Below, in pieces: positions 1 through 64,000 of a DNA stretch of 64,000 bases. Each line of letters begins with the position of its first letter. The stretch's first letter is position 1. The DNA is from Alcaligenaceae bacterium. Lineage in GTDB: Bacteria > Pseudomonadota > Gammaproteobacteria > Burkholderiales > Burkholderiaceae_B. Location: the NCBI GenBank assembly GCA_012727555.1, contig JAAYGT010000063.1:62001-126000 (forward strand), given 5' to 3'. Under the pieces are notes generated by a model. That model saw nothing but the letters and a program-made list of their open reading frames with translations. It had not been told where the DNA came from and ran no database searches. The translations under genes and the position numbers were made by a program.

Positions 1-1669
1 GGCGCATGAACATCCAGCCGACCGCAATGACAAGCGCAAGATAAATGACCATGTAACGCGTACCGCGCTTGATGATATGACCGACACGCGACTGGTAACG
101 CAGGGTATTGCGTTCAAACCAGCGATTGAATCCACCAAAAAAACGACCACCGGAATGGTGCCCCTTGCTGACAGGTTTCAGCATCGTGGCGCACAGTGCT
201 GGGGTCAGCACAATGGCCACCAGCACGGATAGCCCCATGGCCGAGACAATCGTGATCGAGAACTGTCGGTAGATGACCCCGGTTGAACCACCGAAAAACG
301 CCATCGGCACCAGAACGGCAGAAATTACCAGACCAATACCAATCAGTGCGCCGGTAATCTGATCCATGGATTTGCGTGCGGCCTCAAGGGGGGAAAGGCC
401 CTCTTCCGACATCAGACGCTCGACGTTTTCAACGACCACGATGGCATCGTCCACCAGCAAGCCGATGGCCAGTACAACCCCGAAAAGTGTCAGTGTATTG
501 ATGGAGTATCCAAATGCCGCAAGAATGCCGAATGTACCCAGCAACACCACAGGAATGGCAATGGTGGGAATCAGCGTGGCCCGAAAGTTCTGCAGAAACA
601 GATACATGACCAGGAACACCAGGATCACCGCCTCGATCAGCGTGGAGATGACCCCTTTGATGGAAACCTCGACGAAGGGGGTGGTGTCGTATGCAACCAC
701 GGCTTTCATGCCTTGCGGGAAATTGCGTTCCAGTTCGGCTATGCGTGTCTTGATGCGTTCTGCGGTGTCCAGTGCATTGGCACCTGTGGCCAGTTTGAAA
801 CCCATGCCGGCGGCAGGGTTGCCATTGAAACTGGCCAGAACGCTGTACGATTCACTGCCTTTTTCAATACGCGCCACATCGCGCAAACGCACAACAGCAC
901 CATCGGGCGTGGAGCGCAAAATGATGTTTTCAAACTGTTCAGGTGTTTCAAGCAGCGTTTGGGCGGTAATGGTGGCGTTCAGTTGCTGGCCGGGTACCGA
1001 AGGCAAAGCCCCCAGTTGACCGGCTGATACCTGTGCATTCTGGGCACGAATGGCCAGGATGATGTCATCGGGCACCATGCGGTAATTCTGAAGTTTTTCA
1101 GGATCGATCCAGATACGCATGGCGTACTGGCTGCCAAACACTTCGACTTCACCCACACCGGGTACGCGGCTCAAGGGGTCTTGCAAATTGGAAACAGCAT
1201 AATCGCCCAGGTCAGTGCGCGACAAATTGCCGTCTTCCGAGGCCAGCGCAATCACCATCAGGAAACTGCTGGACGATTTCGTGACTTCAACCCCCTGCCG
1301 TTGTACTTCCTGGGGCAACATGGGCGTTGCAGCAGACAGCTTGTTCTGCACTTGCACCTGCGCGATGTCGGGGTCGGTGCCGGCATCGAACGTGATGGTG
1401 ATGGTCATGGCGCCTGAAGAGTCACTGGTCGATGACATGTACGTCATGCCGTCAATGCCCTTCATTTGCTGCTCAATGACCTGGGTCACCGTGTCTTGCA
1501 TGGTCTGGGCCGATGCGCCCGGATACATGGCACGAATCGTGACCTGGGGGGGCGCGATTTCAGGGTACTGTGCCACCGGCAAGGTAATGATCGATAAACC
1601 GCCGGCCAGCATGATGATCAGTGCAATCACCCAGGCAAAAATGGGCCGGTCAATGAAAAAGCGGGCCAT
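1..1669 (-). CDS. acrB: RND multidrug efflux pump inner-membrane transporter, AcrB type (3' end off window)
   Basis: The first 556 residues or so of a protein that normally has about 1050; the rest lies beyond the left edge. It starts [16 protein letters not shown], the hallmark N-terminus and first transmembrane helix of HAE1-family RND pumps. The porter region follows, then the TM4 segment containing [20 protein letters not shown], whose two adjacent aspartates form the proton relay. It should act as the trimeric inner-membrane engine of a tripartite drug/proton antiporter. The ATG shares one base with the acrA stop (TAATG), so the two are translationally coupled. The specific substrates cannot be told. 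Confidence 0.95.
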
Positions 1670-2817
1670 TATTGTGCCTCCCAGGGTGTGGTGTTGGCTT
1701 TGGCACCCGGTCGAACCTTCTGCACGCCTTCAACGATCACCTGGTCACCGGCTTGAAGGCCGTCATCGATCAGCCACTGATCACCAACCGTGCGGTTGGC
1801 CTGCAGCACCCGCAATTCGACAACCCCGTCTTTATTCACGACCAGTGCGGTTGCCTGCCCCTGAGGATTGCGTGTGACGGCGCGCTGGGGGACCAGAACG
1901 GCATTTTCCCGCACACCTTCCTCAAGTACGGCACGCACATACATACCGGGCAAAAGTTCATAGCGTGGATTCGGGAAAATGGCACGCAATGTGACCATGC
2001 CCGTATTTGGATCAACGCGCGCATCGGAAAATTGCAGCTCACCCGTTTCCTGGTAGGCACTGCCGTCTTCCAGAACCAGACGTACATTGGCTTTGGAGCC
2101 TGCCGACGACTTCAGAAGGCCACTTTCAAGTGCCCTGCGCAAACGCAGCATATCGACACTGGACTGAGTGACATCGACATAGACGGGATTCAGTTGCTGG
2201 ATTGTGGTGAGAGCGTTGGCCTGATTAGCCGACAGCAAAGCTCCCGGTGTGATGCTGGACTGACCGATACGACCGCTGATCGGTGCTTTGATGCGTGTGT
2301 ATTCAAGGTTGATGCGGGCCATGTCAAGCGCCGCACGTGCTGAGGCCACTTCTGCCTGAGCCTGCTGCAGTTCAGCCTGGGCGGTATCGTTTGCCTGGGC
2401 GCTGACGGCCTTGATCTTGACCAGCTCTTTGTGGCGATCCGCTGTGACGCGTGCCACTTTCAGATTGGCTTCCGCTTTGGCCAGCGCAGCCTTTGCCGAA
2501 TCAAGGTTCGCTTTGTACGTAGCATCGTCAATTTCATACAGAACCTGGCCTTCGGTGACATCGGAACCTTCTTCAAAAAGGCGTCGCTTCACAATACCGT
2601 TGACCTGAGGCCGTACTTCAGAGACCAGAAACGCAGCGGTACGACCTGGCAATTCGGTGTTCAAGGGCACACTGGCGGGCTCGATCGTGATGACTGATAC
2701 CTGGGGAGCTGCGGGTGGTGCCCCTTGCGCAACCGGCTCGCTGCAGGCCGCCACGAAAATCGCCGCAGCGGTTACTGCGGCGATGCGGAACACCGAACGT
2801 TGTGTGGCTGACTTCAT
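1669..2817 (-). CDS. acrA: RND efflux periplasmic adaptor lipoprotein, AcrA type
   Basis: A 382-residue membrane-fusion protein. Residues 1-25 form a lipoprotein signal ending in the lipobox VAAC, so mature Cys25 should be lipid-anchored in the inner membrane. Next comes a biotinyl-lipoyl half motif ([19 protein letters not shown]), an alpha-helical hairpin of about residues 100-170 rich in Ala/Gln/Lys, the second lipoyl half and beta-barrel domains. It bridges AcrB to an outer-membrane channel; no TolC-like gene is visible here. It is first in the operon, reading leftwards and divergent from the TetR gene, which is the usual repressor arrangement. Confidence 0.95.
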
Positions 2818-2840
2818 GAATGATGACCTCTGTCAATTAA

Positions 2841-2900
2841 CTGTACTGTACGGTCAGTTTACGCTTGACAAAAGTTGGCTGTCAAGCAAAACTGTACAGA
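2841..2900. promoter_or_regulatory. Divergent acrA/tetR promoter-operator region
   Basis: This 107-base intergenic region holds nested symmetry. A perfect inverted repeat GCTTGACA (2863-2870) / TGTCAAGC (2880-2887) places a TTGACA -35-like hexamer on each strand, facing away from each other. It is flanked by near-perfect palindromes: ACTGTAC T GTACGGT (2840-2854) and CTGTACAG (2892-2899). The ACTGTAC word recurs on both sides, as expected for a dimeric TetR repressor controlling both genes. The -10 boxes are weak and their exact positions are uncertain. Operator function is inferred from symmetry and context. Confidence 0.6.
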
Positions 2901-2924
2901 TGAGTTCAGGAAAGGAGTGCATTG

Positions 2925-3548
2925 ATGCGTAAAAAAACAGAGACCCGACGCAGTACGATACTGGGTCATGCCCTTGATATTTTTCGCAAAGAGGGTTTTG
3001 AGCGCGCATCGATGTCGCAGATTGCTGCACAAGTTGGCGGATCAAAAGCAACACTTTACAACTATTTTTCTTCCAAGGAAGAATTGTTGCTTGAGGCCAT
3101 GCTGGAGTCCGGCAAGAAGCATTGTGACAGCATTCTGGCCCTCTTGAGCGATGACAATCATTTTCCCGACCAGTTATTACGTTTTGTGTGTTCTTTGCTG
3201 CGGATTCTCAATTCGGCAGAAACCGTGGAAATTTTACGGGTTGCCATTTCAGTAGGAGGCAATACCGACGTTGGGCGACAATTCTATGAACGGGGTACTC
3301 AAACGGTGTGGCCCGTTATCGCAGAACGTTTGAAACAGGAAATCGGTAAAGGTCACTTGCGCGCAGAAGACCCTGATGTCATGGCCATGCATCTACGCTG
3401 GTTGTGTGAAGCGGATCTGGTCAAGAACTTGCTGGGTGCCGCACCCGCCATGCTGGATGACGAGATTGAAGCCAAGGCACGCAGCATCACGGCCATGTTT
3501 CTGGGTTTTTATGGCGCAATGGCCGCCCGGCAGCCCCTGCCTTCCTGA
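2925..3548 (+). CDS. TetR/AcrR family transcriptional repressor
   Basis: A 207-residue TetR-family regulator. The N-terminal helix-turn-helix runs from about residue 8 to 55 (ILGHALDIFRKEGFERAS, MSQIAAQVGGSKATLYNYF), the family signature ending in the recognition helix and YFSSKEEL. The C-terminal ligand-binding domain is helical and cannot be assigned a ligand. The ATG at 2925 is preceded by AAAGGAG seven bases upstream, so the in-frame TTG just before it is not the start. It is divergent from acrAB and is probably its drug-responsive repressor. A strong terminator follows. Confidence 0.92.
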   Translation: MRKKTETRRSTILGHALDIFRKEGFERASMSQIAAQVGGSKATLYNYFSSKEELLLEAMLESGKKHCDSILALLSDDNHFPDQLLRFVCSLLRILNSAETVEILRVAISVGGNTDVGRQFYERGTQTVWPVIAERLKQEIGKGHLRAEDPDVMAMHLRWLCEADLVKNLLGAAPAMLDDEIEAKARSITAMFLGFYGAMAARQPLPS

Positions 3549-3563
3549 GCACCGATGGTGCTG

Positions 3564-3599
3564 AATGAAAAAAGCCCCGGTCAAGGGGCTTTTTTCATT
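3564..3599. terminator. Bidirectional intrinsic terminator after tetR
   Basis: AGCCCC (3573-3578) pairs with GGGGCT (3585-3590) around a GGTCAA loop. The stem extends through an A-run on the left and a T-run on the right (AATGAAAAAAGCCCC mirrored to the other side), so it can terminate transcription from either strand. It separates tetR from the convergent ppsA gene. Confidence 0.9.
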
Positions 3600-3681
3600 C
3601 GCTTGGCCAGTACGGACTGATCAGTTGGCGCTGTGATGGCACGAAAAAGCCGGGAACACAGCGCGTAAACACAAGCCCGGA

Positions 3682-6048
3682 TTACCGGCGTGCCAGACGT
3701 TGCCAGGTATCGACAACGGTGTCGGGGTTCAGCGACATGGACAAAATACCCTGATCACGCAGCCAGTTGGCCAGGTCGGGGTGGTCACTGGGGCCCTGGC
3801 CGCAAATACCAACGTACTTGCCAGCCTTGAGGCAGGCCTGAATGGCACGTGTGAGCATGAACTGGACGGCTGGATCACGCTCGTCGAAGTCGGCCGCAAG
3901 CAGTTCCATGCCGGAATCGCGGTCGAGGCCCAGGGTGAGCTGGGTCATGTCGTTGGAACCAATGGAAAAGCCATCGAAGTGCTGCAGGAACTCTTCGGCA
4001 AGAATGGCATTCGATGGCACTTCACACATCATGATGACACGCAGGCCGTTGCGACCGCGCTCAAGGCCGTTATTTGCAAGGAGCTCGATGACTTTTGCCG
4101 CCTGTGGCAGCGTACGTACGAAGGGCACCATGATCTCGACGTTGGTGAGGCCCATTTCGTCGCGAACCTTGCGCAGGGCTTCGCATTCCATGCGGAAGCA
4201 TTCCTGGAAGTCTTCGGAAATGTAGCGGGCCGCGCCGCGGAAGCCGAGCATGGGATTTTCTTCCTCGGGTTCATAGCGTGAACCGCCCACCAGTTTGCGG
4301 TACTCGTTGGATTTGAAATCGGACAGACGGACGATGACGGGCTTGGGATAAAAGGCAGCCGCCAGTGTAGCCACACCTTCAGCCAGTTTTTCAACAAAGA
4401 ATGCACGTGGGCTGGCATAGCCACGCGCAGCCGATTCAACAGCCTGTTTCAGTTCGCTGTCGATGTTGGGGTAATCGAGAACGGCTTTGGGGTGGACGGC
4501 AATGTTGTTGTTGATGATGAATTCAAGGCGGGCAAGACCAATACCGGCATTGGGGATCTGGGAGAAATCGAAGGCCAGTTGGGGATTGCCCACGTTCATC
4601 ATGACTTTCAGGCCGATATCGGGCATTTCACCCCAGCGTACTTCCTCGATTTCGGTTTCGATGAGACCTTCGTAGATGCGACCCTCATCACCTTCGGCAC
4701 ACGAAACGGTGACTTCCTGACCATTCTTGAGGATGTCGGTGGCATTCGCGCAACCGACAACCGCAGGAATACCCAGTTCACGCGCAATGATGGCGGCGTG
4801 GCAGGTACGGCCGCCACGGTTGGTGACAATGGCGGACGCCAGTTTCATGACCGGTTCCCAGTTGGGGTCGGTCATGTCGGTGACAAGGATATCGCCGGCA
4901 CGGACCTGATCCATTTCGGAGACATCGGCAACGATACGCACTTTGCCCGAACCGATTTTCTGGCCAATGGCACGACCGGTAACCAGGACTTCACCTGTTG
5001 CTTTCAGGCGGTAACGTTCCTGAACGTCGTTGTTCTGCTGTTGGGATTTAACGGTTTCGGGGCGTGCTTGCAGAATGTAGATTTTGCCGTCGATGCCGTC
5101 ACGACCCCATTCGATGTCCATGGGACGCTGGTAGTGTTTTTCAATGATGACGGCGTAGCGTGCCAGTTCAATGACTTCGTCGTCGGTCAGGGAATAGCGG
5201 TTGCGCTCGGAGACCGGGACATCGACGGTGCGTACGGCATGGCCCGAGGTGCGCTCGATATCGAATTCCATTTTGATGAGCTTGGAACCGATACGGCGGC
5301 TGACGATGGGGTTGTGACCGGACGCCAGGGTGGGTTTGAACACGTAGAATTCGTCGGGATTGACGGCACCCTGAACGACAGTTTCACCCAGACCATAGGA
5401 GGACGTGATGAACACGACGTCGTCGAAACCGGATTCGGTATCGAGGGTGAACATGACCCCTGCACTGCCGCAATCGGAACGGACCATGCGTTGAATACCG
5501 GCAGAAAGTGCGACATCGGCGTGCGCATAGCCTTTGTGAACGCGGTAGGAAATGGCGCGGTCGTTATAAAGCGAGGCAAAGACGTGACGGATTTTTTCGA
5601 GGACTTCATCGATGCCGACAACGTTCAGGTAGGTTTCCTGCTGACCGGCAAACGAGGCATCGGGAAGGTCTTCGGCAGTGGCCGAAGAACGCACGGCAAA
5701 TGAACCCTTGCCGTCAGCATCGAGTGCAGCAAACGCAGCGCGGATCTGATCTTCAAGCGCTTGCGGAAAAGGCGTGTCGATGATCCATTGACGGATTTCA
5801 GCACCGGCAACCGCCAGATCGCGGACATCGTCGGGATCGAGTGTGGTCAGGCGGTTGGCAATGCGCGTGTCGAGCTGCGTTGACTTGAGGAAGTCGCGAA
5901 ACGCTTCGGCAGTGGTGGCAAAACCACCAGGTACACGTACACCGGCACCCGACAACTGGCTGATCATTTCACCCAGCGAGGCATTCTTGCCGCCGACCGT
6001 GTCGACATCGGTCATGCGAAGCTGCTCGAATGAGACTACATAGGACAT
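3682..6048 (-). CDS. ppsA: Phosphoenolpyruvate synthase
   Basis: A 788-residue PEP synthase that makes PEP, AMP and phosphate from pyruvate, ATP and water for gluconeogenesis. The N-terminal nucleotide-binding half includes [11 protein letters not shown] near residue 20 and the [12 protein letters not shown] region. The central phosphohistidine domain carries [20 protein letters not shown] with the catalytic His, and the C-terminal PEP/pyruvate barrel includes the Cys motif [12 protein letters not shown]. Length and domain order match the family. An AAGGTG ribosome site precedes the ATG. It is divergent from ppsR, whose product controls this enzyme through reversible threonine phosphorylation. 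Confidence 0.97.
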
Positions 6049-6316
6049 AAGTCACCTTTGACAATATAGAGGAAAGCGAGTTTGCCGAATACACACGAAA
6101 ACACCGGCGAACCGGATACGACACCGAAAACGGCAGGCATGGAGCTGAAAACCGGCATGGCGCGATTGCGGGACACGCATCGTGGCTGAACAACACATGC
6201 CCGGCTTTTGCGTACAGATTTTGTGTACTTGGCAAACCTGCCTTGCGGGCCAGGAAGCCGACTGTTAATCTTCAAGATTGTACCTTTTCTCCCGCTTGAT
6301 GCGCTTAAAAAATTCC
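6049..6316. promoter_or_regulatory. ppsA/ppsR divergent intergenic region
   Basis: A gene-free stretch of 268 bases between two divergent genes that must hold both promoters. On the minus strand a TATATT -10-like box lies close to the ppsA start (around 6064-6069) with no convincing -35. On the plus strand a perfect 6-1-6 palindrome, AATCTT C AAGATT (6267-6279), lies 38 bases before the ppsR start. I see no good consensus promoter, no small ORF with a ribosome site and no terminator here. The palindrome may be an operator but this is only suggested by its position. Confidence 0.3.
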
Positions 6317-7150
6317 ATGGCCTCTTCTACCAGCGAACGTATTGTTTTTGTGGTTTCCGACAGCACAGGCATTACGGCTGAAACATTCAGCAATTCCGTT
6401 CTGTCGCAATTCGATCAGGTGCAGTTCAAAATCATACGGGTACCCTTCATCGATACCCCTGAAAAGGCGGCCGCCGCCGCCGAGCGCATCAATCGTTCTG
6501 CCGCCGAACACAATGCACCACCGCTGGTTTTCAGTACATTGGTCAATGCAGAAAGCGTGCGGGCCATACAAACGGCCAACTGCGTTTTTCTTGATCTGTT
6601 CAGTGCATTTGTGCAGCACATTGAAAGTGCGCTTGGCATCCAGTCCAGCCATTCCATTGGCCGTTCGCACATGGATGCACAATCCGAACAATATAAAAAA
6701 CGCATTGAAGCCATCAACTTCACCTTGGCGCACGATGATGGCCAGTACGTGAATGGTCTGGAGCAGGCCGATGTCATTCTTGTGGGGGTTTCGCGCTGCG
6801 GCAAAACGCCAACCAGCCTTTATCTGGCCATGCAATATGCCATCAAGGCTGCCAACTTTCCCCTGATCCCCGATGACTTCGACCGCGGCAACCTGCCGGC
6901 AACGCTGGCCCCGTACCGCAAGAAACTGTTTGGTTTGTCCATCCAGCCCGACCGTCTGTCTGAAATCCGCAATGAACGGCGCCCCAACAGCCAGTATGCA
7001 TCGCTCAAGCAGTGTCGACACGAAGTCGCCGAAGCCGAACGTCTCATGCGCATGGAAAACATCCCCTGGCTTTCAACCACAACGCGCTCCATCGAAGAGA
7101 TCGCTACCAAGGTGCTCGATGAAGTCGGTCTTGATCGCCGCTCATTCTGA
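6317..7150 (+). CDS. ppsR: PEP synthase regulatory protein (kinase/pyrophosphorylase, DUF299)
   Basis: A 277-residue bifunctional regulator. It inactivates PEP synthase by ADP-dependent threonine phosphorylation and reactivates it by phosphate-dependent dephosphorylation. The N-terminus IVFVVSDSTGITAETFS and the P-loop-like GVSRCGKTPTSLYLAMQYA near residue 156 are family signatures. ATG 6317 gives the usual family length and N-terminus. In-frame ATG 6299 and TTG 6278 lie upstream, and no start has a clear ribosome site. Divergence from its substrate gene ppsA supports the call. Confidence 0.93.
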   Translation: MASSTSERIVFVVSDSTGITAETFSNSVLSQFDQVQFKIIRVPFIDTPEKAAAAAERINRSAAEHNAPPLVFSTLVNAESVRAIQTANCVFLDLFSAFVQHIESALGIQSSHSIGRSHMDAQSEQYKKRIEAINFTLAHDDGQYVNGLEQADVILVGVSRCGKTPTSLYLAMQYAIKAANFPLIPDDFDRGNLPATLAPYRKKLFGLSIQPDRLSEIRNERRPNSQYASLKQCRHEVAEAERLMRMENIPWLSTTTRSIEEIATKVLDEVGLDRRSF

Positions 7151-7201
7151 TCTGCATGAAATTTTGTGCGGTGGCTTGCTGAACAGGCTGCCGAACGCCC
7201 T

Positions 7202-8011
7202 TTATTGAAGCGGCTTTTGCCTCATGAACTGGCGCCTGTGCTCGAACAGGCAGATGCCTGCCGCCACGCCCACATTCAATGATTCAACCTGGGGAACCTG
7301 TGGAATAAAAACGCGCTGTTGCGCTTTTTTCTGCAAGATCGGGTCAACACCCTGCCCTTCATGGCCCACCACCCACACGGCCTGTTCCGGCAATTGGGTG
7401 TCATAAAGTGAAACGGCATTATCCAGGCTGGTTGCCAGTAATGGAATCTCGAGATACTCGCATTCTGCGACCAGATCAATGTGCTCATGCACCGCCAGCA
7501 CAAAATGGGCGCCCTGGGCACTGCGCAAGACTTTCGGCGACCAGGCCGCCGCCGACCCGACCGCCAGATACACATGATGGATTCCTGCCGCTGCCGCCGT
7601 TCTGAGCAGCGTGCCAACATTGCCGGGATCCTGGATACGATCCAGCCACAGGCTGGTTTCAATGATACGTTGCGGACGAACAGGTTGCGGCGCCACAGCC
7701 AGAAAAATGACTCCTTGGCCGTTTTCCACATTAGAAATGGATTTGAACAGCGCATCAGGAAAGCAGACGATACGCTCTGCTTCGATGCGGCCGGCAAGTT
7801 GTATGATCGGCGGCTGCCCTGCCCTGGACTCACTCACGATCATCAGTTCAGGTTGTGACTGGTGGTCAAGCCAGGCCCGACACAGATGCTCGCCTTCCAG
7901 CACCATACGGTAGGCCCTGCCTTGGGGGGTCTGTACTTTTTCGGCGCGTCCTTGTGACAGACGCACCAGGCGTTTGAATAATGGGTTGTCACGTGAACTG
8001 ATGAATTTCAT
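7202..8011 (-). CDS. TrmH/SpoU-family 2'-O-ribose RNA methyltransferase
   Basis: A 269-residue SPOUT methyltransferase using S-adenosylmethionine to methylate a ribose 2'-OH, probably in 23S rRNA; the target nucleotide cannot be fixed. The N-terminal substrate-binding domain (MKFISSRDNPLFKRLVRLSQ) is followed by motif 1 LDRIQDPGNVGTLLRTA, motif 2 WVVGHEGQGVDP and motif 3 VPQVESLNVGVAAGICLFE, which form the trefoil knot. It ends the rpsB-to-rnhB operon. Its start codon directly abuts a HEARO/IscB insertion: the preceding ORF ends TGATG, sharing one base with this ATG, and there is no Shine-Dalgarno in the usual window. Translation may now depend on reinitiation. Confidence 0.9.
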   Translation of the reverse strand: MKFISSRDNPLFKRLVRLSQGRAEKVQTPQGRAYRMVLEGEHLCRAWLDHQSQPELMIVSESRAGQPPIIQLAGRIEAERIVCFPDALFKSISNVENGQGVIFLAVAPQPVRPQRIIETSLWLDRIQDPGNVGTLLRTAAAAGIHHVYLAVGSAAAWSPKVLRSAQGAHFVLAVHEHIDLVAECEYLEIPLLATSLDNAVSLYDTQLPEQAVWVVGHEGQGVDPILQKKAQQRVFIPQVPQVESLNVGVAAGICLFEHRRQFMRQKPLQ

Positions 8012-8505
8012 CAGATTTCGCGGGAAACCTCGGCCTTCAGGCCGGGTAGGGATAGCCAGGCACGTGAAACGTGCCCTACTCCCGCATCTCCTTTTGAAAT
8101 TGCTATCCTTGAGTAGCCGTAGCCATCGCTACGTTGAATGATTCGACAGTGTTTGTGCGATACGCCTTGCACCACAGTGCTGCCAGCCTGAATATTGAAA
8201 CTGCCCGATGCGCGCACAGCCACGCGGCCGACATAACGGCCTGCCTTCTTGCTCGAGGCCGGTACGGTTGCTTCGACAGTTTCGGTATCACGCACCAATG
8301 CCAGGCCGGTGGCTTTACTGCCGGGATCGATCGTGATGCGCAGCGGTTGGAAGCCGCAGGATTTAGCGTGGCGATCTATGAGCCGGATCACAAAGGGCAC
8401 CAGCCGATGCACACGTGCACGTCCGGCGGCCAATAACTTGCGGGCGCGCTTTTCACTGCACGGCATCAGTGGCTTGCCACTGCGATCCAACACAAACACC
8501 GACAT
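8011..8505 (-). pseudogene. iscB: Internally deleted IscB (in-frame remnant of 164 residues)
   Basis: IscB is the RNA-guided nuclease family ancestral to Cas9, normally about 400-500 residues. Residues 1-45 here are the PLMP/RRXRR region (SVFVLDRSGKPLMPCSEKRA, then GRARVHRLVPF). Residues 56-72 are RuvC-I (RITIDPGSKATGLALVR, with catalytic Asp60). Around residue 74-78 the sequence jumps to the IscB C-terminal domain (KKAGRYVGRVAVRASGSFN, then GVSHKHCR and DGYGYS). The bridge helix, RuvC-II, HNH and RuvC-III are missing, so DNA cleavage is not expected. The frame is open throughout. ATG 8505 has AAGGAG five bases upstream; an upstream in-frame extension to 8763 would translate the omega-RNA and is rejected. 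The last residues are encoded by the element's right-end hairpin. Confidence 0.85.
8031..8044 (-). repeat. Right-end subterminal hairpin of the HEARO element
   Basis: CGGCCT TC AGGCCG forms a perfect 6-bp stem on either strand. It is the same stem as at the left end, with loop TC instead of TT, and lies about 20 bases inside the ATGA junction. Being inside the iscB frame, it also encodes part of that protein's C-terminus. Confidence 0.85.
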
Positions 8506-8812
8506 GCGATCTCCTTGAATAAGTTGCCGTCTTTCCGGCTGCCAGCGATTACTCGCCTTGTGACGCAAACCTTGCGGTTTGTCTCCCCTCGACCATGTTG
8601 TCAGCCAGTTGAAAGCGCAATGCCTTCGATCACCGCCCGTTTCGTGCCAACCCGGGGCTTGTCTGCTGCGGTGATTTCCAGAGCCTGGAACTGAGGAAGC
8701 ATTCCAGGGTGGGTCTTCTGACTTGCTGACAACGTAGCGCCTTGCGGCACTGGGTCTGGTCAATCTCAGACTTGAAAAGCGCTAACTCCACAAGCCTCGG
8801 CCTTTAGGCCGG
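8506..8812 (-). ncRNA. HEARO / IscB omega-RNA scaffold
   Basis: The roughly 300 bases between the left end and iscB fold strongly on the minus strand, in the position where IscB omega-RNAs are encoded. Pairings seen: a long-range 9-bp stem GTTGTCAGC (8725-8733) with GCTGACAAC (8597-8605); an 8-bp stem ATCACCGC (8668-8675) with GCGGTGAT (8629-8636); TTCCAG (8685-8690) with CTGGAA (8676-8681); CAAACC/GGTTTG capped by a GCAA tetraloop (8566-8581); GTGCC-GCAA-GGCGC near 8737-8750; and GCCG/CGGC just before the iscB ribosome site. Family knowledge places the guide at the RNA 5' end, so it would be copied from the adjoining rnhB 3' end. Expression is not shown by sequence. Confidence 0.82.
8798..8811 (-). 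repeat. Left-end subterminal hairpin of the HEARO element
   Basis: CGGCCT TT AGGCCG forms a perfect 6-bp stem. On the minus strand the GGCCTAAAGGCC core supplies the TAA stop codon of rnhB, which shows the element invaded the very 3' end of that gene. Confidence 0.85.
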
Positions 8813-9457
8813 GGTGATTGACACCTGCTTGCTTGGTGGATCCGATTGCATGTCGTGGGTGATCAGGCGTCGTACGAGTGCAAAACTGCGACGATGTTCA
8901 GGACATGGCCCAAGCGCCGACAACCTTTCTATATGCAGGGCTGTTCCATAGCCTTTGTGCTGATCAAAGCCGTAGCCAGGATAGCGGGCGTGAAGCGCCA
9001 GACAGGCGGCATCGCGCGCTGTCTTGGCAAGGATCGAGGCAGCAGAGATGGCCGGCTCAAGTGCATCGCCACCCACGATGGCTGTGGCCGGGCATGTCAG
9101 CCCGCGTGGCACACGGTTGCCGTCGATCAGCGCATGATCAGGCGCCACGGATAAACCGGCCAGCGCACGTTGCATGGCCAGAAAGGTGGCCTGAAGAATG
9201 TTAAGGCAGTCGATTTCTGCCACACTGGCCTGGGCAACTGACCACGCCAGTGCATCACGCTGAATGAGCAGCGCCAATGCTTCACGACGACGTGCGGTCA
9301 GCTTCTTGGAATCGTTCAGCCCGCTGACAGGGCGCGCAGGATCGAGAATGACGGCTGCAGCAAACACCGGACCGGCCAATGGACCGCGCCCGGCTTCATC
9401 AACCCCCGCGAACCGGCAGGCACCATCAACCGGCTCAGGAAACAGTGTGCTTTGCAT
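8804..9457 (-). CDS. rnhB: Ribonuclease HII
   Basis: A 217-residue RNase HII that cuts at ribonucleotides in RNA-DNA hybrids. The signature [16 protein letters not shown] carries the first two acidic catalytic residues, with further motifs [16 protein letters not shown] and [15 protein letters not shown] 9457 gives the family N-terminus and overlaps the end of lpxB by 23 bases; a further upstream ATG at 9505 is less likely. The last residues (KQVSITPA and the stop) lie at or inside the left end of the HEARO element, so the native C-terminal tail has probably been replaced. The catalytic core is intact, so activity is expected. Confidence 0.93.
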
Positions 9458-10652
9458 GTCGAATCTGGTCAAGAATGACCTGGGCTGCGAGTGTCGGGGT
9501 ATCACGGGAAAGATCGCGATGGATTGTCTGGAAACAACGCTCGACCCGGCCGCGGTGTTCCTGATCTGTCAGTGCATGCCAGGTACCTTCAGCCAGAGCC
9601 TGTGGTGTTGCGTCATCCTGAAGCAGTTCCGGCACGATGAAATCACGAGCCAGCACATTGGGTAAGCCAACCCAGGGTACGTAGGGGCGCGTTTGCCCTG
9701 ACTTCCAGGCCATGATTTTTTTCATCAGCGGTGAAAGCACATAAGAAATGACCATGGGCCGTTTGAACAAAGCGGCTTCAAGGGTTGCCGTACCACTTGC
9801 AACCAGCAAGGCATCACAGGCCTCCATGGCACGCCAGGCAGCCGGCCATTGCTTGCGGGTTTCATCGGCAGTCGGGATTCTGGAATCGTGCTGACCAATG
9901 ATCGAGCAATTGTTAATCGGGTACCGGAGCAGCAAAGCCTCGAATTCGCGTCGACGCTCATCGTTGACCATGGGTACGACCACTTGCAGATCAGGGTCTT
10001 GATCCTGCAGCAAACGCACTGCCTGTAAAAAACGTGGTGCCAGCAGGCGAATTTCAGAGGCACGGCTGCCTGGCAGCAAGGCCAGCACCCGAGCCTGCGG
10101 ATTCAGGCCGAGCAAGGCACGGGAAATGTGCTTTTGAGGTTTTTCCGGGATCAGTTCGGCCAAAGGGTGTCCCACGTAGGTAACCGGGATGCCTTCTTTC
10201 TCGTAGATTTCAACCTCGAAGGGAAAAAGCACCAGCATATGTGACACTGCTTCACGGATACGGTGGATGCGTTCATAGCGCCAGGCCCAGATTGAGGGGC
10301 CCACAAAATGGACGGTGGGTACACCGGTAGCGCGCAACTGATGTTCAAGTCGCAAATTGAAATCGGGTGCGTCGATACCCACAAAGACCGCAGGCGGGTT
10401 GGCGAGCCAACGACGCCGCACCGATGTGTAGGTATGAATCAGCCGGGGCAAGGATTTGAGTGCATCAACATAACCGAATACGGTCAGGGCGTGCATGGGA
10501 AACCAGGCATCGAAGCCTTGTTGATGCATGGCCGGGCCGCCTATACCCTGACATTGCACACCAGGCAATGAACTTTGCACGCCCTTGATGATCCGAGCGG
10601 CGAGCAGATCGCCGGAAGGCTCACCGGCCACCATGCCGATCTGCAGTGTCAT
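9435..10652 (-). CDS. lpxB: Lipid-A-disaccharide synthase
   Basis: A 405-residue glycosyltransferase (GT19) that joins lipid X to UDP-diacylglucosamine, forming the lipid A disaccharide at the inner membrane. The N-terminus [18 protein letters not shown] is the family signature, and [37 protein letters not shown] and [10 protein letters not shown] are further conserved blocks. Its ATG overlaps the lpxA stop (ATGA), indicating translational coupling. Length is slightly above the usual 380-390. Confidence 0.97.
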
Positions 10653-11443
10653 GAGCGGACAATGCCGCGCGAGGAAGCCAGCAGAAAATCGATCAGGACC
10701 TGCAAGGGTTCAGTGACCTGCGGTTGCGCCTGCTGCAGCTCGCGCATTTTGCCCAGGGCTTCATCAATGCCCAGATTGCGGCGATACAGCAGCTTGTAGC
10801 TTTCCTTGAGTGCCGAAATGGCTTCGGGACTGAAGCCACGGCGACCCAGACCTTCGGAATTGATGCCAACCGGGCGGAAAGGATCGCCTGCACCAATAAG
10901 GTAAGGCGGGATGTCCTGGCGGATGGAGCTTGTACCGCCCACCATGGCATGCGCGCCAATACGCACAAACTGATGAACAGCAGAAAGCCCGCCCAGGACG
11001 GCCCAGTCACCGATGTGAATATGCCCGGCCAGTTGAACGGCATTGGCGATGACGGTGTGGCTGCCGATCTGGCAATCGTGTGCGATGTGCACATAGGCCA
11101 TGATCCAGTTGTCATGCCCGATTCGCGTTACGCCGACATCTTGTACGGTGCCTGTGTTGACCGTGACATATTCACGAAAAGTGTTGCCATTGCCGATTTC
11201 AAGCCGTGTGGGTTCATTACGATATTTTTTATCTTGGGGAACACCGCCGATCGAACAAAAACGGTAGAAGGTATTGTTGGCACCGATGGTGGTATGACCA
11301 TCGATCACGCAATGGGAACCAACCACCGTATTTTCACCAATGACCACGTGTTCGCCAATGATGCTGTAGGCATCAACCTGCACGGAGTCGGCAAGCCGGG
11401 CGCCAGGCGCAACAAGGGCGGTCGGGTGAATGAGTGCTGGCAT
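10649..11443 (-). CDS. lpxA: UDP-N-acetylglucosamine acyltransferase
   Basis: A 264-residue left-handed beta-helix acyltransferase catalysing the first step of lipid A synthesis, transfer of a 3-hydroxyacyl chain from ACP to UDP-GlcNAc. Hexapeptide repeats run from residue 3 (IHPTALVAPGARLADSVQVD) to about residue 190, with the catalytic-His region AYVHIAHDCQIGSHTVIANA, followed by a helical C-terminus. ATG 11443 gives the canonical MPALIHPTA start, two bases after the fabZ stop. Confidence 0.97.
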   Translation of the reverse strand: MPALIHPTALVAPGARLADSVQVDAYSIIGEHVVIGENTVVGSHCVIDGHTTIGANNTFYRFCSIGGVPQDKKYRNEPTRLEIGNGNTFREYVTVNTGTVQDVGVTRIGHDNWIMAYVHIAHDCQIGSHTVIANAVQLAGHIHIGDWAVLGGLSAVHQFVRIGAHAMVGGTSSIRQDIPPYLIGAGDPFRPVGINSEGLGRRGFSPEAISALKESYKLLYRRNLGIDEALGKMRELQQAQPQVTEPLQVLIDFLLASSRGIVRS

Positions 11444-11445
11444 GA

Positions 11446-11898
11446 TCAGTCTTCCAGAACACGGATTGCACACATGATTTTGGCTTCGGCTACAACCTGC
11501 CCGTCAACGGTGGCCTGCGCCGTATATTTGCAGATCGAGCGACTGATGCGGTCGGCGGTCACCTCGAGGCGGAGCTGGTCTCCGGGAACAACCGGTTTAC
11601 GGAAACGCGCACCATCGACACCCACCAGGTAATACGCTATTTTCTGGTCGGCCGGATTGACCGAGGTATCGTCTTCAAACGAAAAAAGAGCAGCAGCCTG
11701 TGCCAGCGCCTCAATGATCAGCACCCCTGGCATGACCGGATGATGCGGAAAGTGCCCAGTGAAAAATGGCTCGTTCATGGAGACATTCTTGATGGCAACA
11801 ATGCTTTTGCCGGGCACCATTTCAATCACGCGGTCGACCAGCAACATGGGGTAACGATGGGGAAGGCGCTCCATGATCTGGTTGATGTCGAGTTGCAT
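11446..11898 (-). CDS. fabZ: 3-hydroxyacyl-[acyl-carrier-protein] dehydratase FabZ
   Basis: A 150-residue hotdog-fold dehydratase of fatty-acid elongation, supplying acyl chains in the same operon as the lipid A acyltransferases that use 3-hydroxyacyl-ACP. The active-site motif [20 protein letters not shown] contains the catalytic His and Glu, preceded by [16 protein letters not shown] 11898 with an AGGAA ribosome site gives the family length; an in-frame ATG at 11940 would add an unconserved 14-residue leader. An 89-base spacer separates it from lpxD. Confidence 0.96.
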
Positions 11899-11987
11899 TT
11901 TATGAATTCCTGGCTTGAATACGTTGAGTTTCCCTGACAATTTCCTTGAAAACCGGGCAGGGAAAAAAATGAGATTGAAAAGATGTT

Positions 11988-13097
11988 TCAGGCGGGATTG
12001 GCGGGGGATTCTCGTTCGAGAGAACGCAACCGGCGACGCAACTGGGCCAACTGGGGCAAGACGGCCGCATTACGTTGCCATTGCTGGTGATCTGTATACG
12101 GAAAAACCCCTGTGTAACGGCCGGGCTTGCCAATACTGGAGGTGACAGCGGTACCGCCTGATACGTGAACGTCATCGGCAAGTTCAAGATGACCCGACAA
12201 CATGGCTGCACCACCGATGGTGCATCGTTGGCCAATACGGGTTGAACCGGCAACACCCACGCATGCCGCCATGGCAGTGTGATCACCAATATGACAGTTG
12301 TGGCCGATCATGATCTGGTTGTCGAGTTTGACACCATGCCCGATGACGGTGTCCTCAAGTGCACCACGATCAATGGTTGTATTGGCACCAATTTCGACAT
12401 CGTTTCCGAGCACAACACCGGCAAGTTGAGCGATCTTGGCCCATGCACCATGCTGCATGGGATTTGGAGCAAAACCGAAACCATCGGCACCAAGCACACA
12501 ACCTGAATGCAAAATGCAACGATCACCGATACGAACACTGTGGTAAAGCGTGACGCCGGCATGCAACAGTGTATGGGCACCTATTGCCGAGTTGGCACCG
12601 ATCACACAGTGCGGCCCCAGACGGGTACCGGAACCGATATGGACGTTTTCTTCGATGACACACAAAGGACCGATACTGACACCACTGCCTATGACAGCAG
12701 ATTCATGGATGACTGCAGTAGGGTGTATGCCGGCAGGCAGATGATCAATGCGATGCTGGTCGAACCATTGTGCAAGCAACGCGTACATCAGGTAGGGTTG
12801 ACTGCATAAAACAGCGTGCCAGCACGGCGTAAACCCGCTTTCAAGCAATTGCTGATAAACCTTGGGAGCAACGATGACTGCGGCCGCAGAGGTTGTTTGA
12901 AGTTGTGCAGCAAGCTTGGGGTTCGACAAGAAACTGATTTCGGACGAACCCGCAGCCGACAAGGCGCCCAGGCCCCGTATTGAAGGCAATACGACACCCT
13001 CGGGCGAAACAATTTGCGTGTCGAGCCCAACAATGTTGGCCGTGGACAGCAGTTTGTCAAGAATGGGCGCCCGATCAGGCGCAAGCAACACCGGCAT
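11988..13097 (-). CDS. lpxD: UDP-3-O-(3-hydroxyacyl)glucosamine N-acyltransferase
   Basis: A 369-residue acyltransferase, third step of lipid A synthesis. An N-terminal uridine-binding domain ([21 protein letters not shown]) of about 105 residues leads into a long hexapeptide-repeat beta-helix ([20 protein letters not shown] onward) with the catalytic-His stretch [20 protein letters not shown]. The C-terminus is a coiled, Arg/Gln-rich helix ([20 protein letters not shown]). It sits six bases after skp, in the conserved skp-lpxD-fabZ-lpxA-lpxB order. Confidence 0.96.
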
Positions 13098-13103
13098 GGG
13101 AAA

Positions 13104-13658
13104 TCAGCCGCCCAGAGCCTTCATGACCTGATCGGTGATGTCGATGCGTGGGCTGACCGTGACGGCATCCTGGAGGATGAGATCATAGCCCTGGCTCTCG
13201 GCAATTTTCTTGATGGCGGCATCGGCTTTTTCAACGATGCTGGAAAATTCTTCGTTGCGACGACGGTTGAAATCTTCCTGGAATTCACGACGTTTGCGCT
13301 GAAGATCGGAATCGAGGTCAGCCAGCTGACGTTGGCGCTTCACGCGTTCGGTTTCAGACAAGACGGGAGCGTCTTTGTCGAATTTCTGGGCTTCGGTACG
13401 CAGACGGTTAGCCAGATTCTGGAGTTCCTGATCGCGTTTTTTGAATTCGGCTTCAATTTTGCTTTGTGCCGCTTTGGCAGGGCCGGAATCACGCAGGATG
13501 CGCTCGGTGCTCACGAAGCCGATTTTGGTAGCTTGTGCCTGAACAGGTGCCGCCACCAGTGTACTGGCTGCCAGCACAGAGGCCATGGCCAGGGCACGAT
13601 GCCCTCGACCGACGCCACGAGCCAGAGCGGTGAGTTTGTGTGCGATTTGAGACTTCAT
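13104..13658 (-). CDS. skp: Periplasmic chaperone OmpH/Skp
   Basis: A 184-residue OmpH-family chaperone holding unfolded outer-membrane proteins in the periplasm. A signal peptide of about 40 residues ends at AAPVQAQA. The mature protein opens with TKIGFVSTERILRDSGPAKA, then a long charged coiled-coil arm (KKRDQELQNLANRLRTEAQK, KRQRQLADLDSDLQRKRREF), and closes with a short beta segment, the jellyfish architecture of Skp. ATG 13658 is chosen because it starts the signal peptide; the frame extends 13 codons further upstream without a conserved sequence. It is next to bamA, its functional partner. Confidence 0.94.
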   Translation of the reverse strand: MKSQIAHKLTALARGVGRGHRALAMASVLAASTLVAAPVQAQATKIGFVSTERILRDSGPAKAAQSKIEAEFKKRDQELQNLANRLRTEAQKFDKDAPVLSETERVKRQRQLADLDSDLQRKRREFQEDFNRRRNEEFSSIVEKADAAIKKIAESQGYDLILQDAVTVSPRIDITDQVMKALGG

Positions 13659-13721
13659 GAAAAATCTACCTTGCGAATGAGCAGAGATAAAAAACACTAT
13701 TGTGCCATTAAACAGGCGTTA

Positions 13722-16061
13722 TCAGAACCCTGTTCCGATCTGGAACTGGAAGGCTTGTTTGTCGTCACCCTGTTTGGCATTGAGGGCGCGCCCGAAAGAA
13801 AGTTGCAACGGACCCAGCGGCGATTGCCAGGAGAGCCCGATACCTGCCGAGTATTTCCAGCCGCAGGGGTCAGCGGCATAGGCACCAATACCGCGTGCAC
13901 AACTGCCATCGGCGTTTGAGACCTGACCGGCATCCGTGAACAGGAACCAACGCAAGGTGCGGTCGCGGGAGGCGCCTGGGAACGGCAGATACAACTGAAT
14001 ACTGCCGGCAAACAACCTTGAGCCACCGAGATAATCGTTCGTGAGCGCATCGCGCGGACCGAGCGAAGCCCCCTCGTAGCCACGCACGGAGCCTATACCG
14101 CCACCATAGACGTTTTTGATGACGGGAAAGGTTTTATCGCCATAGGCCTTGCCCCAGTTGGCCAGGCCATTGAAGGCCAGTGTATAGGATCGGCCCAGCG
14201 GTACATAGGTTTGATGCTGCGCATTGAGCATGTAGTACTGCAGATCGACCGTTGACAGATCACCCGACAAACGTGTGTAGCTGCCACGGGTGGGCGCCAC
14301 TGCGCTGTCACGGGTATCTTTCGACCAGCCCATATTGAAGATGATGGAGTTGGTCGCTTCACCGTATTCGCGGACAAAATTCTGGTAGGCAAGCGGTGTG
14401 TAAAGCGGACTGAGTTTGCTCAGACGGTTGTGCTCGTAATTGAGGCCGGCAAAGATGCGGTCGTTTTCAGAGATGGGGACACCAAAATTCAAGCCGGCAC
14501 CCCACGCAGTGACTTCGTAGTCACCGAATGCATCGACGGTATCGTAAGGCGTGGTTCGACGATAGTAAAGCGATGTGGTTTTGCTGATACCGTCTTTGGT
14601 CCAGTAAGGATCCGTGTGCGAAATGACGGCAGCCCGGTTGGTTTTACTGGTATTGAGTTGCAACGAAAGCGAATTGCCACTGCCAAAGATGTTGTCCTGG
14701 CTGATGCCGGCCGAAAGAATGACTTTGTCGGTTGAACCATAACCCACGCCCAAATTGATGAGCCCGGTTGGTTTTTCTTTGACTTCCACATTGACATCGA
14801 TCTGGTCGGCCGAACCCGGAACCGGTGTGGTGTTTACATTGACATCGTTGAAATAGCCAAGACGGTCAATGCGGTTGCGTGACTCAGCGATGCTGTCTGC
14901 ATCGTACCAGGCAGCCTCTTGTTGGCGCATTTCACGGCGGATGACTTCATCGCGGGTACGTGTGTTGCCGCCAATTTCAATACGACGCACATAAACACGA
15001 CGGCCAGGGTCGACATAAAACGTGAGATCGGTTTCATGCGAGGCACGATCAAGAACCGGATTGGGATTCACGTTGGCGAAGGCGTAACCGAGCGTACCCA
15101 GGTAATCTGTGATGGCCTTGGCTGTTTCGTTGGTGGTGGCTGCGGAAAAAGGCTGCCCGTCTTTGACAGTGACAAGCGTCTGGATATTGTCGTTGAGACC
15201 CAGGAGATCGCCGGCCAGACGCACTTGCCGCACCGTGTAAGGCTTGCCTTCGTTGATGGTGATGGTGATGGTGATGTCGCGGCGATCTGGCGAAATGGCA
15301 ACCTGCGGAGGTTCGGCCGAGTATTCAAGGTAACCCCGGTCAAGGTACCAGGAACGGATGCGCTCCATGTCGCCTTCGAGTTTTTCGCGCGAGTACTTGT
15401 CTGTGCCGGTGTACCAGGTCATGATGCCGGACGTGGTCAGTTCCATTTCGTCGAGCAGTGTACCTTCGGAAAAAGCCTGGTTCCCGATAAAACGGATCTC
15501 TTTGATGCGAGCAAGATCGCCTTCGAAAATATCGAAACTGACGCCGACACGGTTGCGCGGCAACGGTGTGACAATAGGGTTGATTTCGACGCCGTACTTG
15601 CCCTTCGACAAATATTGCTGCTTCAGTTCAAATTCGGCACGTTCGAGCATGGCGCGATCAAACACCCGCCCTTCACCGAAACCGACCTGCGCCAGGGATT
15701 GCAGAATGGCTTTGGCATCGAATTCATGCATGCCGTTGAAACTGACCGACGCAATGGTTGGCCGTTCTTTTACATTCACCACGAGCACACCATTACGGGT
15801 ATCGATTTGAACGTCGCTGAAAAAACCGGTGGCATAGAGCCTTTGAATGGCTTCACTGGCTTGTTCTTCGGTGAAACGTTCACCGACCTTGACGGGAAGG
15901 TAAGTGAAAACGGCACCGGGATCAATACGCTGGATACCGTTGACCTGGATGTCTTTCACGACAAAGGGGGTGAACGCACTGGCAAGACCTGGGGCAAGCA
16001 AAGCGGCCAGCACGACAGGTGCAACACGCTTGGCAAAGGGAAGTTTCCGGGTGAAAGACAT
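13722..16061 (-). CDS. bamA: Outer membrane protein assembly factor BamA
   Basis: A 779-residue Omp85 protein, the core of the BAM complex that folds beta-barrels into the outer membrane. A signal peptide (MSFTRKLPFAKR to GLASA) is followed by FTPFVVKDIQVNGIQRIDPG, which opens the first of five POTRA domains (about residues 27-430). A 16-strand barrel then contains the conserved VRGYEGASLGPRD segment and ends in the C-terminal aromatic FQFQIGTGF. ATG 16061 is chosen at the signal peptide; the open frame runs 70 codons further upstream without function. It lies between rseP and skp, as is usual in proteobacteria. Confidence 0.97.
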   Translation of the reverse strand: MSFTRKLPFAKRVAPVVLAALLAPGLASAFTPFVVKDIQVNGIQRIDPGAVFTYLPVKVGERFTEEQASEAIQRLYATGFFSDVQIDTRNGVLVVNVKERPTIASVSFNGMHEFDAKAILQSLAQVGFGEGRVFDRAMLERAEFELKQQYLSKGKYGVEINPIVTPLPRNRVGVSFDIFEGDLARIKEIRFIGNQAFSEGTLLDEMELTTSGIMTWYTGTDKYSREKLEGDMERIRSWYLDRGYLEYSAEPPQVAISPDRRDITITITINEGKPYTVRQVRLAGDLLGLNDNIQTLVTVKDGQPFSAATTNETAKAITDYLGTLGYAFANVNPNPVLDRASHETDLTFYVDPGRRVYVRRIEIGGNTRTRDEVIRREMRQQEAAWYDADSIAESRNRIDRLGYFNDVNVNTTPVPGSADQIDVNVEVKEKPTGLINLGVGYGSTDKVILSAGISQDNIFGSGNSLSLQLNTSKTNRAAVISHTDPYWTKDGISKTTSLYYRRTTPYDTVDAFGDYEVTAWGAGLNFGVPISENDRIFAGLNYEHNRLSKLSPLYTPLAYQNFVREYGEATNSIIFNMGWSKDTRDSAVAPTRGSYTRLSGDLSTVDLQYYMLNAQHQTYVPLGRSYTLAFNGLANWGKAYGDKTFPVIKNVYGGGIGSVRGYEGASLGPRDALTNDYLGGSRLFAGSIQLYLPFPGASRDRTLRWFLFTDAGQVSNADGSCARGIGAYAADPCGWKYSAGIGLSWQSPLGPLQLSFGRALNAKQGDDKQAFQFQIGTGF

Positions 16062-16116
16062 CCTGGGAGATCCTTGGGGCGATTTGAATGGTGAAGGATT
16101 GTAAGCCACAACGCCA

Positions 16117-17451
16117 CTAACTGAAAAGGCGGGTGAAGTCGTTGAAAAACGCAAGACCCATGAGTGCGGCGAGCAGACCGATTCCGATGCGCTGGCCCTG
16201 CGCCATGATTCGTTCTGAAACCGGTTTGCCACGCACGGCTTCGATGGCGTAGTACATGAGATGACCGCCATCGAGCATGGGAATGGGCAGCAGGTTCAAA
16301 ACACCGATGCTCACGCTGATCAAGGCCATGAAAGCGATGTACGAGGCAAGACCGATCCGTGCTGTTTGCCCGGCGTAATCGGCGATGGTGACCGGGCCAC
16401 TGACGTTACGCAGGGAAATATCGCCCGTCACCATGCGGCCCATCATTTTCAGGGAAAGCCATACGGTATCAAAGGTACGTTCAGTTGCCAGAATAAAGCT
16501 GTCAATGGGCCCGTGACGCACGGTGGTCATGGGCAGATTTGCACCGAGCATGACACCGATACGGCCTATCACGATGCCGTCAGGGCCTTTTTCCGCAGTT
16601 GGCACAACCGGGAAAGTGAGGTTTTTACCGCCACGATCAACGGTGATGGCAACCGGTTGGCCAGGATGCTTCTGGATTTCACCGACCATGCTGGATGCAG
16701 TCGGGGTATCGAGGGCACCCACGCGCATAACCGTATCACCCACCTGCAACCCGGCCTGCTCACCCGGGGAGCGCGGATTCACGCCAGTGATGGTGGGTAG
16801 GGGCATTGCGAGCACAATACCCGCCTGGGCCAAGGGGTCGGCAGCATCGGGTTCGATGGGGACGGGGCGAAGATTCAGGCTGCGCTCACGGAGAACGCCT
16901 GAAGGTGTTTCCAGTTCGAGCGTAACCGTACCACCCGATGTCAGGTGATCGAGCAACTGCCAGCGAACGCCATTCCATGACTGCACTGGCGTATTGTTCA
17001 CTTGAGTGATGCGGTCACCTGCCTGGACACCCGCCTGAAATGCGGGCGTGTCGGGTTTGGGTGCAGCAACAATAGCAAGGGGTTCCTGCTGACCGGCAAG
17101 ATTCAAAAACGCATAAAGCAGCACGGCAAGCAAAAGATTGGCAACCGGACCTGCCGCCACGATGGCGCTACGTTGCGCAAGGGTTTTCGAACTGAAAGCC
17201 TGTGCGATCTGGACTGCGTTGGCGCCGGGTTCAGGTTCATCGAGCATTTTGACATAGCCGCCCAGCGGAATAGCCGACAGAGCCCACTCGGTTCCGTTTT
17301 TGTCAGTGCGCCGTAAAAGAATTTTTCCGAACCCGACCGAAAAACGCAGCACCCGCACACCGCAGCGCCGGGCAACCCAATAGTGGCCCAACTCGTGAAA
17401 GGTCACGAGAACGCCCAGTGCGATAACGAAAGCCAGAAGGGTGAAGAGCAT
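16117..17451 (-). CDS. rseP: Regulator of sigma-E protease RseP (site-2 metalloprotease)
   Basis: A 444-residue intramembrane zinc metalloprotease that cuts anti-sigma factors within the membrane as part of envelope stress signalling. The first transmembrane helix carries VTFHELGHYWVARRCGV, with the HExxH zinc site. Two PDZ domains follow at about residues 115-290 (VQAGDRITQVNNTPVQSWNG; GEQAGLQVGDTVMRVG). The C-terminal membrane segment holds NLLPIPMLDGGHLMYY, supplying the third zinc ligand. Four transmembrane segments are expected. It is placed next to bamA, whose clients trigger the pathway. Confidence 0.96.
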   Translation of the reverse strand: MLFTLLAFVIALGVLVTFHELGHYWVARRCGVRVLRFSVGFGKILLRRTDKNGTEWALSAIPLGGYVKMLDEPEPGANAVQIAQAFSSKTLAQRSAIVAAGPVANLLLAVLLYAFLNLAGQQEPLAIVAAPKPDTPAFQAGVQAGDRITQVNNTPVQSWNGVRWQLLDHLTSGGTVTLELETPSGVLRERSLNLRPVPIEPDAADPLAQAGIVLAMPLPTITGVNPRSPGEQAGLQVGDTVMRVGALDTPTASSMVGEIQKHPGQPVAITVDRGGKNLTFPVVPTAEKGPDGIVIGRIGVMLGANLPMTTVRHGPIDSFILATERTFDTVWLSLKMMGRMVTGDISLRNVSGPVTIADYAGQTARIGLASYIAFMALISVSIGVLNLLPIPMLDGGHLMYYAIEAVRGKPVSERIMAQGQRIGIGLLAALMGLAFFNDFTRLFS

Positions 17452-17512
17452 GAATTCTGTTTATCGGAGTGAAGATACGCAGGACGCCACGCCCGAGGCA
17501 GTACCGTTCGGA

Positions 17513-18715
17513 TCAGGCGACCGAACGGCACCAAGAGGCTGAGAGATCACGGATACGGGCATCGAGGTCGAGTATGGCATCGAGAGAATCGGGCAAGCCG
17601 TGCTGGGGCACACAAGCGTGACCCAGAGCACGGGAAATGATTCCAGGAATGTCAGTATAGCCAATCTGACGCTGCAAAAATTGCTCTACGGCGACTTCAT
17701 TGGCTGCATTCAAGGCAATACAGGCAGCCTGCCCTGCTTCAAGCGCCTGATAGGCCAGCGCCAGGCAAGGAAAGCGTTCAAGATCGGGCGGGTGAAAGTC
17801 GAGACGGCCCAGAGTTGCCAGCTCAAGCAGGCCGACGCCGCTTTCGATACGATCGGGAAAGCCCAGACCGTAGGCAATGGGTGTTCGCATATCGGGTTGA
17901 CCCAATTGTGCCAGCACAGAACCATCGGTGTATTCGACCATGGAATGAACAACGCTTTGGGGGTGCACAACGACATGGATGCGGTCAGGTGGCATTGCGA
18001 ACAACCAATGCGCCTCAATGACTTCCAGACCCTTGTTGAGCATGGTGGCCGAATCAACCGAAATTTTGCGCCCCATGCTCCAGTTCGGATGTGCACACGC
18101 CTGTTCAGGCGTGACGTGCGCCAGTTGCTCGATGGGCGTGGCGCGAAACGGCCCCCCGGACGCTGTAAGAAGAAGGCGCTTCACCCCCGGTGCAGGGAAA
18201 TCAGGTGCTGTCGCACGATCGGACCCGGGCAAACACTGGAAGATGGCATTGTGCTCACTGTCGATTGGCAAGAGTTCGGCCCCATTGTCACGAACCATCT
18301 GCATGAACAGGGAGCCGGCCGCTACAAGGGCTTCCTTGTTGGCGAGCAAAATGCGTTTACCTGCTTTGGCGGCAGCCAGGGCAGAAGGCAAACCGGCAGC
18401 GCCCACGATCGCGGCCATCACGGTGGTCACTGCGCTCTCTGATGCTGTGTCACACAGTGCCTGGGAACCAACCCGTATTTCGGGGCAAGGAACACTGGAT
18501 GGCCATGCCTGGCGAAAAGCCTGCCGGGCGGTGTCGGTGGGCACGACGACAACGGCTGGTGCATGCCGGATTGCCTGGGTGACCAGCGTATCGATGCGAC
18601 TGTAGGCCGACAGGGCATGCACTTTGAAACGTTCCGGGTTCTGCTCAACGACATTCAGCGTACTTTGACCGATCGATCCGGTGGACCCGAGAATGCAAAG
18701 GGACTGGGTTTTCAC
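17513..18715 (-). CDS. dxr: 1-deoxy-D-xylulose 5-phosphate reductoisomerase
   Basis: A 400-residue NADPH-dependent enzyme forming methylerythritol phosphate, the committed step of the non-mevalonate isoprenoid pathway. The N-terminal Rossmann fold starts [20 protein letters not shown]. The metal/substrate region includes [27 protein letters not shown] and [20 protein letters not shown], and the C-terminal helical domain includes [12 protein letters not shown]. Its ATG overlaps the cdsA stop by four bases (ATGA). It supplies precursors to UppS in the same operon. Confidence 0.97.
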
Positions 18716-19575
18716 GATGAGGCTCCGGAAAGCATGAGTGCAATAGGTGCAACAGGCAGCAAGGCATCGATGCGATCAAATACACCACCATGACCGGGCA
18801 ACAGATGACTGGAGTCTTTAACGCCGGCACGCCGCTTGAGCAGCGATTCGAAAAGATCCCCGATGATGGACAGGGCAGCCAGCAAAGCGACCAGCGGTAT
18901 GAGTATTCCCAGAGGAAAATGTGCCTTGAGATGGGCGCCGAAACTACCAGGCCATTGTGCGCTGACCAAGACCCAGACGACGGCCGCAAAGACACCGCCC
19001 AAAGCACCTTCCCAGGTCTTTCCCGGGCTGACGCGAGGCGCAAGCTTGTGCCGACCAAACGCCTTCCCACAAAAATAAGCGGCAATATCAGCGGCCCAGA
19101 TCAGTGCCATGAGCGACACGACGAACCAGGCACCGTGTTCCAGATACAGGCGGGTGATGGAAAACCATACGGCAATGACAGCCAACAGTGCAAACGCGCT
19201 CAGCAGCCACGATGAGGAAGAGGCTGTGGCATTTCCTCGAATGACAGAGACACTGGCCCCGAGAATCCAGATCAGCGAAACCAGGGGAATCAATGCATCT
19301 GTAAAGAACCCGAATAGTTCGAGAGAGAACGTGCTCGCAGCAAGTGAGAGCCACTGCGCCGTCAGGGCGGCCATCGACAGCCCGGTCAGGATGGCAACCA
19401 GAATGGGGCCGCGTACAGCAAACTGTGTCGGCCAAACCAGCCTGAGCCATTCCCAGAGACCACAGGCCGATGCGATGACCACGATGAACATCAGGGGCCA
19501 TGGACTGCTTGTGGACACAGCTGCCAGAAGTACCGCTAGCAGCACAATGGCAGTAATGACACGTTGTTTGAGCAT
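18712..19575 (-). CDS. cdsA: Phosphatidate cytidylyltransferase
   Basis: A 287-residue integral membrane enzyme making CDP-diacylglycerol, the precursor of bacterial phospholipids. About eight hydrophobic helices are visible, starting [20 protein letters not shown]. The C-terminal signature runs over residues 200-262 ([17 protein letters not shown], then [20 protein letters not shown] and [13 protein letters not shown]), with the conserved Asp residues that bind metal and CTP. It lies between uppS and dxr and is coupled to dxr by overlap. Confidence 0.95.
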
Positions 19576-19595
19576 GAACAGGCCTTGAATGGGGG

Positions 19596-20357
19596 TCAGT
19601 TGGATGCCGGGGTCAGCTGATCACTTGTGCGGCCAAAACGCCGCTCGCGACCACGGTACCACTCGAAGGCGGCTTCAAGCTGAGAATCACCAAAATCAGG
19701 CCAGTAGTCGGGCGTGAAATAAAGCTCGGTGTAGGCCAGTTGCCAGACCAGGAAGTTGGAAATGCGCTGCTCGCCCCCGGTTCTGATAAAAAGGTCGGGC
19801 TCAGGGGCAAACGCCATTGAAAGATGAGGGGCAAGAACGGTTTCGTCGAGTTTTTCCGGATCCCGGAGCAGTTCGGGTTGGGTGCGAAGCACGCTTCGCA
19901 TGGCGTTCAGGATATCCCAACGCCCGCCATAATTGGCGGCAATCGTAAGATTGAGGCGTGTGTTATGTGCGGTTTTTTCTTGAGCGGAGTGAATGAGCCC
20001 TTGGAGTCGTGGCTCGAATGCAGCCAGGTCACCGACAACGCGCAGTCGCACGCCCTGCTCTACAAGTTGATCCACTTCCTTTTCCAGCGTCTGCATGAAC
20101 AATTTCATGAGCAGGGAAACTTCGTCTTTGGGACGACGCCAGTTTTCAGAGCTGAAGGCAAAAAGCGTCAGGAATTCGACACCGCGACGACCACAGGACT
20201 CGACAACCTTGCGAACGGCCTGAACGCCTCGCACATGACCGGCCGTGCGCGGCAGAAAACGCCGCGTTGCCCAGCGGCCGTTGCCATCCATGATGATGGC
20301 AACGTGACGCGGTGTTTCTGAACACGAGGGTATGGTTTGAGTTGAACTTCCGGACAT
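19596..20357 (-). CDS. uppS: Di-trans,poly-cis-decaprenylcistransferase (undecaprenyl diphosphate synthase)
   Basis: A 253-residue cis-prenyltransferase producing the C55 lipid carrier for peptidoglycan and O-antigen. The signature [16 protein letters not shown] holds the catalytic Asp, followed by [33 protein letters not shown]; the C-terminal part ends with [17 protein letters not shown] and [15 protein letters not shown] 20357 gives the family length. An ATG at 20390 would overlap the frr stop as ATGA and add 11 residues; it remains possible, since neither has a strong ribosome site. Confidence 0.95.
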
Positions 20358-20386
20358 GCAATGAAACCCGAGCCAGAAACAGCGGC

Positions 20387-20947
20387 TCAAACGGTCATGA
20401 TTTCGGCTTCTTTCTGAGAAACCAGTTTGTCGATTTCAGCCACATGCTTGTCGGTCAGTTTCTGGACTTCATCTTGCATGCGACGCTCATCGTCTTCGGA
20501 AATTTCTTTGTCTTTCACAAGTTTCTTGAGTGTGTCGTTGGCATCACGACGAAGGTTTCGAACTGCAATCTTGGCATCCTCGCCTTCAGTACGTGCCACT
20601 TTGGTGAGATCGCGACGGCGCTCTTCGGTAAGTGGCGGCATAGGCACACGGATACTCTCGCCCATGGAAATGGGGTTCAGACCCAGGTCGGATTCGCGAA
20701 TGGCTTTTTCGACAGGGCCGGCCATGCTTTTTTCCCAGACCTGTACATTGATGGTGCGTGCATCGACAACGTTGACATTGGCAACCTGGCTGATGGGCAC
20801 GGGTGAACCGTAGTATTCAACATGGACGTGGTCGAGCAGGCCCGCGTGTGCACGACCCGTGCGAATTTTCGAAAGATTGGCTTTCAGGTTTTCAACCGAT
20901 TTGCTCATGCGCGATTCGGCTGATTTGCGGACTTCTGCGAGACTCAT
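20387..20947 (-). CDS. frr: Ribosome recycling factor
   Basis: A 186-residue tRNA-mimic that, with EF-G, splits post-termination ribosomes. It has the standard length and blocks: [20 protein letters not shown], the central [20 protein letters not shown], and [19 protein letters not shown] with [12 protein letters not shown] at the C-terminal side. ATG 20947 has AAGGA seven bases upstream; the frame opens six codons earlier. The start is 14 bases after the pyrH stop, in the conserved tsf-pyrH-frr order. Confidence 0.97.
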
Positions 20948-20961
20948 GACGATTCCTTTGA

Positions 20962-21678
20962 TCAAACGTGAACCAGTGTGCCCTCGTCTTCACCGGAAAT
21001 GGCGCGACGCAACGCACCTGGTTTATTGATGGAGAATACTTTGATGGGCAACTTCTGATCGCGGCACAAAGCGAACGCTGTTGCATCCATCACTTCAAGG
21101 CGGCGGACAATTGCTTCGTCGAAGCTGATGCGGGCATACCGTGTGGCGTTGGGGTCTTTATTGGGATCAGCGCTGTAAATCCCGTCGACTTTGGTCGCCT
21201 TCAAAACGATTTCAGCACCGATTTCCGCACCTCGCAGGGCTGCAGCGGTATCCGTGGTGAAAAACGGATTGCCTGTACCGGCCGCAAAGACAACCACTTT
21301 ACCTTCTTCAAGGTAACGCAATGCCTTGGGGCGGATATAGGGTTCAACGACCTGATCGATGTTCAGTGCAGACTGGACACGGGTATCGATCCCCCGGTGC
21401 TTGAGCGCATCTTGGAGTGCAAGTGCATTCATGACTGTTGCCATCATGCCCATGTAATCGGCTGTGGCGCGATCCATGCCTTGGGCACCGGGCGCAACGC
21501 CCCGGAAAATATTACCACCACCGATCACGATGGCCAGCTCCACACCCAAGGTGGCAACTTCTGCGATTTCTTCGGTCATGCGCACGATGACATTGCGATT
21601 GATACCGAAGGCATCTTCACCCATGAGCGCCTCGCCCGAGAGCTTCAGGAGAACACGCTTGTACGATCTGGTGGTCAT
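20962..21678 (-). CDS. pyrH: Uridylate kinase (UMP kinase)
   Basis: A 238-residue amino-acid-kinase-fold enzyme that phosphorylates UMP to UDP. Motifs seen: [20 protein letters not shown] (phosphate binding), [36 protein letters not shown], and [22 protein letters not shown] with [16 protein letters not shown] 21678 gives the usual start. UMP kinases of this type are hexameric and allosterically inhibited by UTP (family knowledge). Confidence 0.97.
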
Positions 21679-21774
21679 AGGTTGTATTCCAGGTATAAAA
21701 CAAACCAACGGAAGTTTAAGCTAAAAGTCGGGCCAGCACAGAGTGCCGGCCCGACCTGCACGGCATTGCGGAAA

Positions 21775-22653
21775 TCAGGGGTTGCCGGCAGCGGCAGCAG
21801 CAACTTCAGCAGCGAAGTCTTCGGTTTTCTTCTCGATGCCTTCACCAACTACATACAAAGCGAAACGGGAGATCTTCGAACCTTTTTCCTTGAGCATTTG
21901 CTCGACGGACTGTTTGTCGTTCTTGACGAAAGGCTGTGAAAGCAGAGTAACTTCCTTGAGGAATTTCTGCACGGAACCTTCGACCATTTTGGCAACGATT
22001 TCAGCAGGTTTGCCGGATTCGGCAGCCTTTTGCTCGGCGACTGAACGCTCGGCAGCGATGTCGTCTGCCGACACGCCGCTGGCATCAAGTGCTTTGGGCT
22101 TGGTAGCCGCAATGTGCATGGCAAGGTCTTTGCCGGTTTCTTCAGCGCCCGCAAAATCAACCAGCACGCCGATCTTGCCACTGTGCACGTAGCTGGCCAG
22201 GGAATCGGTTGTTTCAAAGCGCTGGAAACGACGGATCGACAAGTTTTCACCGATCTTGCCAACCAGGCCTGCGCGTGTGCTCTCGACAGTACCTTCCGCC
22301 ATGGGCAGTTCGGCAAGGGTGGCGAGATCAGCAGGATTCTTGCTTGCAACGAGTTCGGCCAATTGATTGACAAACCCGATGAAGTCGTCGTTTTTGGCGA
22401 CAAAGTCGGTTTCGCAATTCACTTCAATAACAGCACCCGTTTTGGCGTCAGGAGCAATATAGAGACCAATCAGGCCTTCTGCCGTGATGCGGGCAGCTGC
22501 CTTGCTGGCTTTGTTGCCCAGCTTGACACGCAGGATTTCTTCGGCACGCGCCATATCGCCATCGGCTTCAGTGAGTGCTTTTTTGCATTCCATCATGGGC
22601 GCATCAGTTTTCTCGCGCAGTTCTTTAACCATGGATGCGGTGATTTGGGCCAC
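21775..22653 (-). CDS. tsf: Elongation factor Ts
   Basis: A 292-residue guanine-nucleotide exchange factor for EF-Tu. The N-terminal UBA-like domain reads [20 protein letters not shown] then [20 protein letters not shown]; the central [15 protein letters not shown] block contacts EF-Tu. The start is a GTG at 22653, six bases after a GGAG ribosome site; it restores the conserved residues before ITAS. A start at the internal ATG of MVKEL would drop them, and the longer upstream frame has no ribosome site. It is cotranscribed with rpsB, with a hairpin in between. Confidence 0.96.
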
Positions 22654-22728
22654 AATATTCTCCAGTTCAGTAAGACACGCCCCTAAGAGACCGGGGGGAT
22701 ACGACAAGGCAGGACAAGGCGAGCGCAC

Positions 22729-22743
22729 CCCGCCGGAGGCGGG
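22729..22743 (-). promoter_or_regulatory. Hairpin in the rpsB-tsf spacer
   Basis: On the minus strand CCCGCC-TCC-GGCGGG gives a 6-bp GC stem 42 bases after the rpsB stop, within the 132-base rpsB-tsf gap. There is no T-run, so it is not a classic terminator. It could partly attenuate transcription or stabilise the rpsB mRNA 3' end, consistent with the usual excess of ribosomal protein mRNA over tsf. Confidence 0.4.
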
Positions 22744-22785
22744 ATGGTCGCAATGAGCCGACCAGAAAGGCCGGCCCGGGATGTA

Positions 22786-23541
22786 TTACTCGCGCTCTTC
22801 TTCGGCGTTGACTTCGACGAATTCTTCTTCGCCTTCGGCAATTTCTTCAACAAGACCGTTCAGACGCTGTTCACGGCCTTCGAGGATGGCATCGGCCATG
22901 CCGCGTGCGTACAACGCAATAGCTTTGGCAGAGTCATCGTTACCAGGAATGATGTAATCAACGCCATCGGGGGAATGGTTGGTATCGACAACGGCCACGA
23001 CCGGAATACCCAGTGTATTGGCTTCAGCAATGGCGATTTTATGGTAGCCGACGTCAATCACGAACAAGGCATCAGGCAATGTGTTCATGTCTTTGATGCC
23101 ACCAATGGACTTGTTCAATTTTTCAAGTTCACGTTGGAACATGAGCGCTTCTTTTTTGCTCATGTGCTCGGTCGCGCCTTCAGCCTGCTGGACTTCCATG
23201 TCTTTCAGGCGCTTGACGGATGTCTTGACCGTTTTGAAGTTGGTCATCATGCCGCCCAGCCAGCGGCTGTCGACGTAGGGCATGCCGCAACGGGCAGCTT
23301 CGGCCGCCACCAGTTCACGCGCAGCGCGCTTGGTGCCAACAAACAGCACGTTGCCACCACGAGCAGCCAATTGACGCAGGAACTTGGCTGCCTCGGTGTA
23401 CTTGACGACTGTTTGCTCAAGGTTGACGATGTGAATCTTGTTACGGGCGCCGAAAATGAACGGGGCCATTTTCGGGTTCCAGTAGCGGGTCTGGTGACCA
23501 AAGTGCACACCAGCTTCAAGCATTTCACGCATAAGCGACAT
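22786..23541 (-). CDS. rpsB: 30S ribosomal protein S2
   Basis: A 251-residue ribosomal protein of the small subunit body. It opens with [20 protein letters not shown] and carries [40 protein letters not shown] and [16 protein letters not shown]. The C-terminus is very acidic ([20 protein letters not shown]), as in beta-proteobacterial S2 proteins. The ATG has GGAG eight bases upstream. First gene of the long leftward operon. Confidence 0.98.
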
Positions 23542-23644
23542 AATAAATCTCCAAGGGTTGGGTCTTGCACCGGCGTTGCACCCGATTAAAATTCAGGCAC
23601 CCTCAAAGGCATCCGGCACGCGATTTTTCACTAAAATTTTTTGT

Positions 23645-23702
23645 CATTTCCCAAAATTCAGGAAAGCCTATAATTCTACTATTTTTAGACCACTGAACAC
23701 AA
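23645..23702. promoter_or_regulatory. Overlapping divergent promoters for rpsB and map
   Basis: On the minus strand TTGTGT (23697-23702) and TAGAAT (23673-23678) are separated by 18 bases, a credible promoter for the rpsB operon. On the plus strand a perfect TATAAT (23669-23674) lies 35 bases before the map ATG, with only a poor -35. The two -10 boxes physically overlap, so RNA polymerase binding in the two directions should be mutually exclusive. The 167-base gap otherwise holds an AT-rich stretch and the long rpsB leader. Confidence 0.55.
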
Positions 23703-23708
23703 GTAGCC

Positions 23709-24530
23709 ATGACCACACTCGTTACCGACCCCCACGACCTCGATAAAATGCGTGCCGCATGCCAGGCTGCAGCGTCCGCGCTTGACCACCTGGCACCTTT
23801 CGTAAAGGCTGGGATCACCACGGGCGAACTCGACAAATTGTGCATGGACTACATTACAAATGTACTTAAGGTCGAATCTGCCACTGTGGGCTATGCACCG
23901 CCCGGTTACACCCCCTTCCCTGCTTCAATCTGCACATCAGTGAACCATGTCATTTGCCATGGCATTCCTGGCGACAAAATCCTCAAAAACGGCGACATCC
24001 TGAATATCGACGTCACCGTCATCAAAGATGGCTGGTTTGGCGACACAAGCCGCATGTTCTTCATTGGCGAGCCATCGATACTCGCGCGCCGTCTTGTTGA
24101 GACAACCTATGAATGTATGTGGCTGGGCATTGAACAGGTCAAGCCCGGTGCAACCCTGGGGGATATCGGCCATGCCATTCAGAAACACGCCGAAAAACAG
24201 GGTTTTTCTGTTGTTCGTGAATACTGTGGTCACGGCGTGGGGCGCAAGTTTCATCAGGATCCCCAGGTATTGCACTACGGCAAGGCGGGCAGCGGGCAGG
24301 TGCTGGAAGCCGGCATGATTTTCACCATCGAACCCATGATCAATGCCGGACGCCGGGAAATTCGCACACTGGCTGATGGCTGGACGGTCGTCACACGTGA
24401 CCGCAGCCTTTCCGCACAATGGGAACACAGCATTCTGGTCACACCGTCAGGCTACGAAGTGTTGACTGTCTCGAGCGGCATGCCGTTGCCGCCCGACTTT
24501 GCGCATGGCTACACCTCGGCACTGGCCTGA
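23709..24530 (+). CDS. map: Methionine aminopeptidase type I
   Basis: A 273-residue metallo-aminopeptidase (M24A) removing the initiator methionine from nascent proteins. The metal-binding residues fall in the expected motifs: DILNIDVTVIKDGWFGDTSR (two Asp), YCGHGVGRKFHQDP (His), FTIEPMI (Glu) and SAQWEHSILVT (Glu). The conserved substrate His is in CTSVNHVICHGIPGD. Divergent from rpsB, matching the common map/rpsB arrangement; it is followed by glnD after 76 bases with no visible terminator. Confidence 0.97.
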   Translation: MTTLVTDPHDLDKMRAACQAAASALDHLAPFVKAGITTGELDKLCMDYITNVLKVESATVGYAPPGYTPFPASICTSVNHVICHGIPGDKILKNGDILNIDVTVIKDGWFGDTSRMFFIGEPSILARRLVETTYECMWLGIEQVKPGATLGDIGHAIQKHAEKQGFSVVREYCGHGVGRKFHQDPQVLHYGKAGSGQVLEAGMIFTIEPMINAGRREIRTLADGWTVVTRDRSLSAQWEHSILVTPSGYEVLTVSSGMPLPPDFAHGYTSALA

Positions 24531-24606
24531 AATCCAGTCGTGATTTTTCTGCACTGACACGGCCTGTCCGGTAAACTTCTTCTGAATCAGTTTGCCGGGC
24601 ATCGTC

Positions 24607-27198
24607 ATGCACAGTTCTTCAAGTTTGCTCGCCCATATCAAAGAGCAACACGCGCTCAAACGCACCGCCATCCTGCAGGCGTTTCGGGTGCATCTCAGGC
24701 CAGATACCTTGCTGCACGGTTTGCGCCGGGTTACAGACACCACACTGCGCGAGCTTGTGCAGCACTTTCCCTTGCCGCGCGCAGCAACGCTGGCGGCGGT
24801 CGGCGGTTACGGCCGTGGCGAACTTTATCCGTATTCCGATGTCGATGTCCTGATCTTGCTGAACCAGACACCCTCGGCAACCGATGCAGGCATGATCGAG
24901 TCGTTTGTTGCTGCACTCTGGGATATCGGGCTGGAACCCGGCCATAGCGTACGCACCATCGAAGACTGCAAGCAGGAAGCAGCCAACGACATCACGGTTG
25001 AAACTGCCCTCATGGAATCACGCTGGCTGACAGGCAGCAAATCACTGCTTGCCCGCCTCAAGGCAACCATGCAGGAACAACAGGATCCACAAGCTTTTTT
25101 TCAGGCCAAGCGCGCAGAAATGCAGCAAAGGCACGCTCGTCACCAGGAAACACCCTATGCGCTTGAGCCCAATTGCAAGGAAGCGCCAGGCGGCATTCGT
25201 GACCTCCAGGTTCTGCTCTGGATGGCGCAAGCCGCAGGGTTGGGCAGCACTTGGCGCGAGGTCTCGCGCACCGATCTCCTGACCGCCGAGGAATACCGTT
25301 CGCTGCGTCGTACAGACCAGGCGTTCAAAAGGCTGCGCATTGAATTGCACTTGCTGGCAAAGCGCCGCGAAGACCGGGTTCTGTTCGACCTGCAACCTGC
25401 CTTGGCAGAAGTCTATGGGTTCGAAGCCACACGTACCCGTAGAGCCAGTGAAATCCTGATGCAGCGCTACTACTGGGCGGCCCGCACCGTGAGCCAGTTG
25501 ACCACACTACTGCTGCAAACACTTGAGGAACGTCTTTTCCCGCTGCCCGATGTCCGTGTCGAACTGATCGATGAGCACTTCACCGCACAGCGGGGCAAGC
25601 TTGGACTACTGCGCGATGACGGGTTTGAACGTAATCCCTCATTGCTTTTGCGGGCCTTTCTGGTGTTGCAGGAACGTCCCGATTTGACCGGTTTTTCTGC
25701 ACAGACCTTGCGGGCCATGTGGCATGCACGTCATCGCATTGACGCCCAGTTCAGAAGCAACCCTGTCAATCGCAAACTGTTTTTGCAGATCCTTCAGCAA
25801 CCACGCGGTATCGTGCACGGCCTGCGCCGTATGGCCATGTTGAACATCCTGCCCCGTTACTTGCCTGTATTCAGGCGTATTGTCGGCCAAATGCAGCATG
25901 ATCTTTTTCATGCCTACACCGTTGATCAGCATATCCTGATGGTGATTCGCAATCTGCGCAGGTTCACCATGCCCGAACATGCCCAGGAGTACCCTTTGGC
26001 CAGCCAGTTGATTGCAGGGTTTGACCGTCACTGGTTGCTGTATGTGGCTGCGCTCTTTCACGATATCGCCAAAGGTCGAGGCGGTGACCACTCGCGGTTG
26101 GGCGCCCTTGAGGTCCGGCGCTTCAGCAAGGATCACGGCATCGAGGGCGAAGACAGAGACTTGCTTGAATTTCTTGTCAGGCATCACTTGACCATGTCAA
26201 CCGTTGCCCAGAAGCGGGACCTCAGCGATCCGTCGGTCATCAACGAATTCGCACACTGTGTAGGCTCCCAGCGCGCACTGACCGCCCTGTATTTGCTGAC
26301 TGTCGCCGATATTCGTGGCACCAGCCCGAAAGTGTGGAATTCCTGGAAAGGCAAGCTGCTTGAAAATCTTTATCAATTGACAATGCAAACACTCGGTGGC
26401 GGTTCCGTTGATACTGGTACGGTGCTTGAACAACGCAAAATCGAGGCTGCCAATGAAATACGACTGATGGGCCTGCGTGACGAAACGCGCGAAGCCTTCT
26501 GGAATCAACTGGATGTTGCTTATTTCCTGCGCCATGAAGCCAGTGAAATTGCATGGCACACACGTCATTTGTATTACCGTGTCGATACAGCCGAACCCGT
26601 TGTAAAAGCCAGGGTTCTTGGGCAAAACGAAGCCTTGCAAGTAATGGTGTATGCCCCTGACCGCGACGATCTGTTTGTTTCAATTTGCAGGTATTTTGAC
26701 CAGCGCGCCCTGAATATCCAGGATGCCCGGGTGCACACAACACGGCACGGCTGGGCGCTTGACAGCTTCATCGTGCTGCTGCCGGGCAACGATAAAGACT
26801 ACCGATCAAACGCCTCCCTCGTCGAGCATGAGCTCGATACGTTTCTCAGGGTATCAGAGCACCCTGAAGTTGAATCATTGCGCCAGTATGGCCTGCGGTC
26901 GAAAGGTTCCCGGCGCTCCCGCGTCTTTCCGATCATGCCCACGGTGGAATTACAACCCGATGAGCGGAGCACGTCCTGGCGTCTGGCCATCACAACGGCT
27001 GACCGTCCGGGCCTGCTTTACAGCCTGGCCCGTGTCTTTGCCAGCCACCAGATCAATTTATTGACCGCCAAGATTCTGACGCTCGGTGATCGTGTTGAAG
27101 ATGTTTTCATCATTGAAGGCGATGCCCTGGGTCATCCACGCACCCAATTACAATTTGAACGGGCCGTTCTGGCCGCCCTTGACCCTGCAACGCTTTGA
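24607..27198 (+). CDS. glnD: [Protein-PII] uridylyltransferase / uridylyl-removing enzyme
   Basis: An 863-residue nitrogen sensor that uridylylates PII proteins under nitrogen limitation and de-uridylylates them when glutamine is plentiful. Domains: nucleotidyltransferase (AAVGGYGRGELYPYSDVDVL, with the Asp pair, about residues 70-90), a GlnD-type helical region (EPNCKEAPGGIRDLQVLLW), an HD domain (VAALFHDIAKGRGGDHS near residue 485) and two C-terminal ACT domains (YAPDRDDLFVSICRYFDQRA; TTADRPGLLYSLARVFASHQ). ATG 24607 is preferred over a start five codons upstream. The dsbB gene follows six bases later. Confidence 0.97.
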   Translation: MHSSSSLLAHIKEQHALKRTAILQAFRVHLRPDTLLHGLRRVTDTTLRELVQHFPLPRAATLAAVGGYGRGELYPYSDVDVLILLNQTPSATDAGMIESFVAALWDIGLEPGHSVRTIEDCKQEAANDITVETALMESRWLTGSKSLLARLKATMQEQQDPQAFFQAKRAEMQQRHARHQETPYALEPNCKEAPGGIRDLQVLLWMAQAAGLGSTWREVSRTDLLTAEEYRSLRRTDQAFKRLRIELHLLAKRREDRVLFDLQPALAEVYGFEATRTRRASEILMQRYYWAARTVSQLTTLLLQTLEERLFPLPDVRVELIDEHFTAQRGKLGLLRDDGFERNPSLLLRAFLVLQERPDLTGFSAQTLRAMWHARHRIDAQFRSNPVNRKLFLQILQQPRGIVHGLRRMAMLNILPRYLPVFRRIVGQMQHDLFHAYTVDQHILMVIRNLRRFTMPEHAQEYPLASQLIAGFDRHWLLYVAALFHDIAKGRGGDHSRLGALEVRRFSKDHGIEGEDRDLLEFLVRHHLTMSTVAQKRDLSDPSVINEFAHCVGSQRALTALYLLTVADIRGTSPKVWNSWKGKLLENLYQLTMQTLGGGSVDTGTVLEQRKIEAANEIRLMGLRDETREAFWNQLDVAYFLRHEASEIAWHTRHLYYRVDTAEPVVKARVLGQNEALQVMVYAPDRDDLFVSICRYFDQRALNIQDARVHTTRHGWALDSFIVLLPGNDKDYRSNASLVEHELDTFLRVSEHPEVESLRQYGLRSKGSRRSRVFPIMPTVELQPDERSTSWRLAITTADRPGLLYSLARVFASHQINLLTAKILTLGDRVEDVFIIEGDALGHPRTQLQFERAVLAALDPATL

Positions 27199-27204
27199 GC
27201 TTTT

Positions 27205-27690
27205 ATGCACGTATCACGACGCTTACTTCATTCGATGGCCTGGCTGGCAACCCTGGCCGTTGTTTTTGCCCTGATTTCACAACATTTTTTTGATATGCAG
27301 CCTTGTGCCTGGTGTGTCTTCCAGCGACTGCTGTTCCTGCTTGTCAGTCTGGTCTGCTGGGTCAGTCTGGCTGTGTCACGTCGTGGCCTGTTCTGGGTGC
27401 AGCGCCTGGCGGGCGCACTGGTCGCAATCACCGCCATCGGCGGTGTGATTTCAGCCGCCTATCAATACAAGATTGCGTCCAATCTGTTTTCGTGCGACCT
27501 GACCTTTGCGGATCGTTTCATGGTTGAAAGCCGCCTTGATGCAACCCTGCCCTGGTTGTTCGGCATTTTTGCCACGTGCGCCGATGCCCGTGTGAATCTG
27601 CTGGGCATCGAATATGCGCTGTGGGCACTTGCATTGTTCGCCCTGCTGGCTTTGGGCGGGTTATGGGCGATGTTCAGGCCAGCGCGCTGA
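27205..27690 (+). CDS. dsbB: Disulfide bond formation protein B
   Basis: A 161-residue four-helix inner-membrane quinone reductase that reoxidises DsbA. The first periplasmic loop has the redox pair CAWC (about residues 33-36, in DMQPCAWCVFQRLLF). The second loop has the other pair, in NLFSCDLTF and IFATCADARVN. Hydrophobic helices flank both. It follows glnD by six bases and overlaps the convergent phosphoketolase-like gene by 17 bases, so no terminator separates them. Confidence 0.93.
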   Translation: MHVSRRLLHSMAWLATLAVVFALISQHFFDMQPCAWCVFQRLLFLLVSLVCWVSLAVSRRGLFWVQRLAGALVAITAIGGVISAAYQYKIASNLFSCDLTFADRFMVESRLDATLPWLFGIFATCADARVNLLGIEYALWALALFALLALGGLWAMFRPAR

Positions 27691-29986
27691 GCGCTGCCTG
27701 TTCAATATGTTGCCAGGTACATCGGTTCGCCAGCAGCATTCCCTGAACATCGAATGTACCGCCTGCATTGGCGTATCCCAATGCCCGGGTACGCCGGGGC
27801 CCGCCATCAAGACGGCGCAACATGCCCAGCAGGGGCTCAGGTCGGCAGTGACTGACGATCACACGGGCGCAGGTCGCTGGAAAATGCTGCATTAATATTG
27901 TGTCAGGATGTACAAAAGCAGCTTCCAGCGGGTCGCGGGGGCTACGCAGTCGGCCGGGTTCAAGAATACAGCTGACACAAACGTGAATTCCCGACTTCGC
28001 AAGGTGATCGGCTGCTTTCAAGGCCTCATGCAACTGATAGGCTCCGATGGCCACCAATTGCACTTCGGCTTTGGCCGGACTGCCCGCTGCATGAAAAAAG
28101 CCCTGCTCACACGCCTGTGTTGCCGTGTCGGTATCAAGCAGCACAGGCATTTCGCTTTTGGGTACAACCAGGGCGGCGATGACGCCACGGTCTGAATACA
28201 CGCGGCGAATGGCCGCCACGGCAGTGGCTGCATCAACCGGAAACATTACCCTTGATGTTTCAGCCATTTCGGCCATGAGCAATTCCGAAAGACCCGGATC
28301 CTGATGCGATTGCTCGTTCTTGCCATTTTCCCAGGTATGCGAGGTCAACAGCAAGGGAACACCAAGCCAGCCCGGCGATTGCCCGGCGAGACGCTGGTGT
28401 CGGGCAAAGAGAATATCCTGGCGTAATGCACCGAGCATTTTCAGCGCAAAGGCTTCGTAGCTGACCACCAGATTCAATCCACCCTTGTTACCCAGTGCGG
28501 CACCCACCACCGCCTCTTCGTTCAGCGCCGTTATGACGCAGCCATCAATGGCTTCGTCGATACCATGTTCAGGACGATTGACGCGATGCTTCAGACGATT
28601 GAGTGTGCCCGCCATTTTATTGCTAGCCAATTCATCGGGGTTACCCACCCGCACACGAAGGCCGGGATTAGCATTGACCATCTCAACAAAATGATCGTCG
28701 ATTGCCTGCATGGGTGAATACATTGACCCCACAGCAGGTAAAACGGGCTCGGGCATCACAGGTGCATCGGGGTGACGACGCGCCAACGGGTGTTCGGCCT
28801 CGCGGGGACGCGACTGTTGTGCGTGCAGGTTCAAAACATCAACAGCCTGTTGAAGTTCATTCAGCGGAACATGCAAACGGGCACTGCCCTGGTTGAACAT
28901 TGCACGTGCTTCGGGATCAACGTGTGGATTACCATCAAGCGGCAGGTTATGGGCACGGTTCAGCCCGGCCCCTGGAAAGCCGTACCCTTTGACACAACGA
29001 GCAATGGCATACGGCAAAGGAGTTGGGTAATGGGCCTGTGCATCCGGCTGCAGCCAGGGCGCCAGACGATGCTCCATGTGCAGAAAAGCCCAGGCATACG
29101 CTGCGGGGTCGTGACCATCGATCTCGAAGGGGTCGAATCCGTTGAGCGCAAGATGTTCGGACAACCACCGCGAACCACCTTGCTGGATAATCGTTGTCCG
29201 TTGTTCGATACGACGCCCGTTGAGAATCATGACAGGCAGTACCGTGCCTGAATCGGACCCGCGCCACCAGCGAGGAGCCCAATCTGCACCGCGCTGTTCC
29301 TCGAAGGCGCCATCGCTCAGGAAAACAGCCAGACTTTCACCGGGCAAGGGCATGTGAACATACTGGATCTCGGCAAAACCCAGGTAACCGCCTTCGGAAA
29401 TACCGCCGGCCGTATGCACGTTCACATGGCTACCCAAAGGCACACCCGGGCGACCATCGGGTGTAATGGCGTAGGAATAAAAATCACGAACGAGTTGTGT
29501 CAGGCCTTGATCAGAGAGTGTGTAGCGATCTTGCTGGGCCGGTGAAACATTGCCGACCAGCGCGTTCACGGCATCGATGGCTGCAACACAGTGACCTTGC
29601 CCCATAAGCCAGCCCCGGGTTTTACCGCTGAGCGCGTTGGCCAGCAGGTAGCCTACATAGGCAGGAACCATATTGAGCGCACCGCCGGTGTGCCCCTGAG
29701 GAGATGGTTTGAAATCGTGTGCTTCAAGGGCTTGCCCCGAAAGCAGCACCCGATCAGCGTAGGTCATGTGAACGACCACCCACATGGCCGCATTCGCAAG
29801 CCGATCGGCGGCTGCCAGCAGCTTCAGGGCGTGAGCCGGCTCAACCGCCAGTCCGGATTCCGCCGGCCCTGAAAGCAGACTTTTGAGGCGCGCCCGTGTT
29901 TCTGGCTGATGCTCAATGACACCGAAACCTCGTGCCCAGATTTCATACGCGCCAGAGGATAAGAAAGTGGATTGTTGTGCGTTCAT
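27674..29986 (-). CDS. Phosphoketolase-family thiamine diphosphate enzyme, divergent
   Basis: A 770-residue protein with the overall plan of xylulose-5-phosphate/fructose-6-phosphate phosphoketolase. Recognisable blocks: SPQGHTGGALNMVPAY (for the GHWGTTPG block), MGQGHCVAAIDA (for GPGHGGPA), the ThDP-binding LSDGAFEEQRGADW with ILNGRRI (for GDGEAETGPLA with LNGYKI), NPDELASNKM and NEQSHQDPGLSELL. The usual His in the SIHEGGELG motif is Ser here (GGISEGGYLG). The family affiliation is clear; the reaction is not. Close relatives have, as I recall, been annotated as xylulose 5-phosphate 3-epimerase. ATG 29986 has AAGGA about ten bases upstream. It lies alone after the purF terminator. Confidence 0.75.
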   Translation of the reverse strand: MNAQQSTFLSSGAYEIWARGFGVIEHQPETRARLKSLLSGPAESGLAVEPAHALKLLAAADRLANAAMWVVVHMTYADRVLLSGQALEAHDFKPSPQGHTGGALNMVPAYVGYLLANALSGKTRGWLMGQGHCVAAIDAVNALVGNVSPAQQDRYTLSDQGLTQLVRDFYSYAITPDGRPGVPLGSHVNVHTAGGISEGGYLGFAEIQYVHMPLPGESLAVFLSDGAFEEQRGADWAPRWWRGSDSGTVLPVMILNGRRIEQRTTIIQQGGSRWLSEHLALNGFDPFEIDGHDPAAYAWAFLHMEHRLAPWLQPDAQAHYPTPLPYAIARCVKGYGFPGAGLNRAHNLPLDGNPHVDPEARAMFNQGSARLHVPLNELQQAVDVLNLHAQQSRPREAEHPLARRHPDAPVMPEPVLPAVGSMYSPMQAIDDHFVEMVNANPGLRVRVGNPDELASNKMAGTLNRLKHRVNRPEHGIDEAIDGCVITALNEEAVVGAALGNKGGLNLVVSYEAFALKMLGALRQDILFARHQRLAGQSPGWLGVPLLLTSHTWENGKNEQSHQDPGLSELLMAEMAETSRVMFPVDAATAVAAIRRVYSDRGVIAALVVPKSEMPVLLDTDTATQACEQGFFHAAGSPAKAEVQLVAIGAYQLHEALKAADHLAKSGIHVCVSCILEPGRLRSPRDPLEAAFVHPDTILMQHFPATCARVIVSHCRPEPLLGMLRRLDGGPRRTRALGYANAGGTFDVQGMLLANRCTWQHIEQAALSALA

Positions 29987-30023
29987 TCGGGTCGTGATCC
30001 TTGGGTTTGGCAGGCACGGCCGC

Positions 30024-30061
30024 AAAAAACGCCGCCGTTTCCCGAAGCGGGTGCACGGCGG
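30024..30061 (-). terminator. Intrinsic terminator after purF
   Basis: On the minus strand CCGCCGT (30061-30055) pairs with ACGGCGG (30038-30032), with an inner CCCG-CTT-CGGG helix, followed by TTTTTT at 30029-30024. It lies just after the purF stop and ends the folC-dedD-cvpA-purF transcript before the phosphoketolase-like gene. Confidence 0.88.
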
Positions 30062-30073
30062 GGCTATTACGGA

Positions 30074-31570
30074 TCAGTCGTCTTTGCGACTGCCCATGGC
30101 ACCCGAAGGTGCTGTCTGGCCACGGCTCTGCCTGAGACGTTCAAGATAGGCGGCATCAATGTCGCCGGTAATGTAGTGCCCATTGAAACATGAAGATTCA
30201 AACCCTGCCATGGCCGGATTGAGATCACGAATCGACTGTTCGAGGTCGTTGATTTCCTGATACACAAGCGCATTGGCCCCGATTTCACGGGCAATCTGGT
30301 CGGTATCGCGCCCGGTGGCAATCAGTTCAGCCTGTGTTGGCATGTCGATGCCGTACACGTTGGGGAACCGCACGGCAGGCGCTGCCGAAGCAAAATACAC
30401 TTTGTTGGCACCCGCAGCACGGGCCATGTCGACAATTTCCCGACTGGTGGTGCCACGCACGATGGAGTCATCGACCAGCAACACGTTCTTGCCGCGAAAT
30501 TCCATGTCGATCGCACTGAGCTTCTGCCGGACGGATTTTTTGCGCACGGCCTGGCCCGGCATGATGAAGGTTCTGCCCACGTAGCGGTTTTTAATGAAAC
30601 CTTCGCGATAATTCAAACCGAGACGTGATGCAAGTTGCATCGCGGCCGGTCTTGAAGAATCGGGTATGGGCATGACGACATCGATTTCACCCAGACGCAG
30701 CGATTTGGCCACGTTATCGCCCAGGTATTCACCCATGTTCAGACGCGCGTCGTAGATGGAAACGCCATCCATCAGCGAATCTGGACGTGCAAAGTAAACA
30801 TATTCGAAAACGCAGGGATTGAGCAGCGGGTTTTCTGCACACTGGCGGCTGGTCAGATTACCATCCAGATCAATGAAAATGGCTTCGCCGGGTTCAACGT
30901 CGCGCTTGAGCGTGAAACCACACGCAGTAATGGCGACCGATTCCGAAGCAACCATCCACTCGGTACCCTGATCGGTTTCCTGGTAACCCAGGCAAAGGGG
31001 CCGGATACCGTAAGGATCACGGAAAGCGACCATGCCGTAACTGGCAATCTGGGCAATGACCGCATAGGCACCGCGGGCACGACGGTGAACTCCCGAAACT
31101 GCTGTGAAAATAGCATTTTCATCGAGGGAAATACCCGTGGCTGCTGTTTGAAGCTCATGGGCAAAGACATTCAGCAAGACTTCGGAATCGGAGTTTGTGT
31201 TGATATGACGCCGGTCGATGCGAAACAGTGCTTCGCGCAGCTCACGCCAGTTGGTCAGATTGCCGTTATGAACAAATGTAATGCCAAAAGGCGCATTCAC
31301 ATAGAACGGCTGGGCTTCATCGACACTGTCACTGGAACCGGCGGTGGGGTAACGAACCTGACCCAGACCGCTGTTGCCGGGCAGCGATCGCATGTTGCGT
31401 GTTCTGAAGACATCGCGTACCAGGCCGTGGGCCTTGTACATGCTGAAAAACGGGTCGTGTGCCGTTGAAATACCCGCTGCGTCCTGGCCACGGTGCTGCA
31501 AAAGCAGCAGGCTGTCATAAATCAACTGATTTACGGGGCTTTTGCCGGCAACCCCTACAATTCCACACAT
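30074..31570 (-). CDS. purF: Amidophosphoribosyltransferase
   Basis: A 498-residue enzyme for the first committed step of purine synthesis, PRPP plus glutamine to phosphoribosylamine. It starts [10 protein letters not shown]; Cys2 becomes the N-terminal nucleophile of the glutaminase domain after Met removal. The phosphoribosyltransferase half carries the PRPP loop [19 protein letters not shown]. No N-terminal propeptide or Fe-S cysteine set, so it is the E. coli-like type. It is 28 bases after cvpA, in the same order as the E. coli folC-dedD-cvpA-purF operon. Confidence 0.97.
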
Positions 31571-31598
31571 TTTTGGTTTCCTGTGAATACACTGAGAA

Positions 31599-32087
31599 TC
31601 AATACGGAAGCCACGCCCCGATGGTGGGAGGCAAGGCTGGTTTTATCTGTTGAATAGCCTGAATGATCAGGGGAGAAAATGCGGCATCGCGCCACCAGGG
31701 TTCCGCGGGAAGATCGGTGTATCCGCCCAGGCTGACAAGAACCAGAATAATCAGAAGGCCACGGGCCAGGCCGAACAGGGCACCCATACCGTTATCGGCT
31801 GGGGTCAGACCGGTACGCTCGACCAGCGTGGCCAGCGTGATATTGATCAGACCGACAAGTAGCAGCACACAAATGAAAACCACGCCATAGGCCAAACCGG
31901 TACGCAAGAGCGTATTTTCCACCCAGGGCTCAAGCCAACCCGATACCCGTGCTCCCCACCAGACGGCCGCCATGAAGGCAACGGCATAAGCGACCAGGGA
32001 AAGCACTTCCTTGATGAGACCGCGCATGAAGCCAAGCAGGGCTGAAACAGCCAGAACAGCCAGTACCAGGTAATCGAAACTGGTCAC
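31599..32087 (-). CDS. cvpA: CvpA family inner-membrane protein
   Basis: A 162-residue protein with four hydrophobic segments. The N-terminus [20 protein letters not shown] with [15 protein letters not shown] is typical of CvpA, and [20 protein letters not shown] is the conserved third region. Family members are linked to colicin V production and envelope homeostasis; the molecular activity is not established. Its ATG overlaps the dedD stop (ATGA), and it precedes purF. Confidence 0.92.
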
Positions 32088-32905
32088 TTGGTCGAGATGA
32101 AGCCGTTGTCAAACCCCAGGGCCCTGAGACGAGCCTGGGCAGCCTGAGCGGCATCACGCGTGGGGAATGGCCCAACCCGCAACCGGTAGGCTGTTTTGCC
32201 GCCTGCGGTGGACTGTTCGATATAGGCGTTGGTGACGCCGGACGAAACCAGACGATCGCGGCGGGCTTGAGCATCTTTTTCAGTGCCATAGGCCGCAATC
32301 TGGAGAATGAAGTTACCCCGCTCGCTGGTTGCTGCAGGTGCCTGTTGACGCGGAGGCGAACGCCCTTCAAGCAAAGCCAGGGCGACTGAGCCGTCGTCAG
32401 TGCGTTGCTTGGGCGGATTGGGCACAGGCGCAGGCGCCGGCGGTTTCACAGGGGCTGATGCAACGGCAGGCGCAGGCGGTGTTGGCGCAGGCGTGACGGA
32501 TACTGTTGGCGCAGGGGGTGACGTTTCTGGCGACCCGGCCTGCGGGGTGGGCTGCAACGTGTTGCCGGGGCTTGGATCGACCGAGACAAGGCCGTTGGCA
32601 CGTTCAGGCGCCTGTGTGGAGAGTGTACCCGAACTGGCCGTGGAGGCGCCTGAAGAAGGGCTTGTTTCAGGCACGCCAAAACCCTGCATGACAACCGGAA
32701 CAGGCATTTCTTCAGGTTCAGGGCCGGAATCGAAGGCCATGGGCACGACGATGACGGCCGCCAGCACGAGGGCCAGGGCACCGATCAGGCGGTGCCTGGC
32801 ACGCTGACGCATTTCACGCACCTGGGCCTCGGCCGACTGGGGCGTGCGCGGACCCGTGCGAAAACCCGTATCGTGCTCCGACTGACTACGAGAGAACCAT
32901 CCCAT
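32084..32905 (-). CDS. dedD: SPOR-domain cell division protein, DedD-like
   Basis: A 273-residue bitopic membrane protein. A short cytoplasmic N-terminus is followed by a single transmembrane helix (LIGALALVLAAVIVVPMAFD, residues 41-60). A long Pro/Ala/Ser-rich periplasmic linker spans about residues 75-180, and a C-terminal SPOR domain runs from NFILQIAAYGTEKDAQARRD to ALGFDNGFIS. SPOR domains bind denuded septal peptidoglycan, so a division role is expected from family knowledge. Low-complexity GC-rich DNA encodes the linker. It sits between folC and cvpA as in E. coli. Confidence 0.9.
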   Translation of the reverse strand: MGWFSRSQSEHDTGFRTGPRTPQSAEAQVREMRQRARHRLIGALALVLAAVIVVPMAFDSGPEPEEMPVPVVMQGFGVPETSPSSGASTASSGTLSTQAPERANGLVSVDPSPGNTLQPTPQAGSPETSPPAPTVSVTPAPTPPAPAVASAPVKPPAPAPVPNPPKQRTDDGSVALALLEGRSPPRQQAPAATSERGNFILQIAAYGTEKDAQARRDRLVSSGVTNAYIEQSTAGGKTAYRLRVGPFPTRDAAQAAQARLRALGFDNGFISTK

Positions 32906-33021
32906 GAAGCGAACCTATTGCAAGAAAATAGCAGACCATAAAAGCGGTGAGCCCGACACACACCTGGACCGATTGCGGGGCCATTTACCAGATCATTCAC
33001 CAGACCACTTATCGGGCCGAT

Positions 33022-34446
33022 TCAGGTAATTGTCTGTTCAAGTACCGGGCCTACGACAGCAAACGAGCCGAAAACCACAATTCTATCATTCCCGCCTGCC
33101 TGGTTTCTGGCCGCCAAATAGCCGGCAACGGGGTTGGAGTACAGGGAAATGGATGGCTCAGGCCGTTCGACAACCGGGCTGACGGCGGGGCGAACACCGG
33201 GCTTGGCGCGTAGATCAGGTTCCGAGGCTTGAATCGGGCTGGCAGAGAACTGACGTTCATCAGGTACCGATGGGGCTGCGGCCGCACTGCCCTTGCCTGC
33301 CCTGCGTACAATGGCCTGACGCACCTTTTCAGCCAGGTCAGATGCCGATGTTCCCCTTGGCCCGTCAAGGCCGACACAATGCCAGTGATCGACCTGATCA
33401 GCAAGGTGATCCAGCACGGCCGGAATGTCTTTGTCGGCGTAGATGCCCACCACGGCATGCGTTGCAGTGAAGGACTGGCCCATGGCCTCGAGATTGCGTG
33501 CGAGCACACCGGCCGCCTGTGGATTATGGGCAACATCGATGATGACCACAGGTGTACCCGGCAACACCTGGAAACGGCCGGGTAAAGTCACCTGGGCCAG
33601 ACCGATACGCACTGCCTGCTGCGGCACGACCAATTCAAGTCGCAAGGCTTCGAGAGCGGCCAGGACTGCGGATGCATTGAGCAGTTGGTTGGCCCCGCGC
33701 AAGGCTGGATAGGCCAGGCCGGCACGTCGCTGATCGCGCCCGCCGTAGGCCCATTGCTGGCGGTCGCCCGAGTAGTTGAAGTCGTGACCGAACAACCAGA
33801 GATCAGCGCCCACGTGGTGTGCGTGGTCAATTACGCTTTGCGGGCATACAGGATCGGAAACGATGGCGGGTTTGCCTGAACGGAAGATACCAGCTTTTTC
33901 GAAGCTGATTTTTTCTCGCGTATCGCCGAGATCATCGGCATGGTCAATATCGATGCTGGTGATGATGGCACAATCAGTATCGACCATGTTCACGGCATCG
34001 AGGCGCCCCCCCAGGCCAACCTCAAGGACGGCAACCTGCATGCGCTCCTGTTCAAACAGCATCAGGGCGGCCAGAGTGCTGAATTCAAAGTAACTGAGTG
34101 TGATTTCCTTGCGGGCCAGGTTGATCCGGTGAAATTGCTCGATGATCTGTGCATCGGCCGCGTAGTCACCGTTGATGCGTATGCGCTCGTTGTAGCGCAC
34201 CAGGTGGGGCGACGAGTAGGTGCCAACGCGATAGCCTGCGGCCTGCAAAATGGCTTCGAGCATCGCACAGGTTGAACCTTTGCCATTGGTACCTGCGACA
34301 GTGATCTTCAGATACGGCAATTCAAGGCTCAACCGGTCTGCGACCGCACGAATACGATCAAGACCAAGGTCGATGGGCGATTTGTGCAGGGTTTCAAGGT
34401 AGGCAAGCCACTCGGGCAAAGAGGATTGAAGGTCAGGCACAGGCAT
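33022..34446 (-). CDS. folC: Bifunctional dihydrofolate synthase / folylpolyglutamate synthase
   Basis: A 474-residue Mur-ligase-fold enzyme that adds glutamate to dihydropteroate and extends folate polyglutamates. Motifs: GLDRIRAVADRL, the P-loop VAGTNGKGSTCAMLEAIL, SPHLVRYNERIRING, EVGLGGRLDAVNMVD, SIDIDHADDLGDTREKI and VIIDVAHNPQAAGVLARNL. About 45-50 residues of Pro/Ala/Ser-rich sequence are inserted near residue 385-435, between the final helix and the last strands (GYLAARNQAGGNDRIVVFGS), making it longer than the usual 420-430. ATG 34446 is chosen over an upstream start with an unrelated hydrophobic leader. Confidence 0.95.
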   Translation of the reverse strand: MPVPDLQSSLPEWLAYLETLHKSPIDLGLDRIRAVADRLSLELPYLKITVAGTNGKGSTCAMLEAILQAAGYRVGTYSSPHLVRYNERIRINGDYAADAQIIEQFHRINLARKEITLSYFEFSTLAALMLFEQERMQVAVLEVGLGGRLDAVNMVDTDCAIITSIDIDHADDLGDTREKISFEKAGIFRSGKPAIVSDPVCPQSVIDHAHHVGADLWLFGHDFNYSGDRQQWAYGGRDQRRAGLAYPALRGANQLLNASAVLAALEALRLELVVPQQAVRIGLAQVTLPGRFQVLPGTPVVIIDVAHNPQAAGVLARNLEAMGQSFTATHAVVGIYADKDIPAVLDHLADQVDHWHCVGLDGPRGTSASDLAEKVRQAIVRRAGKGSAAAAPSVPDERQFSASPIQASEPDLRAKPGVRPAVSPVVERPEPSISLYSNPVAGYLAARNQAGGNDRIVVFGSFAVVGPVLEQTIT

Positions 34447-34505
34447 GGGACACCACCTAGACAGGTGCGGAATAGGAAAAGACGCAATGATACGGTAAAG
34501 GCAGT

Positions 34506-34553
34506 CCGAAAAAGAAACCGCGAGCACGTAAAAATAATTCACGAACTCGCGGT
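34506..34553 (-). terminator. Intrinsic terminator after lpdA
   Basis: On the minus strand ACCGCGAG (34553-34546) pairs with CTCGCGGT (34524-34517), followed at once by TTCTTTTTC. The loop is long (21 bases) but contains CGTG/CACG pairing that closes it further. It lies about 40 bases after the lpdA stop and ends the pyruvate dehydrogenase transcript before folC. Confidence 0.75.
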
Positions 34554-34592
34554 CTGGTGGTTGACCTCTGAATGCCCTGGACTGTTTACCGG

Positions 34593-36383
34593 TTACTTGC
34601 GACGTGCAGGAGGAAGATCGGTACAGTGGCCTTCAGCGGCTTCGGCAGCCATGCCGACCGACTCGCCCAGTGTTGGGTGTGGATGAATGGTTTTGCCGAT
34701 ATCAATGCTATCGGCACCCATCTCGATGGCCAGTACCACTTCACTGATCAGGTCACCGGCGCCGGTTCCCACGATACCACCACCCAGGATACGACCGGTT
34801 TCGGCATCGAACAGCAATTTCGTGAAGCCTTCGTCGCGCCCGTTCGCAATGGCACGCCCCGAGGCCGCCCAGGGAAACACACCACGTTTGAGGGCTACAC
34901 CCTGCGCTTTGGCCTGTTCTTCGGTCAGACCAACCCAGGCCACTTCAGGGTCAGTGTAGGCCACCGATGGAATGACACGCGCATCGAATGCAGCCTTGTG
35001 CCCGGCGATGACTTCAGCTGCCACATGGGCTTCATGAACCGCTTTATGGGCCAGCATGGGTTGCCCCACGATGTCGCCAATGGCGTGGATGTGAGGCACA
35101 TTGGTGCGCATCTGGTCATCGACCGGAATGAAGCCACGCTCTGTGACTTCAACCCCGGCATTGCGGGCGCCGATTTTCAAACCATTGGGAGATCGCCCGA
35201 CGGCCTGCAAGACAAGGTCGTAGCGCTGGGGCTCCGATGGCGCATTCTTGCCTTCAAATGAGACCCAGATGCCGTCATCACGGGCTTCAGCGGCCACCGT
35301 GCGGGTTTCAAGCATGATGCGATCAAAACGATGCTCATTCTTCTTCTGCCACACCTTGACCAGATCGCGGTCAGCACCCGGCATGAGACCCGGCAACATT
35401 TCAACGACATCAAGGCGAGCACCGAGACCGGAATAGACGGTACCCATTTCCAGCCCGATGATGCCGCCGCCAATGATCAGCATTTTTCCGGGAATGGATG
35501 CCAGTTCAAGGGCACCCGTGGAGTCAATGATGCGAGGGTCATCAGGCAAAAAGGGCAGTTTGACCGATTGACTGCCTGCCGCAATGATGGCCGAGCCGAA
35601 CTGGAGCATGCGGGTATCGCCGGGTGCCACCTGAACCTGAAGGTGATTGGGTCCGGTGAATTCGCCAACGCCCTGAATTACAGTGACCTTGCGGGCACGT
35701 GCCATGCCGGCAAGCCCGCCTGTCAGTTTGCCAATGACACTTTCTTTATGAGTGCGCAGTGCATCAAGGTTGATGACGGGTTCACCGAAAACAATGCCAT
35801 GTGTACCCAGGGAACGGGCTTCTTCGAGTACGGCAACCGAGTGCAGCAACGCCTTCGACGGGATGCAGCCCACGTTAAGGCAGACGCCCCCGAGGGTTGG
35901 ATAGCGTTCGACCAAGGCAACCTTGAGGCCCAGATCGGCTGCACGAAAGGCAGCCGAATAGCCACCAGGACCCGCTCCGAGGACCAGGACATCGAAGTGA
36001 TTGTCATTCGATGCATTTTCGGGAGACGGCGAATTGACCGATGAAGGTGTGCTGGCTGGTTGACTTGCATGGGCAGGTACCTGGGCTGCCGGCGCCGAAG
36101 GGGCCGATTGTGCAGCAACCGCGGCAGGTGCTGCCATCGTCCCTTCGGCAGCACGGACAATGGCCAGCACAGAACCTTCGCTGACTTTGTCACCGACCTT
36201 GACCAACACCTGTTCCACCACCCCGCCATGCGATGCGGGGATTTCCATGGAGGCCTTGTCGGATTCGACCGTGACCAGGCTTTGATCGGCCGACAGGGTG
36301 TCGCCGGCAGCAACCAGCACTTCGATGACTTCTACATGGTCAAAATCACCGATATCGGGCACTTTCAATTCAATGGAATTCAT
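34593..36383 (-). CDS. lpdA: Dihydrolipoyl dehydrogenase (E3) with N-terminal lipoyl domain
   Basis: A 596-residue flavoprotein reoxidising dihydrolipoyl groups of the pyruvate dehydrogenase complex. Residues 1-80 form a lipoyl domain with the lysine motif VESDKASMEIPASHGGVVEQ, an addition typical of betaproteobacterial E3 proteins. An Ala/Pro linker of about 40 residues follows, then the FAD site VLVLGAGPGGYSAAFRAADL, the redox disulfide GGVCLNVGCIPSKALLH, the NAD site MLIIGGGIIGLEMGTVYSGL and the C-terminal HPHPTLGESVGMAAEA with the active-site His-Glu pair. It is eight bases after aceF. Confidence 0.97.
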   Translation of the reverse strand: MNSIELKVPDIGDFDHVEVIEVLVAAGDTLSADQSLVTVESDKASMEIPASHGGVVEQVLVKVGDKVSEGSVLAIVRAAEGTMAAPAAVAAQSAPSAPAAQVPAHASQPASTPSSVNSPSPENASNDNHFDVLVLGAGPGGYSAAFRAADLGLKVALVERYPTLGGVCLNVGCIPSKALLHSVAVLEEARSLGTHGIVFGEPVINLDALRTHKESVIGKLTGGLAGMARARKVTVIQGVGEFTGPNHLQVQVAPGDTRMLQFGSAIIAAGSQSVKLPFLPDDPRIIDSTGALELASIPGKMLIIGGGIIGLEMGTVYSGLGARLDVVEMLPGLMPGADRDLVKVWQKKNEHRFDRIMLETRTVAAEARDDGIWVSFEGKNAPSEPQRYDLVLQAVGRSPNGLKIGARNAGVEVTERGFIPVDDQMRTNVPHIHAIGDIVGQPMLAHKAVHEAHVAAEVIAGHKAAFDARVIPSVAYTDPEVAWVGLTEEQAKAQGVALKRGVFPWAASGRAIANGRDEGFTKLLFDAETGRILGGGIVGTGAGDLISEVVLAIEMGADSIDIGKTIHPHPTLGESVGMAAEAAEGHCTDLPPARRK

Positions 36384-36391
36384 GCGTGCTC

Positions 36392-38182
36392 CTAGAGTGC
36401 GATACGGCGAAAATCGGCCAGCAATTCAGCCAGATACGCATTGAAGCGCGCGGCCGCTGCGCCGTCGATGACCCGGTGATCGTAAGACAATGACAACGGC
36501 AGCATGAGACGCGGCACAAATTCCTTGCCATTCCAGACGGGTGTATGGGCTGAACGGGAAACCCCCAGAATGGCAACCTCGGGCGCATTGATGATGGGGG
36601 TGAAGTTCGTGCCCCCGATACCGCCCAGAGACGATATGGAAAAGCAACCACCCTGCATTTGTGAGGGTGAGAGTTTGCCTGCACGTGCCTGGGCTGCCAT
36701 TTCAGAGGTCTCGGCGGCCAGTTCCATGATGCCTTTGCGGTCGGCATCGCGTACCACCGGCACGACAAGGCCATTGGGGGTGTCGGCGGCAAAACCGATA
36801 TGGTAGTACTGCTTGAGCACCAGGTTGTCGCCATCGAGCGAGGCATTGAATTCAGGGAATTTCTTGAGCGCAGCAACGACGGCCTTGATCAAGAAGGCAA
36901 GCATGGTGACTTTGACTCCGGACTTGGCATTTTCCTTGTTCAGGGTCTGGCGCAGTTCTTCAAGGTCGGTGATGTCGGCCTGATCGTTGTTGGTGACATG
37001 AGGGATCATGACCCAGTTACGATGCAGATTGGCCCCGGAAATTTTCTTGATGCGTGAAAGCGGTTTCGATTCGGTCGGGCCAAATTTGGAAAAATCGACC
37101 TTGGGCCATCCGAGTACACTGAACCCGGAAGTATCTTGAGCCGGGGCCAGCGTGGCAACCGTACCACCCGAGGCCATGACCTGCTTGACATGACGACGTA
37201 TGTCATCGTGCGTAATGCGATTCTTGGTGCCGGAACCCTGCACCGTTGCAAGGTTGACACCCAGTTCACGGGCAAACTTGCGCACCGATGGCGAGGCATG
37301 CGGCAGATTGCGCAAGGGAATTTCTGATTCGGCATAGGCCAGCGTGGGCGAACGCCGCGAGGGCGGCAGTGATGCCATTTCAGCCTGTGTGGCCTGAACA
37401 GCAGCCAGTGTTTCGGCTGCACGCGGTGAAATGGCCGCCGCCTGCTGAACCTTCAGTGCGTTGCCTGCTGTATCGGCTGCGGCGGACGGTGCCGGAACTG
37501 CGGCTTGCTGCACTACGGCTGCGGCCGGCGCAGGTGATGCGACCGGTTCCTGAGCTGCTTGGGCATTACCTTGGCCTGACACTTCTTCAATGAGCAGCTC
37601 CAGGATGTCGGAGCCCTTGTTGACTTTGTCACCGAGCTTCACTTTGAGGGCAGTCACAATACCGGTGTGTGACGAAGGCACTTCCATGGAAGCCTTGTCG
37701 GACTCGACGGTGATGAGACTTTGTTCGGCCTTCACGTTGTCGCCGATCGCCACCATGATCTCGATGACTTCGACATCGGTGGCGTCACCGATGTCGGGAA
37801 CCTGAACGAGGTGTTTGCGCGTGACCGTACCGGACTCGGATGCTTTGTCGTGAGAGGAAGCGACAGCCGGCCCGGCAGGCACGGGGTCTGTGGCCGGTGC
37901 CGCCTGTGCCGGCGCGGACTTTTCGGCACCGGATGCCGCATCGGCCGCTTCAAGCACAAGAATGACCGAACCTTCTTTGACGCGCTCGCCAACATTCACA
38001 TTGACTGACTTGACCACCCCGCCCTGAGAGGCAGGAATTTCCATGGAGGCCTTGTCGGACTCGACGGTGATGAGGCTTTGCTCGGGACGAATGGTATCGC
38101 CAGGGGCAACCAGAACCTCGATGACTTCAACATCGGTGAAATCGCCGATATCAGGCACTTTCACTTCAATGGGATTACTCAT
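36392..38182 (-). CDS. aceF: Pyruvate dehydrogenase complex E2, dihydrolipoyllysine acetyltransferase
   Basis: A 596-residue E2 core protein. Two lipoyl domains, each with VESDKASME, occupy about residues 1-80 and 120-200, separated and followed by flexible Ala/Pro-rich linkers. A peripheral-subunit-binding domain (HASPSVRKFARELGVNLATV) lies near residue 295. The catalytic acetyltransferase domain ends with the active-site region LSLSYDHRVIDGAAAARFNA, containing the His and Asp. It transfers acetyl groups from lipoyl-lysine to CoA. It sits between aceE and lpdA in one operon. Confidence 0.97.
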   Translation of the reverse strand: MSNPIEVKVPDIGDFTDVEVIEVLVAPGDTIRPEQSLITVESDKASMEIPASQGGVVKSVNVNVGERVKEGSVILVLEAADAASGAEKSAPAQAAPATDPVPAGPAVASSHDKASESGTVTRKHLVQVPDIGDATDVEVIEIMVAIGDNVKAEQSLITVESDKASMEVPSSHTGIVTALKVKLGDKVNKGSDILELLIEEVSGQGNAQAAQEPVASPAPAAAVVQQAAVPAPSAAADTAGNALKVQQAAAISPRAAETLAAVQATQAEMASLPPSRRSPTLAYAESEIPLRNLPHASPSVRKFARELGVNLATVQGSGTKNRITHDDIRRHVKQVMASGGTVATLAPAQDTSGFSVLGWPKVDFSKFGPTESKPLSRIKKISGANLHRNWVMIPHVTNNDQADITDLEELRQTLNKENAKSGVKVTMLAFLIKAVVAALKKFPEFNASLDGDNLVLKQYYHIGFAADTPNGLVVPVVRDADRKGIMELAAETSEMAAQARAGKLSPSQMQGGCFSISSLGGIGGTNFTPIINAPEVAILGVSRSAHTPVWNGKEFVPRLMLPLSLSYDHRVIDGAAAARFNAYLAELLADFRRIAL

Positions 38183-38203
38183 GGTGTTTGTCTCCGTAGT
38201 CGA

Positions 38204-40909
38204 TCACGCGTGATGCGGGTTGGCTTTCTCGGGGTTGATGCCATACTTGGTAATGGCTTCAGCCACCTTGGCCAGCGGCAACTTGCCCTCGTCGGCCAGC
38301 GCACGCAGGGCAGCAAGCACGACAAAGTGACGATCAACCTCGAAGTGCTCACGCAGTTTCGCGCGGAAATCAGAGCGTCCGAAACCATCGGTACCCAGCG
38401 CCTTGAAGGTGCGACCGGCAGGCACGAAAGGCCTGATTTGCTCGCCGTAAGCCTTGACGTAGTCGGTGGAGACGACCACGGGGCCTTGTGTCTCACCCAA
38501 TTGTTGCGTGACGTACGGTACTTTGGGATTGCTTTCCAGAGGATGCAGGAGGTTGTGGCGCTCGCAATCAAGACCATCACGACGCAGTTCGGTGAAGCTT
38601 GTAACGCTCCAGACATCGGAACCAATACCCCAGTCGGCTTCCAGCATTTCCTGCGCTGCAATGACTTCGCGCAAGATGGTGCCTGAGCCCATGAGCTGCA
38701 CACGCAATGCGTGATCGGCGGTGGATTTGAAACGGTACATACCGCGAATGATGCCCTGCTCGTCACCGGCTTTCAGACCGGGCTGGGCATAGTTCTCGTT
38801 CATGACCGTAATGTAGTAGAAGACATTTTCCTGGTTCTGAACCATGCGACGCATGCCATCTTGAATGATGACGGCCAGTTCATGGGCAAACGTAGGATCG
38901 TAAGAAACACAGTTCGGGATGAGTGACGCCATGATGTGGCTGTGGCCGTCTTCGTGTTGCAGGCCTTCACCGTTGAGCGTTGTACGCCCGGCCGTACCCC
39001 CCAGCAGGAAGCCGCGTGCCTGCATGTCGCCAGCAGCCCAGGCGAGATCGCCCACGCGCTGGAAACCGAACATTGAATAGTAAATGTAAAACGGAATCAT
39101 GATGCGGTTGTTCGTGGAGTACGACGTTGCCGCCGCGATCCAGGAACTGAAGGCACCCGCTTCATTGATGCCTTCCTGAAGAAGCTGGCCGTTTTCCGCT
39201 TCCCGGTAGTACATGACCTGGTCTTTGTCGACCGGTGTGTATTTCTGCCCTTCCGGTGCATAGATGCCGATCTGGCGGAACAGGCCTTCCATACCGAAGG
39301 TGCGCGATTCATCGGCCAGGATGGGAACCACGCGGGGGCCAAGCACTTTGTCGCGCAGGATCTGGTTGAAAATGCGAACGAACGCCTGGGTCGTGGAAAT
39401 TTCACGGCCTTCTGCGGTCGGCTCGAGAACAGGCCGGAAAACATCGAGTGCAGGCGCATTGAAACGCTCGTCGGAAACCTGGCGACGACGCGGCAGATAC
39501 CCGCCCAGGGCTTTGCGACGCTCATGCAGGTATTTCATTTCCGGTGAGTCTTCGGCCGGTTTGAAGTAGGGCAGCTCTTCGAGTTTGTCGTCGGGTACAG
39601 GAATATTGAAGCGATCACGGAACTCGCGCACCGTGGCCATATCGAGTTTCTTCTGCTGGTGCGTGGGGTTTTTGGCCTGACCGACCTGCCCCATGCCGTA
39701 ACCTTTGATGGTTTTGGCAAGAATGACGGTGGGCTGCCCCACGGTTTCTGTGGCGGCCTTGAAAGCGGCAAAAACCTTGTAGGGATCATGGCCGCCACGG
39801 TTGAGGCGCCAGATGTCTTCGTCGCTCATGCGGCTGACCATTTCCAGCAGCTTGGGGTGTTTGCCAAAGAATTTTTCACGGACGAATTTACCATCGTTGG
39901 CTTTGTAGGCCTGATATTCGCCATCGACCGTTTCTTCCATGATGCGACGCAAAATGCCTTCTTTGTCGCGCGCCAGCAGTGGATCCCAGTACCCCCCCCA
40001 GATCAGTTTGACAACATTCCAGCCGCTGCCACGGAATTCGCCTTCCAGTTCTTGAATGATCTTGCCATTGCCGCGCACGGGACCGTCGAGGCGCTGCAGG
40101 TTGCAGTTGATGACAAAAATCAGGTTGTCGAGTTTTTCGCGAGCAGCCAGGCTGATGGCACCCAAGGACTCGGGTTCGTCCATTTCGCCGTCACCGCAGA
40201 ATACCCAGACCTTGCGATTGCTGGTGTCGGCAATGCCACGGGCATGCAGGTATTTTAGAAAACGGGCCTGGTAGATGGCCATGAGCGGCCCCAACCCCAT
40301 TGAAACTGTGGGAAATTGCCAGAAATCGGGCATCAGTTTAGGGTGGGGATACGAAGGCAGACCCTTGCCATCGACTTCCTGGCGGAAATTATTGAGTTGC
40401 TCTTCGGTCAGGCGGCCTTCAAGGTAGGCGCGACCGTAAATGCCGGGCGATGAATGCCCCTGGAAGTACACGAGGTCACCGCCGTGATCAGGCGATTCTG
40501 CATGCCAGAAATGATTTTGTCCGCAACCGATCATGGTGGCCAGCGAAGCGAACGAGGCAATGTGCCCGCCCAGATCACCGCCATCGGGTGGTGTGTGTTT
40601 ATTGGCTTTCACCACCATGGCCATGGCGTTCCAGCGCGTATAGGACCGGATGCGCTCTTCAAGGACCAGGTTGCCGGGGTGCGGCGGCTCAAGCCCGGGC
40701 GGAATGGTGTTGACGTAGGCGGTATTCGAGGAGAAAGGAATGCGTGCGCCGGAGCGACGGGCAAGGTCGATGAGCTTTTCGAGCAGGAAGTGCGCGCGCT
40801 GAGGGCCTTCGCGATCAAGTACGGCCTCAAGGGCATCGAGCCATTCCTGGGTTTCCAGCGCATCGTCGTCGGTCGTGCTGACCAGAGTGCTTGCTTGTAA
40901 AGAGGACAT
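38204..40909 (-). CDS. aceE: Pyruvate dehydrogenase E1 component, homodimeric type
   Basis: A 901-residue thiamine diphosphate enzyme that decarboxylates pyruvate and acetylates the E2 lipoyl groups. Conserved blocks: HFLLEKLIDLARRSG, YVNTIPPGLEPPHPGN, HIASFASLATMIGCGQNHFW and GHSSPGIYGRAYLEGRLTEE. The ThDP-binding motif runs from WVFCGDGEMDEPESLGA to NLIFVINCNLQRLDGPV. The transketolase-like pyrimidine domain and C-terminal domain (LGTDGFGRSDFRAKLREHFE) are complete. First gene of aceE-aceF-lpdA, with a good promoter upstream. Confidence 0.98.
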   Translation of the reverse strand: MSSLQASTLVSTTDDDALETQEWLDALEAVLDREGPQRAHFLLEKLIDLARRSGARIPFSSNTAYVNTIPPGLEPPHPGNLVLEERIRSYTRWNAMAMVVKANKHTPPDGGDLGGHIASFASLATMIGCGQNHFWHAESPDHGGDLVYFQGHSSPGIYGRAYLEGRLTEEQLNNFRQEVDGKGLPSYPHPKLMPDFWQFPTVSMGLGPLMAIYQARFLKYLHARGIADTSNRKVWVFCGDGEMDEPESLGAISLAAREKLDNLIFVINCNLQRLDGPVRGNGKIIQELEGEFRGSGWNVVKLIWGGYWDPLLARDKEGILRRIMEETVDGEYQAYKANDGKFVREKFFGKHPKLLEMVSRMSDEDIWRLNRGGHDPYKVFAAFKAATETVGQPTVILAKTIKGYGMGQVGQAKNPTHQQKKLDMATVREFRDRFNIPVPDDKLEELPYFKPAEDSPEMKYLHERRKALGGYLPRRRQVSDERFNAPALDVFRPVLEPTAEGREISTTQAFVRIFNQILRDKVLGPRVVPILADESRTFGMEGLFRQIGIYAPEGQKYTPVDKDQVMYYREAENGQLLQEGINEAGAFSSWIAAATSYSTNNRIMIPFYIYYSMFGFQRVGDLAWAAGDMQARGFLLGGTAGRTTLNGEGLQHEDGHSHIMASLIPNCVSYDPTFAHELAVIIQDGMRRMVQNQENVFYYITVMNENYAQPGLKAGDEQGIIRGMYRFKSTADHALRVQLMGSGTILREVIAAQEMLEADWGIGSDVWSVTSFTELRRDGLDCERHNLLHPLESNPKVPYVTQQLGETQGPVVVSTDYVKAYGEQIRPFVPAGRTFKALGTDGFGRSDFRAKLREHFEVDRHFVVLAALRALADEGKLPLAKVAEAITKYGINPEKANPHHA

Positions 40910-41046
40910 TCACTGTCTCCTGTTTTGGATAGTGGTTGAACAGGCAAACCTGCCTTGGCACACCCCGCACATTTCTTTGCAACAAAGGTGCTTATGCAGA
41001 CAGGCTGTTGGCGGAAGCGCACCCCCGGCCACGCGAGCTTGCCCCC

Positions 41047-41119
41047 ATTCTAGGTACAAGATGAAACAAGTTCAAGCGGTATTTCATTTTATGGGATAAC
41101 TTTTCATAATATGAAATAC
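41047..41119. promoter_or_regulatory. aceE promoter and palindromic operator shared with the divergent two-component operon
   Basis: On the minus strand TTGAAC (41070-41075) and TAGAAT (41047-41052) are spaced by exactly 17 bases, a convincing sigma-70 promoter for aceE. Just upstream of its -35 lies a perfect 9-bp inverted repeat, GTATTTCAT (41079-41087) / ATGAAATAC (41111-41119), 23 bases apart. The right half contains a second palindrome, TTTCAT AAT ATGAAA (41102-41116), which overlaps a CATAAT -10-like box facing the sensor kinase gene. Symmetry and position suggest a regulator acting on both operons. The rest of the 284-base gap (40910-41193) shows no gene. Confidence 0.6.
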
Positions 41120-41193
41120 AAATGTGTGCTGCCAAGCTGCCATGACGGATTCAAGACTAAAATGAAGAGTAAAGCGGAGACACGGCATTCCTC

Positions 41194-42951
41194 ATGGCAA
41201 CGGCACCCAGAAAATCACTGATTCCTACGACGTTCTACGACCAGGCGAATAAAACCCGTCGGGGTTTTTACTGGCTCACGCCGGTGATCGTCCTGATACT
41301 CTACCTGTGTGTCATGGGGGTTTTTGTGTGGCTGCAGCAACTGCACGCCGACAGCGTCATGTTCGTGACCATCGATCAGGAAACACGCCAGAACCGGCTC
41401 ATGATGGTCATTGCTGCGTTGTCCCTGGTGATTGTCTTCAGCTTGCTGGCCCTGTGGCGATACACCCGTTTCAGAACCCGTGCAGAAGCGGCCTTGCTGG
41501 CTGAAACCAGCTTCAGACGCGCCATGGAAAACTCAATGTCCACGGGCATGCGTGTCTTCGACATGACTGGGCGTATCGCCTATGTTAACCCAGCGTTCTG
41601 TCGCATGATCGGCTGGAACGAAGCCGACCTGATCGGGCGAACCAAGCCTTTTCCCTACTGGGTTCCCGGACGCCACGCGCAACACGAGGAAACCCTTGAA
41701 ACACTGCTTTCGGGCCGAACCCCCAGCAGTGGTCTGGAAGTGGAGGCCCAGCGCCGTGACGGATCACGCTTTACTGCCCGTATGTATGTGTCGCCCTTGC
41801 GTGATCCAAACGGCGAACAGATCGGCTGGATGACATCAATGACCGACATCACCGAGCCGAAACGCATTCGTGAGGCCCTGACTGCGGCACATGAACGTTT
41901 CATGACCGTGCTGGAAGGGTTGGACGATGCCATTTCGGTTGTAGCCGACACCCCCGATGGTCTGGAACTGCTCTTTGCCAACCGCACCTACCGGCGTTTT
42001 TTCGGTGCCCAGTCAAGTGGGCATGGTGAACTGCTGGGCGGCCGACTTGGGCGTTTCACCGATGAAACCGTTGAAATTTATTCCGATACTGCCCAGCGCT
42101 GGTTTGAGGTGCATCATCGCATCCTTGCCTGGACCGACGGGCGCCGGGTTCGCATGCAGGTTGCCCGCGACATCACCGAACGACGCTCCCATGAAGAAGC
42201 GTCGCGCGTGCAGCAGGAAAAAATCCAGCTTACCAGCCGCCTGACCACCATGGGTGAAATGGCATCATCACTGGCGCACGAACTGAACCAGCCCCTGACT
42301 GCCATCACCAATTACAGCATGGGAGCCGTTGCCATGCTCAAATCGGGGCATGCTGACCCGAAACGTTTGCTTGAAGCCCTTGAAAAAGCGGCACGGCAAG
42401 CAGAACGTGCCGGGAAGATCATCAGCCGCATCCGCGAGTTCGTCAAACGCAGCGAACCTCGCCGGCAACAGGTTCCCCTGACCGGAATCATTGAAAATGC
42501 AGTCAGTTTTGCCGATATCGATGCCCGCAAACGCCAGGTCAGCATCCAGGAACACATTCCCGCTGAACTGCCCGATGTCCTGGCCGACCCGATCCTGATC
42601 GAGCAGGTATTGCTCAACCTTCTCAAAAATGGCATTGAAGCCATGGAGAAAAGTGAACAACGCACCCTGCACCTGGTGGTGTCGGAACAAGGCCCGATTG
42701 TCGAAATTGCCGTCATTGACCGGGGTCACGGCTTGCGTGATCCCGACCGGTTGTTCGAGCCCTTCTACAGTACAAAATCTGAAGGGCTGGGCATGGGTTT
42801 AAATATTTGTCGTACCATTATCGAGTCCCATCATGGCAGGCTCTGGGCTGAACCCAATCCCGAAGGCGGAACGATTTTCCGCTTCACGCTGCCTTGTGCA
42901 GGGCCAAAAGCCCCCCATAATCCAGAAAACACTCAGGAGTTGCATGCATGA
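41194..42951 (+). CDS. PAS-domain sensor histidine kinase, FixL/NtrB-like architecture
   Basis: A 585-residue membrane kinase. Two transmembrane helices (about residues 27-48 and 70-92) flank a very short periplasmic loop of about 20 residues. PAS domain 1 spans about 105-225 (NSMSTGMRVFDMTGRIAYVN) and a second PAS-like domain about 230-340. The HisKA helix carries the phospho-acceptor His362 in SSLAHELNQPLTAITNYS. The HATPase domain has the N box LLNLLKNGIEAME, VIDRGHGL and GLGMGLNICRTIIESH. With almost no periplasmic domain, it probably senses an internal or membrane signal. The next gene overlaps it by four bases. Confidence 0.9.
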   Translation: MATAPRKSLIPTTFYDQANKTRRGFYWLTPVIVLILYLCVMGVFVWLQQLHADSVMFVTIDQETRQNRLMMVIAALSLVIVFSLLALWRYTRFRTRAEAALLAETSFRRAMENSMSTGMRVFDMTGRIAYVNPAFCRMIGWNEADLIGRTKPFPYWVPGRHAQHEETLETLLSGRTPSSGLEVEAQRRDGSRFTARMYVSPLRDPNGEQIGWMTSMTDITEPKRIREALTAAHERFMTVLEGLDDAISVVADTPDGLELLFANRTYRRFFGAQSSGHGELLGGRLGRFTDETVEIYSDTAQRWFEVHHRILAWTDGRRVRMQVARDITERRSHEEASRVQQEKIQLTSRLTTMGEMASSLAHELNQPLTAITNYSMGAVAMLKSGHADPKRLLEALEKAARQAERAGKIISRIREFVKRSEPRRQQVPLTGIIENAVSFADIDARKRQVSIQEHIPAELPDVLADPILIEQVLLNLLKNGIEAMEKSEQRTLHLVVSEQGPIVEIAVIDRGHGLRDPDRLFEPFYSTKSEGLGMGLNICRTIIESHHGRLWAEPNPEGGTIFRFTLPCAGPKAPHNPENTQELHA

Positions 42952-43574
42952 CCACACCTCAGGCGCCTCACACCATTTTCATTGTCGATGACGATGAAGC
43001 CGTCCGCGATTCATTGCGCTGGCTGCTTGAAGCCAACGGCTACCATGTGCAAAGTTACAGTGGCGCCGAAGAGTTCCTGGATGACTACGATCCCGACCAG
43101 GTTGCCGTGCTGATTGCCGATGTTCGCATGCCGGGCATGAGCGGGCTTGAACTGCAGGAAGCGCTTATTGCACGTAAAGCCCCCCTGCCCATTGTGTTCA
43201 TAACAGGCCATGGCGATGTCCCGATGGCCGTATCCACCATGAAAAAAGGCGCGATCGACTTCCTTGAAAAACCATTCAACGAAGCCGATCTCCGGACCAT
43301 TGTGGCCCGCATGATCGAACAGGCTACTGAAAAATACGAGCAGGTTCGCGCCCGCAAGAATCATGAAGCCATCCTCAGCCGGCTGACCACCCGGGAGCAG
43401 CAGGTGCTTGAGCGCATCGTAGCCGGACGCCTGAACAAACAGATCGCCGGCGACCTTAACATCAGTATCAAAACCGTTGAAGCGCACCGCGCAAACATCA
43501 TGGAAAAACTTGAAGTCACTACCGTTGCCGATCTCATGAAAATCGCTCTCATCACCGCTGAAGGTGACGCATGA
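42948..43574 (+). CDS. FixJ/NarL-type response regulator
   Basis: A 208-residue DNA-binding response regulator. The receiver domain (residues 8-125) has the acidic pocket IVDDDEAVR, phospho-acceptor Asp58 in [12 protein letters not shown], Thr in [11 protein letters not shown] and Lys in FLEKPF. The LuxR-type helix-turn-helix follows ([20 protein letters not shown], then [20 protein letters not shown]). ATGA overlaps link it to the kinase before it and folD after it. Position suggests it may regulate the divergent pyruvate dehydrogenase operon, its own operon, or both. Confidence 0.92.
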
Positions 43575-44425
43575 CCGCCCGCATCATCGATGGCAAAGCC
43601 CTGTCCGATGCCGTTAAAACAGATGTTTCCGAACGTGTACAAGCACTGAAAGCCCGGGGCGTCACACCCGGCCTGGCTGTTGTGCTTGTAGGAGAAGATC
43701 CCGCGTCGCAGGTGTATGTGCGCAACAAGGCGGCGGCCTGCGAGAAAGCCGGCCTGCACTCGCGCGTTATCAGGCTTGATGCCGGCATCACCGAAGAAGC
43801 ACTGCTCGATGTGGTGCGTGAACTGAATGCCGACCCGGCCATCCACGGCATTCTGGTGCAACTGCCTTTGCCGAAACACATGAACTCAGCCCGGGTCATT
43901 GAAACGATCGCAGCTCACAAAGACGTCGACGGCTTCCATATCAGCAATGCGGGTCTGCTCATGACCGGCCAACCGCTGTTTCGTCCGTGCACGCCCTACG
44001 GTGTCATGAAAATGTTCGAGGCCTGCAACGTTGCTTTGCGCGGTGCCGAAGCCGTGGTTGTCGGCGCGAGCAACATCGTTGGCAAACCCATGGCCATGCT
44101 GCTGCTGGCGGCCGGTGCCACGGTCACCATCTGCAATTCGAAAACACGTGACCTGGCCGCCCAGACCCGCCGTGCCGACGTGCTGGTTGTTGCCACCGGA
44201 AAACCCGGCATGATCACGGGCGACATGATCAAACCCGGCGCAGTCGTCATTGATGTCGGTATCAACCGCTTGCCCGACGGCAAACTGGTCGGCGATGTCG
44301 ATTTCCCGTCTGCCTCGCAAGTTGCTGCAGCCATAACACCGGTGCCCGGTGGTGTGGGTCCCATGACCATTGCCATGCTGCTGGTCAACACCCTTGAAGC
44401 GGCCGAAAGGTCACTGAACGCATGA
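43571..44425 (+). CDS. folD: Methylenetetrahydrofolate dehydrogenase / methenyltetrahydrofolate cyclohydrolase
   Basis: A 284-residue bifunctional one-carbon enzyme interconverting methylene- and formyl-tetrahydrofolate with NADP. Motifs: [20 protein letters not shown] with the catalytic Lys, [30 protein letters not shown], the Rossmann [20 protein letters not shown] and the C-terminal [20 protein letters not shown]. It overlaps the response regulator and prlC by four bases each. Confidence 0.97.
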
Positions 44426-46512
44426 CACCTGATCTTGATACCAACCCCTTGCTGGTTCCGGTCAGCGAACTGATTGATTATGCGCGGGTCGAACCTGCCC
44501 ATATCGAACCGGCGGTGCGTCATCTCATCGAAAAGACACGCACGGTTATTGAACGTGTTGCCCTGCCCGAAACACCCGCCCGGTGGTCAACATTGATCGA
44601 ACCCATTGAAGACAGTTCGCAGGCTTTGTGGCGGGCCTGGTCAGTGGCTGGACACCTGAACGCTGTTGTCAATTCACCTGAATTGCGCGCTGCCTACAAT
44701 GCATGTCTTCCCCTGATCACGGAATTTTCCACCTGGGTCGGTTTGCATCGTGGCTTGTTCGGGCAGTACCGGAAGCTTCGCCAGTCGGAAGAATTTGCAC
44801 TGCTGTCATCGACGCGTCAGCGTATTCTTGAGCTTGCGCTGCGCGACTTCCGCCTGAGCGGTGTTGAACTGGAAGGCGAACAACGCGAAGAATACGCCCG
44901 AATTTCCGATCAGCAGGCCCAGGCATCCCAGAAATTCTCGGAAAACGTCCTCGACAGCGTCGATGCCTGGATACTCCATGTAACCGATGCTGCCCAACTT
45001 GAAGGGCTGCCGGAAAGCGTCAAAAGCCAGGCGCAGGAACAGGCTCGCGAACGCGAGCTTGATGGGTGGGTACTCACGCTTAAAATGCCCTGCTACATAC
45101 CGGTCATGCAGTACGCGCACGATGCTTCGATACGCCAGGCCATGTACCGTGGTTACGCCACCATCGCTTCCGAGCACGGCAAACCCGAACTCGATAACTC
45201 CACCCTAATCGAGCAACTGCTGGCTTTGCGGGCGCGTGAGGCGACTTTGCTGGGCTATACCAGTTTTGCACAGATGCGTCTTGAAACACGCATGGCAGAC
45301 ACGGCAGAACAAGTGCTTGCCTTCCTGCGCGATCTTGCCACAAGGGCAAAACCGCATGCGCAGCGCGACCTTGCCGAACTCAAGGCATTTGCAGCCGCCG
45401 AACTGGGCATGGATCACCTTGAGCCCTGGGATATCGCATTTGTTTCCGAGCGCTTGCGTGAATCGCGTTATGCCTATTCTGAAGAAGAAATCAAACAGTA
45501 TTTCACTGAACCCCACGTCTTGAAAGGGCTCTTCCATGTCGCCGAAGAACTGTTCAGCGTCCGCTTTGAACCGCTCCAGGCTCCTGTATGGCATGACGAT
45601 GTCCGCGTCTTCAATGTGGTTGACACACAAGGTGTTGTCCTGGGTACGCTCTATACCGATCTTTATGCGCGTCAGGGCAAACAAAGTGGTGCCTGGGTCG
45701 ATAGCGAACGCAGTCGCCGTCGCACACCTGAAGGGCTGCAGACACCCGTGGTGTACCTGACCTGCAACTTCTCGCAACCCCAGGGCAACCAGCCCGCCCT
45801 GCTCACCCACGATGACGTCATCACCTTGTTCCACGAAAGCGGTCATGCCTTGCATGCCCTGCTTTCACGTATCGATGACCCGGGTGCATCCCCCTTTGCC
45901 AGCGTCGAATGGGATGCCATTGAACTGCCTTCGCAGTTCATGGAAAATTTCTGCTGGGAGTGGCCTGTTGTCAGGGCAATGTCGGCGCATGTTGAAACCG
46001 CGCAACCCTTGCCTCGCGAGCTTTACGACAAACTGCTTGCCGCACGTAACTTCCAGAGCGGTATGCAAATGTTGCGTCAGATTGAATTTTCGTTGTTTGA
46101 CATGATCATTCACCATCAGGCGCAAGGCTTGTCGATAAACGCGGTACTTGCAACGCTGAATACGGTACGTGACGAAGTTGCCGTACTGTTCCCGCCTGAA
46201 TGGCACCGTTTCCCGCATAATTTTTCGCATCTTTTTGCAGGCGGCTATGGTGCGGGCTACTACAGCTATAAATGGGCCGAAGTTCTGTCGTCCGATGCCT
46301 ATGCCGTTTTTGAGGAACAGGCCTTCGCCCACGAAGGGCGCGACCGGCATGTTCTGAATGCCGCGTGTGGCCAGCGTTTTCTTGCCGAGATCCTTGCTGT
46401 CGGCGGTGCACGCCCGGCGGCAGAATCGTTCAGGGCCTTCAGGGGGCGTGAGCCATCGATCGAGGCGTTACTGCGCCATAGCGGCATGACCACTGAGGCC
46501 CTGTCGAGCTGA
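44422..46512 (+). CDS. prlC: Oligopeptidase A (M3 family metallopeptidase)
   Basis: A 696-residue cytoplasmic zinc endopeptidase that degrades short peptides and signal-peptide fragments. The zinc site is [20 protein letters not shown] (HExGH, about residue 471-475), with the third ligand Glu in [20 protein letters not shown]. The C-terminal active-site residues are in [20 protein letters not shown]. Length and start ([20 protein letters not shown]) match the family. Last gene of the operon that begins with the sensor kinase. Confidence 0.96.
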
Positions 46513-46553
46513 TTTCAGCTCGATAGCCGTTGATCACGCGCTCTGTGATGCCA

Positions 46554-46588
46554 CCCGCCGGTGTATCAACACGTCATGCACCGGCGGG
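46554..46588. repeat. Perfect 10-bp inverted repeat between prlC and the SCO gene
   Basis: CCCGCCGGTG (46554-46563) and CACCGGCGGG (46579-46588) are exact complements around a 15-base loop, in the 96-base gap between prlC and the SCO-type gene. No T-run follows, so it is a doubtful terminator; it could be a transcript-stabilising or Rho-linked structure. Its presence argues for the SCO gene starting at 46609, not at the upstream GTG 46561 that lies within it. Confidence 0.5.
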
Positions 46589-46608
46589 ATCAAACTCATG
46601 AAAATCCG

Positions 46609-47316
46609 ATGAAATTTCCCACCAACCAAACACTTCATAACATCGATTGCCGTGGTTTGGCACGCCTGCGCACCACGGCGCTTGTACGCAGCAAGGCCGT
46701 GGTGCGCTCCCTTGTCCTTTCCCTGTGCCTGGGCACAGCGTGCATCGGCAATACCGTGATTGCCTCGGGTGTGACTGCAGCGGGCACTGAACGTGAAACA
46801 GCCGTGCACCCGGTCAAGGGCTTTCTGCCTGACCTGCAGTTCACGCTTCAAGGGGCCGGCAACAAAACCTGGACTCAAAACGACTTCAAAGGGAAAGTCG
46901 TTTTGATGTTTTTCGGGTATGCCAGTTGTCCGGATATCTGTCCGACCACCATGGCCCAGTTGTCCCATGTCATGGAAGAACTGGGTCCGCGTGCTGAACA
47001 GGTTCGCATCGTTTTTGTCAGTGTCGATCCACACCGCGACACCCCTGAGATCCTTCAAGCCTATGTAGATGCCTTCGACAAGCATGCCATCGGGCTAACA
47101 GGTACAGAAAAACAGGTGGCTGATCTTGCCCGACGTTACCGGGTGGCTTACCAGATCGAAAAACCCCGCGCCGACAACCCCAACAACTATGAAGTGGCAC
47201 ATAGTCGGGGGATTTACATGTTTGACACCAAGGGTAAAGCCCGCCTGCTTGCCAGCGACGGGGAATCTGTTGAGGCACTGACCGAAGGAGTACGCCGCAT
47301 TCTGGATGCGGGCTGA
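46609..47316 (+). CDS. SCO1/SenC family copper-binding thioredoxin-like protein
   Basis: A 235-residue protein. A long basic N-terminus leads to a hydrophobic stretch (VVRSLVLSLCLGTACIGNTV, about residues 31-50), a signal sequence or membrane anchor. The periplasmic thioredoxin fold contains the copper ligands FGYASCPDICPTTMAQL (CxxxC) and the later His in YEVAHSRGIYMF. SCO proteins load copper into the CuA site of cytochrome c oxidase or protect against thiol stress; no oxidase gene is nearby to decide. ATG 46609 is chosen over an upstream GTG. The N-terminal length before the hydrophobic stretch is unusual. Confidence 0.88.
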   Translation: MKFPTNQTLHNIDCRGLARLRTTALVRSKAVVRSLVLSLCLGTACIGNTVIASGVTAAGTERETAVHPVKGFLPDLQFTLQGAGNKTWTQNDFKGKVVLMFFGYASCPDICPTTMAQLSHVMEELGPRAEQVRIVFVSVDPHRDTPEILQAYVDAFDKHAIGLTGTEKQVADLARRYRVAYQIEKPRADNPNNYEVAHSRGIYMFDTKGKARLLASDGESVEALTEGVRRILDAG

Positions 47317-47331
47317 TTGGAGCGGGTTGTA

Positions 47332-47910
47332 TCAGCCCGGTGCACCCCAGTGCGACACAAACCTGCTGTAGTCGGAACGCTTGGGTGCAGCCGTTGACTG
47401 AATGGGTGTGCCTATCGATACAAACCCCATGAAACGGTAATCCAGGGGATCAAAACCAAGGTTTTCGGCGACTTCGTCAACATACGTGCCTATCCCGGTG
47501 CTCCAGAATGCTCCGTAACCCAGCATGTGAGCGGCATTCAATATATTCATGACAGCGGCCCCGGTGGCGAGCAAGCGCTCGTGCTCGGGGATTTTCGTAT
47601 TGGCGTGATCAAGGTGGCAGGCAACGCCAATGAGCAAGGGTACATTGTGTAGCCAGCGCCGGGCATTGGCTTCTTTTTCGGGTGGTAAAGCTTGCCCCGA
47701 AGCCTTGACAGCCCCCAGGGCCATGTCGGCCAGCTGCTGAACTGCAGCATCACGAATGATCACAAAACGCCAGGGCTCAAGTTTGCCGTGGTCGGGTGCC
47801 GAAACTGCCGACTGCAGAATACGGGCCAGTTCGTCATCGGTGGGCGCCGGGCCTTGCACAAATTTGATGGAACGGCGTGAAATCAGGGAAACAATGGGAT
47901 CAGCAGACAT
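47332..47910 (-). CDS. Nitroreductase family flavoprotein, YdjA-like
   Basis: A 192-residue FMN-dependent oxidoreductase. The FMN-binding RRSIKFVQGPAPTDDELARI and APDHGKLEPWRFVIIRDAA match the short YdjA-type nitroreductases, as does the PLLIGVACHLDHANTKIPEH segment with LATGAAVMNILNAAHMLGYG. It probably uses NAD(P)H on an unknown electrophilic substrate. It lies 11 bases after pdxJ and may be cotranscribed; it converges with the SCO gene over 15 bases. Confidence 0.9.
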   Translation of the reverse strand: MSADPIVSLISRRSIKFVQGPAPTDDELARILQSAVSAPDHGKLEPWRFVIIRDAAVQQLADMALGAVKASGQALPPEKEANARRWLHNVPLLIGVACHLDHANTKIPEHERLLATGAAVMNILNAAHMLGYGAFWSTGIGTYVDEVAENLGFDPLDYRFMGFVSIGTPIQSTAAPKRSDYSRFVSHWGAPG

Positions 47911-47921
47911 GCAATTCTTCC

Positions 47922-48641
47922 TTAACGTTGAACAAGCAGCGCTTTCATGTCACGCACCGCTTTTTCCCAGCCATCGAAGACAGCCTGTGCAACAATGGCG
48001 TGACCAATATTCAGTTCTGACAACCCTGGCAGCGCAACAACCGGCTGCACGTTGGTGTAGTGTAATCCGTGCCCGGCATTGACCCTTAAGCCGTGCCCTA
48101 CCCCGGCAGCAATAGCGACACGCAAACGGCTCAATTCATGTGCAATTGCATCAGGCTCGGTTGCGTGCGCATAGGCCCCTGTGTGCAGTTCGACCACGCG
48201 GGCACCGGCACGAACTGCCGCTTCGACCTGTACGGGGTCGGGGTCGATGAACAATGAAACACGGATGCCTGCAGCATTCAGTTGGGCAACGGCAGCCTGC
48301 ACCTGGGTGAAGTGGCCCAGTACATCGAGCCCGCCTTCAGTTGTCAGTTCCTCGCGACGTTCAGGTACCAGGCAGACATCGTGTGGACGCACTGTGCAGG
48401 CGATATCAAGCATTTCAGACGTAATCGCGCATTCCAGATTCATGCGTGTACGGATGAGGGGACGCAGGGCAAAAAGATCAGCATCCTGAATGTGCCGGCG
48501 ATCCTCGCGCAGATGCAGGGTGATAAGGTCGGCACCTGCGTCTTCGGCACGCAAGGCGGCCTGAACAGGATCTGGATAGGACGTGTGACGTTGCTGGCGC
48601 AAGGTCGCGACATGGTCAATATTGACACCGAGTTCGATCAC
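47922..48641 (-). CDS. pdxJ: Pyridoxine 5'-phosphate synthase
   Basis: A 239-residue TIM-barrel enzyme that condenses deoxyxylulose 5-phosphate with aminoacetone phosphate to form the vitamin B6 ring. It starts [20 protein letters not shown], with [47 protein letters not shown] and the C-terminal [15 protein letters not shown], all family signatures. Its substrate comes from the DXP pathway that also feeds dxr in this window. A 100-base gap with no evident feature precedes it. Confidence 0.97.
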
Positions 48642-48741
48642 GAAAGGCTCCGTTTACGGCTGGAACAATCAGCTGGAACAGCCGCAACGCAGTTCAGTTG
48701 CGGCATTGAAAAAAAACAGGTGATGAAGGCAACGCGCCCCT

Positions 48742-49536
48742 TCAACCCAGCAACAAGGCGTCGTCGGCGAGCTTTTCTCCCCTGACCTGCTCGAACATTC
48801 GCAACAGATCAGGGACATCGAGACCCGTACGGGCGTTGCCGCTGACATCGAGCACAACCTTGCCCTGGTGCAACATGATGGTGCGCTCACCGACATCAAG
48901 TGCCTGGCGCATGCTGTGCGTGACCATCATGGTCGTCAGGCTGTTTTCCTGGACAATACGCGCCGTAAGTTGCAGAACGAAGTCGGCCGTGCGCGGGTCG
49001 AGCGCTGCAGTGTGTTCATCGAGCAACAGAATGCGTGAAGGCTGCAGCGCTGCCATGAGCAGGCTGACTGCCTGACGCTGCCCACCCGATAAAAGACCGA
49101 TGCGATCTGAAAGGCGATTCTCAAGCCCGAGTCCGAGTGTGGCAAGGCGCTCGCGGAAAAGTTCGCGCATGGATGCTTTGACGGCCCTTGACAACCCCCG
49201 GGGCTCGCCACGACTGCAGGCCAGTGCCATATTTTCTTCAATGGTAAGGTCTTCGCAGGTGCCTGCCATGGGATCTTGAAAAACCCGCGCAACCCGTTTT
49301 GCCCGTTCCCAGACGGGTTGATGCGTGACATCTTTGTTGTCGATGACGATTGCACCGGAATCAATCGGCAAGTCGCCTGAAATGGCATTCAGAAACGTAG
49401 ACTTGCCGGCTCCGTTCGAACCGATGACGGTGACGAACTGACCGGACGGGATATCGAGTGAGAGCCCCCTGAGCGCCCGGGTTTCAATAGGCGTTCCCGG
49501 GTTGAATGTGATCTGGAGATTGGATGCGCTGAGCAT
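48742..49536 (-). CDS. ABC transporter ATP-binding protein (TrpZ-like)
   Basis: A 264-residue ATPase. Walker A is VIGSNGAGKSTFLNAISGDL, the Q-loop VFQDPMAGTCEDLTIEEN, the signature LLSGGQRQAVSLLMAAL, Walker B ILLLDEHTAALDP and the switch His in MVTHSMRQALD. ATG 49536 follows the permease stop by one base (TGACATG), so the frame's longer upstream part is rejected. It powers the importer made with the two preceding genes; the substrate is unproven, and aromatic amino acids are one guess from family resemblance. Confidence 0.92.
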   Translation of the reverse strand: MLSASNLQITFNPGTPIETRALRGLSLDIPSGQFVTVIGSNGAGKSTFLNAISGDLPIDSGAIVIDNKDVTHQPVWERAKRVARVFQDPMAGTCEDLTIEENMALACSRGEPRGLSRAVKASMRELFRERLATLGLGLENRLSDRIGLLSGGQRQAVSLLMAALQPSRILLLDEHTAALDPRTADFVLQLTARIVQENSLTTMMVTHSMRQALDVGERTIMLHQGKVVLDVSGNARTGLDVPDLLRMFEQVRGEKLADDALLLG

Positions 49537-49537
49537 G

Positions 49538-50425
49538 TCAGTTTCCTTTGGCACGCAAACGTTGTTTGAGCAAGGGTATGACCAGCGCAATGGTGACCAG
49601 TACCGCCGTGACCAGATTGAGATCCTGGGCTTTCAAACCAATGAAATCGGCATTCAGTGCAAGCGCGATGAAAAAACGGTAAAGCACTGCACCGAGCACA
49701 ACCGACAGCGTGATGATGGCCAGTTTGCGCGAGGGCAGGATACTTTCACCCACAATGACTGCAGCAAGACCAATGACAATGGTGCCGATACCCATGGAGA
49801 TATCGGCTCCGCCCTGAGACTGCGCAAACAGCGCACCAGCCAGTGCACACAGGGCATTGGAAATGGCCATGCCCACCAGAATGCGGTTGCCTGTTGCCAC
49901 ACCCTGGGCGCGCGCCATACGTGGGTTGGAACCTGTTGCTCGCATGGCCAGCCCGGCCTGAGTGGAAAAATACCAGTCAAGACCAAACTTCACCAGGATC
50001 ACGAGCACCAGAAGAATGATGGGCCGTACGACGTAATCGGCGATGGAGTCGGGCTGCAGCAGCGTGAACACGGTGGGTTCCGTGATGAGCGGCACGTTGG
50101 GACGACCCATGATGCGCAGGTTGATCGAATACAGTGCAATCATCATCAGAATACTGGCCAGAAGATCCATGATCTTGAGGCGCACGTTCAGCCATCCGGT
50201 GATCATACCGGCGACAGCACCTGCAAAAATAGCCGCCAGGGTTGCGGTGAAGGGGTCCATGCCCATGCCGATGAGCGTGGCAGCCACTGCACCACCCAGG
50301 GGGAAACTGCCATCAACGGTGAGATCGGGAAAGCGCAACACCCGGAACGAAATAAGCACGCCCAGCGCGACCAGACCGAAGATCAGGCCGATTTCAAGGG
50401 CGCCCCACAATGAATAGATTGACAT
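49538..50425 (-). CDS. ABC transporter permease (TrpY-like, BPD_transp_2)
   Basis: A 295-residue integral membrane protein with about eight hydrophobic segments. It begins YSLWGALEIGLIFGLVALGV with LISFRVLRFPDLTVDGSFPLG. The conserved ABC-loop region is in ATGSNPRMARAQGVATGNRI. This type of permease pairs with PF04392-type binding proteins. It is separated from the binding-protein gene by a 75-base gap that holds an intrinsic terminator-like hairpin, and is coupled to the ATPase gene. Confidence 0.9.
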   Translation of the reverse strand: MSIYSLWGALEIGLIFGLVALGVLISFRVLRFPDLTVDGSFPLGGAVAATLIGMGMDPFTATLAAIFAGAVAGMITGWLNVRLKIMDLLASILMMIALYSINLRIMGRPNVPLITEPTVFTLLQPDSIADYVVRPIILLVLVILVKFGLDWYFSTQAGLAMRATGSNPRMARAQGVATGNRILVGMAISNALCALAGALFAQSQGGADISMGIGTIVIGLAAVIVGESILPSRKLAIITLSVVLGAVLYRFFIALALNADFIGLKAQDLNLVTAVLVTIALVIPLLKQRLRAKGN

Positions 50426-50436
50426 GACTGGTGACT

Positions 50437-50475
50437 GAAAAAGAAAAAGGCGGGCTGCTGATGCACCTCCCGCCT
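50437..50475 (-). terminator. Attenuating terminator between binding-protein and permease genes
   Basis: On the minus strand AGGCGGG (50475-50469) pairs with CCCGCCT (50454-50448), followed by TTTTTCTTTTT. It sits just after the binding-protein gene and before the permease gene of the same operon. Partial read-through there would give more binding protein than membrane components, as is common in ABC importers. Confidence 0.8.
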
Positions 50476-50500
50476 GACTCGAGGTTTGATTGTCGGAATT

Positions 50501-51472
50501 TTACTCGACAACCTGCGCTGCCGACTTGATCAGTTCAGGGGACAACGTGACGCCTTGGCGTTTTGCGGCACCCGGGTTTACAAACAGTTCAAGTTTGCTG
50601 CTTGTTTCGGACGCGATGTCGCCGGGTTTTTCACCTTTCAGAACGCGAATGACCATCTTGCCGGTCTGGATGCCGAGATCGTGATAGTTGACACCAAGAG
50701 CGGCAATGGCACCACGCTTGACCGAGTCGGTATCAGAGGCCACCAGCGGCACCTTGGCATCGTTACCAACCTTGACCAATGCCTCGTAGGCAGAAACCAC
50801 GTTGTTGTCAGTATTGGTGTAAATGACATCGACCTTGCCGATGAGACTGCGCGCAGCTGCGCCGACATCGACGGTGCGTGAGGCTGTGGCTTCAACCAGG
50901 CTCATGCCAGACTTGGGCAACAATTCGCGCAAGCGTTCAACGACAACGACAGAGTTGGCCTCGCCCGGGTTGTAGACCATGCCGACCCGAGTGGCGCCCG
51001 GCACGACTTTCTTGATGAGATCAACCTGCTTTTCCAGTGAGAGCGTGTCGGAGACCCCGGTTACATTGGTGCCCGATGGCTGCATGGACTTGACCAGTTG
51101 CGCCGCTACGGGGTCGGTGACGGCAGAATAGACAACAGGGATGGTTTTCGTGGCAGCCACCACAGCCTGCGCCGAAGGCGTGGCAATGGCCACAATGACA
51201 TCGGGTTTGTCGCCCACAAACTTGCGGGCTATTTGAGCGGCTATGGCCGTGTTGCCCTGCGCTGTCTGGAATTCCCACTTCAGACCTTTGGCCTGGGTGT
51301 AGCCGGCATCAGTCAGTGCCTTCTGAACGCCATCGCGCAGGGAATCGAGGGCTGGATGCTCAACGATGGAGGTAACGGAAACAGACTGGGCAAGCGCGGC
51401 GGGGCCGCAAGCCAATGCTGCCACGACAGCAGCAACACCCAGAACGGCACGGGCAGACAAAGTTAACCGCAT
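50501..51472 (-). CDS. ABC transporter substrate-binding protein (PF04392 type, TrpX-like)
   Basis: A 323-residue periplasmic protein. The signal peptide (MRLTLSARAVLG to ACGPAALAQ) is followed by VSVTSIVEHPALDSLRDGVQ with KALTDAGYTQ, the characteristic opening of this family, and ARKFVGDKPDVIVAIATPSA. The two-lobe fold ends at LSPELIKSAAQVVE. ATG 51472 has AGGAG six bases upstream; the longer frame is not needed. It leads the binding protein-permease-ATPase operon. Confidence 0.93.
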   Translation of the reverse strand: MRLTLSARAVLGVAAVVAALACGPAALAQSVSVTSIVEHPALDSLRDGVQKALTDAGYTQAKGLKWEFQTAQGNTAIAAQIARKFVGDKPDVIVAIATPSAQAVVAATKTIPVVYSAVTDPVAAQLVKSMQPSGTNVTGVSDTLSLEKQVDLIKKVVPGATRVGMVYNPGEANSVVVVERLRELLPKSGMSLVEATASRTVDVGAAARSLIGKVDVIYTNTDNNVVSAYEALVKVGNDAKVPLVASDTDSVKRGAIAALGVNYHDLGIQTGKMVIRVLKGEKPGDIASETSSKLELFVNPGAAKRQGVTLSPELIKSAAQVVE

Positions 51473-51579
51473 TGAAGACTCCTTGAAGAAAAAGCACATG
51501 CAATACAATGCATGCGCACGCATGTTATTAGTATGGATCAACGACCTGTAGTGCTGAAAGGCAAGTCTACCGTGTCCGG

Positions 51580-51613
51580 AAAAAAAATGCCCGCTGGGGA
51601 TTTCCCCCGCAGC
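51580..51613 (-). terminator. Intrinsic terminator after the spermidine synthase-like gene
   Basis: On the minus strand a GC-rich imperfect stem (GCT-GC bulge-GGGG with CCCC-AGC, 51613-51593) is followed by a run of eight T residues (51587-51580). It ends transcription of the leftward gene before the ABC importer operon. The rest of the 152-base gap (51473-51624) contains nested ATGCATGC-like palindromes at about 51497-51525 near the presumed importer promoter. Confidence 0.75.
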
Positions 51614-51624
51614 ACCGAGTGTGC

Positions 51625-52404
51625 TCAGGCAACTCCGGGGGGGCCACCGTGAAGCTGTGCCAGCAACTGACGGGCCCAGCGCGTTGCCTCGGGCAGACCG
51701 AACCGACTCTCGAGAGCCTGGGCACGATCAAGGAGATCTGCTGTTGTGATCGGAGGCAACGCCCCCTTGAAAGCCAGGATGACCCGGTTTCCTGCATCGA
51801 TTTCGGGCAATTCGAGAACACGCCCGGAAAAAATCTTTGAAATGCGGTCGATGTTGGGCTGAAAACTGCTGTGGTTGCCGAACAGATTGACGGTCATGAT
51901 GCCGTCATCGGCCAGCACGTTGTGACAACCCTTGTAAAACTTCAGAGAACTGCGCACGGGGCCCTGGGCATCGGCATCGTAAAGATCAACCATCAGCGCC
52001 CGCACCCGACCCTGATTGACAGGATCATTGACCCACACCCCGGCATCGGTATGTTCAATCAGGCTGCGTTCCGACACCGGCAGACGAAAAAACTGCCGGC
52101 ACAGTGCGGTGACGGCAGGATTCCATTCAACGGTGACGAGATCCGAAACCGTGTGGCGCATGCAATGGCGCGTGAGTGAGCCCGCACCCAAGCCAAGGAT
52201 CCCCAGAGTATCTTTTTTGCCGGGTTGGATGAACAACAGCCAGGCCATCATCTGGCGCGTATAAGCCAGCACCAGTTCGCTTGGCCGCGCAGTACGCATG
52301 GCACCCTGCACCCATTCGGAATCAAAATGCAGGTAGCGGATCCCACCCTGCTCGGACAGCGTGGGCTCATCGTTGGCATAGCCGGGATCAACGGTTTCAG
52401 ACAC
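51625..52404 (-). CDS. Spermidine synthase-like methyltransferase-fold protein
   Basis: A 259-residue protein with the polyamine aminopropyltransferase fold. Recognisable are YTRQMMAWLLFIQPGKKDTL, the nucleotide-binding loop GILGLGAGSLTRHCMRH, VTVEWNPAVTALCRQFFRLP and the acidic VRALMVDLYDADAQGP in place of the canonical D-x-x-D region. The N-terminal gate-keeping domain of true spermidine synthases is shortened, so the substrate is uncertain. It is 19 bases from the thiolase gene and likely cotranscribed with it. Confidence 0.8.
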   Translation of the reverse strand: MSETVDPGYANDEPTLSEQGGIRYLHFDSEWVQGAMRTARPSELVLAYTRQMMAWLLFIQPGKKDTLGILGLGAGSLTRHCMRHTVSDLVTVEWNPAVTALCRQFFRLPVSERSLIEHTDAGVWVNDPVNQGRVRALMVDLYDADAQGPVRSSLKFYKGCHNVLADDGIMTVNLFGNHSSFQPNIDRISKIFSGRVLELPEIDAGNRVILAFKGALPPITTADLLDRAQALESRFGLPEATRWARQLLAQLHGGPPGVA

Positions 52405-52423
52405 GGTCAGTCAGTTCAAAGGA

Positions 52424-53605
52424 TTAAACACGCTCGAAGATGGCCGCAATACCCTGGCCACCGCCAATACACATGGTTACGAGCGCATAACGACCCTGGA
52501 TACGCTGCAATTCGTGGACAGCCTTGACGGTAAGAATGGCACCGGTAGCCCCGATGGGGTGTCCGAGGCTGATACCACTGCCGTTCGGATTGATTTTGGC
52601 CGGGTCAAAGCCAAGTTCCTGGGCAACGGCACATGCTTGTGCGGCAAAGGCTTCGTTGGCCTCGATGACATCGATTTGATCAAGCGTGAGACCCGCGCGT
52701 GCAAGCGCCTGACGCGTTGCAGGCACAGGACCAATACCCATGTAATCGGGATCAACGCCGGCATGCGCGTAGGCAACCAGGCGAGCCAGTGGCTTGCTGC
52801 CACGCGTTGCAGCTTCGGTAGCCGACATGAGCACGACAGCCGCAGCACCATCGTTGATGGCCGAGGCGTTTCCGGCCGTGACCGAGCCGCTTTCGCGGTC
52901 GAACACAGGCTTCAGTTTGTTGAATGTATCGATTGTGGCATCGGTGCGAACATGCTCATCGGTATCGAATGTTACGTCACCCTTGCGGGTTTTCAGGACG
53001 ACAGGAACGATCTGGTCACGAAAATACCCTTGGGCCAATGCATGGGCAGCACGCTGGTGAGAGACAACAGCAAGCGCATCTTGAGCTTCACGGGAAATAC
53101 CGTATTTGCGCGCAACATTTTCGGCGGTGATACCCATGTGCACCCCCTTGAACGGGTCGGACAAAGCACCGGTCATCATGTCGATCATGCGACTGTCACC
53201 CATACGTGAGCCCCAGCGTTGCCCGACCGCCGCATACGGCGCCCGGCTCATGCTTTCAGCCCCGGCGGCAACAGCCACCGAGGCATCGCCTAGCATGATG
53301 GCCTGGGCCGCCGACACAACAGCCTGCAAACCTGATCCGCACAACCGGTTCACATTGAAGGCCGGGGTTTCGTGGGCGACACCGGCCGCCACCGAAGCAA
53401 CGCGCGACAGGTACATGTCGCGCGGTTCGGTATTGATGACATGCCCGACCACCACATGCCCGACGTCACTGCCGGCCACGGCCGCGCGCTCAAGCGCCGA
53501 CTTGATGACAGCCGCACCGAGATCGCAAGGGGGAATGTCTTTGAGGGAACCACCGAAATCACCGATTGCGGTACGGCAGGCGCTGACCACCACTACTTCG
53601 TGCAT
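52424..53605 (-). CDS. Acetyl-CoA C-acyltransferase (thiolase)
   Basis: A 393-residue degradative/biosynthetic thiolase. It has the nucleophilic Cys in FNVNRLCGSGLQAVVSAAQ, the second-domain NEAFAAQACAVAQELGFDP, the catalytic His in NGSGISLGHPIGATGA and the C-terminal Cys in MCIGGGQGIAAIFE. It catalyses Claisen condensation or thiolysis of acyl-CoA, as in acetoacetyl-CoA formation for polyhydroxybutyrate or fatty-acid breakdown; no phaB/phaC or beta-oxidation partner is adjacent. ATG 53605 has GGAG upstream and gives the family N-terminus HEVVVVSACRTAIGDFGG. Confidence 0.94.
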   Translation of the reverse strand: MHEVVVVSACRTAIGDFGGSLKDIPPCDLGAAVIKSALERAAVAGSDVGHVVVGHVINTEPRDMYLSRVASVAAGVAHETPAFNVNRLCGSGLQAVVSAAQAIMLGDASVAVAAGAESMSRAPYAAVGQRWGSRMGDSRMIDMMTGALSDPFKGVHMGITAENVARKYGISREAQDALAVVSHQRAAHALAQGYFRDQIVPVVLKTRKGDVTFDTDEHVRTDATIDTFNKLKPVFDRESGSVTAGNASAINDGAAAVVLMSATEAATRGSKPLARLVAYAHAGVDPDYMGIGPVPATRQALARAGLTLDQIDVIEANEAFAAQACAVAQELGFDPAKINPNGSGISLGHPIGATGAILTVKAVHELQRIQGRYALVTMCIGGGQGIAAIFERV

Positions 53606-53684
53606 TATGAGTCTCCAGTTTGAAGGCAAACATGCCATCACCCGATCTGAATGAACGGCATCCACCTTTTCTTAGATTGTAAAC

Positions 53685-53706
53685 GGGTGCCGTCAAGACG
53701 GCACCC
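53685..53706 (-). terminator. Strong hairpin after the 48-residue ORF
   Basis: GGGTGCCGTC (53685-53694) and GACGGCACCC (53697-53706) are perfect 10-bp complements around AA. It lies downstream of the small gene on the minus strand and upstream of the thiolase. The following minus-strand bases GTTTACAATC are only weakly T-rich, so termination is probable but not certain. Confidence 0.6.
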
Positions 53707-53737
53707 ATCGCAAACATGCGAATAACATCAAAAAAAC

Positions 53738-53884
53738 TCAGGAGCGCGGATCATTTGACTCGCGACTTGTTTTTTCCTGATCGCCGGGTTCACCCTTGTT
53801 TTGTGATGACTTGGCATCCGGGGCCACCCAATCAAGAGGTTTGATGACAAAAGGCTGCTTGCGTGCAGTCGATTTGTTCGACAT
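53738..53884 (-). CDS. Small hydrophilic protein, 48 residues, unknown function
   Basis: An ORF starting MSNKSTARKQPFVIKPLDWV and ending in a charged tail with ESNDPRS. It has a near-ideal ribosome site (AGGAG five bases before the ATG) and a strong hairpin after its stop, so it looks like a real monocistronic gene. It has no membrane segment or cysteine; the first half is basic and the C-terminal half polar and probably disordered. I do not recognise the family. A different longer frame over the same DNA has no such signals and is rejected. It is divergent from xthA across a palindrome. Confidence 0.65.
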   Translation of the reverse strand: MSNKSTARKQPFVIKPLDWVAPDAKSSQNKGEPGDQEKTSRESNDPRS

Positions 53885-53935
53885 AGGATCTCCTGTTGCG
53901 ATGCGGAAAACACACCGTATGCTTTCCTGGCCCTT

Positions 53936-53949
53936 TTAGGGTACCCTAA
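53936..53949. promoter_or_regulatory. Perfect 14-bp palindrome between the small ORF and xthA
   Basis: TTAGGGTACCCTAA is perfectly self-complementary and lies 37 bases before the xthA start and 51 bases before the small ORF start, in the only intergenic region they share. It is a plausible operator for a dimeric regulator. No regulator gene is next to it and the family cannot be named. Neither gene has a clear consensus promoter in the 102-base gap. Confidence 0.4.
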
Positions 53950-53986
53950 TAAACTTGATAAATCCAATTTTTATAAGCACTTACAC

Positions 53987-54784
53987 GTGAATACCGCTTC
54001 TCGACTGAAAATCGCCACCTGGAATGTCAACTCCCTTAAGGTGCGGCTGCAACATGTCACCGACTGGCTCACGGCAAACCCGGTCGATGCGCTGTGTCTT
54101 CAGGAACTGAAGTTGCCTGACGAAAAATTTCCCCTGCAGGCATTCACCGACATGGGCTACCAGGCCTGCTGGGCCGGTCAGAAAACATACAATGGTGTCG
54201 CGATCATCAGTCGTGAGCCGCTTACAGACACCCAGCGCAATATCCCGGGCTTCGACGATCCCCAACAGCGCGTGATCGCCGGAACGCTTGAAACGTCTAT
54301 GGGCCAGGTGCGCCTGATCAGCGCTTATTGCCCAAACGGGCAAGCACTTGACAGTGACAAATACCAGTACAAGCTTTCATGGTTCAAGGCACTCGAAGCC
54401 TGGCTCGCGCAGGAACTCAGGAAACACCCCAATCTGGCTATTCTGGGCGACTACAACATCGCCCCGGCCGATGAAGATGTTCACGATCCCGTCAAATGGA
54501 AAGACGACATACTCGTTTCCCCTGCTGAACGTCATGCGTTTTCGGCACTGCTCGAACTTGGCCTGACCGACATTTTCCGGGCATTCCCGCAGGCACCTGA
54601 ACTTTACACCTGGTGGGATTACCGGCGTTTTGCTTTTCGGCGTAATGCAGGCCTGCGCATTGATCACATTCTGCTGTCCGACAACCTGGCCCGACGTGCA
54701 ACCTCATGCATCATTGACACGCAACCGCGTGCACTCGAACAACCCTCGGATCACGCACCGGTGATCGCGTCGATCACACTTTAA
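53987..54784 (+). CDS. xthA: Exodeoxyribonuclease III
   Basis: A 265-residue AP endonuclease / 3'-5' exonuclease for base-excision repair. Motifs: LKIATWNVNSLKVRLQHVTD (metal-binding Asn), LCLQELKLPDEKFP (catalytic Glu), ISAYCPNGQAL, LAILGDYNIAPADEDVHDP (Asp/Asn), LYTWWDYRRFAFRRNAGLRI and the C-terminal His in EQPSDHAPVIASI. The start is a GTG with no clear Shine-Dalgarno; no in-frame ATG precedes the conserved LKIATWNVNS, so GTG is preferred. Confidence 0.95.
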   Translation: MNTASRLKIATWNVNSLKVRLQHVTDWLTANPVDALCLQELKLPDEKFPLQAFTDMGYQACWAGQKTYNGVAIISREPLTDTQRNIPGFDDPQQRVIAGTLETSMGQVRLISAYCPNGQALDSDKYQYKLSWFKALEAWLAQELRKHPNLAILGDYNIAPADEDVHDPVKWKDDILVSPAERHAFSALLELGLTDIFRAFPQAPELYTWWDYRRFAFRRNAGLRIDHILLSDNLARRATSCIIDTQPRALEQPSDHAPVIASITL

Positions 54785-54971
54785 TGCCCCGCCACGCTGC
54801 CAGAGCCGGAAATCGTCGGTTGCAAATCCGGCGAATACCCGGCTCGTTCAAGCGGCGCTTCGCTATGAACGATTCTGATCCGACAGGCTGCTGGTTACCG
54901 TGTGTCTTCAACATGCCGGGCAAACGGCACGATATACTTTGCAGGCATCGGCCAACTCGGAGTCATACACC

Positions 54972-55670
54972 ATGCTGTTCAAGGTGATCAGGTCAGGTTC
55001 TCAGCATATATTGTCTGTTTCGCATCAGCGTCTCCAACGCTATATGCGCGACCTTCCTGCCACGGCTTTTCTGCGGGAATGGCTGGCGTCTCCTAAATCG
55101 ATCGGGGCTATTTGCCCCAGCTCACGGTACCTGGCACGCACCATGGCACGTCAGATTCCCGTGTCATCTGCCGGCTTGATCATCGAACTCGGCCCGGGTA
55201 CCGGTGTTGTCACACAGGCGCTTCTTGAGCGCGGTGTATCGCCCGACAAACTTGTCCTGATCGAATTTTCTGCTCCGTTTGTCCAGCGACTGCGTCAACG
55301 CTTTCCAGGCGTTACCGTCCTGCATGGCAATGCAGCGAATTTGTCCGAGCTCGTACCCCGGTCTTTGCCTGTCGATGCCATTGTCTCCAGTCTCCCGCTG
55401 TGCTCCTTGCCAACGGCCTTGACACGCGCAATTCTTGATCAGTGGGAACATGTGCTGGGCGTGCGCGGCGGGGTTGCAGTGCAGTTCACGTACAATATGG
55501 CGAAACCCGGCTGGATGCGCTTCATCAAGGCGACAGCAGGCTTTTCCACACTCGTGTGGGCCAACATTCCTCCGGCCCGTGTCAGCTGTTTCCATTTTCC
55601 TGCACGCGCTTGCCTTTCCTCCAAACACCATGACACCCTCTTTCAAGACACGCATCCTTCAGGAACTTGA
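54972..55670 (+). CDS. Class I SAM methyltransferase, phospholipid N-methyltransferase (PmtA)-like
   Basis: A 232-residue protein. The N-terminal amphipathic part reads MRDLPATAFLREWLASPKSI then GAICPSSRYLARTMARQ, typical of PmtA-like enzymes. The SAM site is IIELGPGTGVVTQALLERGV, with LVLIEFSAPFVQRLRQRFP and DAIVSSLPLCSLP downstream. It probably methylates a membrane lipid amine; phosphatidylethanolamine to phosphatidylcholine is possible but unproven. The C-terminal tail overlaps the next gene by 41 bases in another frame. The 187-base gap from xthA (54785-54971) shows no convincing gene or promoter. Confidence 0.82.
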   Translation: MLFKVIRSGSQHILSVSHQRLQRYMRDLPATAFLREWLASPKSIGAICPSSRYLARTMARQIPVSSAGLIIELGPGTGVVTQALLERGVSPDKLVLIEFSAPFVQRLRQRFPGVTVLHGNAANLSELVPRSLPVDAIVSSLPLCSLPTALTRAILDQWEHVLGVRGGVAVQFTYNMAKPGWMRFIKATAGFSTLVWANIPPARVSCFHFPARACLSSKHHDTLFQDTHPSGT

Positions 55671-55947
55671 ACAGTGTTTATTGCTGGGCGTGAACCTCGA
55701 TGACGCAGAGTTCACCGTTTGCCTGGCCATCGCCGAACCCGATATCAACCTGGTCGCCGACATCCTGCCTCCCCGGTATTTTGAAAACGATGCCAATGTG
55801 CATGTGGCTGCACTGACTCATCCTGATGACGCCGGCGACACCATCAACGACATCACCTTTGCATTGGAACCCGGTGACACCGTTGTTTTTCTTTGTATCG
55901 ACGAAGCGACCTTCGATGCAGCGCTGGCTGTGTTCGATCAGGTTTGA
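55630..55947 (+). CDS. Conserved-looking hypothetical protein, 105 residues, acidic
   Basis: A soluble acidic protein (start MTPSFKTRILQELEQCLLLG; later PDINLVADILPPRYFENDAN and ITFALEPGDTVVFLCIDEAT), with alternating hydrophobic strands suggesting a small alpha/beta fold. I do not recognise the family. It begins inside the 3' end of the PmtA-like gene (41-base overlap) and ends 30 bases before gmk, so it is probably cotranscribed and translationally linked. The codon pattern agrees with its neighbours. An in-frame upstream extension to 55435 only reads the other gene's antisense phase and is rejected. Confidence 0.72.
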   Translation: MTPSFKTRILQELEQCLLLGVNLDDAEFTVCLAIAEPDINLVADILPPRYFENDANVHVAALTHPDDAGDTINDITFALEPGDTVVFLCIDEATFDAALAVFDQV

Positions 55948-55977
55948 ATCGTCCTTGACCCCACCCGTGTTTTCATC

Positions 55978-56616
55978 ATGACAGAATCATCAGGTAACGT
56001 TTTCATGGTCGTTGCGCCCAGTGGCGCCGGTAAATCCAGTCTGGTCAACGCCCTGCTTCAGCAGGACCCCGCCATTGTGTTGTCCGTTTCATGCACGACG
56101 CGTGCCCCACGCCCCGGTGAAGAACACGATAAGCACTACCGTTTTATAAGCGTTCCGGAATTCCAGTCTTTACGCTCTCAGGGCAAATTGCTGGAATGGG
56201 CCGAAGTGCATGGCAATTTCTACGGTACGCCCCGTGATCGTATCGATGAATCCCTGGCAAACGGGCGCGATGTCCTGCTTGAAATTGACTGGCAAGGGGC
56301 ACGACAGGTGCGCAAGCACTACCCATCAGTCATTGACATCTTCATCCTTCCACCGTCCATCGAAACACTTGAGGAGCGCCTGAACCAACGCGGCCAAGAC
56401 GATCCACAGGTTATAGCCCGACGCATGCTGGCCGCCGGCAGTGAAATATCGCATGCACCAGAATGCCAATATGTTATTATCAATCAAGACTTTAGCTTGG
56501 CTCTTGAGCAGCTTGTACACATTGTTTCGGCGGCGCGTATGCGCTTCCCTGCCCAAGCAACCCGACACTCGAACCTGTTTTCCCAGTTGGGCATAGGCCG
56601 GTCATCTGCGTCTTAG
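55978..56616 (+). CDS. gmk: Guanylate kinase
   Basis: A 212-residue enzyme converting GMP to GDP. The P-loop is [20 protein letters not shown], followed by the GMP-binding segment [40 protein letters not shown] and [14 protein letters not shown]. The C-terminal lid and [18 protein letters not shown] are typical. Order gmk-rpoZ-spoT is conserved and functionally coherent, since GMP/GDP pools and (p)ppGpp interact. Confidence 0.97.
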
Positions 56617-56723
56617 CGGTGTATCGGCTGTTTGTGTCAGGCGTACAATAACCCCTTGTTCATTGTCGGCGGGCGCATGGTGTTTCGCTCCCGTCACGCT
56701 CATTCTATCTATCCAGGAATCCC

Positions 56724-56927
56724 ATGGCCCGTATCACTGTTGAAGATTGTCTCAATCGTATTCCCAACCGCTTCGACCTCACGCTGGCGGCCACGTATCG
56801 CGCACGCGAACTTGCCCAGGGGCACGAACCGCGCCTTGAAAGCAAAGACAAACCTACGGTAACCGCCCTGCGTGAAATAGCGGCCGGTGTCACCGGTCCC
56901 GAAATGCTTCGCAAGGTTCCAACCTGA
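56724..56927 (+). CDS. rpoZ: RNA polymerase omega subunit
   Basis: A 67-residue omega subunit that supports RNA polymerase assembly and, with beta', forms one ppGpp site. It begins [20 protein letters not shown] with [20 protein letters not shown] and [15 protein letters not shown], the standard signature. AGGAA precedes the ATG. Located directly before spoT, which makes and degrades ppGpp. Confidence 0.97.
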
Positions 56928-56943
56928 TTTCCCAAGGCAGCAT

Positions 56944-59226
56944 ATGGCGTTCTCCACTCTTCGTGATGCTTCATCCGGCCTGTTGGCCGTTCTGAAGAAG
57001 CGCCCGCGTCTTGGACGAAGTAAAGGTTCCAAGCCAGGTGGATTACGCCCTCCTGATCCCCTCGAAGAATCCTCAGCGCCGCCGATCGCATCACTGGCGG
57101 CACTGACCCAAACGATCAGCGCCTACCTTGATGCCAAAGACATCGAGCGGGTGCGCGAAGCTTATCGCTTTTCCGATCAGGCCCACCTGGGGCAGTTCAG
57201 GGCCAGTGGCGAACCCTACATTTCACACCCTATCGCAGTCACTGAAATCTGTGCCGGCTGGAAGCTCGATGTCGATTCCCTCATGGCCGCCCTGCTCCAC
57301 GATGTCATGGAAGATCAAGGGGTAACGAAGCAGGAGCTGGCTGAACGGTTTGGCACCGGTGTGGCAGAAATCGTCGATGGTCTTTCAAAGCTTGATCGCC
57401 TTGAATTCGCAACCAAGGCAGAGCAACAGGCAGAAAGTTTTCGCAAAATGCTGCTGGCCATGGCGCGCGATGTTCGCGTCATTCTCATCAAACTGGCTGA
57501 TCGCCTGCACAACATGCGCACCCTTGGGGCTGTCAGCAATGAAAAACGTCGTCGCGTAGCGCGCGAAACGCTGGAAATCTATACTCCGATCGCTCACCGA
57601 CTCGGCCTTAATGCCTTGTTTCGGGAACTGCAGGATCTCTGTTTTCAGGCCATGCACCCCAATCGCTACCAGGTGCTTCAGAAAGCCATGATGGCAGCGC
57701 GTGGTAACCGGCGTGAAGTAATTGGAAAAATCACGGATGCCGTTCGGGTCGCCCTGCCTGCAGCCGGCATCGAGGCGGAAGTCTCCGGACGCGAAAAGTC
57801 GCTGTTCAGCATTTACAACAAAATGCTTGAACAGAAAAAAACCTTTTCCGAGGTCCTTGATATCTACGGGTTCCGGGTCATTGTGCATACATTGCCTGAA
57901 TGTTATCTGGCTCTGGGTACCCTGCATCAGTTGTACCGTCCGGTACCCGGAAAGTTCAAAGATTACATTGCCATTCCGAAGTTGAATGGTTATCAGTCGC
58001 TGCATACTACACTGGTCGGGCCTTACGGCACACCAGTCGAATTCCAGTTCCGTACCCGCGACATGGACCACGTAGCCGAAGAAGGCGTTGCCTCACACTG
58101 GCTCTACAAAGACGACAAAACCAGTCTTAACGAACTGCAAAAGCGTACGCATCAGTGGCTGCAATCATTGCTCGATATTCAAAGCCAGACCGGCGATTCC
58201 GGTGAGTTCCTTGAACATGTCAAGGTTGATCTCTTTCCAGATGCTGTCTACGTATTCACACCGCGGGGAAAAATCATTTCATTGCCGCGCGGCGCCACGC
58301 CCATCGACCTGGCCTATGCCATTCACACCGACATCGGCAACCAGGCTGTTGCGTGCAAGGTCAATGGCGAATTCACACCGCTGCGTACCGAACTGAAAAG
58401 TGGCGATACCATCGAAATCGTCACATCACCAGCCTCCAGACCCAGTGCCCAATGGCTTAATTACGTACGCACCGGGCGGGCCCGTTCGGAAATCCGCCAT
58501 TACCTGCGTACGGTCAAGTACGAAGAATCCGTGGCATTCGGGCAGCGCCTTCTCAGCCAGGCCTTTGCTCAACTGGGCATTACCGAACCGGCTCCCGATG
58601 ACCCCGAATGGGAAAAACTGGCCAAGGGTTCAGGGGCCAGTTCACGTCAGGAAATTCTGGCTGACATTGGTCTGGGAAAACGGCTGGCTGCGGTTGTTGC
58701 ACGCCGCTTCACGCCTGAACATGCCATCGTGGCCACCACGGCAGCCGCTGTCGATGAAATCACGGCAACAACCAACACACCCATTCTCATTCACGGCAAT
58801 GAAGGCCAGGCCGTTCAATTGGCACCATGCTGCGGCCCCCTGCCAGGCGATGCCATCATCGGGGGTATTCGCCTGGGTCATGGCCTGGTCGTGCACATGG
58901 CCGAATGCGCCGTGGCGCAGCGTGCCCAGGCGCGCGAACCTGAGCGCTGGATACCCGTCACCTGGGGACGCGACACTGCCCGCCATCTGTCAACCCGCCT
59001 TGATGTAACCGTACTGAACGAACGCGGCGTGCTGGGTCGTCTGGCAGCAGAAGTGACTGAAGCAGACTCCAACATCATGCATGTCACCATGCAAGACGAA
59101 CCTGGCGCCTCGACAGCGTTGCTGCACCTGACCGTTCAAGTTGACAGCCGCAAGCACCTGGCTCAGGTGATCCGGGCCATACGTCATGTGCCGCAAGTTC
59201 AGAAAATTGTGCGCGTGAAAGGCTGA
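56944..59226 (+). CDS. spoT: Bifunctional (p)ppGpp synthetase / hydrolase
   Basis: A 760-residue RelA/SpoT-family protein controlling the stringent response. An N-terminal extension of about 40 residues precedes the HD hydrolase domain, with YISHPIAVTEICAGWKLDVD and the metal motif LLHDVMEDQG. The synthetase domain has GREKSLFSIYNKML, EVLDIYGFRVIVHT and DYIAIPKLNGYQSLHTTLVG. A TGS domain (VYVFTPRGKIISLPRGATPI) near residue 435 and a C-terminal ACT domain (ERGVLGRLAAEVTEADSNIM) follow. The intact HDxxED supports active hydrolysis. ATG 56944 is chosen; the frame opens 19 codons earlier inside rpoZ. Confidence 0.96.
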   Translation: MAFSTLRDASSGLLAVLKKRPRLGRSKGSKPGGLRPPDPLEESSAPPIASLAALTQTISAYLDAKDIERVREAYRFSDQAHLGQFRASGEPYISHPIAVTEICAGWKLDVDSLMAALLHDVMEDQGVTKQELAERFGTGVAEIVDGLSKLDRLEFATKAEQQAESFRKMLLAMARDVRVILIKLADRLHNMRTLGAVSNEKRRRVARETLEIYTPIAHRLGLNALFRELQDLCFQAMHPNRYQVLQKAMMAARGNRREVIGKITDAVRVALPAAGIEAEVSGREKSLFSIYNKMLEQKKTFSEVLDIYGFRVIVHTLPECYLALGTLHQLYRPVPGKFKDYIAIPKLNGYQSLHTTLVGPYGTPVEFQFRTRDMDHVAEEGVASHWLYKDDKTSLNELQKRTHQWLQSLLDIQSQTGDSGEFLEHVKVDLFPDAVYVFTPRGKIISLPRGATPIDLAYAIHTDIGNQAVACKVNGEFTPLRTELKSGDTIEIVTSPASRPSAQWLNYVRTGRARSEIRHYLRTVKYEESVAFGQRLLSQAFAQLGITEPAPDDPEWEKLAKGSGASSRQEILADIGLGKRLAAVVARRFTPEHAIVATTAAAVDEITATTNTPILIHGNEGQAVQLAPCCGPLPGDAIIGGIRLGHGLVVHMAECAVAQRAQAREPERWIPVTWGRDTARHLSTRLDVTVLNERGVLGRLAAEVTEADSNIMHVTMQDEPGASTALLHLTVQVDSRKHLAQVIRAIRHVPQVQKIVRVKG

Positions 59227-59277
59227 AACCTGTTGCCAAGAATCTGCAAGATCTTGGTGCGCAGGAACCTGCCTGTG

Positions 59278-59306
59278 TTCAGGGCAATCCAGCCTGGCGC
59301 CCTGAA
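59278..59306. terminator. Inverted repeat between convergent spoT and M23 peptidase genes
   Basis: TTCAGGGC (59278-59285) and GCCCTGAA (59299-59306) are perfect complements with a 13-base loop in the 93-base gap between convergent genes. A weaker CCAAGA/TCTTGG stem lies just before it. Neither has a T-run, so intrinsic termination is uncertain, but the position fits a shared transcript end. Confidence 0.4.
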
Positions 59307-59319
59307 TGGGCTTGCATAC

Positions 59320-60171
59320 TTACTGACGCAAAAAGATGGCGGGGTCAACCCTGACATTGTTAAGACTGACATTCCAGTGCAAATGCGGTCCGGTTGACCG
59401 ACCGGTGGATCCTGTGCGCGCAATGATCTGACCACGCTTGACTGTGTCTCCCACCTTGACATCAAATGCCGATAAATGGCAGTACATGGTGATCAGGCCG
59501 TGCCCGTGATCCACAAAAACTGTTTTTCCGTTGAAGTAGTAGTCAGCCACAATGGTGACCACGCCATCGGCCGGTGCCTTGACGGGTGTACCTGTGGGCA
59601 CTGCAAAATCAAGCCCGGAGTGTGCATTGCGTTCCTGACCGTTGAAGAAACGGCGCAGACCAAAGGGGCTTGAAAGACGCCCTTGCACAGGTTTGTCGAA
59701 CAGCACATTGCTTGGGGGGTGATCACGAAATCGGGCATATGCCTGCATCTGTTCACGAAACTCACGTTCGTAGCGTTTCAATTGCTCCGGATCCGGATCA
59801 ACATGGCGTGTATTCTTGAGCGTGATGTGCTGGCTTTTGTAGGTTTTTGGATTGATCGTGAAATCGATTGTGTAGTCTCGACCAGACTCGGTGACACGCA
59901 CCGCACTTTTGCCGGGTACTGCCTTCAGATCGATACCCACCAGAGCCAGCCATTGCTGATCGGAGTCTTTGACGACCAGCACGGGAAGTTCGTTGTAGGT
60001 CACGGCGGGACGATTGACTGACGGCTTGAGTGTCAGCGCAGCCACACCACCCGGCACAGGCTGGTGCAACTGGCGCGCAATGTAACCTGCCGATGCCTGG
60101 GCATGGACTGCAGCCAGCATCCCCCAAAAAAAGACGACAACAAGAGCCAGTTTGTGTACTGCTGCCTTCAT
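59320..60171 (-). CDS. M23 family (LytM-type) peptidase
   Basis: A 283-residue secreted protein. The signal peptide (MKAAVHKLAL to AAVHAQA) is followed by an N-terminal domain containing YNELPVLVVKDSDQQWLALV. The C-terminal peptidase domain has zinc/active-site motifs NAHSGLDFAVPTGTPVKAPA, DHGHGLITMYCHLS and GPHLHWNVSLNNVRVDP. All HxxxD and HxH residues are present, so it is probably an active peptidoglycan endopeptidase, similar to YebA/MepM types. Its ATG overlaps the stop of the EamA gene (ATGA). Confidence 0.92.
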   Translation of the reverse strand: MKAAVHKLALVVVFFWGMLAAVHAQASAGYIARQLHQPVPGGVAALTLKPSVNRPAVTYNELPVLVVKDSDQQWLALVGIDLKAVPGKSAVRVTESGRDYTIDFTINPKTYKSQHITLKNTRHVDPDPEQLKRYEREFREQMQAYARFRDHPPSNVLFDKPVQGRLSSPFGLRRFFNGQERNAHSGLDFAVPTGTPVKAPADGVVTIVADYYFNGKTVFVDHGHGLITMYCHLSAFDVKVGDTVKRGQIIARTGSTGRSTGPHLHWNVSLNNVRVDPAIFLRQ

Positions 60172-61040
60172 ACGCGTACTTTCCAACGCCAATTACATAA
60201 AACAACGCCCATCAGGGCGACGGCAAATCCGGTGATCTGGATCGTACCCAGACGATCACCAAACAGAAACCAGGCCTGCAGCGCTGCCAGAGGGGGAGCA
60301 AGAAACATGAGCGATGAGGCTTTGGCGGCCTGACCACGACGCACCAGCCAGACCAGAAGAAACGCGCCAACCCCTGAAAGGACAAACGATGCCCAGGCAA
60401 GAGCGCCCCACAAGGCCAGGGACCCATCCCAATGGCGTTCACCAAGCAACACAACGAAGACCGCCGTGAAAACCATGGAGCCCATGTTCTGGATAGCTGA
60501 CGAAACGCGGATATCGCTACCGGCAATCGATGTTTTCTGCAACAGCGTACCGAGCGTGATCGAAAAAATAGCCAGCAACCCGATGGATAGCCCCATCCAG
60601 CCAAAAGACTGGTCGCCGCCCGCCTGCAGACCCGGCTGTACAACCAGAGCCACACCAGTCAGCCCCAGAGCCAATCCTGCCCAAACGCGCGTGTCAGGGC
60701 GCTCTCCGAGCGCCGGAATGGCAAGAACTGCAGTGAATACAGGTTGCAGCGCCCCGAGTAAAGCCATGATTGCAGGCGGCACTCCGTGTCCGATCGCCCA
60801 GTAGGTACCCGACAGGTACAGACCCTGCAAAAGCACACCGGCCAGCAGGTGACGTGGAAATTGCCGTAGTGGTGGCCAAGGGAGACGCAACCACAGTGCA
60901 ATGCCCGTGAACATGGCCGCCGCAATTGCTGTACGGACCATGAGAAACAATGTGGTGTCGGCATGGGGCAAGATGAACTTGCCCACCGTGAATCCGGTGG
61001 ACCACACGAACACGAAAACAACGGAAAGAATGAGAACCAT
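60168..61040 (-). CDS. EamA/DMT-superfamily transporter
   Basis: A 290-residue membrane protein with ten hydrophobic helices in two five-helix repeats. It begins ILSVVFVFVWSTGFTVGKFI with the conserved WSTGF block, and TYWAIGHGVPPAIMALLGAL with QPVFTAVLAIPALGE marks the EamA repeat. It probably exports a metabolite such as an amino acid; the substrate cannot be inferred. It is coupled to the M23 gene by overlap, and 26 bases from the YbbA-like ATPase gene. Confidence 0.88.
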   Translation of the reverse strand: MVLILSVVFVFVWSTGFTVGKFILPHADTTLFLMVRTAIAAAMFTGIALWLRLPWPPLRQFPRHLLAGVLLQGLYLSGTYWAIGHGVPPAIMALLGALQPVFTAVLAIPALGERPDTRVWAGLALGLTGVALVVQPGLQAGGDQSFGWMGLSIGLLAIFSITLGTLLQKTSIAGSDIRVSSAIQNMGSMVFTAVFVVLLGERHWDGSLALWGALAWASFVLSGVGAFLLVWLVRRGQAAKASSLMFLAPPLAALQAWFLFGDRLGTIQITGFAVALMGVVLCNWRWKVRV

Positions 61041-61066
61041 GAATGACCGAGCGCCCGGGGCAATGA

Positions 61067-61735
61067 TCAGACAACCGGAACCGGTTCGAGACGGAATTCG
61101 CGGGAACAGCGTGAGGCCAGCGCGGCATCGTGGGTTACCAGAACCAGTGTCGTTTGACGTTCCAGATGCAGCGAAAACATGAGTTCAATCACTTTTTCTC
61201 CAGTGGCCGCATCAAGACTGCCTGTGGGTTCATCGGCAAACAGTATTTTGGGTTGAACCACAAAGGCACGGGCAAGCGAGACACGTTGTTGTTCACCCCC
61301 GGAAAGCGTGCGCGGGTAGTGCTGCATGCGCTGGCTCAGGCCCACACGTTCGAGCATGGCACGGGCATCGGACAGCGCAGGCTTGCCGGCCAGTTCAAGT
61401 GGCAGCATCACGTTTTCCAGTGCGGTAAGATTAGGCAGCAACTGAAAGGATTGAAAGACGAAACCCACGTGGCGTGACCTGAGTTGTGCTCGCTGTTCTT
61501 CGTTCATCTGGAAAATGTCGTGGCCCAGCAGGCGCACCGTACCCGATGACGGGGTATCGAGACCGGCCATCAGCCCTAGCAGGGTCGATTTTCCGGAACC
61601 TGAGCGGCCCGTGATGGCCAGGGTTTCACCCGGTTGCACACCGAAACTGATGTTCTCAAGCAAGGTCAGTGTGCCGCTCGAGTCGGTAACACGTTTGCTT
61701 AACTGATCAACCTCGATGGAATGGACGCTTTTCAT
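61067..61735 (-). CDS. ABC transporter ATP-binding protein, YbbA/LolD-like
   Basis: A 222-residue ATPase of the MacB/LolD/YbbA group. Walker A LAITGRSGSGKSTLLGLMAG, Q-loop GFVFQSFQLLPNLTALENVM, signature RTLSGGEQQRVSLARAFV, Walker B KILFADEPTGSLDA and switch His VLVTHDAALASRC. In E. coli ybbA is divergent from tesA and followed by the permease ybbP; here no permease follows, and the next gene is an EamA transporter. Its start codon overlaps that of the divergent TesA-like gene by two bases. Confidence 0.9.
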   Translation of the reverse strand: MKSVHSIEVDQLSKRVTDSSGTLTLLENISFGVQPGETLAITGRSGSGKSTLLGLMAGLDTPSSGTVRLLGHDIFQMNEEQRAQLRSRHVGFVFQSFQLLPNLTALENVMLPLELAGKPALSDARAMLERVGLSQRMQHYPRTLSGGEQQRVSLARAFVVQPKILFADEPTGSLDAATGEKVIELMFSLHLERQTTLVLVTHDAALASRCSREFRLEPVPVV

Positions 61736-62390
61736 GAATGTATCCGGTAAAAGACGCTTTTTCCTGAGCTCAATGCTGGCACTTGGCCTGACGACTATTG
61801 TTCACACACCCCACGCAACCACTTCGCAAACCACAAGCAAAAAAAACGTGCTTGTGATCGGTGACAGTTTATCGGCCGAATATGGCCTGCAACGTGGTAC
61901 GGGCTGGGTTGAACTGATCGCACAGCGCCTTCAGGAAAGGCATCCAGAATACCAGATTCAAAACAGCAGTATCAGTGGCGACACGACCCGCGGCGGGGTT
62001 TCGCGTCTTCCCGATGCACTTGATACCTACAAACCGTCGATCGTTATTCTGGAACTGGGTGCCAACGATGCCTTGCGGGGATTACCACTGGAAGCGACCC
62101 GTGAAAACCTGAATCACATGATCAACATGGTGCATCAGACCGGAGCCCGTGTGCTGCTGGTCGGCATGCAGATTCCACCCAACTATGGCAGAACCTACAC
62201 GCGCCAGTTTCAGCAACTGTTCCCCGATCTGGCACAGGAAACCGGCAGCGCACTGGTTCCCTTCCTGCTTGAAGGTATCGCTGCTGACCTGGGTTTTTTT
62301 CAGTCAGACACCATTCACCCGAATGAAAAGGCACAACCCGTGCTCGCCGACACGGTCTGGTCAGCACTGGCACCTATGCTGCAACCTTGA
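61734..62390 (+). CDS. tesA: TesA-like periplasmic arylesterase / acyl-CoA thioesterase I (SGNH hydrolase)
   Basis: A 218-residue SGNH-fold esterase. A signal peptide of about 30 residues (MNVSGKRRFFLSSMLALGLT onward) precedes VLVIGDSLSAEYGLQRGTGW, the block I GDSL with nucleophilic Ser. Block II Gly is in SSISGDTTRGG, block III Asn in ELGANDALRG, and block V has Asp and His in FQSDTIHPNEKAQP. It should hydrolyse acyl thioesters and esters in the periplasm. ATG 61734 lies in CATG with the divergent ATPase start; an alternative ATG at 61716 would add six residues. Divergence from ybbA is as in E. coli. Confidence 0.92.
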   Translation: MNVSGKRRFFLSSMLALGLTTIVHTPHATTSQTTSKKNVLVIGDSLSAEYGLQRGTGWVELIAQRLQERHPEYQIQNSSISGDTTRGGVSRLPDALDTYKPSIVILELGANDALRGLPLEATRENLNHMINMVHQTGARVLLVGMQIPPNYGRTYTRQFQQLFPDLAQETGSALVPFLLEGIAADLGFFQSDTIHPNEKAQPVLADTVWSALAPMLQP

Positions 62391-62394
62391 CAAC

Positions 62395-63603
62395 TCAGGC
62401 GCCCACCACGCAATTGCGTGACAATTTCTTGGCCTCGTACAAACGTTCATCGGCCCGTCGGGCAACGATTTCAAGTGTCTCGCCAGGCCTGAACATGGCC
62501 ACACCGATACTGACCGTAAAATTCAGGGTACGCCCATGATGATCGGTCACCGGCGTGATTTCCGCCTGGGCACGGATCCGCTCCGCCGTTTCAAGTGCCT
62601 GTGCGCGTGTTGCCTGTGTAAGGACAACAACGAATTCCTCGCCCCCGTAACGCGCAGCAAAATCATTTTTGCCGGCCACCTGACGCAGCAATCGGGCAAA
62701 TTCTGCCAGCACACGGTCACCCACGGGATGGCCGTACTGGTCGTTGATGCGCTTGAAATGATCGAGGTCCATCATGAGCAGGGCCATCTGCTTGTCACCC
62801 CTGGCCTGCAGGGCCTGATCGAGACTGTGTGCCAGAGCGCCCCGGTTCAACAGGCCTGTCAAGGGGTCGTGTGTTGCTTCGCGATACAGCCGCAGCAACA
62901 GACCAAGATGAAAATAATTCGATGTAAGAGCGATGGTCAGCAATGCAAAAAGGAGCCATGATTCCTGCAACCCTGCAGCTGTAAACCAGTTTCCCGTCAG
63001 GTACTGCGAGGCTCCTTGGGCAAGCAGTAAAACCGCGCCCACCACCCCGGATTCGATCAGGGTGAAGGGAAACAGACTGAGCATGACCACCAGCATGTAG
63101 GGAATGAAACTGTATCCGACCAGATCGTGAGTGCCTGGGTGCCGTGTCAGTGCAAAAAGAACGAGCACGTAGAATGCCGCAGGCAGAAAGAACAGCAAGC
63201 CCGCCGAGACCCGTGCGCGATTGAATCGGCCTGCGCTGCCGCGCGCAAGAAACACGGCCAGCACAAGACCCGCCATCATGAAGATGCGGCCCACGAGCGT
63301 GTACGAACGTGTGTCATCGGGTAATAAAAAGAAATCAAGCACAGCCCAGAAAGGCAGCAGGACAAGAAAGAGAATGGCAATGACCGTGACGCGACCACGA
63401 AGGTAATCGCCACGCGCATATGAAAAATCTTTTGAATGGTGCCTGCCACACAAGGTGTCGGCGATTGAGCTGACGCCAATGGCCTTCAGGCTATGCAAGG
63501 TACCCGCCTGAGAAAGCAGGGTTTGTGCGTTAGCCTGGGGAGCCGGTGATGAGTCGGCCACGGACATGGCTCCAGCGTGAACGGAAGACGCTTTCTTGTT
63601 CAT
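62395..63603 (-). CDS. Membrane-bound diguanylate cyclase (GGDEF)
   Basis: A 402-residue protein. A polar N-terminus of about 75 residues is followed by six hydrophobic helices (about residues 78-230) with no recognised sensory family, then a GGDEF domain: DPLTGLLNRGALAHSLDQAL, MMDLDHFKRINDQYGHPVGD and the catalytic ARYGGEEFVVVL. It should make cyclic-di-GMP from two GTP. The inhibitory I-site RxxD is changed to GKND, so product inhibition through it is unlikely. ATG 63603 is used; another at 63567 is possible, and neither has a good ribosome site. It converges with tesA with a 4-base gap. Confidence 0.9.
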   Translation of the reverse strand: MNKKASSVHAGAMSVADSSPAPQANAQTLLSQAGTLHSLKAIGVSSIADTLCGRHHSKDFSYARGDYLRGRVTVIAILFLVLLPFWAVLDFFLLPDDTRSYTLVGRIFMMAGLVLAVFLARGSAGRFNRARVSAGLLFFLPAAFYVLVLFALTRHPGTHDLVGYSFIPYMLVVMLSLFPFTLIESGVVGAVLLLAQGASQYLTGNWFTAAGLQESWLLFALLTIALTSNYFHLGLLLRLYREATHDPLTGLLNRGALAHSLDQALQARGDKQMALLMMDLDHFKRINDQYGHPVGDRVLAEFARLLRQVAGKNDFAARYGGEEFVVVLTQATRAQALETAERIRAQAEITPVTDHHGRTLNFTVSIGVAMFRPGETLEIVARRADERLYEAKKLSRNCVVGA

Positions 63604-63696
63604 GGGCAGGAATACGGTGAAGTGGACACGCAGTGGATTCAGACAGGAGAGTCCGGGCAAGACCTGGACAAGAGTAACATGAGTCGTCAAATATGC

Positions 63697-63763
63697 AACA
63701 GGCCGACATTGGGTCGGCCTGTTTTTGGTATCAGATCGAATCAGGCGCACCTGATTCGATCTG
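63697..63763. terminator. Tandem strong hairpins between ppiD-like and diguanylate cyclase genes
   Basis: The first hairpin has perfect 14-bp arms CAGATCGAATCAGG (63732-63745) and CCTGATTCGATCTG (63750-63763) around CGCA, 17 bases beyond the ppiD-like stop on the minus strand. The second has 11-bp arms AACAGGCCGAC (63697-63707) and GTCGGCCTGTT (63713-63723), followed by a T-run on the plus strand. Together they form an efficient transcript end, although the T-run faces the direction opposite to the adjacent genes. Confidence 0.7.
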
Positions 63764-63779
63764 TTGATCGGGTGCTGTT

Positions 63780-64000
63780 TCAGCGTTGCTCTTTTCCTTC
63801 GATCACCGCTTCGGCTTCAGGCAACAAAGTAACGCCTGCCTGCTGGCGCAGTGCCTTCAGGACAGCCTGTTCTTCAGCGTTGCCCAAGGCGGAATTCAGT
63901 TGCAAAGGCAACGAGGCCAGCACGGGGCTGGATTCATCGCCGGCCTGTACCCGAGTGACCTGCGCAACCACATAGCCGGCAGGTGTTTCTGTACCTGTGA
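63780..64000 (-). CDS. C-terminal end of a PpiD-like periplasmic peptidyl-prolyl isomerase (5' end off window)
   Basis: Only the last 72 or so residues are in the window: TGTETPAGYVVAQVTRVQAG, then LPLQLNSALGNAEEQAVLKA and LRQQAGVTLLPEAEAVIEGK. This matches the C-terminal tail of SurA/PpiD-type membrane-anchored foldases, where the chain returns to a short helical segment after the parvulin domain. Identification is tentative because the catalytic domain lies outside. A double hairpin follows the stop. Confidence 0.65.
   Translation of the reverse strand, partial: TGTETPAGYVVAQVTRVQAGDESSPVLASLPLQLNSALGNAEEQAVLKALRQQAGVTLLPEAEAVIEGKEQR

Follow-up and report, generated by a model that had tools for sequence, protein, structure and literature searches.

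The window, a stretch of 64,000 nucleotides from an Alcaligenaceae bacterium, carries on its minus strand (27674..29986) a gene for a 770-residue XFP-like enzyme, which is best explained, with a probability of about 0.68, as a phosphoketolase that uses ThDP, belongs to a divergent sister clade and forms acetyl phosphate for low-oxygen energy metabolism. Generally, phosphoketolases split sugar phosphates to give acetyl phosphate. The predicted fold, the clade, most of the listed pocket residues and the linkage to acetate kinase were all obtained by computation, and an energy role at low oxygen is probable because the gene in relatives often lies beside acetate kinase and nucleotide-recycling genes. 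What makes the finding worth keeping is that the sister clade is widespread and misnamed, carries an invariant lysine in its active site and has informative gene neighbours; through this enzyme many aerobic proteobacteria, Pseudomonas probably included, may gain ATP at low oxygen from pentoses or RNA.

The phosphoketolase-like gene that the earlier note had described was confirmed as an intact reading frame, which runs from an ATG at 29986 to the end of its stop codon at 27674 (with TTG at 30025 as an alternative start) and has both Pfam matches and orthologues. The protein scored 128.3 bits against Pfam XFP (cut-off 22) and 50.8 bits against XFP_N (gathering cut-off 23.7), while XFP_C, at 14 bits, stayed below its gathering score of 23.4, and all the NCBIfam phosphoketolase cut-offs were missed, the best model being PRK05261 with 138.7 bits against 962. 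Five families were returned by the Pfam scan up to E = 1, every one of the ThDP-enzyme type, and the best solved relatives were Bifidobacterium phosphoketolases (E about 3e-19). In the host genome, XFP_N matched only at this gene. The gene stands tail to tail with a gene we take to be dsbB, overlapping it by 17 bases, and downstream of a same-strand gene presumed to be purF, both names being assigned from reading the translations. In the interval between purF and the XFP-like gene, a minus-strand hairpin followed by a T run (30020..30075; -28.2 kcal/mol, z -3.55) looks like the intrinsic terminator of purF, and a simple pattern scan gave no report of it. No sigma-70-like promoter was found near the gene, and no defence-system match was obtained. 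As well, base composition gave no sign of foreign origin (GC 0.575 for the gene and 0.562 for the window).

Placed in a phylogeny against phosphoketolases, a check that the earlier note had proposed, the protein fell into a monophyletic clade (support 97/99) that is sister to canonical XFP and separate from it. The tree comprised 20 family, 18 canonical-branch and 6 transketolase sequences; the branch of the canonical enzymes was supported at 100/100, both groups sat on long stems, the window protein did not branch within the canonical clade, and no grouping with the transketolases, whose branch is far away, was seen. Clade members are only about 20% identical to canonical phosphoketolases, miss the XFP_C and NCBIfam cut-offs and branch separately. 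The window protein is no stray mutant but one member of a large clade that has been little studied, and in the parts of the literature searched no biochemistry of this clade, activity included, was found. The clade occurs in Alpha-, Beta- and Gammaproteobacteria. The XFP-like gene was present in 8 of 41 genomes (the host's own and 40 relatives; identity 49-100%), with orthologues 49-67% identical to the window protein. At E up to 1e-60, it was also present in 13 of 398 genomes drawn evenly across the phylum, one of them the host. When named genomes were scanned with tblastn (E up to 1e-3), at least 565 places encoding XFP-like relatives were found. The 80 loci kept from these are those closest to the query and so do not form a random sample; by their titles, all belong to Proteobacteria. 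One relative genome (G016) encodes an XFP-like and a canonical enzyme together.

Among the best 15 plasmid matches, 14 copies, 51-61% identical to the window protein, bear the RefSeq product name "xylulose 5-phosphate 3-epimerase". That the window protein is such an epimerase, as this naming would have it, is scarcely credible, since the sequence and the fold match ThDP phosphoketolases and the Pfam scan, listed to E = 1, contained no epimerase family. The proteins so named are of ThDP type and belong to the same clade, and their name denotes an unrelated reaction; it looks like a propagated error, and assigning the clade a function would correct these annotations.

An AlphaFold model of the window protein, built from 61 aligned members (pLDDT 84.7, pTM 0.86), could be superposed on the Bifidobacterium phosphoketolase 3ahc over 681 residues at 2.9 A with a Z of 37.0, and Foldseek agreed, matching the model to 8io8_A with an E of 9e-38. 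Transketolases share the ThDP fold and the domain order, but the structural scores of the model against them were lower (Z up to 29.4, behind phosphoketolase) and they lie on a far branch of the tree. The predicted whole-chain fold is, therefore, that of a phosphoketolase.

The active site was compared with that of the Bifidobacterium enzyme, for which the excerpt of PMC10547157 lists 13 active-site side chains and places two basic residues, R442 and K605, near the substrate phosphate. Residue numbers were moved by motif from the phmmer alignment (offset 20 for that chain) and from this list. The main comparison covered 61 family and 10 canonical sequences, and a wider one 20 family rows and 18 canonical-branch sequences; the 61 comprise the window protein and members from 60 of the 80 named loci, the other 20 loci being left out for odd length (L052) or to thin the set. 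Eleven of the 15 pocket residues listed in that excerpt were kept in 61/61 members, namely H64, H97, H142, G155, H320, S440, E479, Y501, N549, H553 and K605. Mutants of four of these, H64A, H142A, H320A and H553A, appear in PDB titles, which indicates that the histidines concerned have been singled out for study, and all four are present here. Together with the whole-chain predicted fold and the ThDP glutamate, the equivalents of H64, H97, H142, H320, H553, S440, Y501, N549 and K605 make up the likeness to canonical phosphoketolases.

The differences are equally regular. H548 is replaced by Lys in 61/61 members and Q321 by Asn in 60/61, and in the wider comparison both changes were found in 20/20 family rows and 0/18 canonical-branch sequences. 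Q546 is Asn in 61/61 and R442 is variable, yet neither was retained as a clade mark, as Asn at Q546 also occurs in 4/18 canonical-branch sequences and Lys at R442 in 3/18; for this reason, the H548 and Q321 changes are the distinctive ones at listed positions. They are accompanied by a change of H480, adjoining the ThDP glutamate, to Glu and by a seven-residue shortening of the stretch after KGY; these changes, and an altered GDGEAETGP motif, set the clade apart from canonical phosphoketolases. In the window protein (all on the minus strand), His346-Asn347 at 28946..28951 corresponds to the kept His320 and the changed Gln321, Glu490 at 28517..28519 is the equivalent of the ThDP-contacting Glu479, and the segment WENGKNEQSHQDP (residues 552-564; 28295..28333) contains Lys556 in place of His548, followed by Asn557 and His561, the kept counterparts of canonical Asn549 and His553. 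Lys556 and Asn347 probably tune the binding of substrate or phosphate, and the clade is a natural test of the role of position 548 in phosphoketolases.

The replacement of His548 in 61/61 members, at a position on the pocket list in the PMC10547157 excerpt, might be taken to mean that the clade has lost phosphorolysis and acts as a transketolase, a carboligase or an acetate-releasing hydrolase. This is very unlikely, however: the equivalents of H64, H97, H142, H320, H553, Tyr501, Asn549 and Lys605 are kept, the tree sets the clade apart from transketolases, and the linkage to acetate kinase described below points to acetyl phosphate as the product.

The earlier note had drawn attention to two altered motifs, and both are present: GGISEGGYLG (residues 194-203; 29378..29407, minus strand), and SDGAFEEQRG (residues 224-233; 29288..29317, minus strand), the counterpart of GDGEAETGP. 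They are common to the clade and hence not due to chance. Asp225 of the second motif pairs with the Asp of the canonical GDG in the phmmer alignment; MAFFT put it two columns off, and as the phmmer pairing was better, this misaligned Mg-site column was left unused. In the first motif, Ser197 occupies the position of His152 of most canonical enzymes, and Gly200 is the kept equivalent of the active-site Gly155. From this His-to-Ser change, an altered proton relay, and hence an altered reaction, had been proposed. The change is real and clade-wide (Ser in 54/61 members, His in 0/61), and its neighbour Gly155 is on the active-site list of the PMC10547157 excerpt; His152 itself, however, is missing from that list, and the position is also non-His in 2/18 canonical-branch sequences, being Asn in the canonical enzyme of locus L176, which scores 1444 bits against the canonical profile, and Leu in the canonical-branch enzyme of Legionella. 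Moreover, H548 is the only listed histidine to be replaced; the equivalents of H64, H97, H142, H320 and H553 are present in 61/61, so that a broken proton relay is unsupported. On the comparisons of 61 with 10 and of 20 with 18 sequences, the His152 explanation was rejected as most improbable. A changed active site in an intact ThDP enzyme was thus rightly recognized, but the flagged histidine was probably the wrong residue; at listed positions, the clade-wide changes are those of H548 to Lys and of Q321 to Asn.

The gene neighbourhood was scored in the 80 named loci by tblastn (E up to 1e-15). Acetate kinase was found in 40 loci, and in 25 of them its gene is the immediate same-strand neighbour, no more than 800 bases away, a likeness to canonical phosphoketolase genes, which can adjoin acetate kinase too (e.g., in locus L139). 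Three further partners recurred, a beta-CASP-type metallo-hydrolase homologue (62/80), an AMP-phosphorylase-like enzyme (49/80) and a PRPP-synthetase (Prs) homologue (43/80). At least one of the four partner genes was present in 72 loci. Thirteen loci lacked acetate kinase and had at most one of the three nucleotide genes, and 8 of these 13 had none of the four; these counts are inflated by relatedness because the 80 loci are those closest to the query. In the even phylum sample, 10 of the 13 genomes with the XFP-like gene had at least one partner nearby, and no linked partner was found in the other three (G177, G212 and the host). Examples of the partners were assigned as follows: the metallo-hydrolase has beta-CASP and RMMBL domains by family models, the phosphorylase belongs to the PRK04350 thymidine-phosphorylase subfamily (with AMP_phos at 479 bits, below the 535 cut-off), the Prs homologue is a PRK07199 ribose-phosphate diphosphokinase, and the kinase was confirmed as acetate kinase.

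Acetate kinase was also encoded more often in genomes with the XFP-like gene. It was present in 13/13 such genomes against 202/398 overall in the phylum sample, counts in which relatedness is uncorrected, and, counted by genus, in 8/8 against 121/213; among the close relatives the figures, likewise uncorrected for relatedness, were 8/8 against 25/41. A different reaction or substrate had been suggested for this enzyme; the frequent adjacency of acetate kinase and its presence in 13/13 genomes make an altogether different reaction less probable, and most likely the enzyme still turns a ketose phosphate into acetyl phosphate.

The nucleotide genes raise the question of the substrate. It is possible, although unlikely, that the clade performs phosphoketolase chemistry not on xylulose 5-phosphate but on a product of the phosphorylase branch, such as a pentulose 1,5-bisphosphate, whose additional phosphate Lys556 would bind. 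The AMP-phosphorylase-like enzyme and the Prs homologue in 49 and 43 of the 80 loci, the closeness of the PRK04350 phosphorylase to AMP_phos (479 against 535 bits) and the clade-wide replacement of H548 by Lys and of Q321 by Asn are consistent with such a substrate. In Legionella fallonii, however, a beta-CASP-type hydrolase gene is followed by genes for the phosphorylase, the Prs homologue and a phosphoketolase; the last slot is taken by a canonical-branch enzyme with His548, and another canonical-branch XFP lies near the phosphorylase/Prs pair in L176; many clade members, the host genome included, lack the phosphorylase altogether. In Sulfitobacter dubius, it is the clade's enzyme that follows the phosphorylase and Prs genes. 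Since one slot is filled by the two XFP branches, the same kind of reaction is favoured for both. A still bolder scheme is decidedly unlikely, namely an RNA-fed fermentation in which the beta-CASP ribonuclease and the nucleotide phosphorylase would lead to a pentose bisphosphate, the lysine-bearing phosphoketolase would cleave a C1-phosphorylated pentulose by expelling phosphate, where the canonical enzyme expels water, and acetate kinase would yield ATP at low oxygen.

Approached from the phosphorylase, the association proved loose. We examined 51 phosphorylase loci, with about 8 kb fetched on each side (shorter at contig ends): 46 of the 47 from the even phylum sample, one at a contig end (G274) being left out, and five others, which were that of Legionella and four close-relative loci chosen for having both phosphorylase and XFP-like matches. 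Within the stretches fetched, XFP of either kind was absent from 41/46 even-sample loci, and the remaining ones held an XFP-like gene in 4/46 and a canonical XFP in 1/46; the other five held four XFP-like genes (that of L201 a fragment only) and one of the canonical branch. Of the 13 phylum-sample genomes with the XFP-like gene, just 3 also have the phosphorylase. Fixed co-occurrence of XFP with the AMP-phosphorylase/Prs pair was, therefore, dismissed as a general rule, 41/46 loci being without XFP.

For the preferred reading, an acetyl-phosphate-forming phosphoketolase, the following course is proposed. The enzyme would cleave a ketose phosphate between C2 and C3, the two-carbon unit bound to ThDP would be dehydrated and then released with phosphate as acetyl phosphate, and a cognate acetate kinase would convert this into acetate and ATP, so that the module might supply energy at oxygen shortage. 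In many relatives, the sugar phosphate may derive from RNA or nucleotides, by way of the beta-CASP ribonuclease-type protein, the AMP-phosphorylase-like enzyme and the PRPP-synthetase homologue.

In the host, the partners are placed differently. The earlier note had called the gene isolated from acetate kinase and phosphotransacetylase genes and from the pentose pathway; this holds within the window, which contains no acetate kinase or PTA-domain gene, and among the open reading frames of window positions 20000-38000, where no pentose-pathway gene was found, but the genome's acetate kinase and PTA-domain matches lie on other contigs, and in many relatives the gene is linked to acetate kinase. 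In five of the named loci (L040-L043 and L131), the acetate kinase encoded immediately upstream of the XFP-like gene shares 62-63% identity with that of the host (C98:944-2083). Three PTA_PTB-domain matches were found in the host, two of them within long frames that look, by their architecture, like malic-enzyme fusions. The host beta-CASP gene stands on the same contig about 76 kb from the XFP-like gene, adjoined by genes for a Usp protein, a Crp-family regulator and a Lysine_decarbox (LOG-type) protein, and its product shares 69% identity with the neighbour in G024. No AMP-phosphorylase-like match was found in the host genome at E 1e-10, and the best match to the module's PRPP-synthetase homologue was only 27% identical. 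With acetate kinase and beta-CASP genes elsewhere and no phosphorylase found, the module is partly present but dispersed; accordingly, ordinary pentose phosphates are the likelier feed in this host.

Evidence on oxygen comes from other bacteria. In locus L206, the clade's gene is divergent from a beta-CASP gene, which is followed by a LOG-type gene and recA, and this order fits the PAO1 gene order near recA. On the basis of the neighbour type and this gene order, PA3613 is apparently the P. aeruginosa counterpart of the clade; its neighbour PA3614 is of the metallo-beta-lactamase superfamily, as is the neighbour in 7 of the 9 clade loci L205-L213. In the excerpt of PMC8575079, Table 1 gives the phosphoketolase PA3613 and the metallo-beta-lactamase-superfamily protein PA3614 as raised at low O2 according to earlier studies; its Anr column has no entry for either, and Anr control is therefore not claimed in that table. 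Table 2 of PMC6515984 includes, among the Bradyrhizobium proteins raised in microoxia, a phosphoketolase (bll2518, log2 fold change 4.3), an MBL protein (bll3115, 2.9), a ribose-phosphate pyrophosphokinase (bll3116, 4.4) and a thymidine-phosphorylase-family protein (bll3117, 2.1). According to the excerpt of PMC4676916, disruption of PA3613 by a transposon caused no attenuation in mice. Upstream of the window's gene, no FNR box with up to two mismatches was found within 600 bases. In the 80 loci, 12 perfect FNR boxes were counted, against 0 or 1 in each of 19 permuted controls; 11 of the 12 lie at least 3 kb from the enzyme gene, and the sole close one, in L044, is placed 231 bases upstream of it.

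Of the 51 phosphorylase loci examined (L155-L204 and L149), most carry a homologue of PRPP synthetase (Prs) together with the AMP-phosphorylase-like gene, and a phosphoketolase of any kind is usually absent around this pair in the same set. The AMP-phosphorylase-like enzyme and the PRPP-synthetase homologue perhaps constitute an independent, older nucleotide module. In genome G039, the beta-CASP-type, phosphorylase and Prs genes lie close to a C-terminal fragment of an XFP-like enzyme, as if the XFP-like gene had decayed there. This fragment (L012; around position 11600 of L201) matches at 43% over about 125 aa. Around the host beta-CASP gene (L221, 4917-9093) lie genes for a Usp protein, a Crp-family regulator and a LOG-type protein, and the beta-CASP/LOG pairing was also found in L206.

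Between purF and the XFP-like gene, the window contains a stable hairpin followed by a T run (30020-30075, minus strand; z -3.55), and therefore fewer than 50 bases remain as promoter space for the XFP-like gene.

Among the canonical phosphoketolases, the high-scoring enzyme of L176 carries Asn at the position of the EGG-loop histidine. As for the plasmid-borne XFP-like copies (L120-L125), several of them are set in islands whose content differs from copy to copy, drawn from copper or heavy-metal genes, cytochromes, cardiolipin synthase, AarF/UbiB genes and type II (archaeal-type) GAPDH.
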